Below are positions 1 through 64,000 of a stretch of DNA of 64,000 bases, piece after piece (within the stretch, counting starts at the first letter, position 1; each line of letters opens with the position of its first letter). The translations under genes and the position numbers were made by a program. Source of the DNA: Apostichopus japonicus (lineage: Eukaryota > Echinodermata > Holothuroidea > Aspidochirotida > Stichopodidae); NCBI RefSeq assembly GCF_037975245.1, contig NC_092575.1:28295341-28359340 (forward strand), in the 5' to 3' direction. The notes beneath the pieces were generated by a model. That model ran no database searches. It was not told the origin of the DNA and worked only from the letters and a program-made list of their open reading frames with translations.

Positions 1-95
1 TCTTGTCGACTCTGTTCATGTCGATTCCATTCTTGTTTATATATTATTCATATTAATATATTGTTCTTGTTGATATATTATTCTTGTTCTTATAT
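1..95. repeat. AT-rich imperfect tandem repeat
   Basis: Degenerate units of about 17-20 bp built on ttcttgttgatatatta. Related units recur at 2295-2545, so this motif is reused in introns of the same gene. Confidence 0.6.
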
Positions 96-514
96 AGACA
101 CAAATAGCAGACGACATGATTCACTGTTTCTTAGCAACATATGTCTCATTGCCGCTTTGGCACATAACATGATGGTAGTGACCCGCCGAATACACTCCAT
201 AAGACTCAGACAGTACATGTTCGAATAGTAGCCAGGGTCCATGCATTTCTGACACATAATGTACATTTCAGCATTGTCATCATCCTATCCTAAGCTGTTA
301 TTATCAATTTACTGTAAAGTCCTGCTATCATTGCATTCCTTTTTCTACAAAACTCTTATCATTTTGAACTGACAAACGGATAAATAATATGTTAGTAGCA
401 CCTAGGAGCACATCACATGACCGTCCATGGTTGGTACGCTTCCCTACTGTGAAGCGAGACTCCCAAATCATACACAATTCATATGGCGGGCAATCAATCT
501 CAAATCGTGGGGAA

Positions 515-681
515 TCGACCTGTACCGATTTAAATCGACATATACCAATTTCATTCGACGTTTACCAGTTTCCAGCAGCTTAAATTGACTTCTACCGATT
601 TAAATCGACATATACCAGTTTAATTCGACATATCATCGATTTAAATCGACATATACCAATTTAAATCGACATATACTACTC
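515..681. repeat. Short tandem repeat, ~23 bp unit
   Basis: About seven imperfect copies of a unit containing atttaaatcgacatatacc, directly upstream of the first recognisable EGF exon. No coding sense. Confidence 0.65.
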
Positions 682-759
682 TTCCCATAATTCAGTATCA
701 TTTGCATCCATATTATATTGTTTTCAAGGTAAACTTTCCTTGCATTAATTTCTTCACAG

Positions 760-879
760 CTGGTAATCCTTGTGACAGTTCCCCCTGTTTAGCAGGAGGG
801 ACCTGTACCTCTAGCGGCACCAGTTTCACCTGTAATTGCCCTACCTTCGTGACTGGACCGACATGTGGAACATTTAGGA
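760..879 (+). CDS. EGF-like exon 1 of the window
   Basis: Acceptor ttcttcacag, donor gtgagt, phase 1-1. Reads [14 protein letters not shown] then further Cys at the expected EGF spacing. Carries both C-x-S-x-P-C (O-glucose) and C-x4-T-C (O-fucose) motifs. Confidence 0.88.
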
Positions 880-3800
880 GTGAGTATCACTATGACAATA
901 CATCATTTTGCACTAGTTTACCTTAGGATTATGAGTTGATACATTGAAAGAATAGTTCAGGTAAAAATTTCTTTTTAGTATGTTGCAGAAGATCATAATC
1001 TCAGCATTCTAGTGAAATTTCCATGCAGTTGCTATGTACCGTTATTGAGATATTAAAAGTTGAAGTTATCTAATATTCTACCAAAAGTGTACTTGAAACA
1101 AACATTTGTGATGTCATAGTTGCACACTGACAAATAATGTTTTGTTTCTTCTTTATTTTTCAGTTTATTGATTTGACCTTGGATTGGATAAGGTTACCAT
1201 TTGTTTTAAAGTGGATGTGAAGTTTATATAATACCAATACATGTGGTACATTCATATTATGGATGCATCCAATTGTGTAGTATAAAATTAGACATAAATT
1301 TTAAAGGAAAAAAAAAACATCATTTAACAGTGTGCAACAATGATGTCACACCTGTTTGCTCTAAGTTTACTTTTGGTACGAAAGGTGGCAACTTCAACTT
1401 TAATATCTCAAAACGGTACAAAGTAGTTGAATGCAAATTTCACCAGAATGATTACATTATGTTCCTCTTTAACATATGAAAAAGACAATTTGAGCTGGAC
1501 TATTCTTTTAACTGTTGCATTGTTATCAAGTAATTGCATCCTTTTAAATGATATATATATATATAAATTCCATTTTGATGGTTTGGAACAATTCATACTT
1601 CAGCTGTTTTTCTGGTAGGTTGAACACAAGAATACTTTGTTTTCATGATTTGGATTATAAGTTCTATTTGTCTTTTTCCTTCTGGTTTCTTGCGGACACC
1701 TTATTAGCCATTTTCCAAAGAAAAGAAAAGTTGATAATTGTGAATCAAAATTATCATGAATGTTTTGCAACTCGGCTGGATGCAATTACAGACCATTTGC
1801 ATTGAAAGGAGTCTTTCTATGTTGACAGATGGTTGGAAATGTCCAGATTATTAATTTCAGAAGAGGCGAATATACTCAGGTCTTGATGTTCCTGACTCTG
1901 TTATATTAAATAACTCGTCATGAATTATTCTGTATTGTTTATTTTAAGTTGATCTTGTTTCTACCAGACCCTTGCGTTAATCCCAATCCTTGCCAGTCTG
2001 GGGGCACCTGTAACATAGACTCAACATCAGCTACTGGTTTTACTTGTCAATGTCCAGCTGGATTTGGAGGGAATTTTTGTCAGACTCAGATTGGTATGTT
2101 CACTGTAGCTATTTATTTCAATCCCGAAATAAGATAAATGAAGTGGGATTTCATACTGATTTAATTACTTTCAAATTATACTGTTTTGATTACTTTGTAA
2201 CAATTGACAGTGAACCGGATGAAATTAATATCAATGTTTTGAAGAATTCTTAACTATTATTTTGTTTACAACAATGCACAATTTGCCATATACATTTCTT
2301 TGTTCTTGTTGATATATTGTTCTGGTTGGTATATTGTTCTTGTTGATTATTGTTCTGATATATTGTTCTTGTTGATATATTATTCTTGTTGATATATTGT
2401 TCTTGTTGATATATTATTATTGTTGATCATATATATAGTTCTGGTTGGTATGATGTTCCGTTGATATATTGTTATTGTTGATCATATATTGTTCTGGTCT
2501 GTATATTGTTCTTGTTGATACATTGTTCTTGTTAATGATGTAAATTCTTTGTTTATACGGTTCTTGTTGATGCTGTTCTTATTGCCTATATGCATTTCTT
2601 TTAGTGGTTCTTGCAATAAATTCCTTATCCATTTTGCAGGTGATTCTTGTCAAAGTTCTCCATGTTTAAATGGAGCTACCTGTTTATCCAGTGGCTCGTC
2701 ATTCGTGTGTATATGTGCCGAAAATTACCAAGGGCAAACGTGCGCTACTCTCATAGGTAAGAAAGGTGGAAACATGTTCATGTGTAAAGAAGTGATATCT
2801 GGCCTTGGTATGTAGCTGATGGACAAATAAATTTCCATAGCATCTATAAGGCTTGTAGTCATCACATGCAGCTACCCAGTTCACTGAAAACAAAATTTAT
2901 CCCTTGATGCTACTAAGTTTGTGTTGCTCACTTATTATATTTACCTGCAGCTTTTAAACAAGAAAGACCCAAATTAACAAACAATTTCTTTCATAAATTA
3001 AGAAAATTTAAGTCTGGCTGATTGAGCAACGGGTAAGTTTTGTCATCTTTGGTCTACGTTGATGCTGCAGTTGTAGCTAAAATCTTCTGCCTAGATACAA
3101 TCTTTTATGAAACTTTCAAATATATTAACTAATTTCATATTTCCCCTCCTTTACTTCTTATTTCAATTTGGAAAGATAATTGTGCTAGCAGACCATGCTT
3201 TTTTGGAGGCACTTGCACTTCCACGAGTACAGGATTTGAATGTACTTGTGCCACAGGATACATTGGTCCCACATGTGGGATAATCCTTCCTGGTAGGTGA
3301 CATTTGACCTCTTGTCAAACCAGTGATTCTGTACGTGCTTCATCTCTTTACCTATGCTTTTGGACATAAATATTAACTCTTTTGAATATGGTGCTTCTGT
3401 TTTCCTTCCTCTTCTTTCACTGGAAATGTTGCTATGGTTACAATATGATTCATGTCAGTGAAAGTGGTAGTTTTTGCTACAGCTTTTGATCATTATGAAG
3501 GTACATTGATGGTGAAAACATGGATTTTCTCTTAATATACCAGATGAATATGATTTGATCTCATTGAATGTCTGTTGCTTTAAACATGTTGTCTTTTCAA
3601 TCCAATATCTATGTATAGATGCATGCAGTGTCTCTGTACTGCTATGCTATGCATATTCATTAATTAGCTGATATAATATTCATATTAGTCTTATGCAATC
3701 CAGCACTTCCATACAACATCAAGTTTCTATGTATAGATGCATGCCGTGTCTCTGCACATGTACTGTTCACAGACTATATGTGCGACATGTTTCACTAGTC

Positions 3801-6800
3801 ACACCTTCTACGTTTGAATGAATATATCACCATAATGACCAATTTATCACCATTATAACAATTTAAATCACTCCGGAGAATTTGAGTCTACATTACTTTG
3901 TGCAGAGCACACTGTCAAATGGATGTAATCCACAGAGTGGGATATGATAATCATTCCTATAACATTGGAATTCAATTCATCACCTCCAGCACCCCTACCA
4001 TCACGTTCGCTACCCTTTCTTCATCTACATTCTTTCACTATTTAACCAAAATTTTTATAAGTTAAGGAGAATTCTACTGGAGGGTTAAAAATGATGATGA
4101 TTATTTGACTTTGATCAATCTGCAGATACTGAGACATTTAAAGCTAATATTTCTCTGGCTTCTAAGTTAACTGTGACTGTAATCCAGACTTCTATGATAA
4201 GTCAATTTGTGAATGTTACCATAGTTACGTTATGGGTCCTGAATTGCTCTATTATCTATTTTACGATGTTGGACTAGAATTAGGGATTTGGAGACAGACT
4301 AGGTAGAAAATACTGTTTCTCAAAGGTATTTTAATTAAAATTACAAATTACAAATTTATCGGCTACCTATGATTGTCCTTTATGTGCATTATTCTTGTCG
4401 ATTTTGAGTGATTGATTGATTTATTGATTGATTGACTGATTGGTTGACTTAACCCATGTCCCCAACATAAACCAAACCTTAACTGCACCATAGATCTGTG
4501 GCTGCTTTTCCTTAGATGCAGACTTCACTTGATGGGAAAATTTAAAGATCTGTACCTCAGTTGAACAGTTCTGACAATTTCAATATGAAAATTTGGGTCA
4601 GTTACTGTGGTGGTATTGCATTCTACATCACCTAGAACTCTTTAATTCCTTTTTTATTCGTAACTGATCTTACGTTCGTTCCTAACATACTTAAGAGTAT
4701 ATTCATTTATACTATATGATAGTTTTACTTCAGAAACTGTCAATAATGTTGACGCATAATTAGTTTTTTCTTTCCTGGTCATTATGTGACTGTCAACATT
4801 GCCGTATAATGACTATGATTTTCGTGAAGTCATTGTCAGCAGTAAAAGTCGGCTGACCAACTGCCCAATAAAATTCAAGCCTTGGTCATGATGCTTCGTA
4901 AAAAGAACCTCAAATAATGACTTGCAATTGTTGTTCTCATCATGTAACACAGAGTTTACTACAGTAGAAGGAGTAAAAGCTGCATAAACAGTTACTGAAT
5001 AATATCCGTTTTAGCGTTCCATAATGGAGAGCTTTAGTGTTTATGTTTCATGTAAGGTGGAGAACCTGCATAGATTTGTATTGTAATTTCAATTGAGTTC
5101 TTTCCTTTCCTTTCCTTACCTTCTTAATTTGGCTCCTTTTCACTTCTTTGTTATGAAACTGAGGGGTGCATGGTATACCTCCTCCTCCTCCCCCCCCCCC
5201 CCTTGTGGTTAACAGTTTTCCTAAATAAGATCTGTTATTCAGAGCATGTTTATTTTTATTCATAACTGCATATTAAAATCACATAGTAGTTATGGGTACA
5301 CATTCCCAACAGTACATGGTCTATCAGAAGAATCAAGAACTGCAGTCTCTATACTTGAATGTTTATACTTTAAAACAGATCCTTGTTTTGGTGACCCGTG
5401 CCAATCGGGAGGAACTTGTACCCCTGTTTCTGGGGTACCTCTTGGATTCAGCTGTCAATGTCCTCCTGAGTTTACTGGTGATACATGTCAAACATCTGTC
5501 CCAATCGGTAATTTTTGCCTTATTTTCCCTCTTCTCTTCACCATCCACCTACTAAATTAAAATCAGAAGCAGATCTTTACAAATAATTCTTACTAACAAA
5601 ACTCCTGCATGGAGGAGACTGAGAGGCAGCCAAATAGGTTGATTTAACCAATGTCTCCAACATAAACCTATCTTAACTGTACCATAGATCTGTGGCTGCT
5701 TTTCCTTAAATGCAGACTTCAATTGATAGAAAAAATAACAATCTGTATATCAGTTGAATATAAATTTTACAACTCAAATTTGGATGTTCAATTTGGGTCA
5801 GTTGCTATGGTCGTATCTTTTTGTTTCTGTGATCTTCTTAAATTGACACTTGCCAGCTCTTGATTGGTTAAAAAAAGAGAGTTCTTATCGTGACATCTGG
5901 TTACTGTCTGCTTCCTGCCCCTGAAGGCTGCTTTCTTTGCAGTTTCAATGTTTACTTTTCACATTTGCTTGAACAACTGTAAATATTATTTTTGAGTAAT
6001 GCTTGGGTTGGTTGGTTGGTAACAGTTGTCAGTAAATACTATTTTATTAGATGGATTGTAAATTTACATCACTGCAGTGGTCACATGACTTAAATATTCA
6101 GACATATATCTGGATATCTCTCGATTTAACTAGGTCATCTCCGTGGTTATGTATATATCACTGGTTACTCGTATAATTATCGTACAATTATTAATTCCTT
6201 GTTTCACAAATTCGTACACTTAAATCATGGAAAACGTGCAGACTAATATCACTTTGATCTGAGACTCGTAGCTGCTGTATGTAAGACGTGTGGATTCGGA
6301 CGACTAAACACACTGCTTTGTTGTAGTGTTATAAATCTGCGCTACACTGATGGGATTCAGAGTCACTTACATTAAGCAAATCCAAAAGAATTCCTGATTT
6401 GCCAACGTCTTTGTCCGGTCGAAAGTCTCAACCAATTAGGGTCTTAGCATTTTCTGAAGAATAACTGCTCCAGATCTCTCCAAATCGGTGTTAAGGAAAT
6501 CGATATAATCACTATGGAAAGGGAAGAACAATGCTGATGTAACTTGACTCTAAAATTGGTTACCGTATTAAAGCATTGTTCATTGTGCAAATTAAATACT
6601 TAAATGCATAAGATGATCATGTCTTTTCATCTCACAAGTCCAGTTGTATAAATTCTTGAATGTGAGAAAAGGTGGATTGTTGGAAAGATATCTATTTAGC
6701 AAATCATTTTCTTCTTCAAGCTAAAACAAACGACAAAGATATTAGTAGTAATGAAACTGCAAGTTGACTTGTTGGGTCGCTATGATATAGGAAGCTGTTC

Positions 6801-9800
6801 AGATGCTTGCCTCGCTTTATTCCGCTTTCATGGGAAAGAGCAAAGGGATTTGACATGATGTAACATCCTTCTTTTCTTGCAAAACTTGACTGTTTCATCA
6901 TTCTTCGTACCATTTCATTGAGTGGATTAAAGAAAATAAACTTGTCAAAAACAAACGCTGCAGCAGCTTGTGAAAAATCTTGCTCAGCAACTTGGATGAA
7001 TGAATAAGTCATGAGTTTGGACTATAAGTAACATTTCTTTTCTTGATCCACAGTTGGCCCTTGTGATACCAATATGTGTCAAAATGGCGGAACTTGTGTT
7101 GTAGCTGGCTTTAGCTTTACCTGTACTTGTATAACAGGATACACAGGTTTTCTTTGTCAAGGTGAGAATCACTAATAATTGATACAAATGTATAGCTCAG
7201 TTATACCCTAATTTGGTTATCCTTAATTTCATACAATTTCCAGTATTGAGTGTTTGTAAGTTGTTATTCAGTTGGATTCTAGATAAGTAAATTTGCCTTA
7301 AACTATCAATCTCACAAAACTCACAAAACCCATTACAACTGTAGTATTGGGTTAATAGACCAAGTTGTCTTTCCCAGAGACTGCAGCAACAATGCACAAA
7401 GTCGTTTTATCAGTGGATAGACAGAGAAACTGATGGAATTATAAGCAAAATAATTGTCGAGTCATGTAAATTGAGTTTTGGAAGCAGTCTACTTATCTAA
7501 ATGAAAATCGACCACATACAATATGTATTTATGTATCTTTTCGATACAGTTGTAGGCACATGAAATGTTTCATCGATAATTCATGTTTTGAAGACAATAT
7601 ATGAAGATAATATCTTAAGTACCGCTACTTCTACTGTCCTATAATACTTACTGTAGATATGGTAGCAACCACTGACCCTTGTGACCCATCCCCTTGTCTC
7701 AATGGTGGGGAATGCTCATTGTCTGAAGATCGCTTTGTCTGTAGATGTGTGACTGGATTTACAGGTGACTTGTGCCAAATAGGTAAGTGAAACCAAAGAT
7801 CACGGTACTAAAATACATTTTGAGAGGTGGAAGCCATAATGAACATATCATTACATGTAACATTTATAGTAATGAACATATTACATATAAGATATAATGA
7901 TGAACTTCTCATTACATATAACATAATGAACATATCATTACAAATAACATATAGTATTGAACATATTACAAACAACATATAATAATGAACAACTCATTAC
8001 ATATAACATAATACTGAACATATCATTACATGTAACATATAAAGTACTAAACATATTACATATAACATATAATAATGAACATATTACATATAACATAATA
8101 ATGAGCATATCATTACATATATAACATAATGATGAAAATATCATTACTTATAACATATAATATTGAACACATTATTACATGTAACATATATAGTACTAAA
8201 CATATTAAATATAACATAATAATGAACATAACATTACATATAACATATAATAATGAACACATCATTACATGTAACATGTATATAACTGAACATATATATA
8301 ATAATGAACATATCATTTATCATAAAATAATGAATCTTACAATTTTTAAGAGGACAATTGGTGTTGAATGTCATCAGTTGTCATGTATATTAAGTTAAAA
8401 TAATATGATTGATTGAGTTTAATAATAGAATTTCTCATTTGAAAATGCCCCCTTTGAAATGCATCGTTGGAGGCGAAAAATAAAATCCTTTTATGGCTAA
8501 TACTAGAGTACTTTAGTACAAAAACAATACTGAGGTTCCCGTTTATTCAAAAGAGACAGTACCTTAGAGAAATTTGATGTGAAAGTAAGCAGATTCTCAC
8601 TGACCAGAAAGGTGATGCGTAACACCTCATGAACAAACAGGTCACCACGTGACGTCAGTGTGCGAGACAATAACAATGGACTTTCCACATTATTCTCCTA
8701 AGAAAGTGAACCTTCTATTAACTTCACTCTACCAATAAACATGCAGCTACATGAGAAAGAAATGGTTGTTACAATTGTTCACACATTTGTTAACTCATGT
8801 TAGGTACCAATTCTTCAATTAAAAGAAAATCATTGTTAAAAAACTCAACGTCTGGTCGTATTTCGTAAGATTCACTGCTATTATAGGCCACTTAACCTAC
8901 TGTGCCGTACGATATCGAGGTCTTGCCACAATTGAAATGTCTACCTTGTGAAATATGTCAACATCTCGGGTATTTCTTCATTTGTTTATCGTGTTTGCAG
9001 TTAGTTTCCAGTCGGAAGATGCAAAATTATTCGAATCCACAAAATATAAATCTTTTGGTATGTCTCAGTCTCGCTGCCATAAAGTAAGGCTTTCAGAAAG
9101 TCATAGCTCCACAAAAGCAGATACACAAGCGAAGGAAACACCCAAAAAGAAAAGTCCCTGATAGACTCCATATCCTATATAAGAGTTTCAAAAGTTAATA
9201 AACGCGAAATGATGTTACCATTACAGTACAATATATACATGAATTCAATACATATATATATATATATATATATCTTCGGTACGTGTTAGTGTGCATCACA
9301 ATGTTAGCTCTGTGCGAAGTGTCGCACAGGGCCTATTTTACAGTGTACTCTTTTGTAATATGATTGTTTGTTCCTGAACCTATGGGGTAAATCACGGCAG
9401 ATGAAAAACAATTGAGTGTGTGCATTAAAATAACAGGGCAATTGTGGCTATTGAGTATAGGCATATATCAAAATTAGGGAGACTACCTTTAGAGGGTCTC
9501 TGCATAAACAATACTGCCTGTATGACGATTTTGTGTCGCCAAGTGCGCTGAACATATGTCCGCCTGCAAACGGGGGAAGCCCCGGGAGCGACACAGTTTT
9601 TGTGGGCCCACTTACAAAAGTAATTTAAAGCCTGCTCGATTTGATGACTTGGAAACGAAAAGAAACTTAAAGTTCGGTTTTCAGACGTGTTTTTGCAACC
9701 TCCTACTACACAATTCACTGGCATTTTGATTTTAACAGTATGACAGAGTGTCGTATCGGCGTTGTGTTAGTTCTGAAGTGAATAGCTTGATCGAAATTAT

Positions 9801-12800
9801 TCCTTAACCAACTCCACACATGTATGTCACAGGGTGGCCTGCAGTCATATGAGCGCTTAGGATTTTTTGTGAAAAGAGCAAATTCCTTGTCCAAAAGTGT
9901 TAGAAGAATTTCATCAAAAGAAAATAATGCAATGTGCCATATGTGAAATCAATGGAAAGGTACAAGTGTCAATATTCAATGTACCATAAATTTGTATGGA
10001 TTAGAGGATGTCAAAAATCCACCAGCTATGCATTTTAATACCACTCCCATAACAGTTTACTTGCTCGTGCATTTTAATAGGCTCTTGCGGTAGATCTCGG
10101 GAAATGTTAGCTGTGCAAGTGACGTTTCCAGACTCGTTACATTCACTAGCCTTGGTGAATTGATTATGTTATACACAGGCTAACGTTCCAGACGGGTGAA
10201 AAAGGTGGCAGTGGCAAAAATGAACGGCAGTCTTACTAAAGGCCGGATTTTCGAATTGTATACAAGGGATCAATATTCACATGAAGGAATCCACTGAGGA
10301 GCCGACATTGCATCACCATTCTGGAGTATGCAAAATTAGGCTTTAATATAGTTCTCCGATTGGACCTCCAAAAGCATAATTCTGTGGGTAATCCTGTAAT
10401 GATCATGAAAAGTTAATTTGCTTTTTCCTTCTCATCCAGAGACGGGAGGTCCTTGCGATAATTCTCCCTGCCAGAACAATGGAATGTGTTCATCTACGGA
10501 TGGTGTAAATTACGAATGCACTTGTCTAGAAGGAACGTCTGGGCTGAACTGTGAAGGTATAACATTCATATCTTGTTTTAACAATACACAATTGTTTGTT
10601 TTAACAGTGTGATACGTACAACACATGCAGGTTTTCATTGTTGAAAATTTCAAAATGTCATGTTCTTTTCAGTTTATTGGTATAGGAAGAAATATATTTA
10701 GCAGAGAATGATGCATTTAATGTCCAGTAACATAATGTTTCTTGCCATTTTTACAGACTTGACAACAATGACATTGTTGACTTGTTGCATTAATATCATA
10801 AAGATAACCTTGAAAGCTATAATATAACCATAGGCTGTGGCAAAATACATGGGTGTTCATGAAGTTTCTTCCCTCAATTTTAGTTTTGATACTGGTTTTA
10901 ATTTACTAGTCGAGTCCATCTGATCCACTGGAAGCTATGATTTCAAAACTTTTTTATGATTGCTTGGCGAGTTAATTATGTGATGAAGTTTGTGTTTAAC
11001 AGTATAAAAATTTATAAATAACTAAATTGATATAAGAGGAATAAAGCTGTTAAATAAACCCCATTGAAATCCCTGCACCATTCAGTGTAGTTGTCATTAA
11101 GAACCAAACAATAGATAAGCTCTGCTAATGTCGTTACTTCTCCCTTCAATGTAAAGATCTGAGTAGAAGGGTTCATCATTGGAAATGCCCTTGCAGACAG
11201 CAAGAAGCAACATTAGACAATCTCTGCTCATGGTATTAATCCAACTTTAATATAATCATCTGGGTGGAATGTTTCATCATTGGAAATGCCCTTGCAGACA
11301 GCAAGAGTAAAATTGAAGAAGAATTGATTCTTATGTGGTGAGAGTTTGATGGGAATTAGTGCGATATAGTGTTAATTAAGTGATAAAAGACGAACTTCAA
11401 GATAATTGGACAAGTAAAACTGCTAAATGTAGCAAAGAAATACTTGCTTCTGTTAGTGTATAATGTATAGTAAAGATCTTTCTGGAATACCAGCTCTAGT
11501 TGGTTGTTACATTGCCTTTTTGGCCAGCAACAAGACTTTAATTCTTAAGCAATTACATGTTAATTTGTAACATGAAATAATTTTGAGAACGAACAGATTA
11601 ATGTGTTGGTGCTAGCCTGGCCCAGCATGCAGTAGTAGTCTGAGTAAGGAGGATGTTAATATGTAGTAATAATAATATGCTCAGTAATAATATGTTCAAA
11701 TTCATTTATTAAGTTGCTTTATGCTGCATGTGAAATTTATTTAAATTTAATTGGAGGTTTGTTTTTCATACTTAATTAGATTGGAAATTCCTAATACTAC
11801 AGAGCGTTTTTATCTACTCTGTAAAATCCTTGTAAAAATGTTCACCTTTTCCTTGATTTCAATAACAAGCACATACCTGCATAGTCATGTGTGCATGTGC
11901 GAGGGACCGACTTGTAAATATGATCACAGAAATGGAAATTAGTTATTGGTTTTAGCGCAGTAAAAAGGTCATTTAAGGTTAACAGAGGTCAAAATCAAAA
12001 TATATAACCTTGTTGGTCCTATATCTCAAGAATGAAAACTTGTATTAATTTATTAATCTGATGGTGCCCATGTTATGAAGTACATTATGGTGGAGGATAG
12101 ACATCTGCTCCATTTAGGTTGATGCTTACTATTTGATATGTGAATGCCACATGTTGGTGTACATACTACTTAGATGTGAATGCCACATGTTGGTGTACAT
12201 ACTACTTGATATGTATATGCCACATGTTGATGTACATACTACTTGATATGTGAATGCCACGTGTTGGTGAACATACTACTTGATATGTGAATGCCACATG
12301 TTGGTGCACATACTACTTGATATGTGAATGCCACGTGTTGGTGTACATACTACCTAATATGTGAATGCCACATGTTGGTGAACATACTACTTGATATGTG
12401 AATGCCACATGTTGGTGTACATACTACTTGATATGTGAATGCCACATGTTGATGTACATACTACTTGATATGTGAATGCCACATTTTGATGTACATACTA
12501 CTTCATACTACTTGATATGTGAATGCCAAATGTTGGTGCACATATACTACTCGATATGTGAGTGCAACATGCTGATGTACATAGCAATTGATATGTGGAT
12601 GCCACATGCTGAGTATATGACCCCTAGTGACTTTTAATGAGGTCAAATATTATCTCTGCAACAAGTTTCGAAATGTGGAAACCAGTAAAGCATGAAATAT
12701 CATAAGCTCAAATTAACTTATATGCCATAAAATCTATATCTATTTTGTATTTGTGTATTTCTTTTCATTTACATAGTTGTTGTGGAGCTATGTGGAGGTG

Positions 12801-15800
12801 TGCAGTGCATGAATGGTGCTACTTGTGTTACATTACCACTCATATTCCCTGGTTTTCCAGAGGTACAACAGTGTTCCTGCACAGAAGGATTCGTTGGACC
12901 AGATTGTTCAGTGGAGGGTGGGTGTCACTTAAGGTTTTCAAGTACTTTTACTGTTATGGCCGTCGTTTGTACTCTTCTGAGGTATATCTTATGCGATTAA
13001 ATCTTAAATTCATCTATGTGCATACATGCATGCAGGTAGATAGGTTTCAAATTTTTAGCATGCAGACACTCCAGAAATGTTAAAGCAACCTTAAACGTAC
13101 TGACATTTCACTGACATGAAGGAATTTAAACACCTCTACGACTTAATGAACTGCATTCTTGTTGCTATGGTAACAATATTGTTGCTCAGAATGCATGTAT
13201 GCTATATGTTGTACTGTATGGGCTTGAGGAAGTTTCCAAAACTGTACATATATTTCCAAGTCTTCCATTATTTGGGACAGATCTCATAGTTTGTGGACTG
13301 TCACTCTGCATACTATCAGAGCAGATTAATAAGACGATTGTTATTGAGTTGTAGTTATTGTTGGAATTTAACTTAATTGTTATCGCTTTGACCAAGCTAT
13401 TTAACATTACAACATATTTGGATTGCCTTTCAGTCTAACAAATAAACAAATGGTCATATAGCCTACCATAATGAGAACTATTCATTCGCTTCCGAAATTG
13501 TTTGACCAAAGGCATTTATTTTATCAGACTGTACATTGTTGAAGTTAATGGATAAAGTGATTGTCCGTGATGTCAAAACCTGATGAACTGATGAAGTCTC
13601 AGTTTGATGTACATTAACATTTTGCTACTACTTTGAAATAAGGAAGTGATAAGAACTAATCAGTGAAAGTGACAATTGATTAATTTTGTATTAAACCTAG
13701 TGAAAGAAGAATCTTTGTTCAAATGATCGAATGTAGAAGTATTATTTCGACAATATGGACACGTTTTGATATAGTCTGCCATGATTTGTGTAGGATTGAC
13801 ACTTTAATCTTCTTTTTGTACAGTTACTGGGGATCTGTGTGGTGACATTCAGTGTTTCAACGGTGCTACGTGTGAGACATTAACAGTACCAGGCCTTACC
13901 GTCTATTCTTGCATGTGCGCTGAAGGATTTGCTGGGGACACTTGCGCTGAGGAAGGCAAGTACAACTAATTGTGTTGTTTATAGTTAACAATTTCACAGC
14001 CATCCCAGGCAATTGTCCAATGTTTGTCACCAGCATTCCTGTCATCATCAGAATTATGTTATCATGACGACAAACGTTCTGCTATAGATTGACATTTTCG
14101 AACAGTTGAACCATCTTAAAGCTGGAAAACTAACGTTCAAATTGTCTGTTTCTAGCATAGCTACCAATGGTTGTCTATATCACCATAGAAAACTTCTGAT
14201 GATTTTAAAGCAATGCTGGAAGAGGTACCAGCTCTAATCTAAGTATCACTGGCGGATGGACCTTGCTTTGCACATTTAAACAAGTGTTAACACAACTGGG
14301 TAATGCAAAGTTTCAGAAAAATGACAGTTGTGAACGTCTAGACTGCATCCCAATGAATTCAAATCCTATCTTACATGTGACATTATTCCAAACCTCTCTG
14401 CCAGTCTCAAGACACTTATTTGGTCAGCAAGTCTTTAGGCCCATGACTCAGGATCTTCCATGAGGACTGAGTTATGATCAACTGGACCCCCACCTGGCCC
14501 TCAGAATTGATACTCAGAATACATGACAGCTAGCTCGGATCAACTATGTGAATTTAACAAAAATGTGAATGCTTTTCTTTTATCCTAGTGACTACTGGTT
14601 TAGATTCACACTGACTTGTGACAGCAAGTCGTAATAATACTAGATTTCATTGAACCAAAAAAAACAAAAACAAAACTATTGTGTCGATTTCAAGATTGAA
14701 GTATATTTCTACTTTCTTTCAAATTTAAGCCAAACAGGATTATATTGAAGGAAGAATTAAGTCTAACAACCAAAAAATTAGCTTATAAATTGGTAAACTC
14801 CCAAACTTTTCTGAACAAAATGCAGTGGATTTCTGAGATGTGCAGAGTTTGGGCAAGTTGTCCCCGGTTGAAAGTCAAAAATCAAACCAAGTGAAAAGAA
14901 GAAAACACAAGTACAAACTAATATGATTTAGTGCCTTTAACATCTCCTTATCACAGCAAGCAAATAATATAAATTGTGTCAAACTGTGTGTTTGTTACAT
15001 TTTCATTGATTTTAGGAGGGAGAGAGTTACGAGAAGAATAAAAACATTTTAACTGGACGACTTTTAATGGACACTTTAAAGGTCTTTATAGAAAGTGAAA
15101 GATGTTAGTCAGGAAACATAAGTATAAACATTCCTATTTGTTTGTTTTGTTTTATCAAGCGAGTGCATGTAACCCAAGCCCTTGTATCCCCGGTAACTGT
15201 TCCCTGACTGCTTCTGCGCCTGGATACAGTTGTGAATGCCCGCCATTCTTTTCTGGAGACAATTGTGAAGGTAAGTGCTGCTATTATCAAGCTCAGGCAG
15301 GTCAGGCCACATCCAATAAGATCAACACAGTTTGGGTACCATGTCAAAAGAAAAGCTGCAGCAGCTGTATAACCCTCACACCACCCCACCTCACCCCACC
15401 CCCAACCTCTCCCCTTCACCCAGCAGAGCTGAATCAACTTGTTTTAAATAATAGAGACATCTTGGCAGTCCCTGTTGTGAAGATGAAGTCATTTCATCGG
15501 CAATCCATTTTTACCACTTTGCTTTAAACCCAGCTGTAAAACCCTCACACCACCCCACCCCCAACAAAAAACCTTTCCTCTTCACCCAGCAGAGCTGAAT
15601 CAACAAATAGAGACATATTGGCAGTGCCTATTTAGAAGGTGATGTCATTTCAGCATTCCAGTGTTGCCACTGTGCTTTAGTTTATTTATACGTAATAGAA
15701 AGCCATTGGAATTTTGATAACGTATCATTAAAGGAACTATTTCAAAAACAGAAAATATTTTTCCAATTAAAGCAACTACAAGGAATTAATTAAATTAATC

Positions 15801-18800
15801 AAATAATGAATAACAAAGGAGAAGAAGAAGAAGATCATGTATATCTCATATAATATTTTGCTGTCCTTGCCGGAGGACTGGACTGATCCTTGAAGTACTC
15901 GAGACTACGAGGGCAATACAACATGTAGAATGATCATTCAAAAATCAACATTTGCCGCAGATGGCTTGTCCTGGTTATTTGAGGACTATACGGTAGAATC
16001 TGTCAATATTAGACTGTGTTTTTTAATAGTAAAATGGCATTAATTAGCATTATTTGGTAATGCAACATCGTTATCTGGCTGCTGGCAATACTTTCCTCTG
16101 ATTATTCCATAATTTGTGTCGCTATTTTTCACAGTTGCTGATTTCTTATGTTTGTTCAAACAATGTCAAAATGGTGCAATTTGTGAGTCAGGGATTACTG
16201 AAGCTATATGCATTTGCCCAGATGGCTTTACAGGAGACACTTGTTCACAAGGTAATTATGGTGTTTTTTTCTATGAAATAACATTTACTTTCAATTTGTG
16301 TAATTGTTTTTAAGACCAAGTGGTAGAATCTATGCAATTAATGCTGATGGGTGTGTAGGCACATCTGGGCTTGTAAACACATTTACTACTCAATCAGCCA
16401 TAAAATGTATCTTTAACTTTCTTCCTGGCAAGCTAATGTTTGTGTTGGAGACGCGGGTAAAGTGTTTGCCGGTATAGAGCTTAAATATTTTTCGTTAATT
16501 TGGTTTCTATTCACTTTTTCTTTTCCCGACTTGTTTTAGTTGTAAAGGTTATGGTTCACGGAGGATTAGTATACTTCGAATGGTTGAGAAGATTTTGAAG
16601 AAATAATAAAGTTTTTCTGAGCGTTTCTTTTGTTAATTTTATATTTAATTTATCGTTGTTTCCAAAAGAATGAAACTTCTATCCAACAGCTTTGAAGCAT
16701 GGCCGGCTAAAAAACAAAACAAAACATGTTTCTCATCCGTGCCAGGCGCCTCCTTTCCCCTTTTAATCAAAAGCAAAACCATAATTGACTGCACCTGATT
16801 TCCGAGTCTATATTCAGGTTAACAAGGATTCTAAACTATCATTAAAACTTACTTTGTAAAGGTTGCCACATATTCCAAACTACTAGCGCAATGAAAGAAG
16901 AAAATATGGCCGCCCATTTTTGCTTATTTTTTTCAGATCTCAGTACAAGAAACATGTAATTTGTTTGGATAATAGAACACCTTTCGATAATGTGGTTAAG
17001 TAACTAATTTCCTACCCTAACTATATGCAGGTTTTTTTTAAACCTTCATGAAAACAGACTGTTTTGAAAAATGGATTTTGAAGCTCAATAAGATAAGAAA
17101 TGCTTACCGTTAAATGCTGACGTCAAATAACCTATTTCGTATTTATTCCAATATAGATCCACAATGGATAAAACTGCTGAATAGATCTTACTAAAGAGAA
17201 ATAAGAACTGCATGTAAAGCGATCATTTTAAGTTATCATTACCATGGTTTACTGAAACACCCCTTTCCCTACCACCAGAGGAAAAATATCCATATAGTGG
17301 ATAAAAATAAGATAAAAAATAGTACCATATACAGGTCATTGATACAAAAGTTACTTCTACAACAGCTTCCCAAAATGTGTATGGTGGATAGGGGAGGGGT
17401 AGGGGGGGGCACAGTGGATCAGAGTTCTTTAGGTGCCAGTTATTCTTCTCTCCTCAATTACATGTTTACATGGATAAAATGGTAATTGTCTATTACTATC
17501 ATAGAATACCACAAAACTTTAATAATTAAAATGCATTAATGCATTTTAAGTATTAAATTTATGTGGTATTCTATGATAGTAATAGACAATTGCCATTTTA
17601 TCCATGTAAAAATTAATTATTGAACAATTAAGACATTTCAAAAATTGATCCACTGTTCCCAAACCCGGGGCAGAGTGAATCACCCCTATTCGGTACAGTG
17701 AATCATTAGAAAAGAACAGCTTAGCTAACTTTTTTTAGCAAATACACTAAAAATTGTACGGGGCTCATGGTTATTTAATAGGCAACAAGAAAATAGTAAT
17801 AAATACTAAAATAAATACTAAAAGTCAATTATATATATGGCCTAACATCAAAACCAATGAAACCATAGCCTACATTTTTTTAAATATGACATGTTTTTGA
17901 TATCTTCCTCAACTAATTTGCATATATCAAAAGATTGGAAAGGAAATAGGAGAGCTAAAGGTGATTTAAATGGTAGCAAGAGTAATAGGCAAACTAAAAT
18001 TCAATTATGAATATAGACCTAAAATCCAAACATTTAAACCATATTCTACATTAAAAGATACAATTTTTTTCTCAAAATGTTCCTCAACTGATTTGTATAT
18101 GTTAAAAGATCATCAAGGAAAATAAGAGAGATCAATTCGATCTTAAACGCAGCAAGAAAATTGAATGTAGTAAGCACACTAAAACACAACATTGAATACT
18201 AACATAGGCCTAACATCAAAACATTGAGACCATAGCCTACTTTCAATGCTTACATTTTATTTCGATATCTACTTTAACTAATTTGCATAAATCGAAAGAT
18301 CAACAGGGAAAAAGGGAATCACTGGTCACGGTGATCCACTGTGCCCCACCATGGTTTTGAACATTATTACCATCAAACTGTTAAAATAGGCTAACCCTTA
18401 GCCTAACATATGGTTTCATGTTTGCTACCAAACTACTCCATTAAATGATGGTATAACAAACTGCCCCCCCCCCTCTCATTTCAACTTGTGCTATAACAGG
18501 GTTGGACACTGAAAAACAATAATATTTCCCAAGTTTTCTGGTACTGCAGCTACTCTGGTGATTTTTCTGTGAGTTATTGGCTTTGATGTGAATGTAAACT
18601 AGATAGCACTACAAATAATTTGTATTCTTTTAACTTTTAAGTTATTTGAAGTGATTCACTGTGCCCCATCTCCCCCTATATATAGTGACAAATGATAAAT
18701 GAAGGTCAAAGCACGTTTGAGGGCAGGCGCGTATCCAGGGGGGCGTTGGGGGCGCGCGCCCCCCGGGTAAGAAAAAGAGGAGACAAAAAAGAGAAGAAAA

Positions 18801-21800
18801 AAGAGGGGGGAAAAGAGGGGGGAAAAGAGGAGGAGAGGAAAGAAGGGAAAGAAAAAGAAGAAAGAGAGTAAAAGGAGAAAAGGTGGGAGTAAAAGAAAAA
18901 CGCCAAGACACCGGGAAGAGAAAGAGGAACAGGGACATCATTACAGCGCTGATCCCTATTATATACACAGGGTAGCCAGTGGCGGATCAAGGATTTCGGA
19001 AGTTCGTGTGCCTCACCCTTACACCGACAACTCCATTTTTGACGTTTCCATTTTCCTCTCTCACTCATGATCTATATATATATACTATATATGGTCTATA
19101 CCATAACGTGTGTGTGTGTGTGTATAAACGCCTTAAACAATTGTAGAATTGTGCTATGAAACCAACTGTTGCTGGTCTCGAAATCGAGCGTGTCGAACGG
19201 GAACATGACACATTTCAGGAAGGGGCGACCGCCCCCCCCCCCCTTCAACATATTCTTTTTCATGATATTGCTAGTAATTTCAAATGTAGAAAGTGCGTAG
19301 ATGCAACTTACAAGACCTGGGAAGTGTCATTTCCAGCAATCTGGGAGACATTCTTGGCCGAATTTTGCTTGTACGCTTCGCGCAAACAAATTGTCCTGGG
19401 TAGTATAGCCATTTCCAGCGATCTGGGAGGCATCCTCGCTACGCGCCTGTTCGAATTTGTAAAGCAAACAGCAGATTTCACATCATATCAGTGAGTTTGA
19501 AAATGGCGTTCCAGGATGAAAAGCCTCAAAACTGTCCGACTTGCCGAGAAAAAAACAACCAAAAGTTTTCGCGCGCTCCGCGCGCGCGTTCAGCATACTA
19601 ATGTCAATATCATATATACATGCATCGGTTATTACATCGCATACCATCGTATAGTGTACGGTCCGTGAAAGTTGAGCAGTACACCGCGGGATGCTAATGT
19701 AAACAACGAAATGTCTTATGTAGATAGAGAAAAAGCATGGAGGTCCAATTATGTCAAAACTCTCTTTTACATTAGTAATGGCGAATTAGGGGCTTCAGCC
19801 CCCCTTCCCCCCCCCCCCCCGCCTCCGACGCCTATGTGTGTAGTGTTCGGTTTCGGAAATATCTGCTATTTTTCATTTCCTTCAACGGAGTTTTATAATA
19901 GCCGTTATAAGAAGTTTTAATATTTGTACACCAATAAATTAACTGTGTCTGAATTTTCGAAAATGAAATGTTTTGCAACATCATGGGTATGTCTTCAAGT
20001 GAGCTTATTCACGAGAATGTGAATTTTCAAATTCTGAACAAATAATGGGCTTAAAACCTTGAAAAGTGGAGCTGACGGATATTGTGGGCCGCGACGTAGA
20101 ATCGCATACAAAAGCAATGATCCACAGGACATGCGATGAGGTCGAGCATGATGTGTGACTGGTGACAATCTTCAAAAAGGTTATGGATGGAAAAAACTAT
20201 TGGCAAATACTTGGTTCTCAGGCAAAAAGTGTACATCTGGTTGGTCATATACAAGCCCGAGAAGTGCCATTTCCGGTGATCTGGGTGGTATCAAAACCAG
20301 AAATTTTCTTGTACGTTGCGCTCCGCTTGGATAGTAATTCGCGCCCCCCCCCCCAGGGTTAGAAAATCCTGGATACGCCCCTGGAGGGCAGGAGAATTTA
20401 AAGGACGAAATTAAGCAATGTAAACAGGTCCACATGAGTGCAAAATCCTCACCGATTATGTGAATTCAGCAAATTCAGGGGAAATATTAAAATCATGTAT
20501 GCAGGGATCAGTTCAGTGTTCTCATGAAGCCATTTCTGAATATTTTAGTACTTCCAGATCCTAGCACCTCACAACAACCACCAGAAGTTAGCACAACACC
20601 TTCTCCTGGTGTGGTGACATCAAGTCGAAGCACCACCATGGAAACTGTTACGACTCCAACTCTAGCTGGTACACCGACTAGCCCTTCAGTAAACGATAAT
20701 GTGACAGAGATAAGCCAGTCACCAGGCAGTGTATCTTCAACTGAAATGCAGAGTTCTTCTACTGTGGCTCCAACTACTGTTAATTCTACAGGTGAGCCAA
20801 TGTATTATTGTTGGTGTACCTAGTAACCTGGTTCAGAAATAGAGTAGGGGGAGGGGAGTGGTGGGATGGGGAAGGAAATATAAAGTGACTATAAGGAACT
20901 AGCAAAAGTTACTGAACAGTTTCACAGGAAGTTTACTGAAAGTCACAGTGTAATACCTGCAGTTTAGAATTACATTTTCACAAGCAGTAATGTTTACATA
21001 TATGTCTGATTCTTTCCAGATGTACTTTTCATAAACTGAATTCCGTAAGTCTTGGCATGTGAACTTTTTGTTCAGTGCCAAGTATGACCAACTGTCAATT
21101 GTTAGTGATCACTTGTATACATCACAATATAATTCAAAATATCCAATAATGGACCAATAACCAGTAACAGACTTATAGAATCAAATTAAAAAACATGTCT
21201 AGAAAATCTAGTATTGAATTAAGCCATTGCTATTTACCTGACGTTATTAGCTTGATTTGCACTCCTTAGTGAAATGCTGACGGACTAATACCAGTACCAA
21301 AACTATGTCTGTCAGTATTAGATACATTTGCTAGTATCTTGAAATAATGCCAATGACCTTTTCATTTACTCTGACCTACCTGACTTTATAAGATAAAGGA
21401 TCTCGTTATAGTTTGCTTTTAAGGAATGTCAATTTTTGTTTGTTGTTGGTCAGTTTGAGGTCAAAAGGCATGGAAGCATGGAAGAACTTGAAGTGCAATG
21501 GTTCAAGCAAGACTTTGCTACTTGGCCAGTTCTGTTCCTAGTGAATGGGTACAGTACATGTCATCCTTATTTTCACTACAAACCGTAATATCTTATCTCA
21601 TTAATATTTATATATCTTAATATACAAATGAGAAACTTGTAATTTATAGTCTTAATCTACGGCTGAATTATTTCCACTGTTCAACAGATCCATGTACTAG
21701 TAGCCCATGTTTATCAGGAGGAACCTGTAATGTTGATTCTGGGGTAACTCATGGATTCGTCTGTCAATGTGCTCCTGGGTTTATTGGCGGAACATGTCAA

Positions 21801-24800
21801 TCTTCCGGTAAGTTTCCATTAGTCTCTTGTTTCTTCGTGCATCTTGCCCTCGCATAAACTCTGAAACAGCTTCAATCTGATGAGTGCCGCAGAGGGCCAA
21901 GTCTTTGGTAGTGACACAATAGACTAGATCACCAAACTTTGAATAAGAGGGGGTTAGAATATTTCCAACCTTATTAAAGTTAGTAACACTTCTGATTGAG
22001 CTCATGACAACATTATTTGACCAATGTTGCTTCTCTGGATTCACAATAAAACTTTGATTCTTGCAATGAGATCAGTCCAGGACAAAGCATACAATTATCA
22101 GAAAATGACTCACGTTCACTTTGTCTTGGGATAAGCAATATCCAGGCTGATGAGGTTTTGTGGGGTTATGTGACATATGAGCCCTCTCTAGAGTTATGTG
22201 ACCATTTGGGCTTAAACTTTGATATTCTTTGTTTAACTATGCAGCCATTGTTTAATAACCATGCAAGCAAAAAGGCAAAGATTGAGAGATACATTTTGGA
22301 ACTGCTTTTTGGAATGACATTATATGATATGGAAGGAGGTGTTTTCTTTGATAAACAGGCTCATTTACATATGATTCCATTTATGTCACAAAATCTTGAA
22401 TATTTTTTTTCTTCAAAAAGCTAGAATAGGTATTAATGAAAGGTACTTCTGTGTATATTATTACAGCTGGGAATGTTTCTTGGTCATCTGATTCCTTCCC
22501 GTTGGTGCTGACCCGGGGTTCTGTCTCCGTACAGTATGATATAAAATAAATGTTCCCATCTGGCCAGAATATAAATTAAATACAAAATAGTAAGGTGATG
22601 TTCCCTTACTTAATCAACATTCCTAACCCTTCTGACTGCAAACATTACGGTGGACCGTAGGACTATAGTTAAATTTAGTGATGCTAATGTTGGTATTGGT
22701 GAAGCTGGCATGATCCTGACAATTAAATATTTTTACCAGCTAGTTAAAGAGTAATAGGTTAGCAATGTTTTATAGACAGACAGTAGACAAGTCATTCCAG
22801 ATTGAGATATTAAGGAGATATAATCATGGTAATTAATAACACTTACAAACCGGTTGGCCAGCTCTCTATGGGTTGTATGGAATGAAAGTAGCTGTCATCT
22901 GTGTTTGCTACATACTGTCATGTGCATCCAGTGCAGTACCAACAGCTTAGACGAGAAATAAATGAATATTAACAATTATTAAGTTATTGCTGACACTCAG
23001 CTCAGTTCCGTATGGATTGTAATATCCATCACTGACCACTTATTCCAATAAATTAGGATTAACTTTCATGATCCTTTCTAAATCTGGCAAGTTTTTCTTC
23101 GTTGGTTGGTGTTCATCGGATGCCGACTTATTCATAAGCTAGTATTATGGTCACTTCTGCTCATCCTTATTATTAAAGTATATAGCTACAACTTGTCATT
23201 ATATAAACAGAGAATGAAGGTCAATGTACTCATTTGTTTAATAATTTTATTATTTTTAAAAAGTTTTGAAAAATCTGTTTCTCTGGCAGTAATGCACAAT
23301 TGATTCATATAGTGAACTTGTTGCAAGAATCAAAATTGATTGCTGTGTAAAATTACACATATAAAGTACATGAACAGTAGAAATTTAAATGTAAATGTTC
23401 AATGATTTGGTATACGGTAGTGTGCTTTCAGTCACTTGCACATATTCCCTTTTGGAACTATGCGTAGACATTTGTAAAACATCACTACATGGTTTGGTGT
23501 TTGCGCAGAATTACAAGTTGTAGCTTAATCCATCTTCTTTAGCAATCTCTACAAGAATAAAGGTCAAGCTCTTGCAGGCATATTAATTCAGTTTGTATAC
23601 ATGAAGAAAAATTTAAACTGGTCAGTTAAATTTGTGTACAAAGTCAATGTTTCATGATAAAATGCAAATTCTTTAAGCAGACCTGTTAACTCCCAACATA
23701 TATGCAAATTGTAAGCACTCAATGATCATTTATGCCTACCCTTGTTAATTAACAGCATCAGACTTTGTTAGCAAATATTTGGATATAGTCCTTCAGGGAA
23801 CGTCAGTCTGCTATGAAAGTGACAACGGCTTAGTGTTTTAATAGAAGAGTTCTTGTTTTTTACAAACTAATCAAGATTTCTCCTGTAGTAATAATATGTT
23901 TCAAAATGTAATTGGTTGTTTTAACTGCATTAAACTTGGTCTTTTTCCCAACCACAGATCCCTGCAACTGTACAAATGGAGGTACTTGTATGATACTGGC
24001 AGGGACATGCTTGTGTCCAACTGGAACATTTGGAACACGTTGTGAAAGATGTGAGTATAATTCTATCCATTGAGGGTTTCTTACATTAATCCGAGACAGG
24101 TTAGTTAATCATTGTATGCGATAAACTTGCTGCAAGTAATCAATATTCTTGACACTCGACTGAATTAACTGTCCAAGTTATTTCTGTCCACAAGCCTGAT
24201 TTGTCCCCAAAAGCCCTTTGTCTGTCAGTACTTATGTATAGAACACATGCTTAAGAGTGTCAGTTGATTTCTGTATCACAGTGGAAGAGCTGCCTTATCT
24301 AAACTAAATAAATACATGCATAATAGATATAATGACACTGGTAATATTGGTGTGTGTCTAAAACATGTGCAGATTTGTGGACACATGTGGGTTTGAAAGC
24401 ATGTAACAAAGTTATAAAACAATATGATTCTTTCTTTCCCTCGCAACCCCCAGAGAAAATTGTTTACCTTTGCTGCTGGTCTGTGAAAGTTTGGTTCAAT
24501 GCAGTAAATATTCACTTATTAAATAATGTGTTACACGAAACCCAGCGTTTTCTGAAACCAGCTAACACCAAAGTTTTCACACCTTGGATTTTTTTGCCAC
24601 GGTTTAAATGTCACAAACTCCTGTGTTATCCTGTTTACTGGGGATTTTACACTTTTTCACTGGAGAAATTTTTGGTAATGTTGAGACGTAGAGTGAAAAC
24701 TGGCAAACCTTTGTGTCAATTTGGCTAATTTCTTTCACTGTAAGAAGACTGAGATTGGAGCATGTTCAAAATTCCTTTAGCTTGTGAACCAAAGCTTTGT

Positions 24801-26395
24801 TTCGCACCATGGTTTATCTCTTCTTAATTATATTAACCAACTGTTCTCAACGTTTTGTCTTCCTTGCAATCGCGACCCTCCCTCTCTTGCGTACTTGTTG
24901 GTCTTTGATTTCTTGCTGCAGTTACTGGTGAAGTGTGGCAGCTCAGGATACACTGGCGTTGGCTCGCATATATTGCCATAGCAAAATATTATGAATCCGA
25001 CATTAATCCTCCCCTTTACCTATAAGATGATTGCTTCTCAGTTAACTTATCATAACAGCAGGTCATTATTAATATTAAAACGTTAATTGTCTTCCATGTC
25101 GACCGTACCGTATGCTGTGGTTTTTTATGTTTATTTCTTTGTATTTTATTTTATATTGTTTCATTTTGCCTTGTTGTTTCTCTAACAGTTTGCTCAGACA
25201 ATCCGTGCAATGGTAGAGGAATGTGTTTAGAGCTTGAAACCAAGGCTATCTGTGTTTGTGATGATGGATACACAGGGAAAAGCTGTGAGAATGGTAAGTA
25301 TGAAAAACTGTAGGTGCATGGTCAGTTTAAAATGTCTTAAGAGATTCATGAAGAAAGGAAGAGTGAAATCATTGGTTTCGTAATGATGTTATAGTTCTGC
25401 AATTATATTGTCTCAAGATAAAGATGTGGTCCGGAATCGCTGTCCATTTTGGCCATAGGTATGTGTCAAGTTTGAAGCATTTCATACATACCCAGCAATG
25501 TAGACCATGACATGGCAAACCAAGTAGGCTGTGTGTGTGTGTGTGTGTGACTGAACTAAAATTGGCCTTTGATCCATTTACCAAAATGGAGTGAGAGAGC
25601 TGGTCGATCTTAATTAGGTCTGAAGGATGTGGTTATTGATGAGACGAATTGGCCTTGAAGGTCATGGAGTAGGTTGTGCATGGGTGCACATAAAGGACTG
25701 TGACAATGGCTGGGGTAATCTGTATTTAATTACCAACTGGGGGATTTGGGAGGGGGAGGGAGGGGCATTTGGGGCAAACCCTCTCTGCCTTGGTACAGGG
25801 TTCACATCAGCTTGATGGGAGTGATTATCAAGTTGTAATAAATTCAGAACAGTCAATGTTAACTAATGGGTAACAAGATTTAATTTGGCTGGTTTTAATT
25901 TATAGACGGAAATTTACCAATAGAAAATCAGTGTTGTTCACTGGTAATATGGAATGTTTGTTTTTAACATACAATATGCTAGACTAAAAAAGTTAACCTC
26001 TATTTTGGCAGCTGTTTGATGTTATCTGTCTTTGATCATGTATGTCTATTCAATGTCAGTGGTTTGCATGAAGATATTTTCCTTGTAACTGGATCCCTGC
26101 ATATACCTACAATAATATGTATATAGTTTGTGTGCATTCAACCTAGTAGTTACATGTATGCACTTGATACAGTGATGTCTAGAAAGTTTCAGTTTCCTAT
26201 CTTTTCTTAACAGGAGGTGATCAAAATGCCAATGAAGCTGCCCCAGTGGTGGATTTTGCTAAAATGAATCCTTGGTGGATCGCCATCATCGTGGTCATCG
26301 TTCTGATCTTGGTTGTTACTCTCGGTTTCCTGGCCTTTAGCTGGTGTTCTGGTAACAAAGCCATGGATGACCAAAAAATGAGTGTGATTGCTTGA
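760..26395 (+). CDS. EGF-repeat type I transmembrane protein, 5'-incomplete (form A)
   Basis: Exons: 760-879, 1968-2093, 2640-2756, 3176-3292, 5379-5507, 7054-7161, 7657-7782, 10440-10556, 12777-12917, 13824-13955, 15160-15270, 16135-16251, 20558-20791, 21688-21807, 23958-24050, 25189-25293 and 26214-26395. All internal exons are phase 1-1 and divisible by three, so any can be skipped or duplicated without a frameshift. Fifteen exons each encode one six-cysteine EGF-like domain; exon 20558-20791 is a Ser/Thr/Pro-rich, cysteine-free stalk. The last exon encodes one transmembrane helix and a short tail ending in a stop. No signal peptide is seen, so the 5' end lies outside the window. Ten EGF domains have the C2-x4-S/T-C3 O-fucose motif known from Notch-type proteins; no clear calcium-binding EGF signature was found. 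Likely an adhesion or receptor-like surface protein; I do not recognise a specific orthologue. Downstream exons give alternative termini. Confidence 0.85.
945..1520. mobile_element. Fold-back (long inverted repeat) element in intron
   Basis: Two diverged arms of about 200 bp, roughly 945-1155 and 1290-1515, are reverse complements. For example ttgagatattaaaagttgaa in the left arm matches ttcaactttaatatctcaa in the right arm, and matching extends outward to gaatagttca / tggactattc. Organisation is that of an old fold-back or MITE-type element. No transposase and no clear target duplication seen. Confidence 0.7.
1968..2093 (+). CDS. EGF-like exon 2
   Basis: Acceptor ctaccag, donor gtatgt, phase 1-1. 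Reads [15 protein letters not shown] and ends with a [12 protein letters not shown] core. O-fucose motif present. Most similar in this gene to exons 5379-5507 and 21688-21807. Confidence 0.88.
2295..2545. repeat. AT-rich tandem repeat, gttgatatattgttctt type
   Basis: About a dozen degenerate 17-20 bp units in the intron just upstream of EGF exon 3, related to the repeat at the left edge of the window. Confidence 0.7.
2640..2756 (+). CDS. EGF-like exon 3
   Basis: Acceptor attttgcag, donor gtaaga, phase 1-1. Reads [14 protein letters not shown] with the rest of the six-Cys pattern. Both O-glucose and O-fucose motifs present. Confidence 0.88.
3176..3292 (+). CDS. EGF-like exon 4
   Basis: Acceptor aatttggaaag (a weak pyrimidine tract), donor gtaggt, phase 1-1. 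Reads [13 protein letters not shown] then [12 protein letters not shown]. Both O-glucose and O-fucose motifs present. Confidence 0.82.
3293..5378 (+). other. Intron of EGF gene, no gene seen
   Basis: AT-rich intron. Contains an imperfect direct repeat of about 40 bp (near 3597 and 3717, sharing ctatgtatagatgcatgc) and the first copy of a ~180-bp dispersed repeat at 4434-4615. A pyrimidine tract with poly-C lies at 5180-5202. Confidence 0.6.
4434..4615. repeat. Dispersed direct repeat, copy 1
   Basis: Shares about 180 bp with 5630-5812 in the next intron, including the exact core accatagatctgtggctgc. Copies flank EGF exon 5379-5507. Possibly an old transposon fragment or a duplicated segment. 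Confidence 0.65.
5379..5507 (+). CDS. EGF-like exon 5
   Basis: Acceptor ttaaaacag, donor gtaatt, phase 1-1. Reads [14 protein letters not shown] and [13 protein letters not shown]-fucose motif present. Confidence 0.88.
5630..5812. repeat. Dispersed direct repeat, copy 2
   Basis: Second copy of the 4434-4615 repeat, same orientation, diverged by substitutions and small indels. Confidence 0.65.
5813..7053 (+). other. Intron of EGF gene, no gene seen
   Basis: AT-rich intron. I see no further EGF-like exon, RNA gene or transposon end here. Confidence 0.5.
7054..7161 (+). CDS. EGF-like exon 6
   Basis: Acceptor tgatccacag, donor gtgaga, phase 1-1. Reads [14 protein letters not shown] and [13 protein letters not shown]-fucose motif present. 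Confidence 0.88.
7657..7782 (+). CDS. EGF-like exon 7
   Basis: Acceptor cttactgtag, donor gtaagt, phase 1-1. Reads [14 protein letters not shown] and [12 protein letters not shown]. Glu replaces the Ser/Thr of the O-fucose motif. Confidence 0.88.
7810..8330. repeat. AT-rich minisatellite after EGF exon 7
   Basis: About 20 degenerate units of roughly 27 bp combining ataatgaacatatcattaca and tataacat. It begins about 30 bp after the exon 7 donor. Open reading frames on both strands here are repeat artefacts. Confidence 0.85.
8400..9424 (+). other. Intron of EGF gene, no gene seen
   Basis: No recognisable coding or RNA feature. Contains a TA dinucleotide run near 9249-9272. Confidence 0.5.
9425..9724 (-). 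pseudogene. THAP-type zinc-finger N-terminal fragment (possible transposon remnant)
   Basis: The - strand frame starting at 9724 begins [12 protein letters not shown] followed by LSFFSFPS. This is the opening of a THAP domain (N-terminal C-x4-C with the conserved FxFP). The later part has W and C residues but not the expected THAP C-terminal AVPxxxxxHF block. It sits alone in an EGF-gene intron on the opposite strand. THAP domains occur in P-element-type transposases as well as host genes, so a decayed transposon piece is likely; a first exon of an unseen gene is the alternative. Confidence 0.4.
9725..10439 (+). other. Intron of EGF gene, no gene seen
   Basis: Unique-looking AT-rich sequence with no feature I can support. 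Confidence 0.45.
10440..10556 (+). CDS. EGF-like exon 8
   Basis: Acceptor cttctcatccag, donor gtataa, phase 1-1. Reads [15 protein letters not shown] and [12 protein letters not shown]. Confidence 0.88.
10557..12109 (+). other. Intron of EGF gene with small direct duplication
   Basis: No exon seen. A ~55-bp direct repeat occurs at 11157-11213 and 11259-11315, sharing atcattggaaatgcccttgc. Confidence 0.5.
12110..12615. repeat. 37-bp minisatellite
   Basis: About 12-13 tandem copies of a 37-bp unit containing gatatgtgaatgccacatg and gtacatactact, ending about 160 bp before EGF exon 9. Confidence 0.92.
12777..12917 (+). CDS. EGF-like exon 9
   Basis: Acceptor tttacatag, donor gtgggt, phase 1-1. 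Reads [14 protein letters not shown] with a long C3-C4 loop, then [13 protein letters not shown]-fucose motif present. Its long loop and LCG-QC-NGATC start are shared only with the next exon. Confidence 0.88.
13824..13955 (+). CDS. EGF-like exon 10 (GC donor)
   Basis: Acceptor ttttgtacag. Reads [14 protein letters not shown] and [12 protein letters not shown]. To keep phase 1 the exon must end at AAG followed by gcaagt, a GC-AG intron; the nearest GT donor, 4 nt downstream, would break phase with the next exon. Paralogous to exon 9. Confidence 0.85.
13956..15159 (+). other. Intron of EGF gene, no gene seen
   Basis: Follows the GC donor. No other feature recognised. Confidence 0.5.
15160..15270 (+). 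CDS. EGF-like exon 11
   Basis: Acceptor tttatcaag, donor gtaagt, phase 1-1. Reads [12 protein letters not shown] and [12 protein letters not shown]. The C2-C3 loop is one residue short, so it lacks the O-fucose motif. Confidence 0.87.
15360..15605. repeat. Imperfect direct duplication, C-rich
   Basis: A segment with ccctcacaccaccccacc and ttcacccagcagagctgaat occurs at about 15370-15440 and again at 15540-15602. Confidence 0.6.
16135..16251 (+). CDS. EGF-like exon 12
   Basis: Acceptor tttttcacag, donor gtaatt, phase 1-1. Reads [14 protein letters not shown] and [12 protein letters not shown]. No O-fucose motif (Ile before C3). Confidence 0.86.
16252..17388 (+). other. Intron of EGF gene, no gene seen
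   Basis: AT-rich, no exon or RNA gene recognised. Transposon-derived sequence follows. Confidence 0.45.
17389..18680. mobile_element. Non-autonomous element with GGGGCACAGTG-type inverted ends
   Basis: The left end (about 17389) has a G-rich run then ggcacagtggatca. The right end (to about 18680) has gtgattcactgtgccccat then a C-rich run, which is the reverse complement in kind. The same motif recurs internally near 17650 and 18335. Three diverged ~175-bp internal repeats (near 17830, 18005 and 18185) share caactaatttgcatatatc. No transposase; exact ends and target duplication unresolved. Confidence 0.55.
17464..17611. repeat. Near-perfect hairpin, ~49-bp arms
   Basis: tttacatggataaaatggta at the left is matched in reverse complement by tgccattttatccatgtaaa at the right, and the arms stay paired inward to taccaca / tgtggta. 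The loop itself contains the palindrome aaaatgcattaatgcatttt. Confidence 0.85.
18724..20383. mobile_element. Non-autonomous DNA transposon, copy 1
   Basis: Ends CAGGCGCGTATCCAGG and, in reverse complement at the right, CAGGGGCGTATCCAGG. Flanked by the direct duplication GAGGG (18719-18723 and 20384-20388). The interior has a long purine tract, shared blocks with the 59337-60504 copy, and no transposase. CAGG ends suggest a hAT-like element, but the 5-bp duplication is shorter than the usual 8 bp of hAT. Confidence 0.85.
20558..20791 (+). CDS. Ser/Thr/Pro-rich stalk exon
   Basis: Acceptor acttccag, donor gtgagc, phase 1-1, 78 codons. Cysteine-free and rich in Thr, Ser and Pro ([17 protein letters not shown] and similar), as in mucin-like O-glycosylated stalks. 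It separates EGF domains 12 and 13. Confidence 0.82.
20792..21687 (+). other. Intron of EGF gene, no gene seen
   Basis: No feature recognised. Confidence 0.45.
21688..21807 (+). CDS. EGF-like exon 13
   Basis: Acceptor gttcaacag, donor gtaagt, phase 1-1. Reads [14 protein letters not shown] and [13 protein letters not shown]-glucose and O-fucose motifs both present. Confidence 0.88.
21808..23957 (+). other. Intron of EGF gene, no gene seen
   Basis: Over 2 kb of AT-rich intron. The open frames seen on either strand resemble nothing known to me. Confidence 0.5.
23958..24050 (+). CDS. EGF-like exon 14 (short)
   Basis: Acceptor accacag, donor gtgagt, phase 1-1, 31 codons. Reads [23 protein letters not shown]. 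The C1-C2 loop is only one residue. O-fucose motif present. Confidence 0.86.
25189..25293 (+). CDS. EGF-like exon 15
   Basis: Acceptor ctctaacag, donor gtaagt, phase 1-1. Reads [13 protein letters not shown] and [12 protein letters not shown]. Last EGF domain shared by all inferred isoforms. Confidence 0.87.
26214..26395 (+). CDS. Terminal exon A: transmembrane segment and short tail
   Basis: Acceptor ttcttaacag, phase 1. Encodes a juxtamembrane acidic stretch, then [15 protein letters not shown] and following hydrophobic residues (one helix), then a ~17-residue tail ending KMSVIA and TGA. The tail has no recognised signalling motif. Confidence 0.87.
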
Positions 26396-26619
26396 GCTGG
26401 CCGTATCATGATCCTAGCTAGCAGATCATTTGTAATAATGCTAGGGTTAATTATCTCATGCCACTTAGACGAGATCCTTCATATTAACTTACCAGTGTAG
26501 ACTCTCCTCTAGCAATACATCGTGTGTTAGGGTACTAGCCTAAATTAACCAAACAATTTAAGTATCTGCAAATTAGAGACAAGGTACATTATTCATGAGC
26601 ACTGTTGTATAATGATTCA

Positions 26620-27239
26620 ATTAAAGCAATTACCATACCCAGCTCATTACTTTATTCACAGTATGTGTTAATACCTTTTTATCTTACTCATACTGAAAGA
26701 AAACAGTAGTTGTCAGAGACCTGGGTAACACTATCCTTAGAATGAGGGTCTGAAAATATTAACGAGCACAGTCCTTTTGTCTGGAATTGTTGGTCAAAAA
26801 GTTACTATTGTTTCTAAGAGCATGTGAATTAATGTCTTTCTCTCCAATATGCAATTAATATTGAAATAGCCTTTAGATTTTTATCTTTTAAACTGCAGTT
26901 TATCTTCTCTCAATACTATGCCGAGAATATCACTTTGCTTCCATTGTTCTCTGTTGTTGTTATTATATTGTCTTCTTCATTTTTTGGTTGTTATTATTTT
27001 TGTATTGTTTATTCTAGTGTTTTAAACATGTTTGAAGATGCATATCCCTGTTATAAGAAGCTCAGAGTTGTATTGCAATACCCTTGCAATATGTCTGCAA
27101 ACAGTGAGAATGGTTCATGTGGCTTTGGCGCAAGTATCAACGATAAAACATTTTAATTGAAGTACTTGTCGTGCAGTAAAACACGGAATCCAAGTTTGGA
27201 GAGTTGTTAGCCCCACCCAGGAAGTAATTCTCAAATAAA
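26620..27239 (+). promoter_or_regulatory. Candidate poly(A) signals for form A
   Basis: ATTAAA at 26620-26625 and AATAAA at 27234-27239 follow the form A stop codon. The second is followed by a T/G-rich stretch. Which is used cannot be told from sequence. Confidence 0.4.
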
Positions 27240-28849
27240 AGATTTTGTAGTCTTGTTAAAACTTTCATAAAACTTACTTAACCTTGAGATGCGTCAACAG
27301 GGAAAGTTATACATACCCTCTATAAAGCGATGCATTCCTTCAATGCAACTCAAAATTTCTCTTTTGTCCTTCACGCCTTTAATGAAACACCGTAGAATTA
27401 TTGGCACCACTAACAGAGTATTGGCCCTTCAGTTTATTTACTGTATATGATATGTCAACTGCTGTGTTGCTCCATTCAGTGATGACTTGCACTATAAATC
27501 TTCAACATGTTTTTTTTTTTGTGTCCAAGGCATTAATTGTTTTATTGAAGGGTTTTCTTATTTTTTTGTATTGTTACATTTTATGAGTAGCAGACATGTT
27601 GTTATTCTCTTACTTGATTTTTATACATTTCAATGCACTGCTTTAATGCATATACCGTTGTTTTTCAGCACTGTCCCATCAGTACTAGGGAAATGAGGTA
27701 TTTTATATTTGCTGTTTTCAAATTTATGTTTTTCTCTCTAGTCTTACCTGTCTTATTGAAAACATTCTTAAGGACAGATGCCATATTTAGTATGTTGATG
27801 TTTCACATTTAGTACAAGAAGCTTATTGTTGAGGTCAATGGTCATTTCAGGACAGCCTGTGTCATTGTGAATTTATTGTTTATCAAATCACACTGCCTTT
27901 CACTGCATTACTAAGATCAAGTATGTTGTACACCCTCACTATACATTTATCAGATTCATGACGAACCAGATCGTTACATCATCAAAACCACATCGCATTT
28001 TTAAATTCTGGTTTCCTTTTCTGGTATAATTATAGAAATTAACTAATAAATAATGTAACTGGTAAATTATTAATTACTTTTAAAAGAGGAACGAAATTTA
28101 TTACTTTTCAAATTAATCTTTTTTTTAACAAAATATGTAAATGCAATTCATGGGAATATAGTTTAAAGTAGTCCTACATTTCCATGATGTTAGAAAACTG
28201 GAGAAATGAAGTTGAAATTTAAGCCATTTTAATGCCAGCGTAGCAGGATATTCATATATTAAACGAAATAGCAATTTCCAGCAGATGGATACTAATGACT
28301 AAAACAGGATGTTCATTATAATTATCAACATTAATGCAAAGTTTATTTTAATATAAAAAGATTATGATTTATAGCTTAGCATTGCTTTTTTGTCACATTC
28401 AATCCATTATTTTGCAAAATCGGTGAAGGGTGAACGTTATAAAAGTATGTTAATGTTAAGGCCTTTGGTAAGCTGATTAGTAAAATGTAAAATTAGTTGA
28501 TGACAATCCTTCAGTGTGTTTCTCTTTGAGTTCTCTCTTTTTCAGCTATATTAAACAAACTACCCACCCCTCCTCCACCCATGGCTACTGGACTGTGATA
28601 AATATGTATCCATCAGGAGCACTCAGGAGTCCATCGACTACAATGCACTATATTATACTACAGTGCTATATACTATACTGCAATGCACTATACTATACTA
28701 CAGTCACTATATCCCCAAATATGCAAGAAAGTCAAATAATGGTCAAAGGCAAATTTGAAGAAGTATTCTATTGTTGACAAAGGTGATGCTCTGAGTAGAC
28801 GCTGACAATGATAAAACCGTTTCATTTACAATTAATATAAGGGCATAAT
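27240..28849 (+). other. Intergenic or intronic, no gene seen
   Basis: AT-rich. A small tandem of tactatactacagtgcacta-like units lies near 28640-28705. Nothing else recognised. Confidence 0.45.
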
Positions 28850-29705
28850 GGTACATATGTTTCTTTATCAATTAATATTAGATTTTTCAGGTCCAGGAAT
28901 TAGAAGGTCAGAAAGATACATATGTTTCTTTATCAATCAATATTACATTTCTTCAGGTCCAGGAATTAGAAGGTCAGAATGATACATCTGTTTCATTATC
29001 AATTAGTATTAGATTTCTTCTGGTCCAGGAATTAGAAAGTCAGAATGAAACATCTGTTTCATAATCAATCAATATTACATTTCTTCAGATCCAGGAATTA
29101 GAAGGTCAGAATGATACATCTGTTTTACATATTTTCAATCAATACTACATTTCTTCAGGTCCAGGAATTAGAATGTCAGAATGATACATCTGTTTCATGA
29201 TCAATCAATATTGGATTTCTTCCGGTCCAGGAATTAGAAGGTCAGAATGATACATCTGTTTTATTTATTTTCAATCAATGCTACATTTCTTCAGGTCCAG
29301 GAATTAGAATGTCAGAATGATACATCTGTTTCATGATCAATCAATATTGGATTTCTTCAAGTTCAGGAATTAGAATGTCAGAATGATACATCTGTTTCAT
29401 TCATTATCAATCAATATAAGATTTCTTCAGGTCCAGGAATTAGAAGGTCAGAATGATACATCTGTTTCATGATCAATCAATATTGGATTTCTTCAAGTCC
29501 AGGAATTAGAAGGTCAGAATGATACATCTGTTTTACATATTTTCAATCAATACTACATTTCTTCAGGTCCAGGAATTAGAATGTCAGAATGATACATCTG
29601 TTTCATGATCAATCAATATTGGATTTCTTCCGGTCCAGGAATTAGAAGGTCAGAATGATACATCTGTTTCATTATCAATCAATATAAAATTTCTTCAGGT
29701 CCCCT
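28850..29705. repeat. ~67-bp minisatellite with acceptor-like motif
   Basis: About 12 copies of a unit with ccaggaattagaaggtcag and gatacatctgtttcat. Nearly every copy contains atttcttcag followed by gtcc, which reads as a 3' splice site on the + strand. It lies between terminal exons A and B. Confidence 0.9.
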
Positions 29706-30337
29706 CACCTTGGACTCAGCCTGTGCCAAACATGAGACTTTCATAATGCCCATCCTTTGTAAAAGCAAGTTCTCTCCTTAGAACTTTAAAAGCATGACTT
29801 TCATGATATCCCTCCCCTGTAACTGCTACTCCACCCTTCCCCCACCACCCTTCCCCACCCCTCAGGACTGTGTCAAGCATGTAACCTTCATTGCCACTCA
29901 CACGTGTACCAATCAGTTATTTCCATATCAGTGCCAGATCACTTGAAATAGCTTGAAATCACTTGAAATAGCTGTGATGATAATCCAATCATCCAACTAT
30001 GTAATATATAATATACATATCTCATGTCTAACACTTTACATGCATGAACTGGGACATGAAATATCAGAATTGGTTGTCATGGAAACCATCTAATTCCAAG
30101 TCTGTATGCATAACTTCCTGTATCACTGAGTGGTCTGTGAATCAAACTTATTTATTTTCAACATTTAATTACAATGAATGATTTCAAACATCTTGAAACC
30201 TCAATAATTTGTCGTTCATTGTCATAGTATCGTGTTTGCTAAGGTATAGGCTACTATTCTTCCAAATGAGGCCTTTCATGATATTGAAATTATAATTAAA
30301 TAATTTTCTTTTCTTTTCTTTAATTGTGTTTTTACAG

Positions 30338-30465
30338 ATGGAATTAGACCAGATGTAAACTTTCCAAGTAGAGTGGACTTTCTGCTGGACTCTTCAGCAA
30401 CTCTTATTCTGGTCACTGACTTATTCATTCTTTTCCTTCTGCTCTTCTTTCCACTCTTGCTCTAA
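30338..30465 (+). CDS. Terminal exon B: hydrophobic C-terminus, GPI-signal-like
   Basis: Strong acceptor (T-rich tract then tttttacag), phase 1 like all upstream exons. Encodes a short hydrophilic part, then LDSSATLILVTDLF and a Leu/Phe-rich stretch running directly into TAA with no cytoplasmic tail. Small residues (DSSA) followed by a terminal hydrophobic block fit a GPI-anchor attachment signal. AATAAA follows at 30639-30644. Alternatives: a tail-less transmembrane end, or a chance ORF behind a cryptic acceptor. Confidence 0.6.
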
Positions 30466-30638
30466 CTTTGTCACCTACTTTAAGCAATACATGTTATAAA
30501 CATTTAAATGTGTGTGTGTTAGGTTATATATGTCACACAGAGGTCAGTTACCTAGACATTCTGAAGAGTTATTATAACACATGATGTTTTACAAAATATT
30601 CTCGTTTCCTATAGCATTGACATTTTTATCCTATATAA

Positions 30639-30644
30639 AATAAA
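30639..30644 (+). promoter_or_regulatory. Poly(A) signal AATAAA for terminal exon B
   Basis: AATAAA lies 174 nt after the exon B stop codon and before the next exon at 30794. Confidence 0.5.
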
Positions 30645-30793
30645 ACAGTACTTTCTTCAAATTCGAGAAATCAAAGTTTGAGTTTTCTTCACACAACATG
30701 TAGAGTTTGACAATTTCCTTTGTCAATTCTGTTAAGCTGTGTAATTAGTCCATTGTTTCTCCACCAATGTTGACAATTAATTTTACTGTTTAG

Positions 30794-30907
30794 TGGTACA
30801 GAGTGTCAGTCCCATCTCAACTACGGAAGAAGATGTGATATCAACTTCTAGGCCCAGTACTGATGTCATCATACCAGAAATAACACAACTGACCAGAAAT
30901 GATGGAT
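30794..30907 (+). CDS. Exon C1: Ser/Thr-rich stalk
   Basis: Acceptor ttactgtttag, donor gtaagt, phase 1-1. Encodes VQSVSPISTTEEDVISTSRP and continues Thr/Ser-rich, without cysteine. Confidence 0.65.
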
Positions 30908-32046
30908 GTAAGTTTACTATTTGACGAGCAAATTCATACGATGCTTAATAGGGGGATAAAAATAAGTGTCCCCAAATCTCAAATTTTTGACTTTTTATCT
31001 CAATATTGTGACTTTTATCTCAAACATTTGACTTTCTATCTCAAAATTGTTCTTTCTATGTCCCTTTTAAGCCACCTTACATTCCCCTATGTACACTCAG
31101 TCTGGTCTGTTGACTTTGAGAGTTGTAGGAAATATACTGTTTTAAAACAGAATTATGAATTACATATTACCTGACTCTTCCCTATCTTTACAGCATTTGC
31201 TAATCTTTGTCTGGAAGACAATCCTTGTGACCAAGATTCAGCAGACTGCTACAGTCTTACAGATCGAGTGATCTGTGTTTGTAAGACCGGAATCAATAAA
31301 GAGTCCTGCATCGGACAAAATGAGAGTAAGTAGTATAAACCAACATGAGTTGCTCTGTCAAGCAGGGGGGCCGACACATGATGGTTAAATCACTTGGTAA
31401 AGTTGGTATTTTCACATATTTATCTAAATTTAAGAAACAAACTTAGCATTTTATTAGTTAAGCTTGTAGTAGAACTGGGAATTTTCCAAAAGAGCCCAGT
31501 AACGATTCAACTGACGATGGCACGAGTCAAGTTATGGGGAAAGTACCCTTTCCTTCCCCACAAAAATGAGTAGTTATTATAATAATAAACCTTTCATATA
31601 AACCTAGTATAGGCTCATTTTATCTGCAGCTACAATGCCCATTTCTTTTCATGGAGGCAACTCCCCCCATGGGTCTGTCCCTGACTAACATGGACTTTGG
31701 GACGTTGTAAGGATGTCCAACTGATGTATTGTGTAGGACTATTTGGTATTAATGTACATATACTCTGTTATTGTTAATTTGACGCCTTTAATAGTATTTT
31801 TGTTCATCTAAACAATGTTCTCTTTCACCTTGGTTTCCAGTGGGCAATGAAGTTGGCACCCTGGAGCTTATATTTGTACAAAACTGGTGGATTGGGGTCA
31901 TCTTCATCTCTGTAACACTTGTGGTCTTCATTCTGCTGGTCGGGATCATCTACTCCTGCCTCTGTAGGTGTTCTTATGGTGTCAGTAATGACATTGATCT
32001 CCCAACAGTGATACCAAATGGACATTCACATCCTAATAATGCATAA
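30794..32046 (+). CDS. Terminal exon set C: stalk, Cys-rich domain, transmembrane tail
   Basis: Three exons, 30794-30907, 31194-31325 and 31841-32046, all entered in phase 1 and therefore joinable to EGF exon 15. They encode a Ser/Thr-rich stalk, a six-Cys EGF-like unit, and a single transmembrane helix with a ~33-residue tail. They could be a third C-terminal form of the EGF gene or the 3' part of a separate related gene whose 5' exons were missed. Splicing to EGF exon 15 is inference. Confidence 0.68.
31194..31325 (+). CDS. Exon C2: diverged EGF-like domain
   Basis: Acceptor atctttacag, donor gtaagt, phase 1-1. Six cysteines: LCLEDNPC, DC, VICVC, SC. The usual glycine after C5 is retained (CKTGINKESC). 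Confidence 0.68.
31841..32046 (+). CDS. Exon C3: transmembrane helix and tail
   Basis: Acceptor tggtttccag, phase 1. Encodes NWWIGVIFISVTLVVFILL and more hydrophobic residues, a CLCRC juxtamembrane cluster (possible palmitoylation), then a tail ending HPNNA and TAA. The WWI start of the helix echoes exon A (WWIAII). The last codons and stop lie in the first unit of the downstream minisatellite. Confidence 0.72.
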
Positions 32047-32990
32047 TCATAGTAATGCATGACCTAATAATGCATGACCATAGTAATGCATGATCATAGT
32101 AGTGCATGACCATAGAAAGGCATGATCATAGCAATGCATGGTCATAGTCATGCATGATCATGATAATGCATGATCATAGTAATGCATGTTCATAAGAAAG
32201 CATGATCATAGCAATGCATGGTCATAGTCATGCATGATCATAGTAATGCATGATCATAATAATGCATGATCATAGCAATGCATGGTCATAGTCATGCATG
32301 ATCATAATGCATGATCGTAATGCATGCTAGTAATGCATGTTCGTAATAATGCATGATCATAGTAATGCATGTTCATATTAATGCATGATCATAATGCATG
32401 ACCTAATAATGCATGAACATAGTAATGCATGATCATAGTAGTGCATGACCATAGAAAGGCATGATCATAGCAATGCATGGTCATAGTCATGCATAATCAT
32501 GATAATGCATGATCATAGTAATGCATGTTCATAAGAAAGCATGATCATAGCAATGCATGGTCATAGTCATGCATGATCATAGTAATGCATGATCATAATA
32601 ATGCATGATCATAGTAATGCATGTTCATATTAATGCATGATCATAATGCATGATCATAATGCATGATCGTAATGCATGCTAGTAATGCATGTTCATAATA
32701 ATGCATGATCATAGTAATGCATGTTCATATCAATGCATGATCATAATGCATGACCATAGTAATGCATGACCATAGTAATGCATGACCATAGTAATGCATG
32801 ACCATAGTAATGCATGATCATAGCAATGCATGGTCATAGTCATGCATGATCATAGTAATGCATGATCATAATAATACATGATCATAGTAATGCATGTTCA
32901 TAAGAAAAGCATGATCATATTTATGCATGATCATAGTAATGCATGCTCATAATAATGCATGAGCATAGTATTGCATGCTCATAGTATTCA
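32027..32990. repeat. ~16-bp minisatellite with higher-order structure
   Basis: More than 50 units of the type gcatgatcatagtaat. A longer block is itself duplicated: the run with agtagtgcatgaccatag and gaaaggcatgatcatagc near 32095 recurs near 32435, a spacing of about 340 bp. It begins within the coding end of exon C3. Confidence 0.92.
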
Positions 32991-32999
32991 CAAGTGGTG

Positions 33000-35900
33000 C
33001 TTGGACACCTTTGAAGATAGCTAGCACCATCCTCAGTGGTAACCAATGGAAGAGCACAATCATCGTACAAGGTAATTACAGGTGGTGTCTGGATATTCAT
33101 CCCGATATCTGGTACCATCTTCTCCCAGAGACAACCAAAGGGGATGGGCATCCTAAAATAACCCGATGGTAACAACATATGGTGCTTGGATACCAGTCAC
33201 AACATTGAAAAGCATTCTCGTGTTTATGGTGGATGTTTAACCCCTTTAAATTAACAGTTGTTGCACAGGATATCTGTTCCCCAATCATAGTGGTTGTTTT
33301 GTTGTTTTCCCTTTAAACATCAATTTGGCAGTACTGACGATACATCCGTTAGATCAATTGCTGTGGAACTTGACTTGACAACTCATAAATGAGGTAACGT
33401 GACTATCTACCAGAGGAACAGCTTTCAATGGTGCACAACTACAAAAGTTTGTGTTCTGTTGGGTCTCTGATCTGAGAGAGATAATTCATTGAAGAATGAG
33501 GAGATTTGTTTTACTGATTACAAAGAAGGGGACAAAGGTTACATAGATATGGTAGAAGACAGTTCATGATAAAAGTGAACAATTTATTTATTATTACATC
33601 TGATAAATTTCTAAATTATCACAAAAAATAAATCACTTTTTTCTTTTAAATATAAATGATCACAAAAGTTAATGAACCTTTATCAAAATGTAAATTATAG
33701 ACATTAAACACATTATCACCTATCTCAATTTGAAACTTACTTTACTGCGATAAGTGGACATGCATTATGAAATGACCTGCCTGTTTCAGTGTACCAGAAT
33801 ACTGTTCAATTGATCTGTAATACTACACAGCACATGTACAGTATATTTATAATATCACAGCACCATCAGTGTCCCTGTTTAAGCTTAATATATAGGTAAA
33901 AGTGGGAACTTGAAGAATACAATAGTTATTCACCAAGAGTTAGTCACCAAAGTGAAACTTTGGTTTTGTTACTTTATTATAAACTTAAATATTTATTTTA
34001 CATTCAGAAGTAATTTACTATGTGAACTACTTGAAGAAGACAAAACACTTAACAACCTGTTAGTTCTCATGAAACCCTGTAAGCCCATTTGAACTTAATC
34101 TTAACCTCTGCCATTTTCTCCCAGACCTAGTCCAACGGTGTCCAGTATAGGACTTAAATGGTGAATTTTGTGGTCACTGTATCACAAGTTAGTGGACATA
34201 CAATGTAACATTAATGTCATTTAAGGGTGGAAATGTAAACAAAATCTTATTTGACTTGTAACAAGGAGGATTTGGGTTTACAACACGTGATGGAAAAGAA
34301 GAAGAACCTGCTCAACAAAATCACAGGAAAATCTTCATGTGTTAAACATAAATTTTGATTGAAATAGCTAAATGCAAAAACAAAATATCATGTAGCAAAA
34401 AGCTTTGAACTTTTTCACTTCAATTGTAGCAATCTTGATCATAATGAATATGAGGGCTCAGACAGGACCTTCAATGCTATTCACAGCTGGTGTGTGAGGG
34501 CCAATAGCTAATTTACATATCAGATTCCAGGCTGACATTGCAATTAATTGATCAGGATAACTTGTAAATGTAACCACGGATGTCTGCAAATACCTCAACT
34601 CACAAAGACTTTATGACATCTTTAACAGGATTGGTCTGCTTGAACACTCCAATGTCTGGAAACAAAAAACAGTATTCTTCTAGCAAGTTTTAGCATCTAA
34701 ACTTTGGACAGGATATGTTGATCTTTCAAGACAGCAGAATTTTTCCACTGTTTGGATTCAGAGTGTAGTGTATCAGTATGGTATGACACACAGTAATCAT
34801 TATTTACACTGTGATAATGTACTTACAACTTACTTTATATACTAACTAAAGTCTGGGATATATTTTTGTAATGCTTTATGAATTATGCTATCACATCCAA
34901 GATGAAAATAACAAAACAATGTATTTACAAATTATCTTATGATGAACAGGTTTTAAGAACTCAGTGAAATACAATCCAACCAACATTACACCTGTGTTTT
35001 GTCTTACTTTAATCACCTTTGCCTTTTGGTTCATAAAACAATAGTCCAAGGAACTCTAGATCCAGTCATCCATCTGGCTATGTTAGCAAACCCTGCTTGT
35101 ATAAATGTGTTACATAATTATTTGTCTGTTACAATGGTGGCACAACTTTATCAGAACATTGAGGTAAGTCCAGTGCAAGAACTACTTTCTACAAGAATCC
35201 TTCATTACCTTCATGATATCTACAACTCTTGTGTAAATCACATCCTGATCTGGAATCAAACACAGAGGATATTAGCCAGGTTAACAATCACACTAATTGA
35301 TGGTAAACCATGCATAATGTAAGCCCGGAATCCCATGCATGATGTAACCATGCATAATGTAAGCCCGGAATCCCATGCATGATGTCACGAAACATTTAGT
35401 GGCAGTGCAGTGATGATGATATTCACCACTACTATGACATTAGACATAACTGTACATTATGTAGTTGAAGTAGCTTATACTTATTCTGTGGGTAACACCC
35501 TCCCTCACTGCCGGTGCTAGTACTGTACAGAATGTATAACTGATGTAAGGCCATGGCCTTATACAGCAAGCATTGCCTAGCCTAACTTTATTCTTGGACA
35601 ACAAAAATCATAGGCCTCAATGTTGACTTCATGCTTGGGATTCCTGGCGTGCTGCCAATTGATAAGCTCATTTTTGCGTTGCCAGCCATATATTGGTTCG
35701 TATAAATACAGACTTTCACAACTGCAAGAAAAATGATAAAAAAAACCTTGGATGACTCACCAACATAAATCTCTGATTCCACTCAAAGAAACATTTAATG
35801 GGAAAATAAACAACTGAAATGACTTTACATCCTGTGATGCCGAACCCATAGCTTTAGTCTATCAAGTAGATTAATGCTAGCACTAAGGCACTGAATATAG

Positions 35901-36440
35901 GACAGACTTTGTACAAGAGGAGTTATAACAGGAAGCTTGGCATATCTACACGAATTTATAAAAGCATTTTACTGAGTAACTTATCAATCCACTGAGGTGC
36001 CCTATCTATCCATAGTTTGTGCTTTAAAGTCTGTGATCTTAGGTATTCCTCTCTTTGTGAAATGACCAAGAAAAGTACAAGGATCGTTTTTTTTTATGGA
36101 TAAGTGTAATTTAGAATGTACTTTTGATGTTAAATATGTTACTCTTAAATTGTTTAATAACTTACTCAATGAAGGTCTGTAACATGCACGCTTCTCTTTT
36201 TGTCTTCAAGCAATCACTCTTTAAACCTTGTAAGAGATAAAAAACTCAATTTCCAACTTCAATAAGAGTGTTATTGACTTTGCTGGCATGTATGTTATCA
36301 TAAACTTTATCGCCTTTCTTTAACTATTAATACGAGCAAGCTGGATCCACTGAAATTCTCGGCAAATTTTAAAACCTGATTACTGAATGTGGCCAGACCT
36401 GGATGATTCGCAACCCCGCTCTGAAGTGCAGACTGGAACT
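33000..36440. other. Convergent intergenic region, no gene seen
   Basis: Between the 3' ends of the EGF gene (+) and POLDIP2 (-). A ~45-bp direct duplication sits at about 35307-35385 (shared core gtaagcccggaatcccatgc). A candidate - strand AATAAA (tttatt at 35587-35592) could end POLDIP2, giving a 3' UTR of about 0.85 kb. Confidence 0.5.
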
Positions 36441-36555
36441 TCATCCGAAGAAACCATGTGGTGTGGATGAGTCATCAGTCTTACTCTCCAGTGTGAACGG
36501 AGGAATTCTGCAATCAAAGGTGAAGCCATCTGACCTCTCCATACGAAATGTACCC
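36441..36555 (-). CDS. POLDIP2: POLDIP2 exon 11 (last)
   Basis: Acceptor tttctttcag. Completes Trp298 with its first base, then GTFRMERSDGFTF, RIPPFTLES and a short divergent tail to TGA. It is the last strand segment of the ApaG fold. Confidence 0.93.
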
Positions 36556-39500
36556 CTGAAAGAAATAGACACAATTATTAGAAGCAGCATCAATCACACC
36601 TCAAATACAAATCTGAAAGTAACAGACACAACAGTTAACAGCAACATCAATGAACACCTCAAATACAAATCTGAAAGTAACAGACACAATAGTTAACAGC
36701 ATCATCAATCACACCTCAAACACAAATCTGAAAGTTACAGACACAATAGTTAACAGCATCATCAATGAACACCTCAAATACAAATCTGAAAGTAACAGAC
36801 ACAATAGTTAACAGCATCATCAATCACACCTCAAATACAAATCTGAAAGTAACAGACACAATAGTTAACAGCATCATCAATCACACCTCAAATACAAATC
36901 TGAAAGTAACAGACACAATAGTTAACAGCATCATCAATCACACCTCAAATACAAATCTGAAAGTAACAGACACAATAGTTAACAGCATCATCAATCACAC
37001 CTCAAATACAAATCTGAAAGTAACAGACACAATAGTTAACAGCATCATCAATCACACCTCAAATACAAATCTGAAAGTAACAGACACAATAGTTAACAGC
37101 ATCATCAATCACACCTCAAATACAAATCTGAAAGTAACAGACACAATAGTTAACAGCATCATCAATCACACCTCAAATACAAATCTGAAAGTAACAGACA
37201 CAATAGTTAACAGCATCATCAATCACACCTCAAATACAAATCTGAAAGTAACAGACACAATAGTTAACAGCATCATCAATCACACCTCAAATACAAGTCT
37301 GAAAGTAACAGACACAATAGTTAACAGCATCATCAATCACACCTCAAATACAAGTCTGAAAGTAACAGACACAATAGTTAACAGCATCATCAATCACACC
37401 TCAAATACAAATCTGAAAGTAACAGACACAATAGTTAACAGCATCATCAATCACAGCTCAAATACAAATCTGAAAGTAACAGACACAATAGTTAACAGCA
37501 TCATCAATCACACCTCAAATACAAATCTGAAAGTAACAGACACAATAGTTAACAGCATCATCAATCACAGCTCAAATACAAATCTGAAAGTAACAGACAC
37601 AATAGTTAACAGCATCATCAATCACACCTCAAATACAAATCTGAAAGTAACAGACACCATAGTGATGTGTCTTGTCTATCTATCTTACCACATGTGACCG
37701 CTGGGTGCTTGCAAAGAGACATGACTGCTGTACTGAAACGCAGGCTGGTCTTTGGATAGTATCGGCTCCTGAGAGAAACAACAGAAAATGGTATCATCAT
37801 AGTTTATCCAGAATTACATTGCAACATGTTATGCAAATGCTAGAGCAAAAGGTTCTCACCATCTCTAGAGTCCCTGAGAGACTGAATTACTTGTCATCAC
37901 TATAATCATTAAATCTATCACCCCATTAAGACATCTCACCTGTCCTACTACACCTCTTCCTCTCACTGTCTCTAATGTCTCTGAGAGACTGAATTACTTG
38001 TCATCAGTATAATCATTAATTACACCATCCATTAAGACATCTCACCTGTCCTACTACACCTCTTCCTCTCACTGTCTCTAGTGTCCCTGAGAGACTGCAT
38101 TACTTGTCATCAGTATCATCATTAATTACAACATCCCATTAAGACATCTCACCTGTCCTACTACACCTCTTCCTCTCACTGTCTCTTATGTCCCTGAGAG
38201 ACTGAATTACTTGCCATCAGTATCATCATGAATTACACCATCCTATTAAGACATCTCACCTGTCCTACTACACCCTCTTCCTCTCACTGTCTCTAATTTC
38301 CCTGAGAGACTGAATTACTTGTCATCAGTATAATCATTAATTACACCATCCCATTAAGACATCTCACCTGTCCTACTACACCTCTTCCTCTCACTGTCTC
38401 TAGTGTCCCTGAGAGACTGAATTACTTGTCATCAGTATAATCATTAATTACACCATCCATTAAGACATCTCACCTGTCCTACTACACCTCTTCCTCTCAC
38501 TGTCTCTAGTGTCCCTGAGAGACTGCATTACTTGTCATCAGTATCATCATTAATTACAACATCCCATTAAGACATCTCACCTGTCCTACTACACCTCTTC
38601 CTCTCACTGTCTCTTATGTCCCTGAGAGACTGAATTACTTGCCATCAGTATCATCATTAATTACACCATCCTATTAAGACATCTCACCTGTCCTACTACA
38701 CCCTCTTCCTATCACTGTCTCTAATTTCCCTGAGAGACTGAATTACTTGTCATCAGTATAATCATTAATTACACCATCCCATTAAGACATCTCACCTGTC
38801 CTACTACACCTCTTCCTCTCACTGTCTCTAGTGTCCCTGAGAGACTGAATTACTTGTCATCAGTATAATCATTAATTACACCATCCCATTAAGACATCTC
38901 ACCTGTCCTACTACACCCTCTTCCTCTCACTGTCTCTAGGGTCTCTGAGAGACTGAATTACTTGTCATCAGTATAATCATTAAATCTATCATCCCATTAA
39001 GACCTCTCACCTGTCCTACTACACCTCTTCCTCTCACTGTCTCTAGAGTCTCTGAGAGACTGAATTACTTGTCATCAGTATAATCATTAATTACACCATC
39101 CCATTAAGACATCTCACCTGTCCTACTACACCTCTTCCTCTCACTGTCTCTAGTGTCCCTGAGAGACTGAATATCCTCCAGTGTCTTTCTCTTAATTGCA
39201 CCGTCTCATCTCCAAGATTTTCCAACCTGATGCAATACCGCCACTGTCAACACAAAAACATTCATAAGGTTCACTTTATGTTTTGTCATGTAAATGAGAG
39301 TGTGGAAGTGGTTTCACTAAAGTCCGCCGCACACCCCCTGACTACCTAAAGTCCACCGCACACCCCTGACTACTTGACCTTTAATCTGAGAATTGTCGAT
39401 AGTCAGGCTATTGCCTCAGACTATGATTCATCAAGAGTTTGCAAGTTCTAAGTCACATTGGCTTCAGTCAGGGAAAACTGGACATGTAGTGTATTTTTCC

Positions 39501-42500
39501 CCTGGCAGAGAGCAGTTCACAACTAAAATGGCCCAGTTTAACAAATGTAACCAATCACAGGGTCATCAACTTGCATGCTACCTAAACGAGCTCCAGTCAT
39601 TAATAGCAAGCAGTGGTCGTATGTGCTATTACAGTTAGTCGTTAAGTGTGCGTGATCAGTTTTCAAGACAATCAAAAACTTGGTCAAAGTCGGTCAAGTT
39701 GATTTGAGTTGTGATCGGTCGGGCAGTGTGGGTTTGGCTTTTATAATGGAGCAAAGCAGGTCTGAAATGTAATTATTTAAATAATAATTTATTATAATTC
39801 ATAGAATTTGTCTATGGATGAGCTGTGCTGAATCCCACTGAGCCAGTAAATTATGCATTTTTCTATTTCTAACTTGCCTGCCATAAAAAATTGGCTCTAG
39901 TACATAAGTCTTTTGCCTATCCTTACATATTTTAGGCTATTAAGACAAAAGGGAAGGCAAAGAAACATATTACAGCTTTCTTTAGAAAAATGAACTCACC
40001 CAATAGACGCTGGACTCTTGAGAAACCTAAATAAATGTGCAGAAATCAGAAAAAAAGAAACATTGCACAAACATCAAGATAAACAATGGTTCATTCATCT
40101 AATTTCAGACAAGCCAAAACTCTATATGAGCATAAGCCAATGAAACAATTATTTCATAATACTTTCTGTAGTAATTCAAACAGAAATAGATCAAGTAATT
40201 CATCATACCAATAGTCTGCAATGTGTATTCTAAACTGACAGTTCAACATACTTATGGGCTGAGCTTCTTGGAGCTGAGATTCTTGGAACTGAGCTTCTTG
40301 GAGCTGAGAATCTTGGAACTGAGCTTCTTGGAGCTGAGCTTCTTGGATTAAGGCAATGCATATCTATTAATCATATTTTCATCAATGGCTTACTTAAATT
40401 GAAATCACCTAAAGGCATTCTTACCCGGGCACCCATGTAAAATGGAATCACAGTGACTCTTATATCTTCAGTGGTTTCTTTATGAACATCTGAGAGCTCC
40501 AGCCATGGATGGTTTTTCTCTTGCCAGGCACGGAGGGTGTCTCGGGGGGTGAAAGGCGGATCTGTGAAGTCAACAAGATCAAAACTTCAAAGACAAAAGC
40601 ATTCTTCTAACAGTTTCAATTATCCTTTTAACTTACACATTAACAAAACTACTTTTAATTATAAATTTAAGTTTTCACAAAACACCAAGCAAACCTCTTC
40701 TCACACAGTCGTACAATCATATGAATAATCAGTATCTTGTTCCTTCCATGTTGAGGCACAAAATGGAAATCTGTATATTAGCATGTGAATTCCACAACAT
40801 ATTCAATTCTAGAATAACTACAATCCTATTTCTGTTGGAGAATATTTGTCAAAGAAGTTCCTAACAAAAGGAAGTAACAAATCCCAGCAAAACAAATGTT
40901 GCAGAGCCATTACCTACAACAGCAGTTGACTCTGATTAAAAGTTTACATGCTATTCCATATAAACAGTCACATAACAATATCAAGAGATGAACTAACAAG
41001 TTACCTACAACAGCAGTTGACTCTGATTAAAAGTTTACATGCTATTCCATAAACACAGTCACATAACAATATCAAGAGATGAACTAACAAGTTACCTACA
41101 ACAGCAGTTGACTCTGATTAAAAGTTTACATGCTATTCCATAAACACAGTCACATAACAATATCAAGAGATGAACTAACAAGTTACCTACAACAGCAGTT
41201 GACTCTAATTAAAAGTTGACATGCTATTCCATAGAAATAGTCACATAACAATATCAAGAGATGAACTAACAAGTTACCTACAACAGCAGTTGACTCTAAT
41301 TAAAAGTTTACATGCTATTCCATAAACACGGTCACATAACAATATCAAGAGATGAACTAACAAGTTACCTACAACAGCAGTTGACTCTGATTAAAAGTTT
41401 ACATGCTATTCCATAAACACAGTCACATAACAATATAGTTACAGAGATTAAACTTAACAAGAGTCATTTCAAATAACAGAGTGGAGTTGAACAACTGGGA
41501 ATTATCAACTAAAATTTTACTGTTTTTAACTTAACATATGTTTATATAAATATATATATTATATTAATAATTAAACTAACTGATGTGAACAAGCAAGAAA
41601 CTGCTAGAAACCAATTGTATTAATTGATTACAGGCTCAATACCTTTCATTAAGAGGAGACCATCTTCATTAATTAATTGGTAACATGCTCATTAGTCATT
41701 ACCTTTCATGAGGAGGGGACAATCTTAATTAACTAATTAATTACATGCTCATTACCTTTCATTAGGATAGGACCATCTTAATTAATTAATTGATTATGTA
41801 CTCATTATCTTTCATTAGGAGGAGACCATCTTAATTAATTAATTGATTACATGCTCATTACCTTTCATTGGGAGGAGACCATCTCAATTAATTGATTACA
41901 TGCTCATTACCTTTCATGAGGAGGGGACCACCTTAATTAATTAATTGATTACATGCTCATTACCTTTCATTGGGAGGAGACCATCTCAATTAATTGATTA
42001 CATGCTCATTACCTTTCATGATGAGGAGACCATCTTAATTAATTAATTGATTATGTACTCATCACCTTTCATTAGGAGGAGACCATCTTAACTAATTAAT
42101 TGATTAGATGCTCATTACCTTTAATTGGGAGGAGACCATCTCAATTTATTGATTACATGCTCATTACCTTTCATGAGGAGGAGACCATCTTAATTAATTA
42201 ATTGATTACATGCTCAATACCTTTCATTAGGAGGAAACCATCTTAATTAATTAATGAATAACATGCTAATTACCTTTCACTTGGAGGAGACCATCTTAAT
42301 TAATTAATTGATTACATGATTATTACCTTTCCTTAGGAGGAGACCATCTTAATTAATTAATGGATAACATGCACATTACCTTTCTCTGAAATGGGATATA
42401 TCTTATTACCTTGTCCGGGATTATGCTCTAAGAATTTGTCAAACAATTCATGTTGTAGAGGTTGTTTTTCTGTGGTAGTGTAGGGTAGGACGTCTTCATG

Positions 42501-45500
42501 TGCCACATAGTCCAAACCTGTGAAGAGATCAGGATAACAAAGCTAAGTGTTAACAAACTGACTACAAATATGGTCACCCTGTATCCATACTTCACAAAAA
42601 GGAACAATTCACTGTAAATTCAAATTTTGGATTAAACAACCAGCAGTGTTGCATATTAACTGCTTGAATTGGCAAATCTTTCCCTGCATTAATTTACTTC
42701 ATAATGTAACTGCAGACCCAGTGCTAGAGATCTCTTTACAAGCATACACTGAAAGATTGATATCTTCCCAACACACACATATATCACTCACACACTTCTA
42801 GAAGGAACGAGCAAACATGGTAGCGTTCCATCCTACACATAAGTGGTACGCTTGGCTCCTTGTCCCTTTTAAACTTTACATCAACCTTTTGAGATAACTT
42901 GAGACTACCTATCTTAACATCTGTCTTCCTCAGTATGACCTATCTTAACAAGAGTTTAATTTTCACCTGGCAATAGATAAATATTCGCATAAATGATTCT
43001 ATAAGGCAGTTTGCTGACCTGGTATTGCATAGAGGGATCTATTGTTTAATTTTCACCTGGCAATAGATAAATATTCGCATAAATGATTCTATATGGCAGT
43101 TTGCTGACCTGGTATTGCATAGAGGGATCTATTGTTTAATTTTCACCTGGCAATAGATAAATATTCGCATAAATGATTCTATAAGGCAGTTTGCTGACCT
43201 GGTATTGCATAGAGGGATCTATTGTTTAATTTTCACCTGGCAATAGATAAATATTCGCATAAATGATTCTATAAGGCAGTTTGCTGACCTGGTATTGCAT
43301 AGAGGGATCTATTGTTTAATTTTCACCTGGCAATAAATAAATATTCGCATATATGATTCTATATGGCAGTTTGCTGACCTGGTATTGCATAGAGGGATCT
43401 ATTGTTTAATTTTCACCTGGCAATAAATAAATATTCACATAAATGATTCTATAAAGCAGTTTGCTGACCTGGTATTGCATAGAGGGATCTATTGTTTATT
43501 TTTCACCTGGCAATAAATAAATATTCACATAAATGATTCTATAAAGCAGTTTGCTGACCTGGTATTGCATAGAGGGATCTATTGTTCTCTTGGTTTCCTA
43601 AAAAGGTGACGGATTCTGTTTGTGCTCTCTGAAAAAAAGTAAGAAAATAAATGAAGGAAAACTAACATTATATTATTAAACCCACATCCATTGCAACTGG
43701 CATATAAGTATCAAAGCTGGTGACTGTTGAGAATTTAAGTACGCAGCTGTTAATCTACTGTATGCAGACAAATAGCTTATTTCTAGTTTGTTTGGCTGAA
43801 GTTACAGTACTATTTACCATACAGCCATCCATGTTATCAAATAAAATATGTTGAATTCCTCTTTAGAATCTAATATTCTACCCATTATACCAGAGAGATA
43901 ACATTTAAAACGTTTTACGTAAAAAATGCAAACAGACCGTCGCACTTGCTTTGCAGCTGTTAACATAAAAATGATTTTCTAATTCCATCAAAACTAGAGA
44001 AGACACTCACAATAAATGGACAATCCCTGGAGTCTATTAGTACTTGATAGTATACATGTGTTTTGCCTTTAACTTCTTTGTTGCTAGCATGGATGTGCTC
44101 GCTCTCTGTCTCTGGGGGTCTGCAAAATAAAACATAAACAATTAGATTAGGATTAACATATCAGGGAAGCAAAATTAGGACAAGGTGAAATCAAAGGTTT
44201 GTGAGAGAAAGGATGAGAGACAAGGACAAGCTACATTTCAACGACTGCAACACAAAACCAAGGTATGTACGAAAGGCAATCCTAGAGACTGAGACATTAG
44301 AAGTTGGTGGAGACCCATACTGGGAGGCTGCCCCAGGTAAAGCTGAAAATCCTGCCAGTAAAGCTGAAGGTTAGTACGAAAGGCAATCCTAGAGACTGAG
44401 ACATTAGAAGTTGGTGGAGACCCATACTGGGAGGCTGCCCCAGGTAAAGCTGAAAATCCTGCCAGTAAAGCTGAAGGTTAGTACAAAGGCAATCCTAGAG
44501 ACTGAGACATTAGACGTTGGTGGAGACCCATACTGGGAGGCTCCCCCCAGGTAAAGCTGAAAATCCTGCCAGTAAAGCTGAAGGTTAGTACAAAGGCAAA
44601 CCTACAGGCTGAGACATTAGACATTGGTGGAGACCCATACTGGGAGGCTGCCCCAGGTAAAGCTGAAAATCCTGCCAGTAAAGCTGAAGGTTAGTACAAA
44701 GGCAATCCTAGAGACTGAGACATTAGACGTTGGTGGAGACCCATACTGGGAGGCTCCCCCCAGGTAAAGCTGAAAATCCTGCCAGTAAAGCTGAAGGTTA
44801 GTACAAAGGCAAACCTACAGACTGAGACATTCGACGTTGGTGGAGACCCATACTGGTAGGCTCCCCCCAGGTAAAGCTGAAAATCCTGCCAGTAAAGCCG
44901 AAGGTTAGTACAAAGGCAAACCTACTGTACAGGCTGAGACATTAGACGTTGGTGGAGACCCATACTGGGAGGCTGCCCCCAGGTAAAGCTGAAAATACTG
45001 CCAGTAAAGCAGAAGGTAAGTACAAAAGGCAATCCTAGAGACTGAGACATTCGACGTTGGTGGAGACCCATACTGGAAGGCTCCCACCCCAGGTAAAGCT
45101 GAAAATCCTGCCAGTAAGGCCAAAGGTTAGTACAAAGGCAAACCTACAGACTGAGACATTAGACGTTGGTGGAGACCCATACTGGGAGGCTCCCCCCCCC
45201 CCAGGTAAAGCTGAAAATCCTGCCAGTAAAGCTGAAGGTTAGTACAAAGGCAAACCTACAGACTGAGACATTAGATGTTGGTGGAGACCCATACTGGGAG
45301 GCTGCACCAAGACACAGCTGAAAATCCTGCCAGTAAAGCACTTTCAAGTATTGTGGCATCCTTGCTACATAAATATCATATGTTGTATAGCGAAATGATA
45401 ACAACTAACAAGAGACTGAAATGCATAAATACCTTTCTTGTTTGTTACCGGCTATGTCTCTATCATACAGTCTTGCCAACCAGGGAAACAGTAAGATACC

Positions 45501-47506
45501 TCTGTATCCAAAGACTCTGTGTAAGAAGAGCTGCAAACAACAAAATACAAAGTAACATTCTTTACTAGTGAAATAATATCAATTGAAATCATGAAAAGTT
45601 TCAACAACAACAGCAACAAGAAAATGAAGCACAGGGAATGTCCCAGATTAAGAATGGTAATTTATTAAAGTCTAATAGTTAAAAAGAGAAACCCGAGTAC
45701 ATTACACTACATGAGAAGCATATCATAAACAATCCAAGGTAGCAGAAGTTAGAGACACATTAATAAGAGGTCTATTCTGTAAGACTTGATGGCTTACCTG
45801 ACTAGTTACATACTTTCCATGGAGCTTGGGTGTTTCAAGTTTCCCAACAGTTTGTAGTTTCCTGTGAAATAAAGAAATTAAATACAAAACGTAACATACA
45901 TTGGCCCATGAACAAGATGGGGGATCCTACCTTTGCATAGAGTTTGATTGAAAACTTCAGAATATATTATAATATTAAATAGTGTATATATATACTGTAG
46001 GTGATTGCCACGGTTAGTCAAAAATGTTAATGTGTTTAGATTCTGCCAGGTCAGATTATTTGATACCAACTGATTTAACCTGGTAGTCTAACATTTTTAT
46101 TTTACAGCAAAAAGACTATGAATGCACACTTTATGATGTTGTTGACATCAGACAGTACAATACAACAGTCACAAATTCATTAACGAACATATTCAAGGTG
46201 ATACATTTCTTGAAAGAATTTTTTTTCAGTTATTTTCGCAATGGGAGGATGAAAAGGAAGGTTATGTTATGGACGGGATGGTGGCAAGTGATAGCATGTA
46301 TACATCACTGTATGAATGAAAATATCCCCATCACCGCTATATAATAATGGGATACATTTTCATTTGTTTTCAATACAACTTGTGTTGCTGTGGTGATGTG
46401 TCTGGTTCTATAGTAAGCGTCTCTGTGATTTCTTTTTTCATGGAAAACCTTTAATCATAGTTTTCAAATATTTTCTTACACATGGAATAATGATATAATC
46501 AAGACACAAAGTATCTACAGTGGAATAATATTGTAGTAGTATATTCTTCTAACACTATTTAATAAGACATTCTTAAAATAGAGGGGAACTTAACCTGTCA
46601 TTCCCTTCAATGACTTTGATTATTTACCAAAGTTAATTTAAAAAAATCATCCGTAATATCTGCTTTGACCAGACTAATTATGATAGCCATGCAACAAAGC
46701 ACCGAGCTCTATCAAGGTGATACCAGTATCTTCTTCTCACTGTATGTAGTATGCCTTAATTCAAGCATAGTTCTTGTGTCGTGTAAATTATTAAAGGTTT
46801 ACCATTGACCACAGGTTTATTTCCCCTAGCCCCTATAGACTTACTGTACTGTATGACACGTCAGTATTACTGACTCTTTTTGGAGAACTAAAATCAGTAT
46901 AGCCTAATTTGGGTCAGTTTCGTCAGGGATTATAGGGTACTACCCGACGCTTTTTATGATGTCAAAATGTGAAACCGTCGCAAACATCATGATCGTTGCG
47001 TGTTGTCAACCTGGACGTAATACTAATAATACTGTACTAGCCTAGGCCTAGCCTAAGTACAGTAGGCCTAGAATAGCCAAGATAGTTTACCAGAAATCCG
47101 AATTTATTCGAGCAATGTTTGCTTTCATTTGGAAGGAATTGGATCGAAATTTCAGACTATAAAACAGGTATCTTTCACTCATTTTTGTTTGTTGGTAAGG
47201 AGAGTATATCTCTTCCTAATTCATTGAGATTATGACGAATAAGAAAAACAAATGGACGTTTCGTGTTACTCTCGCTGGATTAACAATAGGCTACTGTTGT
47301 AACATTAGGCCCCATCGTTCACATGTAAACATTGACATTTTACATAAGAAAACATCTCTTTGGTATTACCATATGTAAAGCAAATGAAATAAAAACAAGC
47401 TCATTTACTTTGTGGCTAACAGTCTCTTCTGACTACCACAGCAACTAGAAGCTAGTAGGAAACTCTTCTGATTCTTCAGGACAAGTCTTGCTACTGCTAC
47501 CGCCAT
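36441..47506 (-). CDS. POLDIP2: POLDIP2 homologue (polymerase delta-interacting protein 2), 11 exons
   Basis: Exons in gene order: 47409-47506, 45798-45861, 45449-45530, 44011-44111, 43559-43628, 42410-42517, 40425-40561, 40000-40026, 39118-39243, 37689-37768 and 36441-36555. They join in frame to 335 residues with a stop (human protein 368). The start ATG has AAA upstream and GCG after it and begins a basic, Ser/Ala-rich mitochondrial-type presequence. Diagnostic blocks: residues ~55-81 LFLHRVFGYRG then LARLYDRD, KGKTHVYYQVLID, LYAIPGLDYVAHEDVLPYT, LRAWQEKNHPWLELSDVH, IRVTVIPFYMG, LRERHWRIFSLSGTLETV and a WGTFRMERSDG C-terminal block. The family combines a YccV-like N-terminal domain with a C-terminal ApaG domain and is reported in mitochondrial and nuclear roles (PrimPol/polymerase stimulation, ClpXP-linked metabolism). 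Exon 4 has two adjacent in-frame-compatible acceptors. Introns hold extraordinary tandem arrays. Confidence 0.95.
36556..37658 (-). repeat. 57-bp tandem array of 3' splice-site modules filling POLDIP2 intron 10
   Basis: Nineteen copies at 57-58 bp spacing, in register with the genuine exon 11 acceptor (same spacing). On the gene strand each unit has gttaac (branch-point-like), then TTGTGTCTGTTACTTTCAG. The genuine site differs only slightly (TTGTGTCTATTTCTTTCAG). Because 57 is a multiple of three, the opposite strand has a 310-codon open frame, which is an artefact. Confidence 0.95.
37689..37768 (-). CDS. POLDIP2: POLDIP2 exon 10
   Basis: Acceptor tttctctcag, donor gtaaga. Encodes EPILSKDQPAFQYSSHVSLQ and on to SGHM plus TG, closely matching the vertebrate block. 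Confidence 0.95.
37853..39173 (-). repeat. ~106-bp tandem array carrying the 3' end of POLDIP2 exon 9 and its donor
   Basis: Thirteen copies counting the genuine one. The unit reads, on the gene strand, the last 56 nt of exon 9 (starting attcagtctctcaggg, ending gtgtagtaggacag), then gtgagatgtc and ~40 nt of intron. The outermost copy lies ~85 bp from exon 10. The genuine exon 9 continues upstream of 39173 with unique coding sequence. Confidence 0.95.
39118..39243 (-). CDS. POLDIP2: POLDIP2 exon 9
   Basis: Acceptor gtgttgacag, donor gtgaga, phase 0-0, 42 codons. Encodes WRYCIRLENL, then LRERHWRIFSLSGTLETV and GRGVVGQ. Its last 56 nt are the founder of the intron 9 array. Confidence 0.95.
40000..40026 (-). 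CDS. POLDIP2: POLDIP2 exon 8, 27-nt microexon
   Basis: Acceptor acatttatttag, donor gtgagt, phase 0-0. Encodes VSQESSVYW, exactly bridging ...FYMGAR (exon 7) and WRYCIRLENL (exon 9); the human protein has REAQNSHVYW at this place. Too short to show as an ORF. Confidence 0.88.
40255..40346. repeat. 15-bp tandem repeat in POLDIP2 intron 7
   Basis: Six copies alternating gagcttcttggagct and gagattcttggaact. Confidence 0.9.
40425..40561 (-). CDS. POLDIP2: POLDIP2 exon 7
   Basis: Acceptor gacttcacag, donor gtaaga. Encodes PPFTPRDTLRAWQEKNHPWL, ELSDVHKETTED and IRVTVIPFYMGAR, the entry to the ApaG domain. Confidence 0.95.
40905..41435. repeat. ~91-bp tandem array in POLDIP2 intron 6
   Basis: Six copies of a unit with gttacctacaacagcagttg and acatgctattccata. 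On the gene strand each unit contains GTTGTAG followed by gtaact, a 5' splice-site-like sequence, but no match to a coding exon was found. Confidence 0.92.
41640..42395. repeat. ~52-bp AT-rich tandem array next to POLDIP2 exon 6 donor
   Basis: About 15 copies of a unit with attacctttcattaggagga and ttaattaattaattgatta. On the gene strand most units read GAAAG followed by gtaatg, resembling the genuine donor (ACAAG, gtaata) 15 nt upstream of the array. The resemblance is short, so an origin from the exon is not proven. Confidence 0.9.
42410..42517 (-). CDS. POLDIP2: POLDIP2 exon 6
   Basis: Acceptor tctcttcacag, donor gtaata. Encodes LDYVAHEDVLPYTTTEKQPL then QHELFDKFLEHNPGQ. Confidence 0.95.
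42955..43586 (-). repeat. 90-bp tandem array carrying the 3' end of POLDIP2 exon 5 and its donor
   Basis: Seven copies at exact 90-bp spacing; the donor G lies at 43558 (genuine), 43468, 43378, 43288, 43198, 43108 and 43018. Each unit carries the last 28 nt of exon 5 (ending ctatgcaataccag), gtcagcaaac, and a further ~50 bp that includes a second donor-like motif (ttgccag, gtgaaa). Copies differ at only a few positions, so expansion is recent. Confidence 0.95.
43559..43628 (-). CDS. POLDIP2: POLDIP2 exon 5
   Basis: Acceptor tttttttcag, donor gtcagc (a non-optimal +3). Encodes RAQTESVTFLGNQENNRSLY and AIP. The last 28 nt are duplicated downstream. Confidence 0.93.
44011..44111 (-). CDS. POLDIP2: POLDIP2 exon 4
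   Basis: Donor gtgagt. Encodes TESEHIHASNKEVKGKTHVY then YQVLIDSRDCPFI. The acceptor that keeps frame is acccccag at 44112-44113; a stronger-looking ttttgcag 8 nt upstream would shift the frame, and a further acag 5 nt downstream is also frame-compatible with a slightly shorter product. Confidence 0.85.
44262..45340. repeat. ~107-bp tandem array in POLDIP2 intron 3
   Basis: Ten copies of a unit with gttggtggagacccatactg, ccaggtaaagctgaaaatcc and gccagtaaagctgaagg. On the gene strand it holds several cag acceptor-like motifs, such as ggattttcag. No match to exon 3 or 4 was found. Confidence 0.93.
45449..45530 (-). CDS. POLDIP2: POLDIP2 exon 3
   Basis: Acceptor ttgtttgcag, donor gtaaca. Encodes LFLHRVFGYRGILLFPWLAR then LYDRDIA, the most conserved part of the N-terminal YccV-like domain. 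Confidence 0.95.
45798..45861 (-). CDS. POLDIP2: POLDIP2 exon 2
   Basis: Acceptor atttcacag, donor gtaagc. Encodes KLQTVGKLETPKLHGKYVTS and Q, matching the vertebrate VGVFEVPKQNGKYETGQ block. Confidence 0.93.
45900..47400 (-). other. POLDIP2 intron 1, no other gene seen
   Basis: AT-rich, without exons or arrays; the least repetitive intron of the gene. Confidence 0.5.
47409..47506 (-). CDS. POLDIP2: POLDIP2 exon 1 with presequence
   Basis: Starts at the only in-frame ATG (aaaATGG context). Encodes MAVAVARLVLKNQKSF and on to SQKRLLAT, an amphipathic basic stretch typical of mitochondrial targeting. Donor gtaaat. Confidence 0.85.
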
Positions 47507-49200
47507 TTTGCTTACTTGGTGTTTTGAAGTTAACAGCCAGCTCAGAAAGTATTCTCCACCGAGTTTGCACCTTGCCACAAAACTTACATCGAACGCCAAT
47601 TGCTACTGTAAATTTGTGAAGGGAACCAGGAGTGAAATGCACGAAGGTTAGTCGGCAAAATTCAATTTCATAGACGTAAGTTTGGAGATTTCATTGAAGG
47701 AGACACAAACTCAAGAACCATAATTGGCTTATATGATTGGGATTATTTCAGTGACAATGCAATCTCAAAACTGATGAAAAGGTTTGTCTGTAGGCTGACA
47801 ATTTATAAGAATGTGATGTCCTAGTGCCACTATGATCAAAACCATTTAACCATCTCTTTTTTTCGTTTTACATTATCAAGATAGAATGTTACCAGTGTTG
47901 ACTATAAAATCAAAGTGTATTATTCAGCATTTTCAAAATTCAGTCCCTATAGAAATAAACATTGTTATAAATAAAACCATAGCAAACTGAAGCCCATGTG
48001 GCAGGTTGATATATTTAGACTAGTTCAAGTCCAACTTTGTGTGCGAGGGACAATTAGTTTAGTTTACCCAAGTAATTCCTAAGATTAAGGAAGCCAACAG
48101 AAGCTCACATGATTGAAACCCTATCTATGTGATCATGGAGAAATAATCTATAGAATCTGACAAATTTCAGTAATGACAAATGAGAACAATGAGAGAGAGA
48201 AATACAAGTTTCGAGGATTCTGATATAGGGTGAAACCAGAGAGGATGGAAAGTTTCATTTGCTTACAGGTCCATTCGTCAAATCTGCACCATATTAATCC
48301 CGTTTCATTCCATTGGTAGCCTGCACAACTCGGTCTATAGATAACCACCCCTGTAGGTTGTGTTATTACAGCCCCCCCCCCCACCACAAGAACACATTGT
48401 CATAACTGATAAAGTACTGCACTCTTTTACAAATTAAAGCATGCTGTGAAATATTGAGGACAGAATGTTCAATTTCTTCTGTCTGTGTATCCTACTTTCT
48501 AGTTCAACATATTGTACAATAGCAGAGTGATTCAAGAAAAGAAAATATAGACAAAATTGACATTTCTTTTGTGTATTTATAACATTGAATGTTCAGAGAT
48601 GACCTAACAATTAAAAACAACATAATGAAAATTATAGTAATACCCACTGAGGCAAGAATAAAACATCATTCTTAAATTCACTTCAAGTATCGCTTCCATA
48701 ATCCTAACGCAAAAAAAGCAAAAAATGGCTGAATGATGGACAGCATCTTGAAGTGGAATCATTGGTCCCAAATTATCATAAAAACAACAATTAGCTACCA
48801 TCAATCCTTTCACATCTGGATCCTCAACCTCCCATCCAAAGCATCTCTCAGGGGTTATCATTATCTCCCTTCACAATAACTTTGATTTAATTTAATTTAA
48901 AACTCACAGTAAATGGTAGAATAATATATTACCTTACAATTCATTTTGTATTATTTAGTATATATAGACTTATTATTTAATATGCATAACTTAACCAAAC
49001 ATTTGCTGATGATATTATTGACAAATTACCTAGCATGATGAAAGTTGATAAGTTAAAGCTCCACAAATTGCAAAAAAAAACAACACAAAAGTGATGAAAA
49101 TAACTTGCTCAATGAAACATTGTTGAGTTGGTATAGTTCTACCTTTGTTAGTTCTATAAACAGGAAAAGTACAAAATTCTTGAAGTTTCTCATTCATACC
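47507..49200. other. Intergenic, POLDIP2 promoter side
   Basis: 2.7 kb separate the POLDIP2 start from the TMEM199 stop. I see no TATA box or other gene here. Confidence 0.4.
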
Positions 49201-49204
49201 ATAG

Positions 49205-49985
49205 CATAGCTTCACATGGATATAGCCCTCACTCACACCGTTGTATGGATACCCATGGATATAATAGCCCTCACTAACATCATAGCATAGCTACACATGG
49301 ACATAGCTCTCACTCACACCGTAGAATAGATACCCATGGATATAGCCCTCACTCACATCATATAGATACCCATGGATATAGCCCTCACTCACATAATAGT
49401 ATCGATACCCATGGATATAGCCCTCACTCACACCTTAGAATAGATACCCATGGATATAGCCCTCACTCACATCATACTATAGATACCCATGGATATAGCC
49501 CTTTCTCACATTATACTATAGATGCCCATAGATATACAGTAGCCCTCTCTCACACCGTAGAATAGATACCCATGGATATAGTCCTCACTCACACCGTAGA
49601 ATAGATACCCATGGATATAGCCCTCACTCACACCGTAGAATAGATACCCATGGATATAGCCCTCTCTCACATTATACTATAGATGCCCATGGATATAGCC
49701 CTCACTCACATCATAGCATAGATACCCATGGATATAGCCCTACACTCACATAATAGTATCAATACCCATGGATATAGCCCTCACTCACATAATAGTATAT
49801 ATGCCCATGGATATAGCCCTCACTCACATCATAGCATAGCTACACATGGAAATAACCCTCACTCACACCTTAGAATAGATACCCATGGATATAGCCCTCT
49901 CTCACATCATAGTATGGATGCCCATGGATATAGCCCTCATTCACACCATAGCATAGGTACAGTATATATCCATGGATACAGCTCT
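49205..49985. repeat. ~40-bp minisatellite 3' of TMEM199
   Basis: About 19 copies of a unit with tagatacccatggatatagc and cctcactcaca. It may lie in the TMEM199 3' UTR. The 120-codon + strand frame here (repeated HSHNS-like peptides) is a repeat artefact. Confidence 0.9.
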
Positions 49986-50237
49986 CTTTCACTTACAGCC
50001 CTGTCTCATACCATCATCTTCAGGTCTACCACTCATCCATTTGGGCTGTTTCGGCCATTACTTTTCCATCTTCAATTGTCAGCCCAGTGAGTAATTCAGT
50101 ATCTTCTCTTGAAACTCTTCCCTGGGCTTCCACATTACAGTACCAGGCCTGAGATTAGATTCCTTTGGCTTCACTCCACACTTGACGATCAGTCTGGTTT
50201 CAGTTTTAACATGTCTACCATTTGATTGGTAGGAGTA

Positions 50238-50315
50238 TCATACTTCTGTCTTCACAATAAAGTAAAGGTCAGCTGCAGCCGTTATTAATGTTAGAAACAG
50301 TCCAATCATTACTCT
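50238..50315 (-). CDS. TMEM199: TMEM199 exon 6 (last)
   Basis: Acceptor tttttatttag. Encodes RVMIGLFLTLITAAADLYFI then VKTEV and TGA: the second transmembrane helix. Confidence 0.9.
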   Translation of the reverse strand, partial: RVMIGLFLTLITAAADLYFIVKTEV

Positions 50316-53300
50316 CTAAATAAAAATAGATAGAAAATTGAAAATTAATTTAAGTGGAGAATTTGTAGTTCATCATCAGTACTATAACCATTTTGTGTTG
50401 GAAAATAGACACACAGTGTAACTTTACTTTATGCATGACATGGCATGGGACACTAATACAGACTCTCAAAGTCTCAAGAGATACAACACATCTGTGGAGA
50501 CACTCATGCAGACTATCTAGAGATAGACACATCTCTTGGGACAGTAATACACTCTCTAGACTTTTAGAGATAGAACACATCTGTTGGGACACTAATATAG
50601 ACTATCTAGAGATATAACACATCTGTTGGGACACTGATACACTCACTAGCTATATAACACATCTGTTGGGACACAAATGCAGACTATCTAGAGATAGACA
50701 CATCTCTTGGGACAGTAATACACTCTCTAGACTTTTAGAGATAGAACACATCTGTTGGGACACTAATATAGACTATCTAGAGATATAACACATCTGTTGG
50801 GACACTAATACAGACTCTCTAGATATATACCACATCTGTTGGGACACTAATACAGACTCTCTAGAGATATAACACATCTCTTGGGACAGTAATACACTCT
50901 CTAGACTTTTAAAGATAGAACACATCTGTTGGGACACTAATATAGACTATCTAGAGATATAACACATCTGTTGGGACACTAATACAGACTCTTTAGATAT
51001 ATAACACATCTGTTGGGACACTAATACAGACTCTCTAGAGATATAACACATCTCTTGGGACAGTAATACACTCTCTAGACTTTTAGAGATAGAACACATC
51101 TGTTGGGACACTAATATAGACTATCTAGAGCTATAACACATCTGTTGGGACACTAATACAGACTCTTTAGATATATAACACATCTGTTGGGACACTAATA
51201 CAGACTCTCTAGAGATATAACACATCTCTTGGGACAGTAATACACTCTCTAGACTTTTAGAGATAGAACACATCTGTTGGGACACTAATATAGACTATCT
51301 AGAGATATAACACATCTGTTGGGACACTAATACAGACTCTTTAGATATATAACACATCTGTTGGGACACTAATACAGACTCTCTAGAGATATAACACATC
51401 TCTTGGGACAGTAACACACTCTCTAGACTTTTAGAGATAGAACACATCTGTTGGGACACTAATATAGACTATCTAGAGATATAACACATCTGTTGGGACA
51501 CTAATACAGACTCTTTAGATATATAACACATCTGTTGGGACACTAATACAGACTCTCTAGAGATATAACACATCTCTTGGGACAGTAATACACTCTCTAG
51601 ACTTTTAGAGATAGAACACATCTGTTGGGACACTAATATAGACTATCTAGAGATATAACACATCTGTTGGGACACTAATACAGACTCTCTAGAGATATAA
51701 CACATCTCTTGGGACAGTAATACACTCTCTAGACTTTTAGAGATAGAACACATCTGTTGGGACACTAATATAGACTATCTAGAGATATAACACATCTGTT
51801 GGGACACTAATACAGACTCTTTAGATATATAACACATCTGTTGGGACACTAATACAGACTCTCTAGAGATATAACACATCTCTTGGGACAGTAATACACT
51901 CTCTAGACTTTTAGAGATAGAACACATCTGTTGGGACACTAATATAGACTATCTAGAGATATAACACATCTGTTGGGACACTAATACAGACTCTCTAGAG
52001 ATATAACACATCTCTTGGGACAGTAATACACTCTCTAGACTTTTAGAGATAGAACACATCTGTTGGGACACTAATATAGACTATCTAGAGATATAACACA
52101 TCTGCTGGGACACTAATACAGACTCTTTAGATATATAACACATCTGTTGGGACACTAATACAGACTCTCTAGAGATATAACACATCTCTTGGGACAGTTA
52201 TACTCTCTAGAAATATAACACATCCGCTGGGACACATCTGTTGGAGCACCTATGCAACAAAACTTAAATAAAAATTTGTGCCTATAATAATTAGTGTGAT
52301 GGGTGGTAATACCTCACAAACACAGCTTTCTGCTTTACATGTATGTGCAGTAGTGTGTACTATTCCTAATTCGGATATTATTTAGTAAAAGCTTAAATAA
52401 TTGATCATTCAAATTCCCTTAAAACTGAGTAAAAGTCATGATTGTGCCATGCTCTTCCTACCTTTAGAAATTAATTTCTAACATGATAACAGAGTAGGAG
52501 GGGAAAAATATTATGACAAATATTTTAGATTTAACATTGTTTGGTAAGTTGTCACTGATTTCTTTTTGTGACACAAGGAGTGAGCAACAGTTGACTTACT
52601 GTGGGAATGGACTGCCCAGCATAGTATGCGGCCATGTATCCAAAAGTGAAAGAACCAACCAAAGTAAGAATAAAGTTGAGCATTCCCATTAGCTGTTTCT
52701 TCACAGACCTCACTAAAGGAACAGAAAGAATAATAGAAATTAATTTCTTATGACCACAATGCCAAGATGAATCGAGGTTTGTTGTCATGTGATGTATCAA
52801 GGTGAAGCTACAGGGTCTCAACTCATAACAAAATATGATTTCCTGTCCGACGAACCACAAAGTGTGAATTAACTCATACTGTACATAGTAGAGCTAGTGA
52901 AATATGACATTTTTAAGTTCAATTGGTGAATATTTCTTCCACCACTTTCATTCTTTCTTTAATATATTATATAGCTCTTGGCTTTTTGAAATGATTTAAA
53001 GATGTGAGTGAACACTGACTTATGACTTAGAACTTATGATTTAATGTGTCACATTTGAAAAGTACCACCTCACCTTCTCTTCCAAATCCTTCAAAGGCAT
53101 GTTTTCCAGCAACCTAAAAGCACAAAAGAAAAATGTTTGGATAAGAGATTAATCTTGAACAATATACATTTCATGGTAATTAAAGAACTTAGAGAATTAC
53201 AGAACTTATAATAAATTTACTCCTAGAATACTAGCATAGAGGTAAAGGATATTGAAACTATACAATTCTAACAATTCACCTTCTTATTGTACCATTATTT

Positions 53301-56300
53301 AGCACCACTAGGTATTCAAATGGTAAATCTTATTTCAAAGATGGTTTGAAGGTCCCCCCCCCAACTTGTTACCAGAAAAAAAACAAAATCTTAAACATTG
53401 ATTTTCCCAATTTACCACTTTGAATGTCCTGCAAAGTTTTAAGCACATGGTTTATAGATGATCCTTGCCTCAGGGCAAAGGATCTAAAGGGATCAATTGT
53501 TTTGTTTCACCTTGATACTTGCTGTGGGAGACTGTAAATAACACACTGGTCATCCTGGGGAAGAGGGGATGGGACGGAATGGGGAGGAAATGGGGAGGTG
53601 ATGGGGATTGGGAGGGGATGGGAGGGGATGGGGAGAGGATGGGGAGGGAGCAGGGTGGGGAGAACTATATGTATTATATATGTCTGAAGTGCAACAGAAA
53701 GGAACTCTCAATTGTATAAATATTGCATTACTCATGATTGTGTAACTTTGACACAGTGATCACATACAGTAGGTCCCTTGAAAATATGGACACTGTGATT
53801 CAAACATAGTCAAGTGTGTATAACTAGTATACTGTATAACTGTTGGAAATGTGATGGCATTTTGAGCATAGTTAGTAAATTTGAGATCACCAAAGTCCAC
53901 TTGAATGCCAACAATATTGCCCTCAAATCACACAGTACTACTGTAGCATACTAACAGAATTCAAAGAAATCATTTGAAGATGTCTCAAACCTCCAAATTA
54001 GTCCCACAATCATGTTGATGATAAAGAACCACTTATGAGTTTAAAATCCTCTCAAATACGGCAATCAACAAAGTCTGCAAGTCTGACCATTATCTAGCAG
54101 ATTTGTCAGCCATACAGATGACCTTTAACAGTGGATATCTGGTCACACCTTGCACGGTAAACCGGTTTTAGTACCGAAACCGGTTTTTTCCGACCGAATT
54201 TCGGTACTATTTTTTATTTTAAGAAAACCGAAAAACCGAAAAAACCGGAAAAACCGAAATGTGAATTGCAAATACTGGAAAAAAATCAAAGTTTGTTGCC
54301 TTTGGTTTCTCTTATTTACTGTTCTTTTTGCAACATGAAAGTAAATTGCAACAAGAGAAAGCTTTTCTGATAGACGACATTGTCAGCTACGATAGGCACA
54401 CGCCATAACCAGTGCTTGAGGGTGGATAGCTAGGCCTAACATTAGGCTATGCAGCCCTAATATGCGTGCATCAGTTAGGTGACCTTGTAGTATTGAACTG
54501 ACCTTGGTTGCCAACGTTAGTAGTTGTGAGAAGTACACACTCAAACGACGAGATGCAGTTCAAAATAAATTGTTATATCCAACGTGTTTGTCCTCTTTGT
54601 GTTATTCTTATTATTTAACCTCAATTTAACAGTAGAGGTTATGGAGAAAATCTTTTCAAACACAATGATCACAGTTCGTGTTCAAAAAATGAACGTTAAA
54701 ACTTGAAAGGTACATTGCGCAATCCACAATACCATACGACATGTACAGTCGCAGGGGGGGGGGGCTCTGAGTTTAACAACTAAGATGCAACAAGTAACAT
54801 TAGATCAATCACGGGGGGGGGCTCTGAGTTTAACAACTAAGACGCAACAAATAACATTAGAACAATCACGGGGGGGGGGGGGCTCTGAGTTTAACAACTA
54901 AGATGCAACAAGTAACATCAGAACAATCACAGTCCATTGTTCACAAGAGACACCTGGCGTCAGGCTTGAGCAAGGAAAATTAAAGGAGTAAAAATGTTGC
55001 ATACATGGCTGGAAATTACAGATGTTGCTGTTGGGACAATTCTTCTTGTACGCTAATAGATTTTATTTTCTTTGTAAGTTTCCTTTAAACATTTCTTCTT
55101 ATCAGTTTTCAGACAAGGCGTCTCTCAGTTGGTTTTTCGTTTACGTTGATGAACACATGTTTCCAACTTAAACGTTAACAATTTATTTTCTTTACCGACC
55201 TAATCCCGCTTTTGCCAGCGATATTTTTCAACTTGTACTTGAAAGTGTAGACGGTAAATTCTCTTCACTCCTTGAAGAGAAATTTATTTTACCGCCAAGA
55301 TACCACCCGCGAACATGGCTAGAGCCTCGTGCAATTTGGTACCTTCGAACACTTTGTCAGCCACTACTGAATGAATATATTGGACCAATCACATTGTAAA
55401 GTTTGTTTTTACGATCTCCAATTGGTCATAATGGGGTTTACGCTCGGCCCTCATCTCCGAAAATATAACATATAATATAATATAACATGACCGTGATATT
55501 TTTTTCTGAACACGAATTTGAACTTCGTGAAGTACAGTAAACACAAGACAAACGATACGTGTACGTGATGTTTAAACTTTAAGAAAAAAAATCACTAACA
55601 TTTCTTTTCAACATATTTACTTTAATGTTTAGTTAACGTGGGTTATAAAATGAGAGTCATGAAGGCAGTAACATTTCTTGAATGTATTCTCCTTATTTTT
55701 AACCCTTCACTGCGAACGAACAGACTTGAACCCGCTGTTGGTAAAGCTTCAAAAATACGCATCTTAGCGATCGAGATTTGGACGTTTTCAATACAATTCG
55801 GGAGGGGAAAAAAAACCGGTTTTTGAGCCAGATTCGGTTTTTTGCTAGAGAAAAACCGGTTTTAAGTTTTCACGAAACCGTGCAAGCTTACACATACCTC
55901 TTGTTGGACATTATTAGTCATTTCATTGTACTGCTTATTATCTTGCTCTCTCTTCAACCTTTCAAGTCTGGCTAACAGCTCAGGATTCTAAAGAAATGGG
56001 TCAGAAATGACAAAACTTGATGGCAACTGACAATGACAAATTTGATTAATAATTATACAATATTAACTTCAAATAGCATTTATCATATCATTTATCAAGG
56101 AGTGTTAGCTCAGCGGTTAATGCCAGTGCCTTCCAATCATAAGGTCCCCAGTTCAAGTCACTCCAAGATTAATGTATGTCGTCCAGTTACAGAGTTGTTG
56201 ATCATTGACAATTCATAATCATGGACGTTAAAATATGAATCTAAGAGACTGACTTCGGTCAGCTTACGGCTTTGATAAGCCATGATGCTTCTTCCCGATT

Positions 56301-58617
56301 TCCTGCTTGCGGGAGGATCTAAAATACATATATACATATATGCAAGTCACCATGTTGTATTAAAAGGGTGCAAGTAATGCATTTATCAATATGTAAATTA
56401 TTGTGAGGTAATAAAATGGCACCTCAAACTTGAATTGCACAATTCCATTTAATTCCACTTCTGCAGAGCTCTACCTTCAATATTAAAAATTTGCAACAGT
56501 TTAAATCTTGTAAAATACATATCATGGTTATAAATGATATTAAAGTACATGTCATATCTAACCAAGTTAAGTGTCTTTTGGAGAAGGGATATTAATTTAC
56601 AAAATTTAATCACCTTTTGCCCCCTTTGTTTTTGGTTTCAAATAAAATTCAAGCCAAGTCAAAAAGATTATGAAATTTGATCTTCATTTCTGAATTAGGT
56701 GGAAGTATTCCAAACAAGTTTGCACAACAACAAACAGGTTTTCATGGATTGATAAAGTTGCCCATCAACTAACTCTGATGTTAAGCAATAAGTTAGCCAC
56801 ATTGGGTTGGCAAGGCAAAGTTGCAAGCAATCTTGACCACAAAATAAATTGCTAGCATATTATACCAAAATTAACCAAACAACAGCTATGTCAAATTTCA
56901 TGTTAGTCCGATGTTTTTTTGAACAACAAGCAGCACTAATAGTCTGTTATAATGATGATACAAGTATTTTTACAGATCTCATTATTTATTTTTAAGGTTA
57001 CTAACAGATGATTGTGACATTATTTTGTGAAACGAAGAAGTACATCACTAGACTTGAAGGGATCATATACTTTACACTTGGGGAGGGGGGGGGGGGGGTG
57101 TGGGGGTCTGGTTGAAAATGAAATATGAAATTTAGAGATGAAATGCAACCAGATGAAGTTTCATGAAAAGATGGATACATCAGTACTGTATATCTGCACT
57201 CACTCTCTCTGGCTCCTTCTGAGGTGGAAAATAAATTTCACATCCTTCTAAAAATTCATGAAAGTACAGCTTTTCTTCTGAGGAGAAAAGTTAAACCTAT
57301 CATCAGTTAATACAAAGTTACGATTGTTTCTGTTACCACAGCAATGCTTTAAATTGAAAGTGTTTGAGAATTGATAGTTTTGGGCAGTGCATCTCATTCC
57401 TTAATCTTTGGATTACCTAATCTCTTTAGTTCTTTTGGCTAGACCTGGAGTATCAAACGAGATCTGGACTAGGCTATATAAAGTGCTTTCAAATGATTGA
57501 CCAAATTATCCTTTTTGTCATCTGGTGGCAAAACTTCTTACATTCTTTTCTGACAATTATCCACTCCTTTTGTTACATCAACCATCATCCAAGAACAAAC
57601 ATATAAGCAGTACCATTTGTTTTTTTCCTTTTTATCTGTGATGAACTCGTTGAAAAAACAACAAATGTTATATATATATACTACATATGCCTAGCAGGCC
57701 TGCAACTAGTACTACTAGACCAGGGTTGTCCAACCTACGGCCCGCGGGCCACAGTCCGGCCCGCCGCATGGTTGCGTCCGGCCCGCCAGAGATGCTTCTA
57801 TACGGTGCGAAATTTTAGTGAGCAGATTTATTGATAACAATTTGAAGCTAGATAATCAATCATTCGAACCTTCTGGGTCCAAAAAAACTGCATACATGTC
57901 AGTTTGTGTGACACTCTCAGCGGGGGGGGGGGGCGGTGGTGGGCGGCTGGACTTTATTCATCTGTTTTATCAGGAAGGAAAATAAATCAGTGCGCTCCGC
58001 GCGCAGTGCTCACATTTTGTTGCCTTGGGCTTCGGGCAAAAAAATCGAAAAATCGAGCACAGGGTTCATGCGGCCCCTCTTTCATCATAATTATTCCATG
58101 TGGCCCTCCTCTGCGAAAGGTTGGACAACCCTGTACTAGACTGAGTGTGTTCGACATTACAAAACACATTTAATATCAAAGCTACATGCTTTTAAGATCA
58201 CTATTTTCAAAACATTTTGGAAAACTCCACGTTGGCACTCGATTTTAGTTGGTTTTTTTCGCGAGGCGGGGTAGACTACAATTGCTCCAATATCAAAGCA
58301 AGCACAGAGAATTAATCGAGTTAACTGTAACAACTGATATTCAAGTTATGAGTCATACTCATGTGTAGTTGTACAGTCAGTGCCAATAAACCTGCTAGTT
58401 TCGCGAAGATCTCACCTTTGGTAGAATCTGCAGACGACTGAGTGAAGTCATAAACTTCTTTGACAACATGATATGGAAGACTGACACATTTCTTGGACAC
58501 AGCATCGTTCCTATGAGATCTTAGCTCTCTCTTCAAGCCTTCTGGAGCTTCTTTGGATTTTAAAACACGGTCAATATTCTCAATGACGAAGGGAGAAATT
58601 TTCAAGGTGGTCGCCAT
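50238..58617 (-). CDS. TMEM199: TMEM199 homologue (Vma12-like V-ATPase assembly factor), 6 exons
   Basis: Exons in gene order: 58416-58617, 57204-57277, 55898-55987, 53074-53113, 52600-52712 and 50238-50315. They join in frame to 198 residues plus stop (human 208). Diagnostic blocks: EEKLYFHEFLEGCEIYFPP (human SKLYLHELLEGSEIYLP), NPELLARLERLKREQDNKQY (human [20 protein letters not shown]), then VRSVKKQLMGMLNFI. Two transmembrane helices at about residues 143-165 and 175-194 form the C-terminal hairpin; the N-terminal ~135 residues are cytosolic. The family, homologous to yeast Vma12, acts in the ER-Golgi with CCDC115 in assembling the V-ATPase Vo sector. The start has accaccttg-type sequence in reverse, i.e. 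gcgaccATG.GCG on the coding side is not exact, but it is the only upstream-compatible ATG. Confidence 0.93.
50400..52250. repeat. ~44-bp satellite with higher-order units in TMEM199 intron 5
   Basis: About 42 monomers of the type acatctgttgggacactaat. Monomer variants recur in a fixed order (ctcttgggacag, then gacttttagagatagaac, then atagactatctagag, then gactctttagatatata), giving higher-order units of about 175 bp, with some of about 132 bp that lack one monomer. Copies of the higher-order unit are almost identical. Confidence 0.95.
52600..52712 (-). CDS. TMEM199: TMEM199 exon 5
   Basis: Acceptor gttcctttag, donor gtaagt. Encodes RSVKKQLMGMLNFILTLVGS then FTFGYMAAYYAGQSIPT: the first transmembrane helix. 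Confidence 0.93.
53074..53113 (-). CDS. TMEM199: TMEM199 exon 4 (40 nt)
   Basis: Acceptor tgcttttag, donor gtgagg. Encodes VAGKHAFEGFGRE in frame with both neighbours. Confidence 0.85.
53553..53662 (+). repeat. G-rich tract, quadruplex-capable
   Basis: Many GGGG runs separated by 2-6 nt (ggggatggga, ggggaggaaatggggagg) on the strand opposite TMEM199, within its intron 3. Confidence 0.7.
54149..55886. mobile_element. Inverted-repeat element in TMEM199 intron 3
   Basis: Ends are cttgcacggt (left) and accgtgcaag (right), followed inward by repeated accggtttt/aaaaccggt motifs on both sides. The interior includes three ~55-65 bp direct repeats with G-runs and ctctgagtttaacaactaag (54757-54925). 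No transposase and no clear target duplication. The right end is 11 nt from the exon 3 donor. Confidence 0.7.
55898..55987 (-). CDS. TMEM199: TMEM199 exon 3
   Basis: Acceptor atttctttag, donor gtatgt, phase 0-0. Encodes NPELLARLERLKREQDNKQY then NEMTNNVQQE. Confidence 0.93.
56099..56330 (+). mobile_element. tRNA-derived SINE
   Basis: The head folds like a tRNA: ggagtgt (56099-56105) pairs with tcactcc (56158-56164). A-box-like ttagctcagcggttaatgc and B-box-like cagttcaagtca are present. A non-tRNA body with ctgacttcggtcagcttacg and cttgcgggagg follows. It lies in TMEM199 intron 2, opposite strand. Not called a functional tRNA: the T-arm is diverged and there is an attached body. Confidence 0.75.
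57204..57277 (-). CDS. TMEM199: TMEM199 exon 2
   Basis: Acceptor ttctcctcag, donor gtgagt. Encodes EKLYFHEFLEGCEIYFPPQK then EPER, the family signature. Confidence 0.94.
57721..58133. mobile_element. hAT-type non-autonomous element
   Basis: Ends CAGGGTTGTCCAACCT and, in reverse complement at the right, CAGGGTTGTCCAACCT. Flanked by an exact 8-bp duplication TACTAGAC (57713-57720 and 58134-58141). The interior starts with cggcccgcgggcc as in Charlie-like hAT elements. 413 bp, no transposase. In TMEM199 intron 1. Confidence 0.93.
58416..58617 (-). CDS. TMEM199: TMEM199 exon 1
   Basis: 67 codons from ATG at 58617 to donor gtgaga. Encodes MATTLKISPFVIENIDRVLK and continues to FTQSSADSTK. It is the least conserved part of the protein, as in vertebrates. 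Confidence 0.88.
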
Positions 58618-59336
58618 TGTGGTGTCTTTGTAATGACTAAAACCAGGTTTGGTTTTGCACTAGTACTGCAGTAGTTCGTAGTAGTACAGCAAAAACATTA
58701 AACCTTCGTGTAGAGTAACTATACTGCGAGTAGCAAATGTTGCATTGAGTTCTGGTCAGCTCATTGTACAGTCAAACCTATCCGATAAAACATCCTGTCG
58801 GAAGCTAGCAGCCAATAGTAACAGACTATAACGAAAAGGACAATATATATAGCACGCCAATATGGTAGTCGTTTTAACTTTTATCCCTTAATTTAAAAGT
58901 GAAATTGCATTTCACTCTAGTGAAATTGTTTTCACTTTGGGTCGGCTTTTGTCAAGATTTAAGTTTTGTTATCGATAGTGAACATATGCTATTTTAAACA
59001 GGAAGGTTCCAACTCTTCTCTTGTACTATGTCGGCGTCTTAAATCCTTCAGAACTCATTGAAGACTCGCCCCAAACCGCGTGCGGCATTCTGTTGCTTGC
59101 ATGTGACGTTTTGTTCATGTCGCTACAAAATGCAAACAGTAATGAAACGTGATACCTTGTTATCTTTAGCTGGACCTGAGATGTCCATCGCTGTATCGTT
59201 TATACACTGTGCTGTGGGTATTGACCTCAGCTGTATGTACTGACTGTACACTAGTGTCTAATTACTGACGGTAGCAAGCTGTGTGTGTATTTTCTGGGAT
59301 CGATGGTGGTGTCTAACACTTCTGTTACACCACATT
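58618..59336. other. Upstream region of TMEM199
   Basis: No gene seen; presumably contains the TMEM199 promoter. No TATA box recognised. Confidence 0.4.
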
Positions 59337-60504
59337 CAGGTGCGTATCCATGGGGGTGGTGTTGGGGGCGCGCGCCCCCCGGGTAAGGAAAAGAGGAGAG
59401 AAAAAAAGAGAGAAGGAAAATAGGGAAAAAAGAGGGGAAAGAAGGGGAGGAAGGAAGGGAAAAGAAAAAGGGAGAAAAAGGAGAAAAGGAAGGAGTAGAA
59501 AATATGGCAAGAAACCGGGAAGAGGGCAGATCCCTATTATATACACAGGGTAGCCAGTGATGGATCGATGATTTCGGCAGGGCGTGCGCCTCACCCTACC
59601 CCTTACACCGACAACTCCATTTTGACGTTTCCATATTTCCTGTATGTATATATATGTATATATGTATATATATATATATATGTATATATATAGATATATA
59701 TATATATATATTTCCGGCGATCTGGGAGGTTATATTGCCCAAAAAATCGTACGCTACGCGCGAACCCATGGTCGCGCTCCGCTTAGATAGTGTCAGAGAA
59801 CAGACACGCGTTCCCACCATTATCCAAGACTGATCTGCGCCCGTGTTCAAAACTGTCGATGCGTGTAGTGTTCGGTTGTACGTTTCGGAAATATCTATTT
59901 CCTTAAAGAGGTTTTATTATTTGTACACAAATAAATTAACTGTGTCGGAATTTTCGAAAATTCCTTGACCAACATTCTTCATCATACTTCCCTCTACTCG
60001 TGCAAATCATTGACCGGTTTGTTAGGGGTTGAAGGTGGTTTTTCTACATTGATTGTCTATATATGAAATTTTGTGCAACATTGCATTATGGGTATGTACT
60101 ATGTGAAGTGTACTTATTCACGAGAAATGTGAATTTTCAAATTCTGAACAAATAATGGGCTTAAAACTTTGAAAAGTGGGGCTGACGAGTATAGTGGGCC
60201 GCGACGTAGAACCACCTACAAAAGCAATGATCCACAGGAGATGTGATGAGGTCGAACATAATGTGTGACTGATGACAATCTTCAAAAAGGTTATAGATGG
60301 AAAAAAACTATTTGGAAATACTTGGTTCTCAGGCAAAAGTGTACATCTGGTTGGTCAGCTTCAAGCCCGAGAAGTGCCATTTCCGGTGATCTGGGGGTAT
60401 CAAAACCAGAAATTTTCTTGTACGCTGCTCGCCAACCGATGGTGGCGCTAAGCTTAGATAGTAATTCGCACCCCCCGGTTTAGAAAATTCTGGATATGCC
60501 CCTG
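59337..60504. mobile_element. Non-autonomous DNA transposon, copy 2
   Basis: Ends CAGGTGCGTATCCATGG and, in reverse complement at the right, CAGGGGCATATCCAGA. Flanked by the 5-bp duplication ACATT (59332-59336 and 60505-60509). It shares purine tract, ccctattatatacacagggt, cttacaccgacaactccatt and cgcgacgtagaa with copy 1 at 18724-20383, but is about 490 bp shorter. Confidence 0.85.
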
Positions 60505-60509
60505 ACATT

Positions 60510-63075
60510 CGAAACTAGGTCAGATTACCGGAACTAGACGTTTCTTTTTGCGCGAGTCTTCACACGTACCCTTTAAACCGACTGGGACTTTCAGATTTCC
60601 TCTGGGGAGGGTTGGCTGATAAGCGGAGACAAAGTAGGTCTATAGTTATTGCTTTTCAAGATATGAATAAGTTTTAGCATAATAAATGTTATATTTTAAC
60701 TGTGGTACTTTTGAGTCTCAAATCACACCTTAACTTGTAATATGTAAACCTATGACATCATTCGAACCCCCTTTCTTAATTGTTGGTAGTTATATCGAAT
60801 TCACAGATTTAACTTGCGATTTATCAACGGTAATTAGATGGGGTGACGTTGTTTACGGTCACATTTCTCGCTAAGTCGAGCTTTAACACTGATAAAATAG
60901 GCGGCCTACTACAGGAAAGAGACATTTTCAACTTTATGATGGGCTCTCAAATCGCTCCACAACTCGAGTTATTTCCTTTTCCCATAAAGCTCAACAACTC
61001 GAGTTGCTACCTTTTCTATAAAGGTATCATATTTTCAGTATTGTTATGCTCTGAACAGAATGTAAATTTATCGGTCAATTAGTTGGAAATTACTTTTGGT
61101 CTAAAATACCAATGCTAAATCTAGACTATACAAAAGTATAAGCTACACTCTGGTACTATATTGGGCTATAACTCATCCATAACTCAAATCATGAACGAAA
61201 GAAATACTTATAGGCCATCAGCTGAAGCTCAAAATGTGGCTGTAAAATCAGTTTCGTTCCAGCAACACCGGGTCTAGACTTTTAATGCATTTTTGGGTAG
61301 TTTAATGCATCACAAACATTATATCAAAAGTTCTCCAAAAAATTTCCTGCAGTATTTTTGTAACGCACCCTTGAAATTGGGTATGTTATGTAGACATTAC
61401 GTGCTACGATGCTATGTATTAGGAACACGTGCTAACGTTAGATTTGGTACAGTGGTGCATACATACCACTCTTTTCTTATATGTTTAATTACGACTGATA
61501 TATTTTTTTGTATAATAGTTGGGTCAGGGTTACAAGAATGGTGGAAGGGGATTCTGGTCTAAGGGTCAGTGAGGGTTGTTTTCAGGCATTACAAGTTGTG
61601 CCCTTCCCCCCCCCCCCCTCCATTTTCGCCAAAATGGTAAAAAATCACATTTTCAACTTTGAAATATGAAATACAATTTTTGCACATTATAACTTAAGGG
61701 TTTTAATTATAAAAATGTATCACTTTTAATAAACTCAGATATAATGCTTTGTAATAAATCAAATATTTTTAGATTTTCCCCCTATGTTATGAATGCATTT
61801 CGTCTGTGCATGTATGCGTAAATATACACATATAATGAAAAGTTCCTCTCCATAATTGTTACACTCCCCATCCGAACTGTCTTACAAATGTGACTCCCTC
61901 CCCCTCTACTTTACATGTAGCTAAATCCCTAGTTACAGTGAGATGTACCAATGCCCCAAGACCAGTGAGTTATTTCTTTTGTATAAATCAATATATAAGT
62001 TGGCACACTAAGACATCATGGCATATCGTAGATGTGAAATAAAGTTAGTCGGTATATATCCGTTACCTTAGTACTCTTTCTACAGTCTTCTGCAAAACTA
62101 GGTACTTTCTCCATGTTACGGAAACGACATGTTTATAATTCGTATTCCTGCAAAAAGTGTTTCCAAGGGAGTTAACGTATAAAAGAAAAGATCGACAAGG
62201 TTTCGAATGGTATTTTGAATAATAATAGTTCTATATTCTACAAATAATATGAATAATAAAGGTGAATGGTACAAATAAGTGAATAACGAAGACAGTTAAC
62301 TTAAGCCCCAGATAGAAAGAAATAATGTATCTATTAAGACTGGGTCGATACACTCAATGGTGTAGTAGAGCTGGGCCTTTGCGATGATTCAAGATACAGG
62401 TTCTTCATCAAAAGGCGCGGCGAGGAATTAATAAGTGATTAAAAGTTCATCCAAGGACAGTTGTACTAGTTATAACAGGATCCACTTCAATTCACTGAAT
62501 GGAAGTCAGATATGGTATGGAAAATGGAAAGTCCATTCCGTAGTAGAGGTGAAGATAATTAGATGAAATAAAAGTCACTAAAGACTTGAATATCCTTCAG
62601 TCAAAACTTGAACAGATGCACAAAACGTGTTAACAATATGAATAAAACAGGTAACGATATGTTACGGCAAAACAATAAAGAACCGTGATATTGGAACAGG
62701 GTCAGGGGCGATGGTTCCCCAACAACAGTATATAAACCTCTGACTGGTTTCAGGATGCGTTATTTGCGTCATCGTCATCAGTAATAATATGCAAGAGGTA
62801 AAGCATGCCCATAACACCCTCCTCCCCCCTCCCCTCTCAGCAAAAAAAGTGTGATTTGAAGAAAATGTGGATATTTATCATAAGGTGTCTGGTAGGTAGG
62901 GTAATCTACGTAAAACTACTTATAGCTAAAATGAATATATGAATAAGATCATGTTTTCTGGTTCCTTTAAACTCTGGGGAACAAAATAATGACAACATGA
63001 CTTTGAAAAAGTTAACCCTGTTCACAAACTTCAAACTTGATTAAAATTTCAGACTAAGATATCAAGATTTAACAC
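60510..63075. other. No gene recognised
   Basis: AT-rich, with a poly-C run near 61606-61618. The short frames do not resemble known proteins. Confidence 0.45.
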
Positions 63076-63077
63076 CA

Positions 63078-63880
63078 TCACAGTTCATCCTCCAAATCAT
63101 CTTCCCCTGCATCAACAATCTCAACATCTTCTTGGAAGTTGCTGCAATTTCTATATTTACATAGGTCTGTACACGGTAGTTGTGCATTCATTCAGGAACA
63201 TCTTCCTTTAAGACATTTGCCGACTCTACAGCTACTGCTGACACACTGAAGCAAAACATCTGGGTCAGGTGGCTTCGTCATCCAAGTGATTATAAGGTCA
63301 TCATTTTCAAGTTCCATCCATATCCCTCTGGTGAGAGTGCATCAATCCTTTGCTGCAATGCCCTACTGTGAATAGCAGCCTGGTTGGTGCAGAGCTTAAC
63401 ATGCTGGATCAGAGCATCTTTTGTTGGTGGTAAACTCTGCTCTGAGGAGGAGATGAACAGAACACCTTGTACCATGAAATTGGATATTTTTGAGTCTCAC
63501 ATTTTATGATGGGGTACCAATATAATTACAATTCAGCTAGAAATATGTTGCAAATTACTTTAATAATTTCAATGGAAAGATTAACCTGATATTGCATCTC
63601 AAAGCGTTTAGAGAATTTTTTAATTTTCCTTGGGGGAGGACACCCATATTCCAAAAGTCCTAGATCCACCCCTGAACACTCAATGAACCACACATTGAAG
63701 AGAGTACTTTACCTTTCAAGATCTGTATGTCTTCCTTGTCAAGAATTGTATCTAGTTTCTTCAACATAGAGAGTGGTACCTCACTTCAATGGCAACACGG
63801 TCTTTTCCTCTAAATATTCATAAAATCTGGGCTCATCTTTTTTCCGCTCTGCTGCTTGTCGAAGCAATACTTTAATAAAA
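63078..63880 (-). pseudogene. Decayed transposon-linked ORF with Cys-rich C-terminus
   Basis: The 63475-63290 frame encodes SLPPTKDALIQHVKLCTNQA and LSPEGYGW. After a frame change the sequence continues WMTKPPDPDVLLQCVSSSCR, CLKGRCS, an in-frame TGA, then NAQLPCTDLCKYRNCSN and an acidic tail to a stop near 63078. This order (LPPTxDAL, PxxxGW, a Cys-rich CxC block with CTDLC) is one I recognise from uncharacterised multi-copy proteins in invertebrate genomes, probably mobile-element-linked. Further fragments (EPRFYEYLEEKTVLPLK at about 63850-63800 and LKKLDTILDKEDIQILK near 63765-63712) may be upstream exons or decayed coding sequence. At least one frameshift and one stop indicate a non-functional copy. 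Confidence 0.5.
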
Positions 63881-64000
63881 TGAAATAAAAAAAGCAAATT
63901 GTTTTGCATTTTCTGTTGATCAAAATATAAGTTTGAACAAATAAGAACTAAGACAATTTTATTTATTTACCATGTGATCTGCTCATCTTCTATGGACAAA

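What the first reader, a model, noticed from the sequence alone, without database searches (positions are those of the whole stretch)
37853..39243. Exon 9 of POLDIP2: its 3' end and splice donor amplified 13-fold
The intron 9 minisatellite unit (~106 bp) is the last 56 nt of exon 9, its 5' splice site (GGACAG, gtgaga) and ~45 nt of intron. Twelve near-identical exon-end/donor copies therefore follow the real one. In frame, reading past the true donor meets TAA after eight codons (GTG AGA TGT CTT AAT GGG ATG GTG TAA), so use of any downstream decoy would give a premature stop upstream of later junctions, a likely NMD substrate. The splicing machinery must pick the first of 13 almost equal donors. 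Coding repeats in introns are known, but a junction-spanning minisatellite of this kind in a conserved gene is not something I can name a precedent for.
Basis: partly seen in the sequence, partly recalled or inferred. Interest (0 to 1): 0.82.

Follow-up and report, generated by a model that had tools for sequence, protein, structure and literature searches.

The report
Minisatellite copying an exon-end splice site
In a sea cucumber gene, a stretch of DNA holding the end of an exon and its splice signal has been copied about a dozen times into the next intron; this kind of repeat was already described in lancelets, but here it turns up in several genes of an echinoderm.

Summary
The genome is very probably Apostichopus japonicus (PacBio HiFi assembly). 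POLDIP2 lies on the - strand; exon 9 is 39243-39118. Its last 55 nt, its donor and about 52 nt of intron recur every 106-108 bp: 12 identical donors (GTAGTAGGACAG|GTGAGA), the real one and 11 decoys, plus a truncated 13th copy ending ATG|GTGAGA. Use of any full decoy would meet TAA after eight codons.

"No precedent" does not hold: such arrays are "mirages" in lancelet genes, and a human minisatellite with multiple splice donors is in print.

Added here: the same gene has a second donor array (exon 5, 7 donors) and an acceptor array (last intron, 20 acceptors). Elsewhere, 7 of 104 sampled exon matches have a same-strand copy nearby (6 if one with about 10 true exon letters is dropped); inverted, 0 of 104. 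Arrays crossing one exon edge are about as frequent as random placement gives (5 of 49; 7.6 expected); arrays covering a whole exon match are missing (0; 5.3 expected). I read this as neutral tandem duplication, hidden because splicing uses the outermost site. No RNA was examined.

The parts
39118..39243 (-). POLDIP2 exon 9 (126 nt), ends in phase 0, authentic donor GGACAG|gtgaga (first intron base 39117)
   Evidence: phmmer to POLDIP2 structures 6zlx/6z9c; tblastn with recalled human POLDIP2; joined exons 2-11 read open in one frame
37854..39172 (-). Junction-spanning minisatellite: 12 full units of 106-108 bp (real exon end/donor + 11 decoys) and a truncated 13th
   Evidence: TRF, donor list, unit alignment
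37854..37886 (-). Truncated 13th copy (FSLSGTLEMVR) with donor-like ATG|GTGAGA
42954..43586 (-). Second donor-side array: 90-bp unit with about the last 28 nt of exon 5 and donor ACCAG|gtcagc, 7 donors (1 real + 6 decoys)
43559..43628 (-). POLDIP2 exon 5 (70 nt; its 5' boundary is less sure than the 3' one)
36556..37663 (-). Acceptor-side array: 57-bp unit with TGTGTCTGTTACTTTCAG; 19 decoy acceptors upstream of the real one at 36556; 98% of the last intron; no exon letters matched
36441..36555 (-). POLDIP2 last coding exon (exon 11 if one upstream exon is assumed), ends with TGA

Best explanation
This is a 'mirage' minisatellite. A tandem duplication had one break about 55 nt inside exon 9 and the other about 52 nt inside intron 9; slippage or unequal exchange then grew it, most recently by copying a four-unit block. 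The outermost (5'-most) exon end stays the real one. The spliceosome takes its donor, which is transcribed first and closes a 126-nt exon, so the other copies are removed as intron. Any full decoy that is used puts a stop codon 24 nt after the true junction and 80-1151 nt before the decoy junction, a likely NMD substrate. The array is nearly neutral and has no function of its own. Shown: anatomy, identity of the donors, in-frame stops, lack of coding constraint in the decoys, several other cases in the genome. Inferred: donor choice, NMD, mutational mechanism, neutrality.
For: 12 full units with identical donors and 106-108 bp spacing. In the decoys, 7 exon columns differ from the real copy by substitution, 5 of them at second codon positions, and 3 units have an extra G. 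Stops after a decoy: 11 of 11 here, 6 of 6 in exon 5, 19 of 19 at the last acceptor. Same-strand copies near other exons: 7 of 104 exon matches by the rule (6 if C17 is dropped, where only about 10 true exon letters are copied), inverted 0 of 104. Random placement: arrays crossing one edge 5 of 49 (expected 7.6, P=0.20 for as few), whole-match arrays 0 (expected 5.3, P=0.001). In lancelets RT-PCR suggested that mirages do not disturb splicing (PMC3087553).
Against: No RNA was examined, so some transcripts may use decoys. The 21-column invariant stretch at the donor could hint at constraint, though shuffles give as long a run in 14% of cases. The last-intron array puts 19 decoy acceptors before the real one, which a simple first-AG rule would not easily tolerate. 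The genome sample uses domain matches from three protein families, not annotated exons, and several of its cases are single duplications.
Confidence: 0.85

Rival explanations
1. The decoys act: a fraction of transcripts use downstream donors, each gives a premature stop and NMD, and copy number tunes the amount of POLDIP2.
For: The 12 full donors are identical and each of the 11 full decoys leads to a stop, so leak would lower output.
Against: Stops soon after a donor are expected by chance in intron sequence. The donor is not significantly better conserved than the rest of the unit. In the sample, arrays cross exon edges about as often as random placement gives. Lancelet mirages were reported not to disturb splicing (PMC3087553, PMC3902484).
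Confidence: 0.08
2. As the 1995 title says of an interferon-induced human transcript, the copies provide alternative donors that add sequence to the mRNA.
For: Same layout: a minisatellite offering many donors (title of Turri et al. 1995 in reference lists; the gene name IFI6/6-16 is recalled).
Against: Each full decoy meets a stop after eight codons, and units of 107 bp would not keep the frame.
Confidence: 0.04
3. Assembly artefact: the array is inflated or created by misassembly.
For: Tandem arrays are hard to assemble; one mirage in the lancelet draft was found aberrantly assembled (PMC3087553).
Against: The matching assembly is built from PacBio HiFi reads averaging 14.7 kb (PMC10344927), far longer than the 1.3-kb array. 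Similar arrays recur at other exons. Reads themselves were not examined; the near-identical four-unit blocks are where an error would be easiest.
Confidence: 0.03

Closest known systems
Lancelet 'mirage' minisatellites (Adh3, globins BflGb6 and BflGb9, troponin C, PGBD5)
   Same: Tandem repeats whose unit spans an exon-intron boundary and often carries the splice signal; donor and acceptor sides occur; units of 10-160 bp (passages of PMC3087553, and PMC3902484)
   Different: Other phylum (echinoderm); more copies here (12-13 donors, 7 donors, 20 acceptors) than the 3 and 6 reported for two BflGb6 haplotypes; three arrays in one gene; splicing and polymorphism not tested here
Minisatellite with multiple splice donor sites in a human interferon-induced transcript (Turri et al. 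1995; IFI6/6-16 by recall)
   Same: A minisatellite that offers many donors
   Different: Only the title was seen (full text not held). By recall its short repeats are used alternatively; here use of a full decoy would stop translation
Internal tandem repeats at exon-intron boundaries of human segmental-duplication genes (PMC2812944)
   Same: Minisatellites at exon edges that can change intron definition (passages)
   Different: There, variable repeats in recent paralogs, half of them in coding sequence, may form new introns; here the extra copies lie in an existing intron of a conserved gene

Membership tests
mirage minisatellite | Tandem array with minisatellite-size unit | tested here: met
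   107 bp x 12.3, 93% matches
mirage minisatellite | Unit spans an exon-intron boundary including the splice signal | tested here: met
   About 55 nt of exon 9 + GTGAGA donor in 12 full units
mirage minisatellite | Real boundary lies at the edge of the array | tested here: met
   By protein homology and open joined frame; not by RNA
mirage minisatellite | Normal splicing undisturbed | not testable with these tools
   No transcript data at hand
mirage minisatellite | Length polymorphism, germline or somatic | not testable with these tools
   One assembly held; near-identical four-unit blocks (units 4-7 and 8-11) suggest recent growth
multiple-donor minisatellite (Turri et al. 1995) | Several copies used as donors in mRNA | not testable with these tools
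   No transcript data; the stops after all 11 full decoys speak against coding use

The most novel reading that the evidence does not exclude
A few percent of exons in the A. japonicus genome may carry such decoy arrays, and leak to decoys, each ending in a stop, could make the output of POLDIP2 and other genes depend on unstable array length: a copy-number dial acting through splicing and NMD.
Probability: 0.07. Interest if true: 0.75.

Novelty: new member of a known kind. Interest (0 to 1): 0.4.

Why it matters
It carries splice-junction minisatellites, described in lancelets, into an echinoderm and gives a first rough frequency (6-7 of 104 exon matches). Identical donors in series are a natural test of whether splicing takes the first donor made, and of how introns grow: introns 9 and 10 of this gene are 94% and 98% tandem repeat.

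Tried and rejected
Dispersed repeat or mobile element: no sign of it, a 215-bp piece of the array matched only this array in G000 (6 matches, lower bound). Selection on decoy donors: the invariant run at the donor is not significant (P about 0.14). Special targeting of junctions: not supported in the sample, junction arrays are not in excess (5 of 49, expected 7.6). Other arrays of the window: 44260-45339, 41619-42384 and 40910-41436 lie in POLDIP2 introns, and no exon +-40 nt matched them at E <= 1e-3; 50472-52235 lies in what looks like a TMEM199 intron away from its exons, and 49189-49960 past the likely TMEM199 end (by eye).

Sample details: searches list 57 + 126 places. 85 had 200 nt of flank on both sides. 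All 19 AAA places were used; that search scored only 19 of 154 candidates. The rule (E <= 1e-5, at least 12 nt of the exon match, within 1.5 kb) was fixed after seeing and applied to the AAA set in the same script. At E <= 1e-3, 12 of 85 had some hit; of the 6 that fail the later rule, 2 have no exonic letters, 1 lies over 4 kb away and 3 are weaker. Domain matches can run past the true splice site: at C17:161699-161932 the donor appears to be CTG|GTAAGT inside the match, so only about 10 true exon letters are in the unit and a strict count would be 6 of 104 (by eye). This array is also one of the 5 junction arrays. Of the 7, three are single duplications (C16:12359222, C16:12356799, C21:16415230); in the first and third the copy has lost the donor (by eye). 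Random placement used TRF arrays of score >= 80, period >= 15 and >= 1.8 copies, and overlap of at least 10 nt.

Mitochondrial gene-order script: failed and was not repeated; the order was judged.

Literature: that I saw no report of junction arrays in echinoderms rests on searches of an open-access library only. A sea urchin Sp185/333 paper on short tandem repeats (PMC5103432) appeared in the listing and was not read. The lancelet Adh3 paper was not read; it is known through PMC3087553 and PMC3902484.

Full report
What was checked. The window lies at G000:C15:28295341-28359340 of a 671.58-Mb genome in 35 contigs. The 16,099-bp contig C35 is mitochondrial: its COX1 frame reads TGA 11 times, nad4L and cox2 follow cox1 (read by eye), and the large rRNA lies at the contig's end on the same strand as cox1. 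I recall this order for sea urchins and sea cucumbers. The published Apostichopus japonicus assembly has 671.60 Mb, 34 scaffolds, chromosomes of 18.21-46.02 Mb and PacBio HiFi reads of mean 14.7 kb (PMC10344927, passages). 34 scaffolds plus a mitochondrion give 35 contigs, and contigs C23 and C16 here have 18.20 and 46.04 Mb. I take the species as A. japonicus; the name comes from this agreement, not from a label.

The gene. The peptide at 39246-39091 (-) matches POLDIP2 (structures 6zlx, 6z9c; E about 1e-20). tblastn with a recalled human POLDIP2 places exons from 45857 to 36453 on the - strand. With splice sites set at consensus by eye, ten exons (called 2-11, assuming one unseen first exon) join into a single open frame ending in TGA. 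At the exon 4/5 join the frame lacks residues found in my recalled human sequence, so that boundary is less sure.

The array. TRF reports 37854-39172, 107 bp, 12.3 copies, 93% matches. Twelve units share GTAGTAGGACAG|GTGAGA exactly, 106-108 bp apart. Units 4 and 8 equal the real copy over the aligned unit; units 4-7 repeat almost unchanged as 8-11 (98-100%), so the array probably grew recently by a four-unit step. The last copy is cut short and keeps ATG|GTGAGA. In the decoys, seven exon columns differ from the real copy by substitution, five at second codon positions, and three units have an extra G in the coding part, so the copies are not held as coding sequence. The invariant stretch around the donor is 21 columns, but shuffles reach that in about 14%, so there is no good sign that decoy donors are kept by selection. 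A full decoy donor would lengthen exon 9 from 126 to 233-1304 nt and place a stop 80-1151 nt before the new junction.

More of the same in this gene. Exon 5 ends inside a 90-bp array with 7 identical donors; its 6 decoys each give a stop 70-520 nt before the junction. The last intron is a 57-bp array with 20 acceptors, 19 upstream of the real one. All 19 begin with A and turn the split codon TG|G into TGA. The decoys have 0 or 1 mismatch to the 18-letter motif, the real acceptor 2. That array shares no detectable exon letters, so it is an acceptor-side relative, not a full junction copy. Six arrays make up 58% of the 9,420-nt span from exon 2 to the stop, 94% of intron 9 and 98% of intron 10.

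Elsewhere in the genome. I sampled exons of chaperonin (PF00118), kinesin (PF00225) and AAA (PF00004) genes. By a fixed rule a same-strand copy of part of the exon match lies within 1.5 kb in 6 of 85 chaperonin and kinesin matches and 1 of 19 AAA matches; inverted copies are found in 0 of 104. The clearest are on C21, at two exon matches about 1 kb apart: a 46-bp array with 11 exact donors GAG|GTATGT and a 121-bp array with 7 exact donors AAG|GTATCA, real ones counted. On C17, 31-bp units carry a different, probably weaker site than the real one (CTG|GTAAGT once, CTGGTAGTA 24 times). There the domain match runs past the donor and only about 10 true exon letters are copied, so a strict count is 6 of 104. 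Three of the seven are single duplications: two on C16 (one on the acceptor side) and C21:16415230. In the donor-side two the copied donor is lost. The AAA case is on the acceptor side, three copies counting the real one.

Are junctions targeted? In the 220 kb sampled, 49 arrays were placed at random 5,000 times. Arrays crossing one edge of an exon match: 5 seen, 7.6 expected (P=0.20 for as few). Arrays covering a whole match: 0 seen, 5.3 expected (P=0.001). So there is no excess at junctions; arrays that would multiply a whole exon are missing, while those that copy one exon edge are tolerated about as often as chance gives. This is what one expects if splicing takes the outermost site. Exon extents are domain matches and the loci were chosen around exons, so the numbers are rough.

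What is known. Tandem duplications of exon-intron boundaries are 'mirages' in lancelets, on donor and acceptor sides, with RT-PCR suggesting undisturbed splicing, and were proposed as a source of new introns (PMC3087553, passages). The lancelet PGBD5 paper reports 60- and 108-bp repeats over splice sites and cites Adh and troponin C (PMC3902484, passages). Human tandem repeats at exon edges are treated in PMC2812944 (passages). Turri et al. 1995 describe a minisatellite giving multiple splice donors (title only). I saw no report for echinoderms in searches of this open-access library.

Verdict. It belongs to a known kind; the new points are the phylum, the number of arrays in one gene and a first rough frequency. 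How splicing treats the decoys is inferred, and transcript data would settle it.

Noticed in passing
50238-58659 (-): Pieces matching TMEM199 lie upstream of POLDIP2 on the same strand; the two genes are also neighbours in human (recalled).
   Followed up: partly
50472-52235, 49189-49960, 32037-32986, 28839-29702: Further long minisatellites (TRF periods 174, 39, 16 and 66); the first lies in a likely TMEM199 intron and does not touch an exon by eye.
   Followed up: partly
G000:C29:14745-31219: Five partial COX1 matches outside the mitochondrial contig, possibly a nuclear or duplicate mitochondrial fragment.
   Followed up: no
G000:C5:20157100-20157149: A 50-nt piece over a chaperonin exon edge recurs (88%) more than 4 kb upstream at 20152768-20152817.
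   Followed up: no
36556-37663: In the last intron the 19 decoy acceptors have 0 (17) or 1 (2) mismatch to the 18-letter motif, while the real acceptor has 2.
   Followed up: partly
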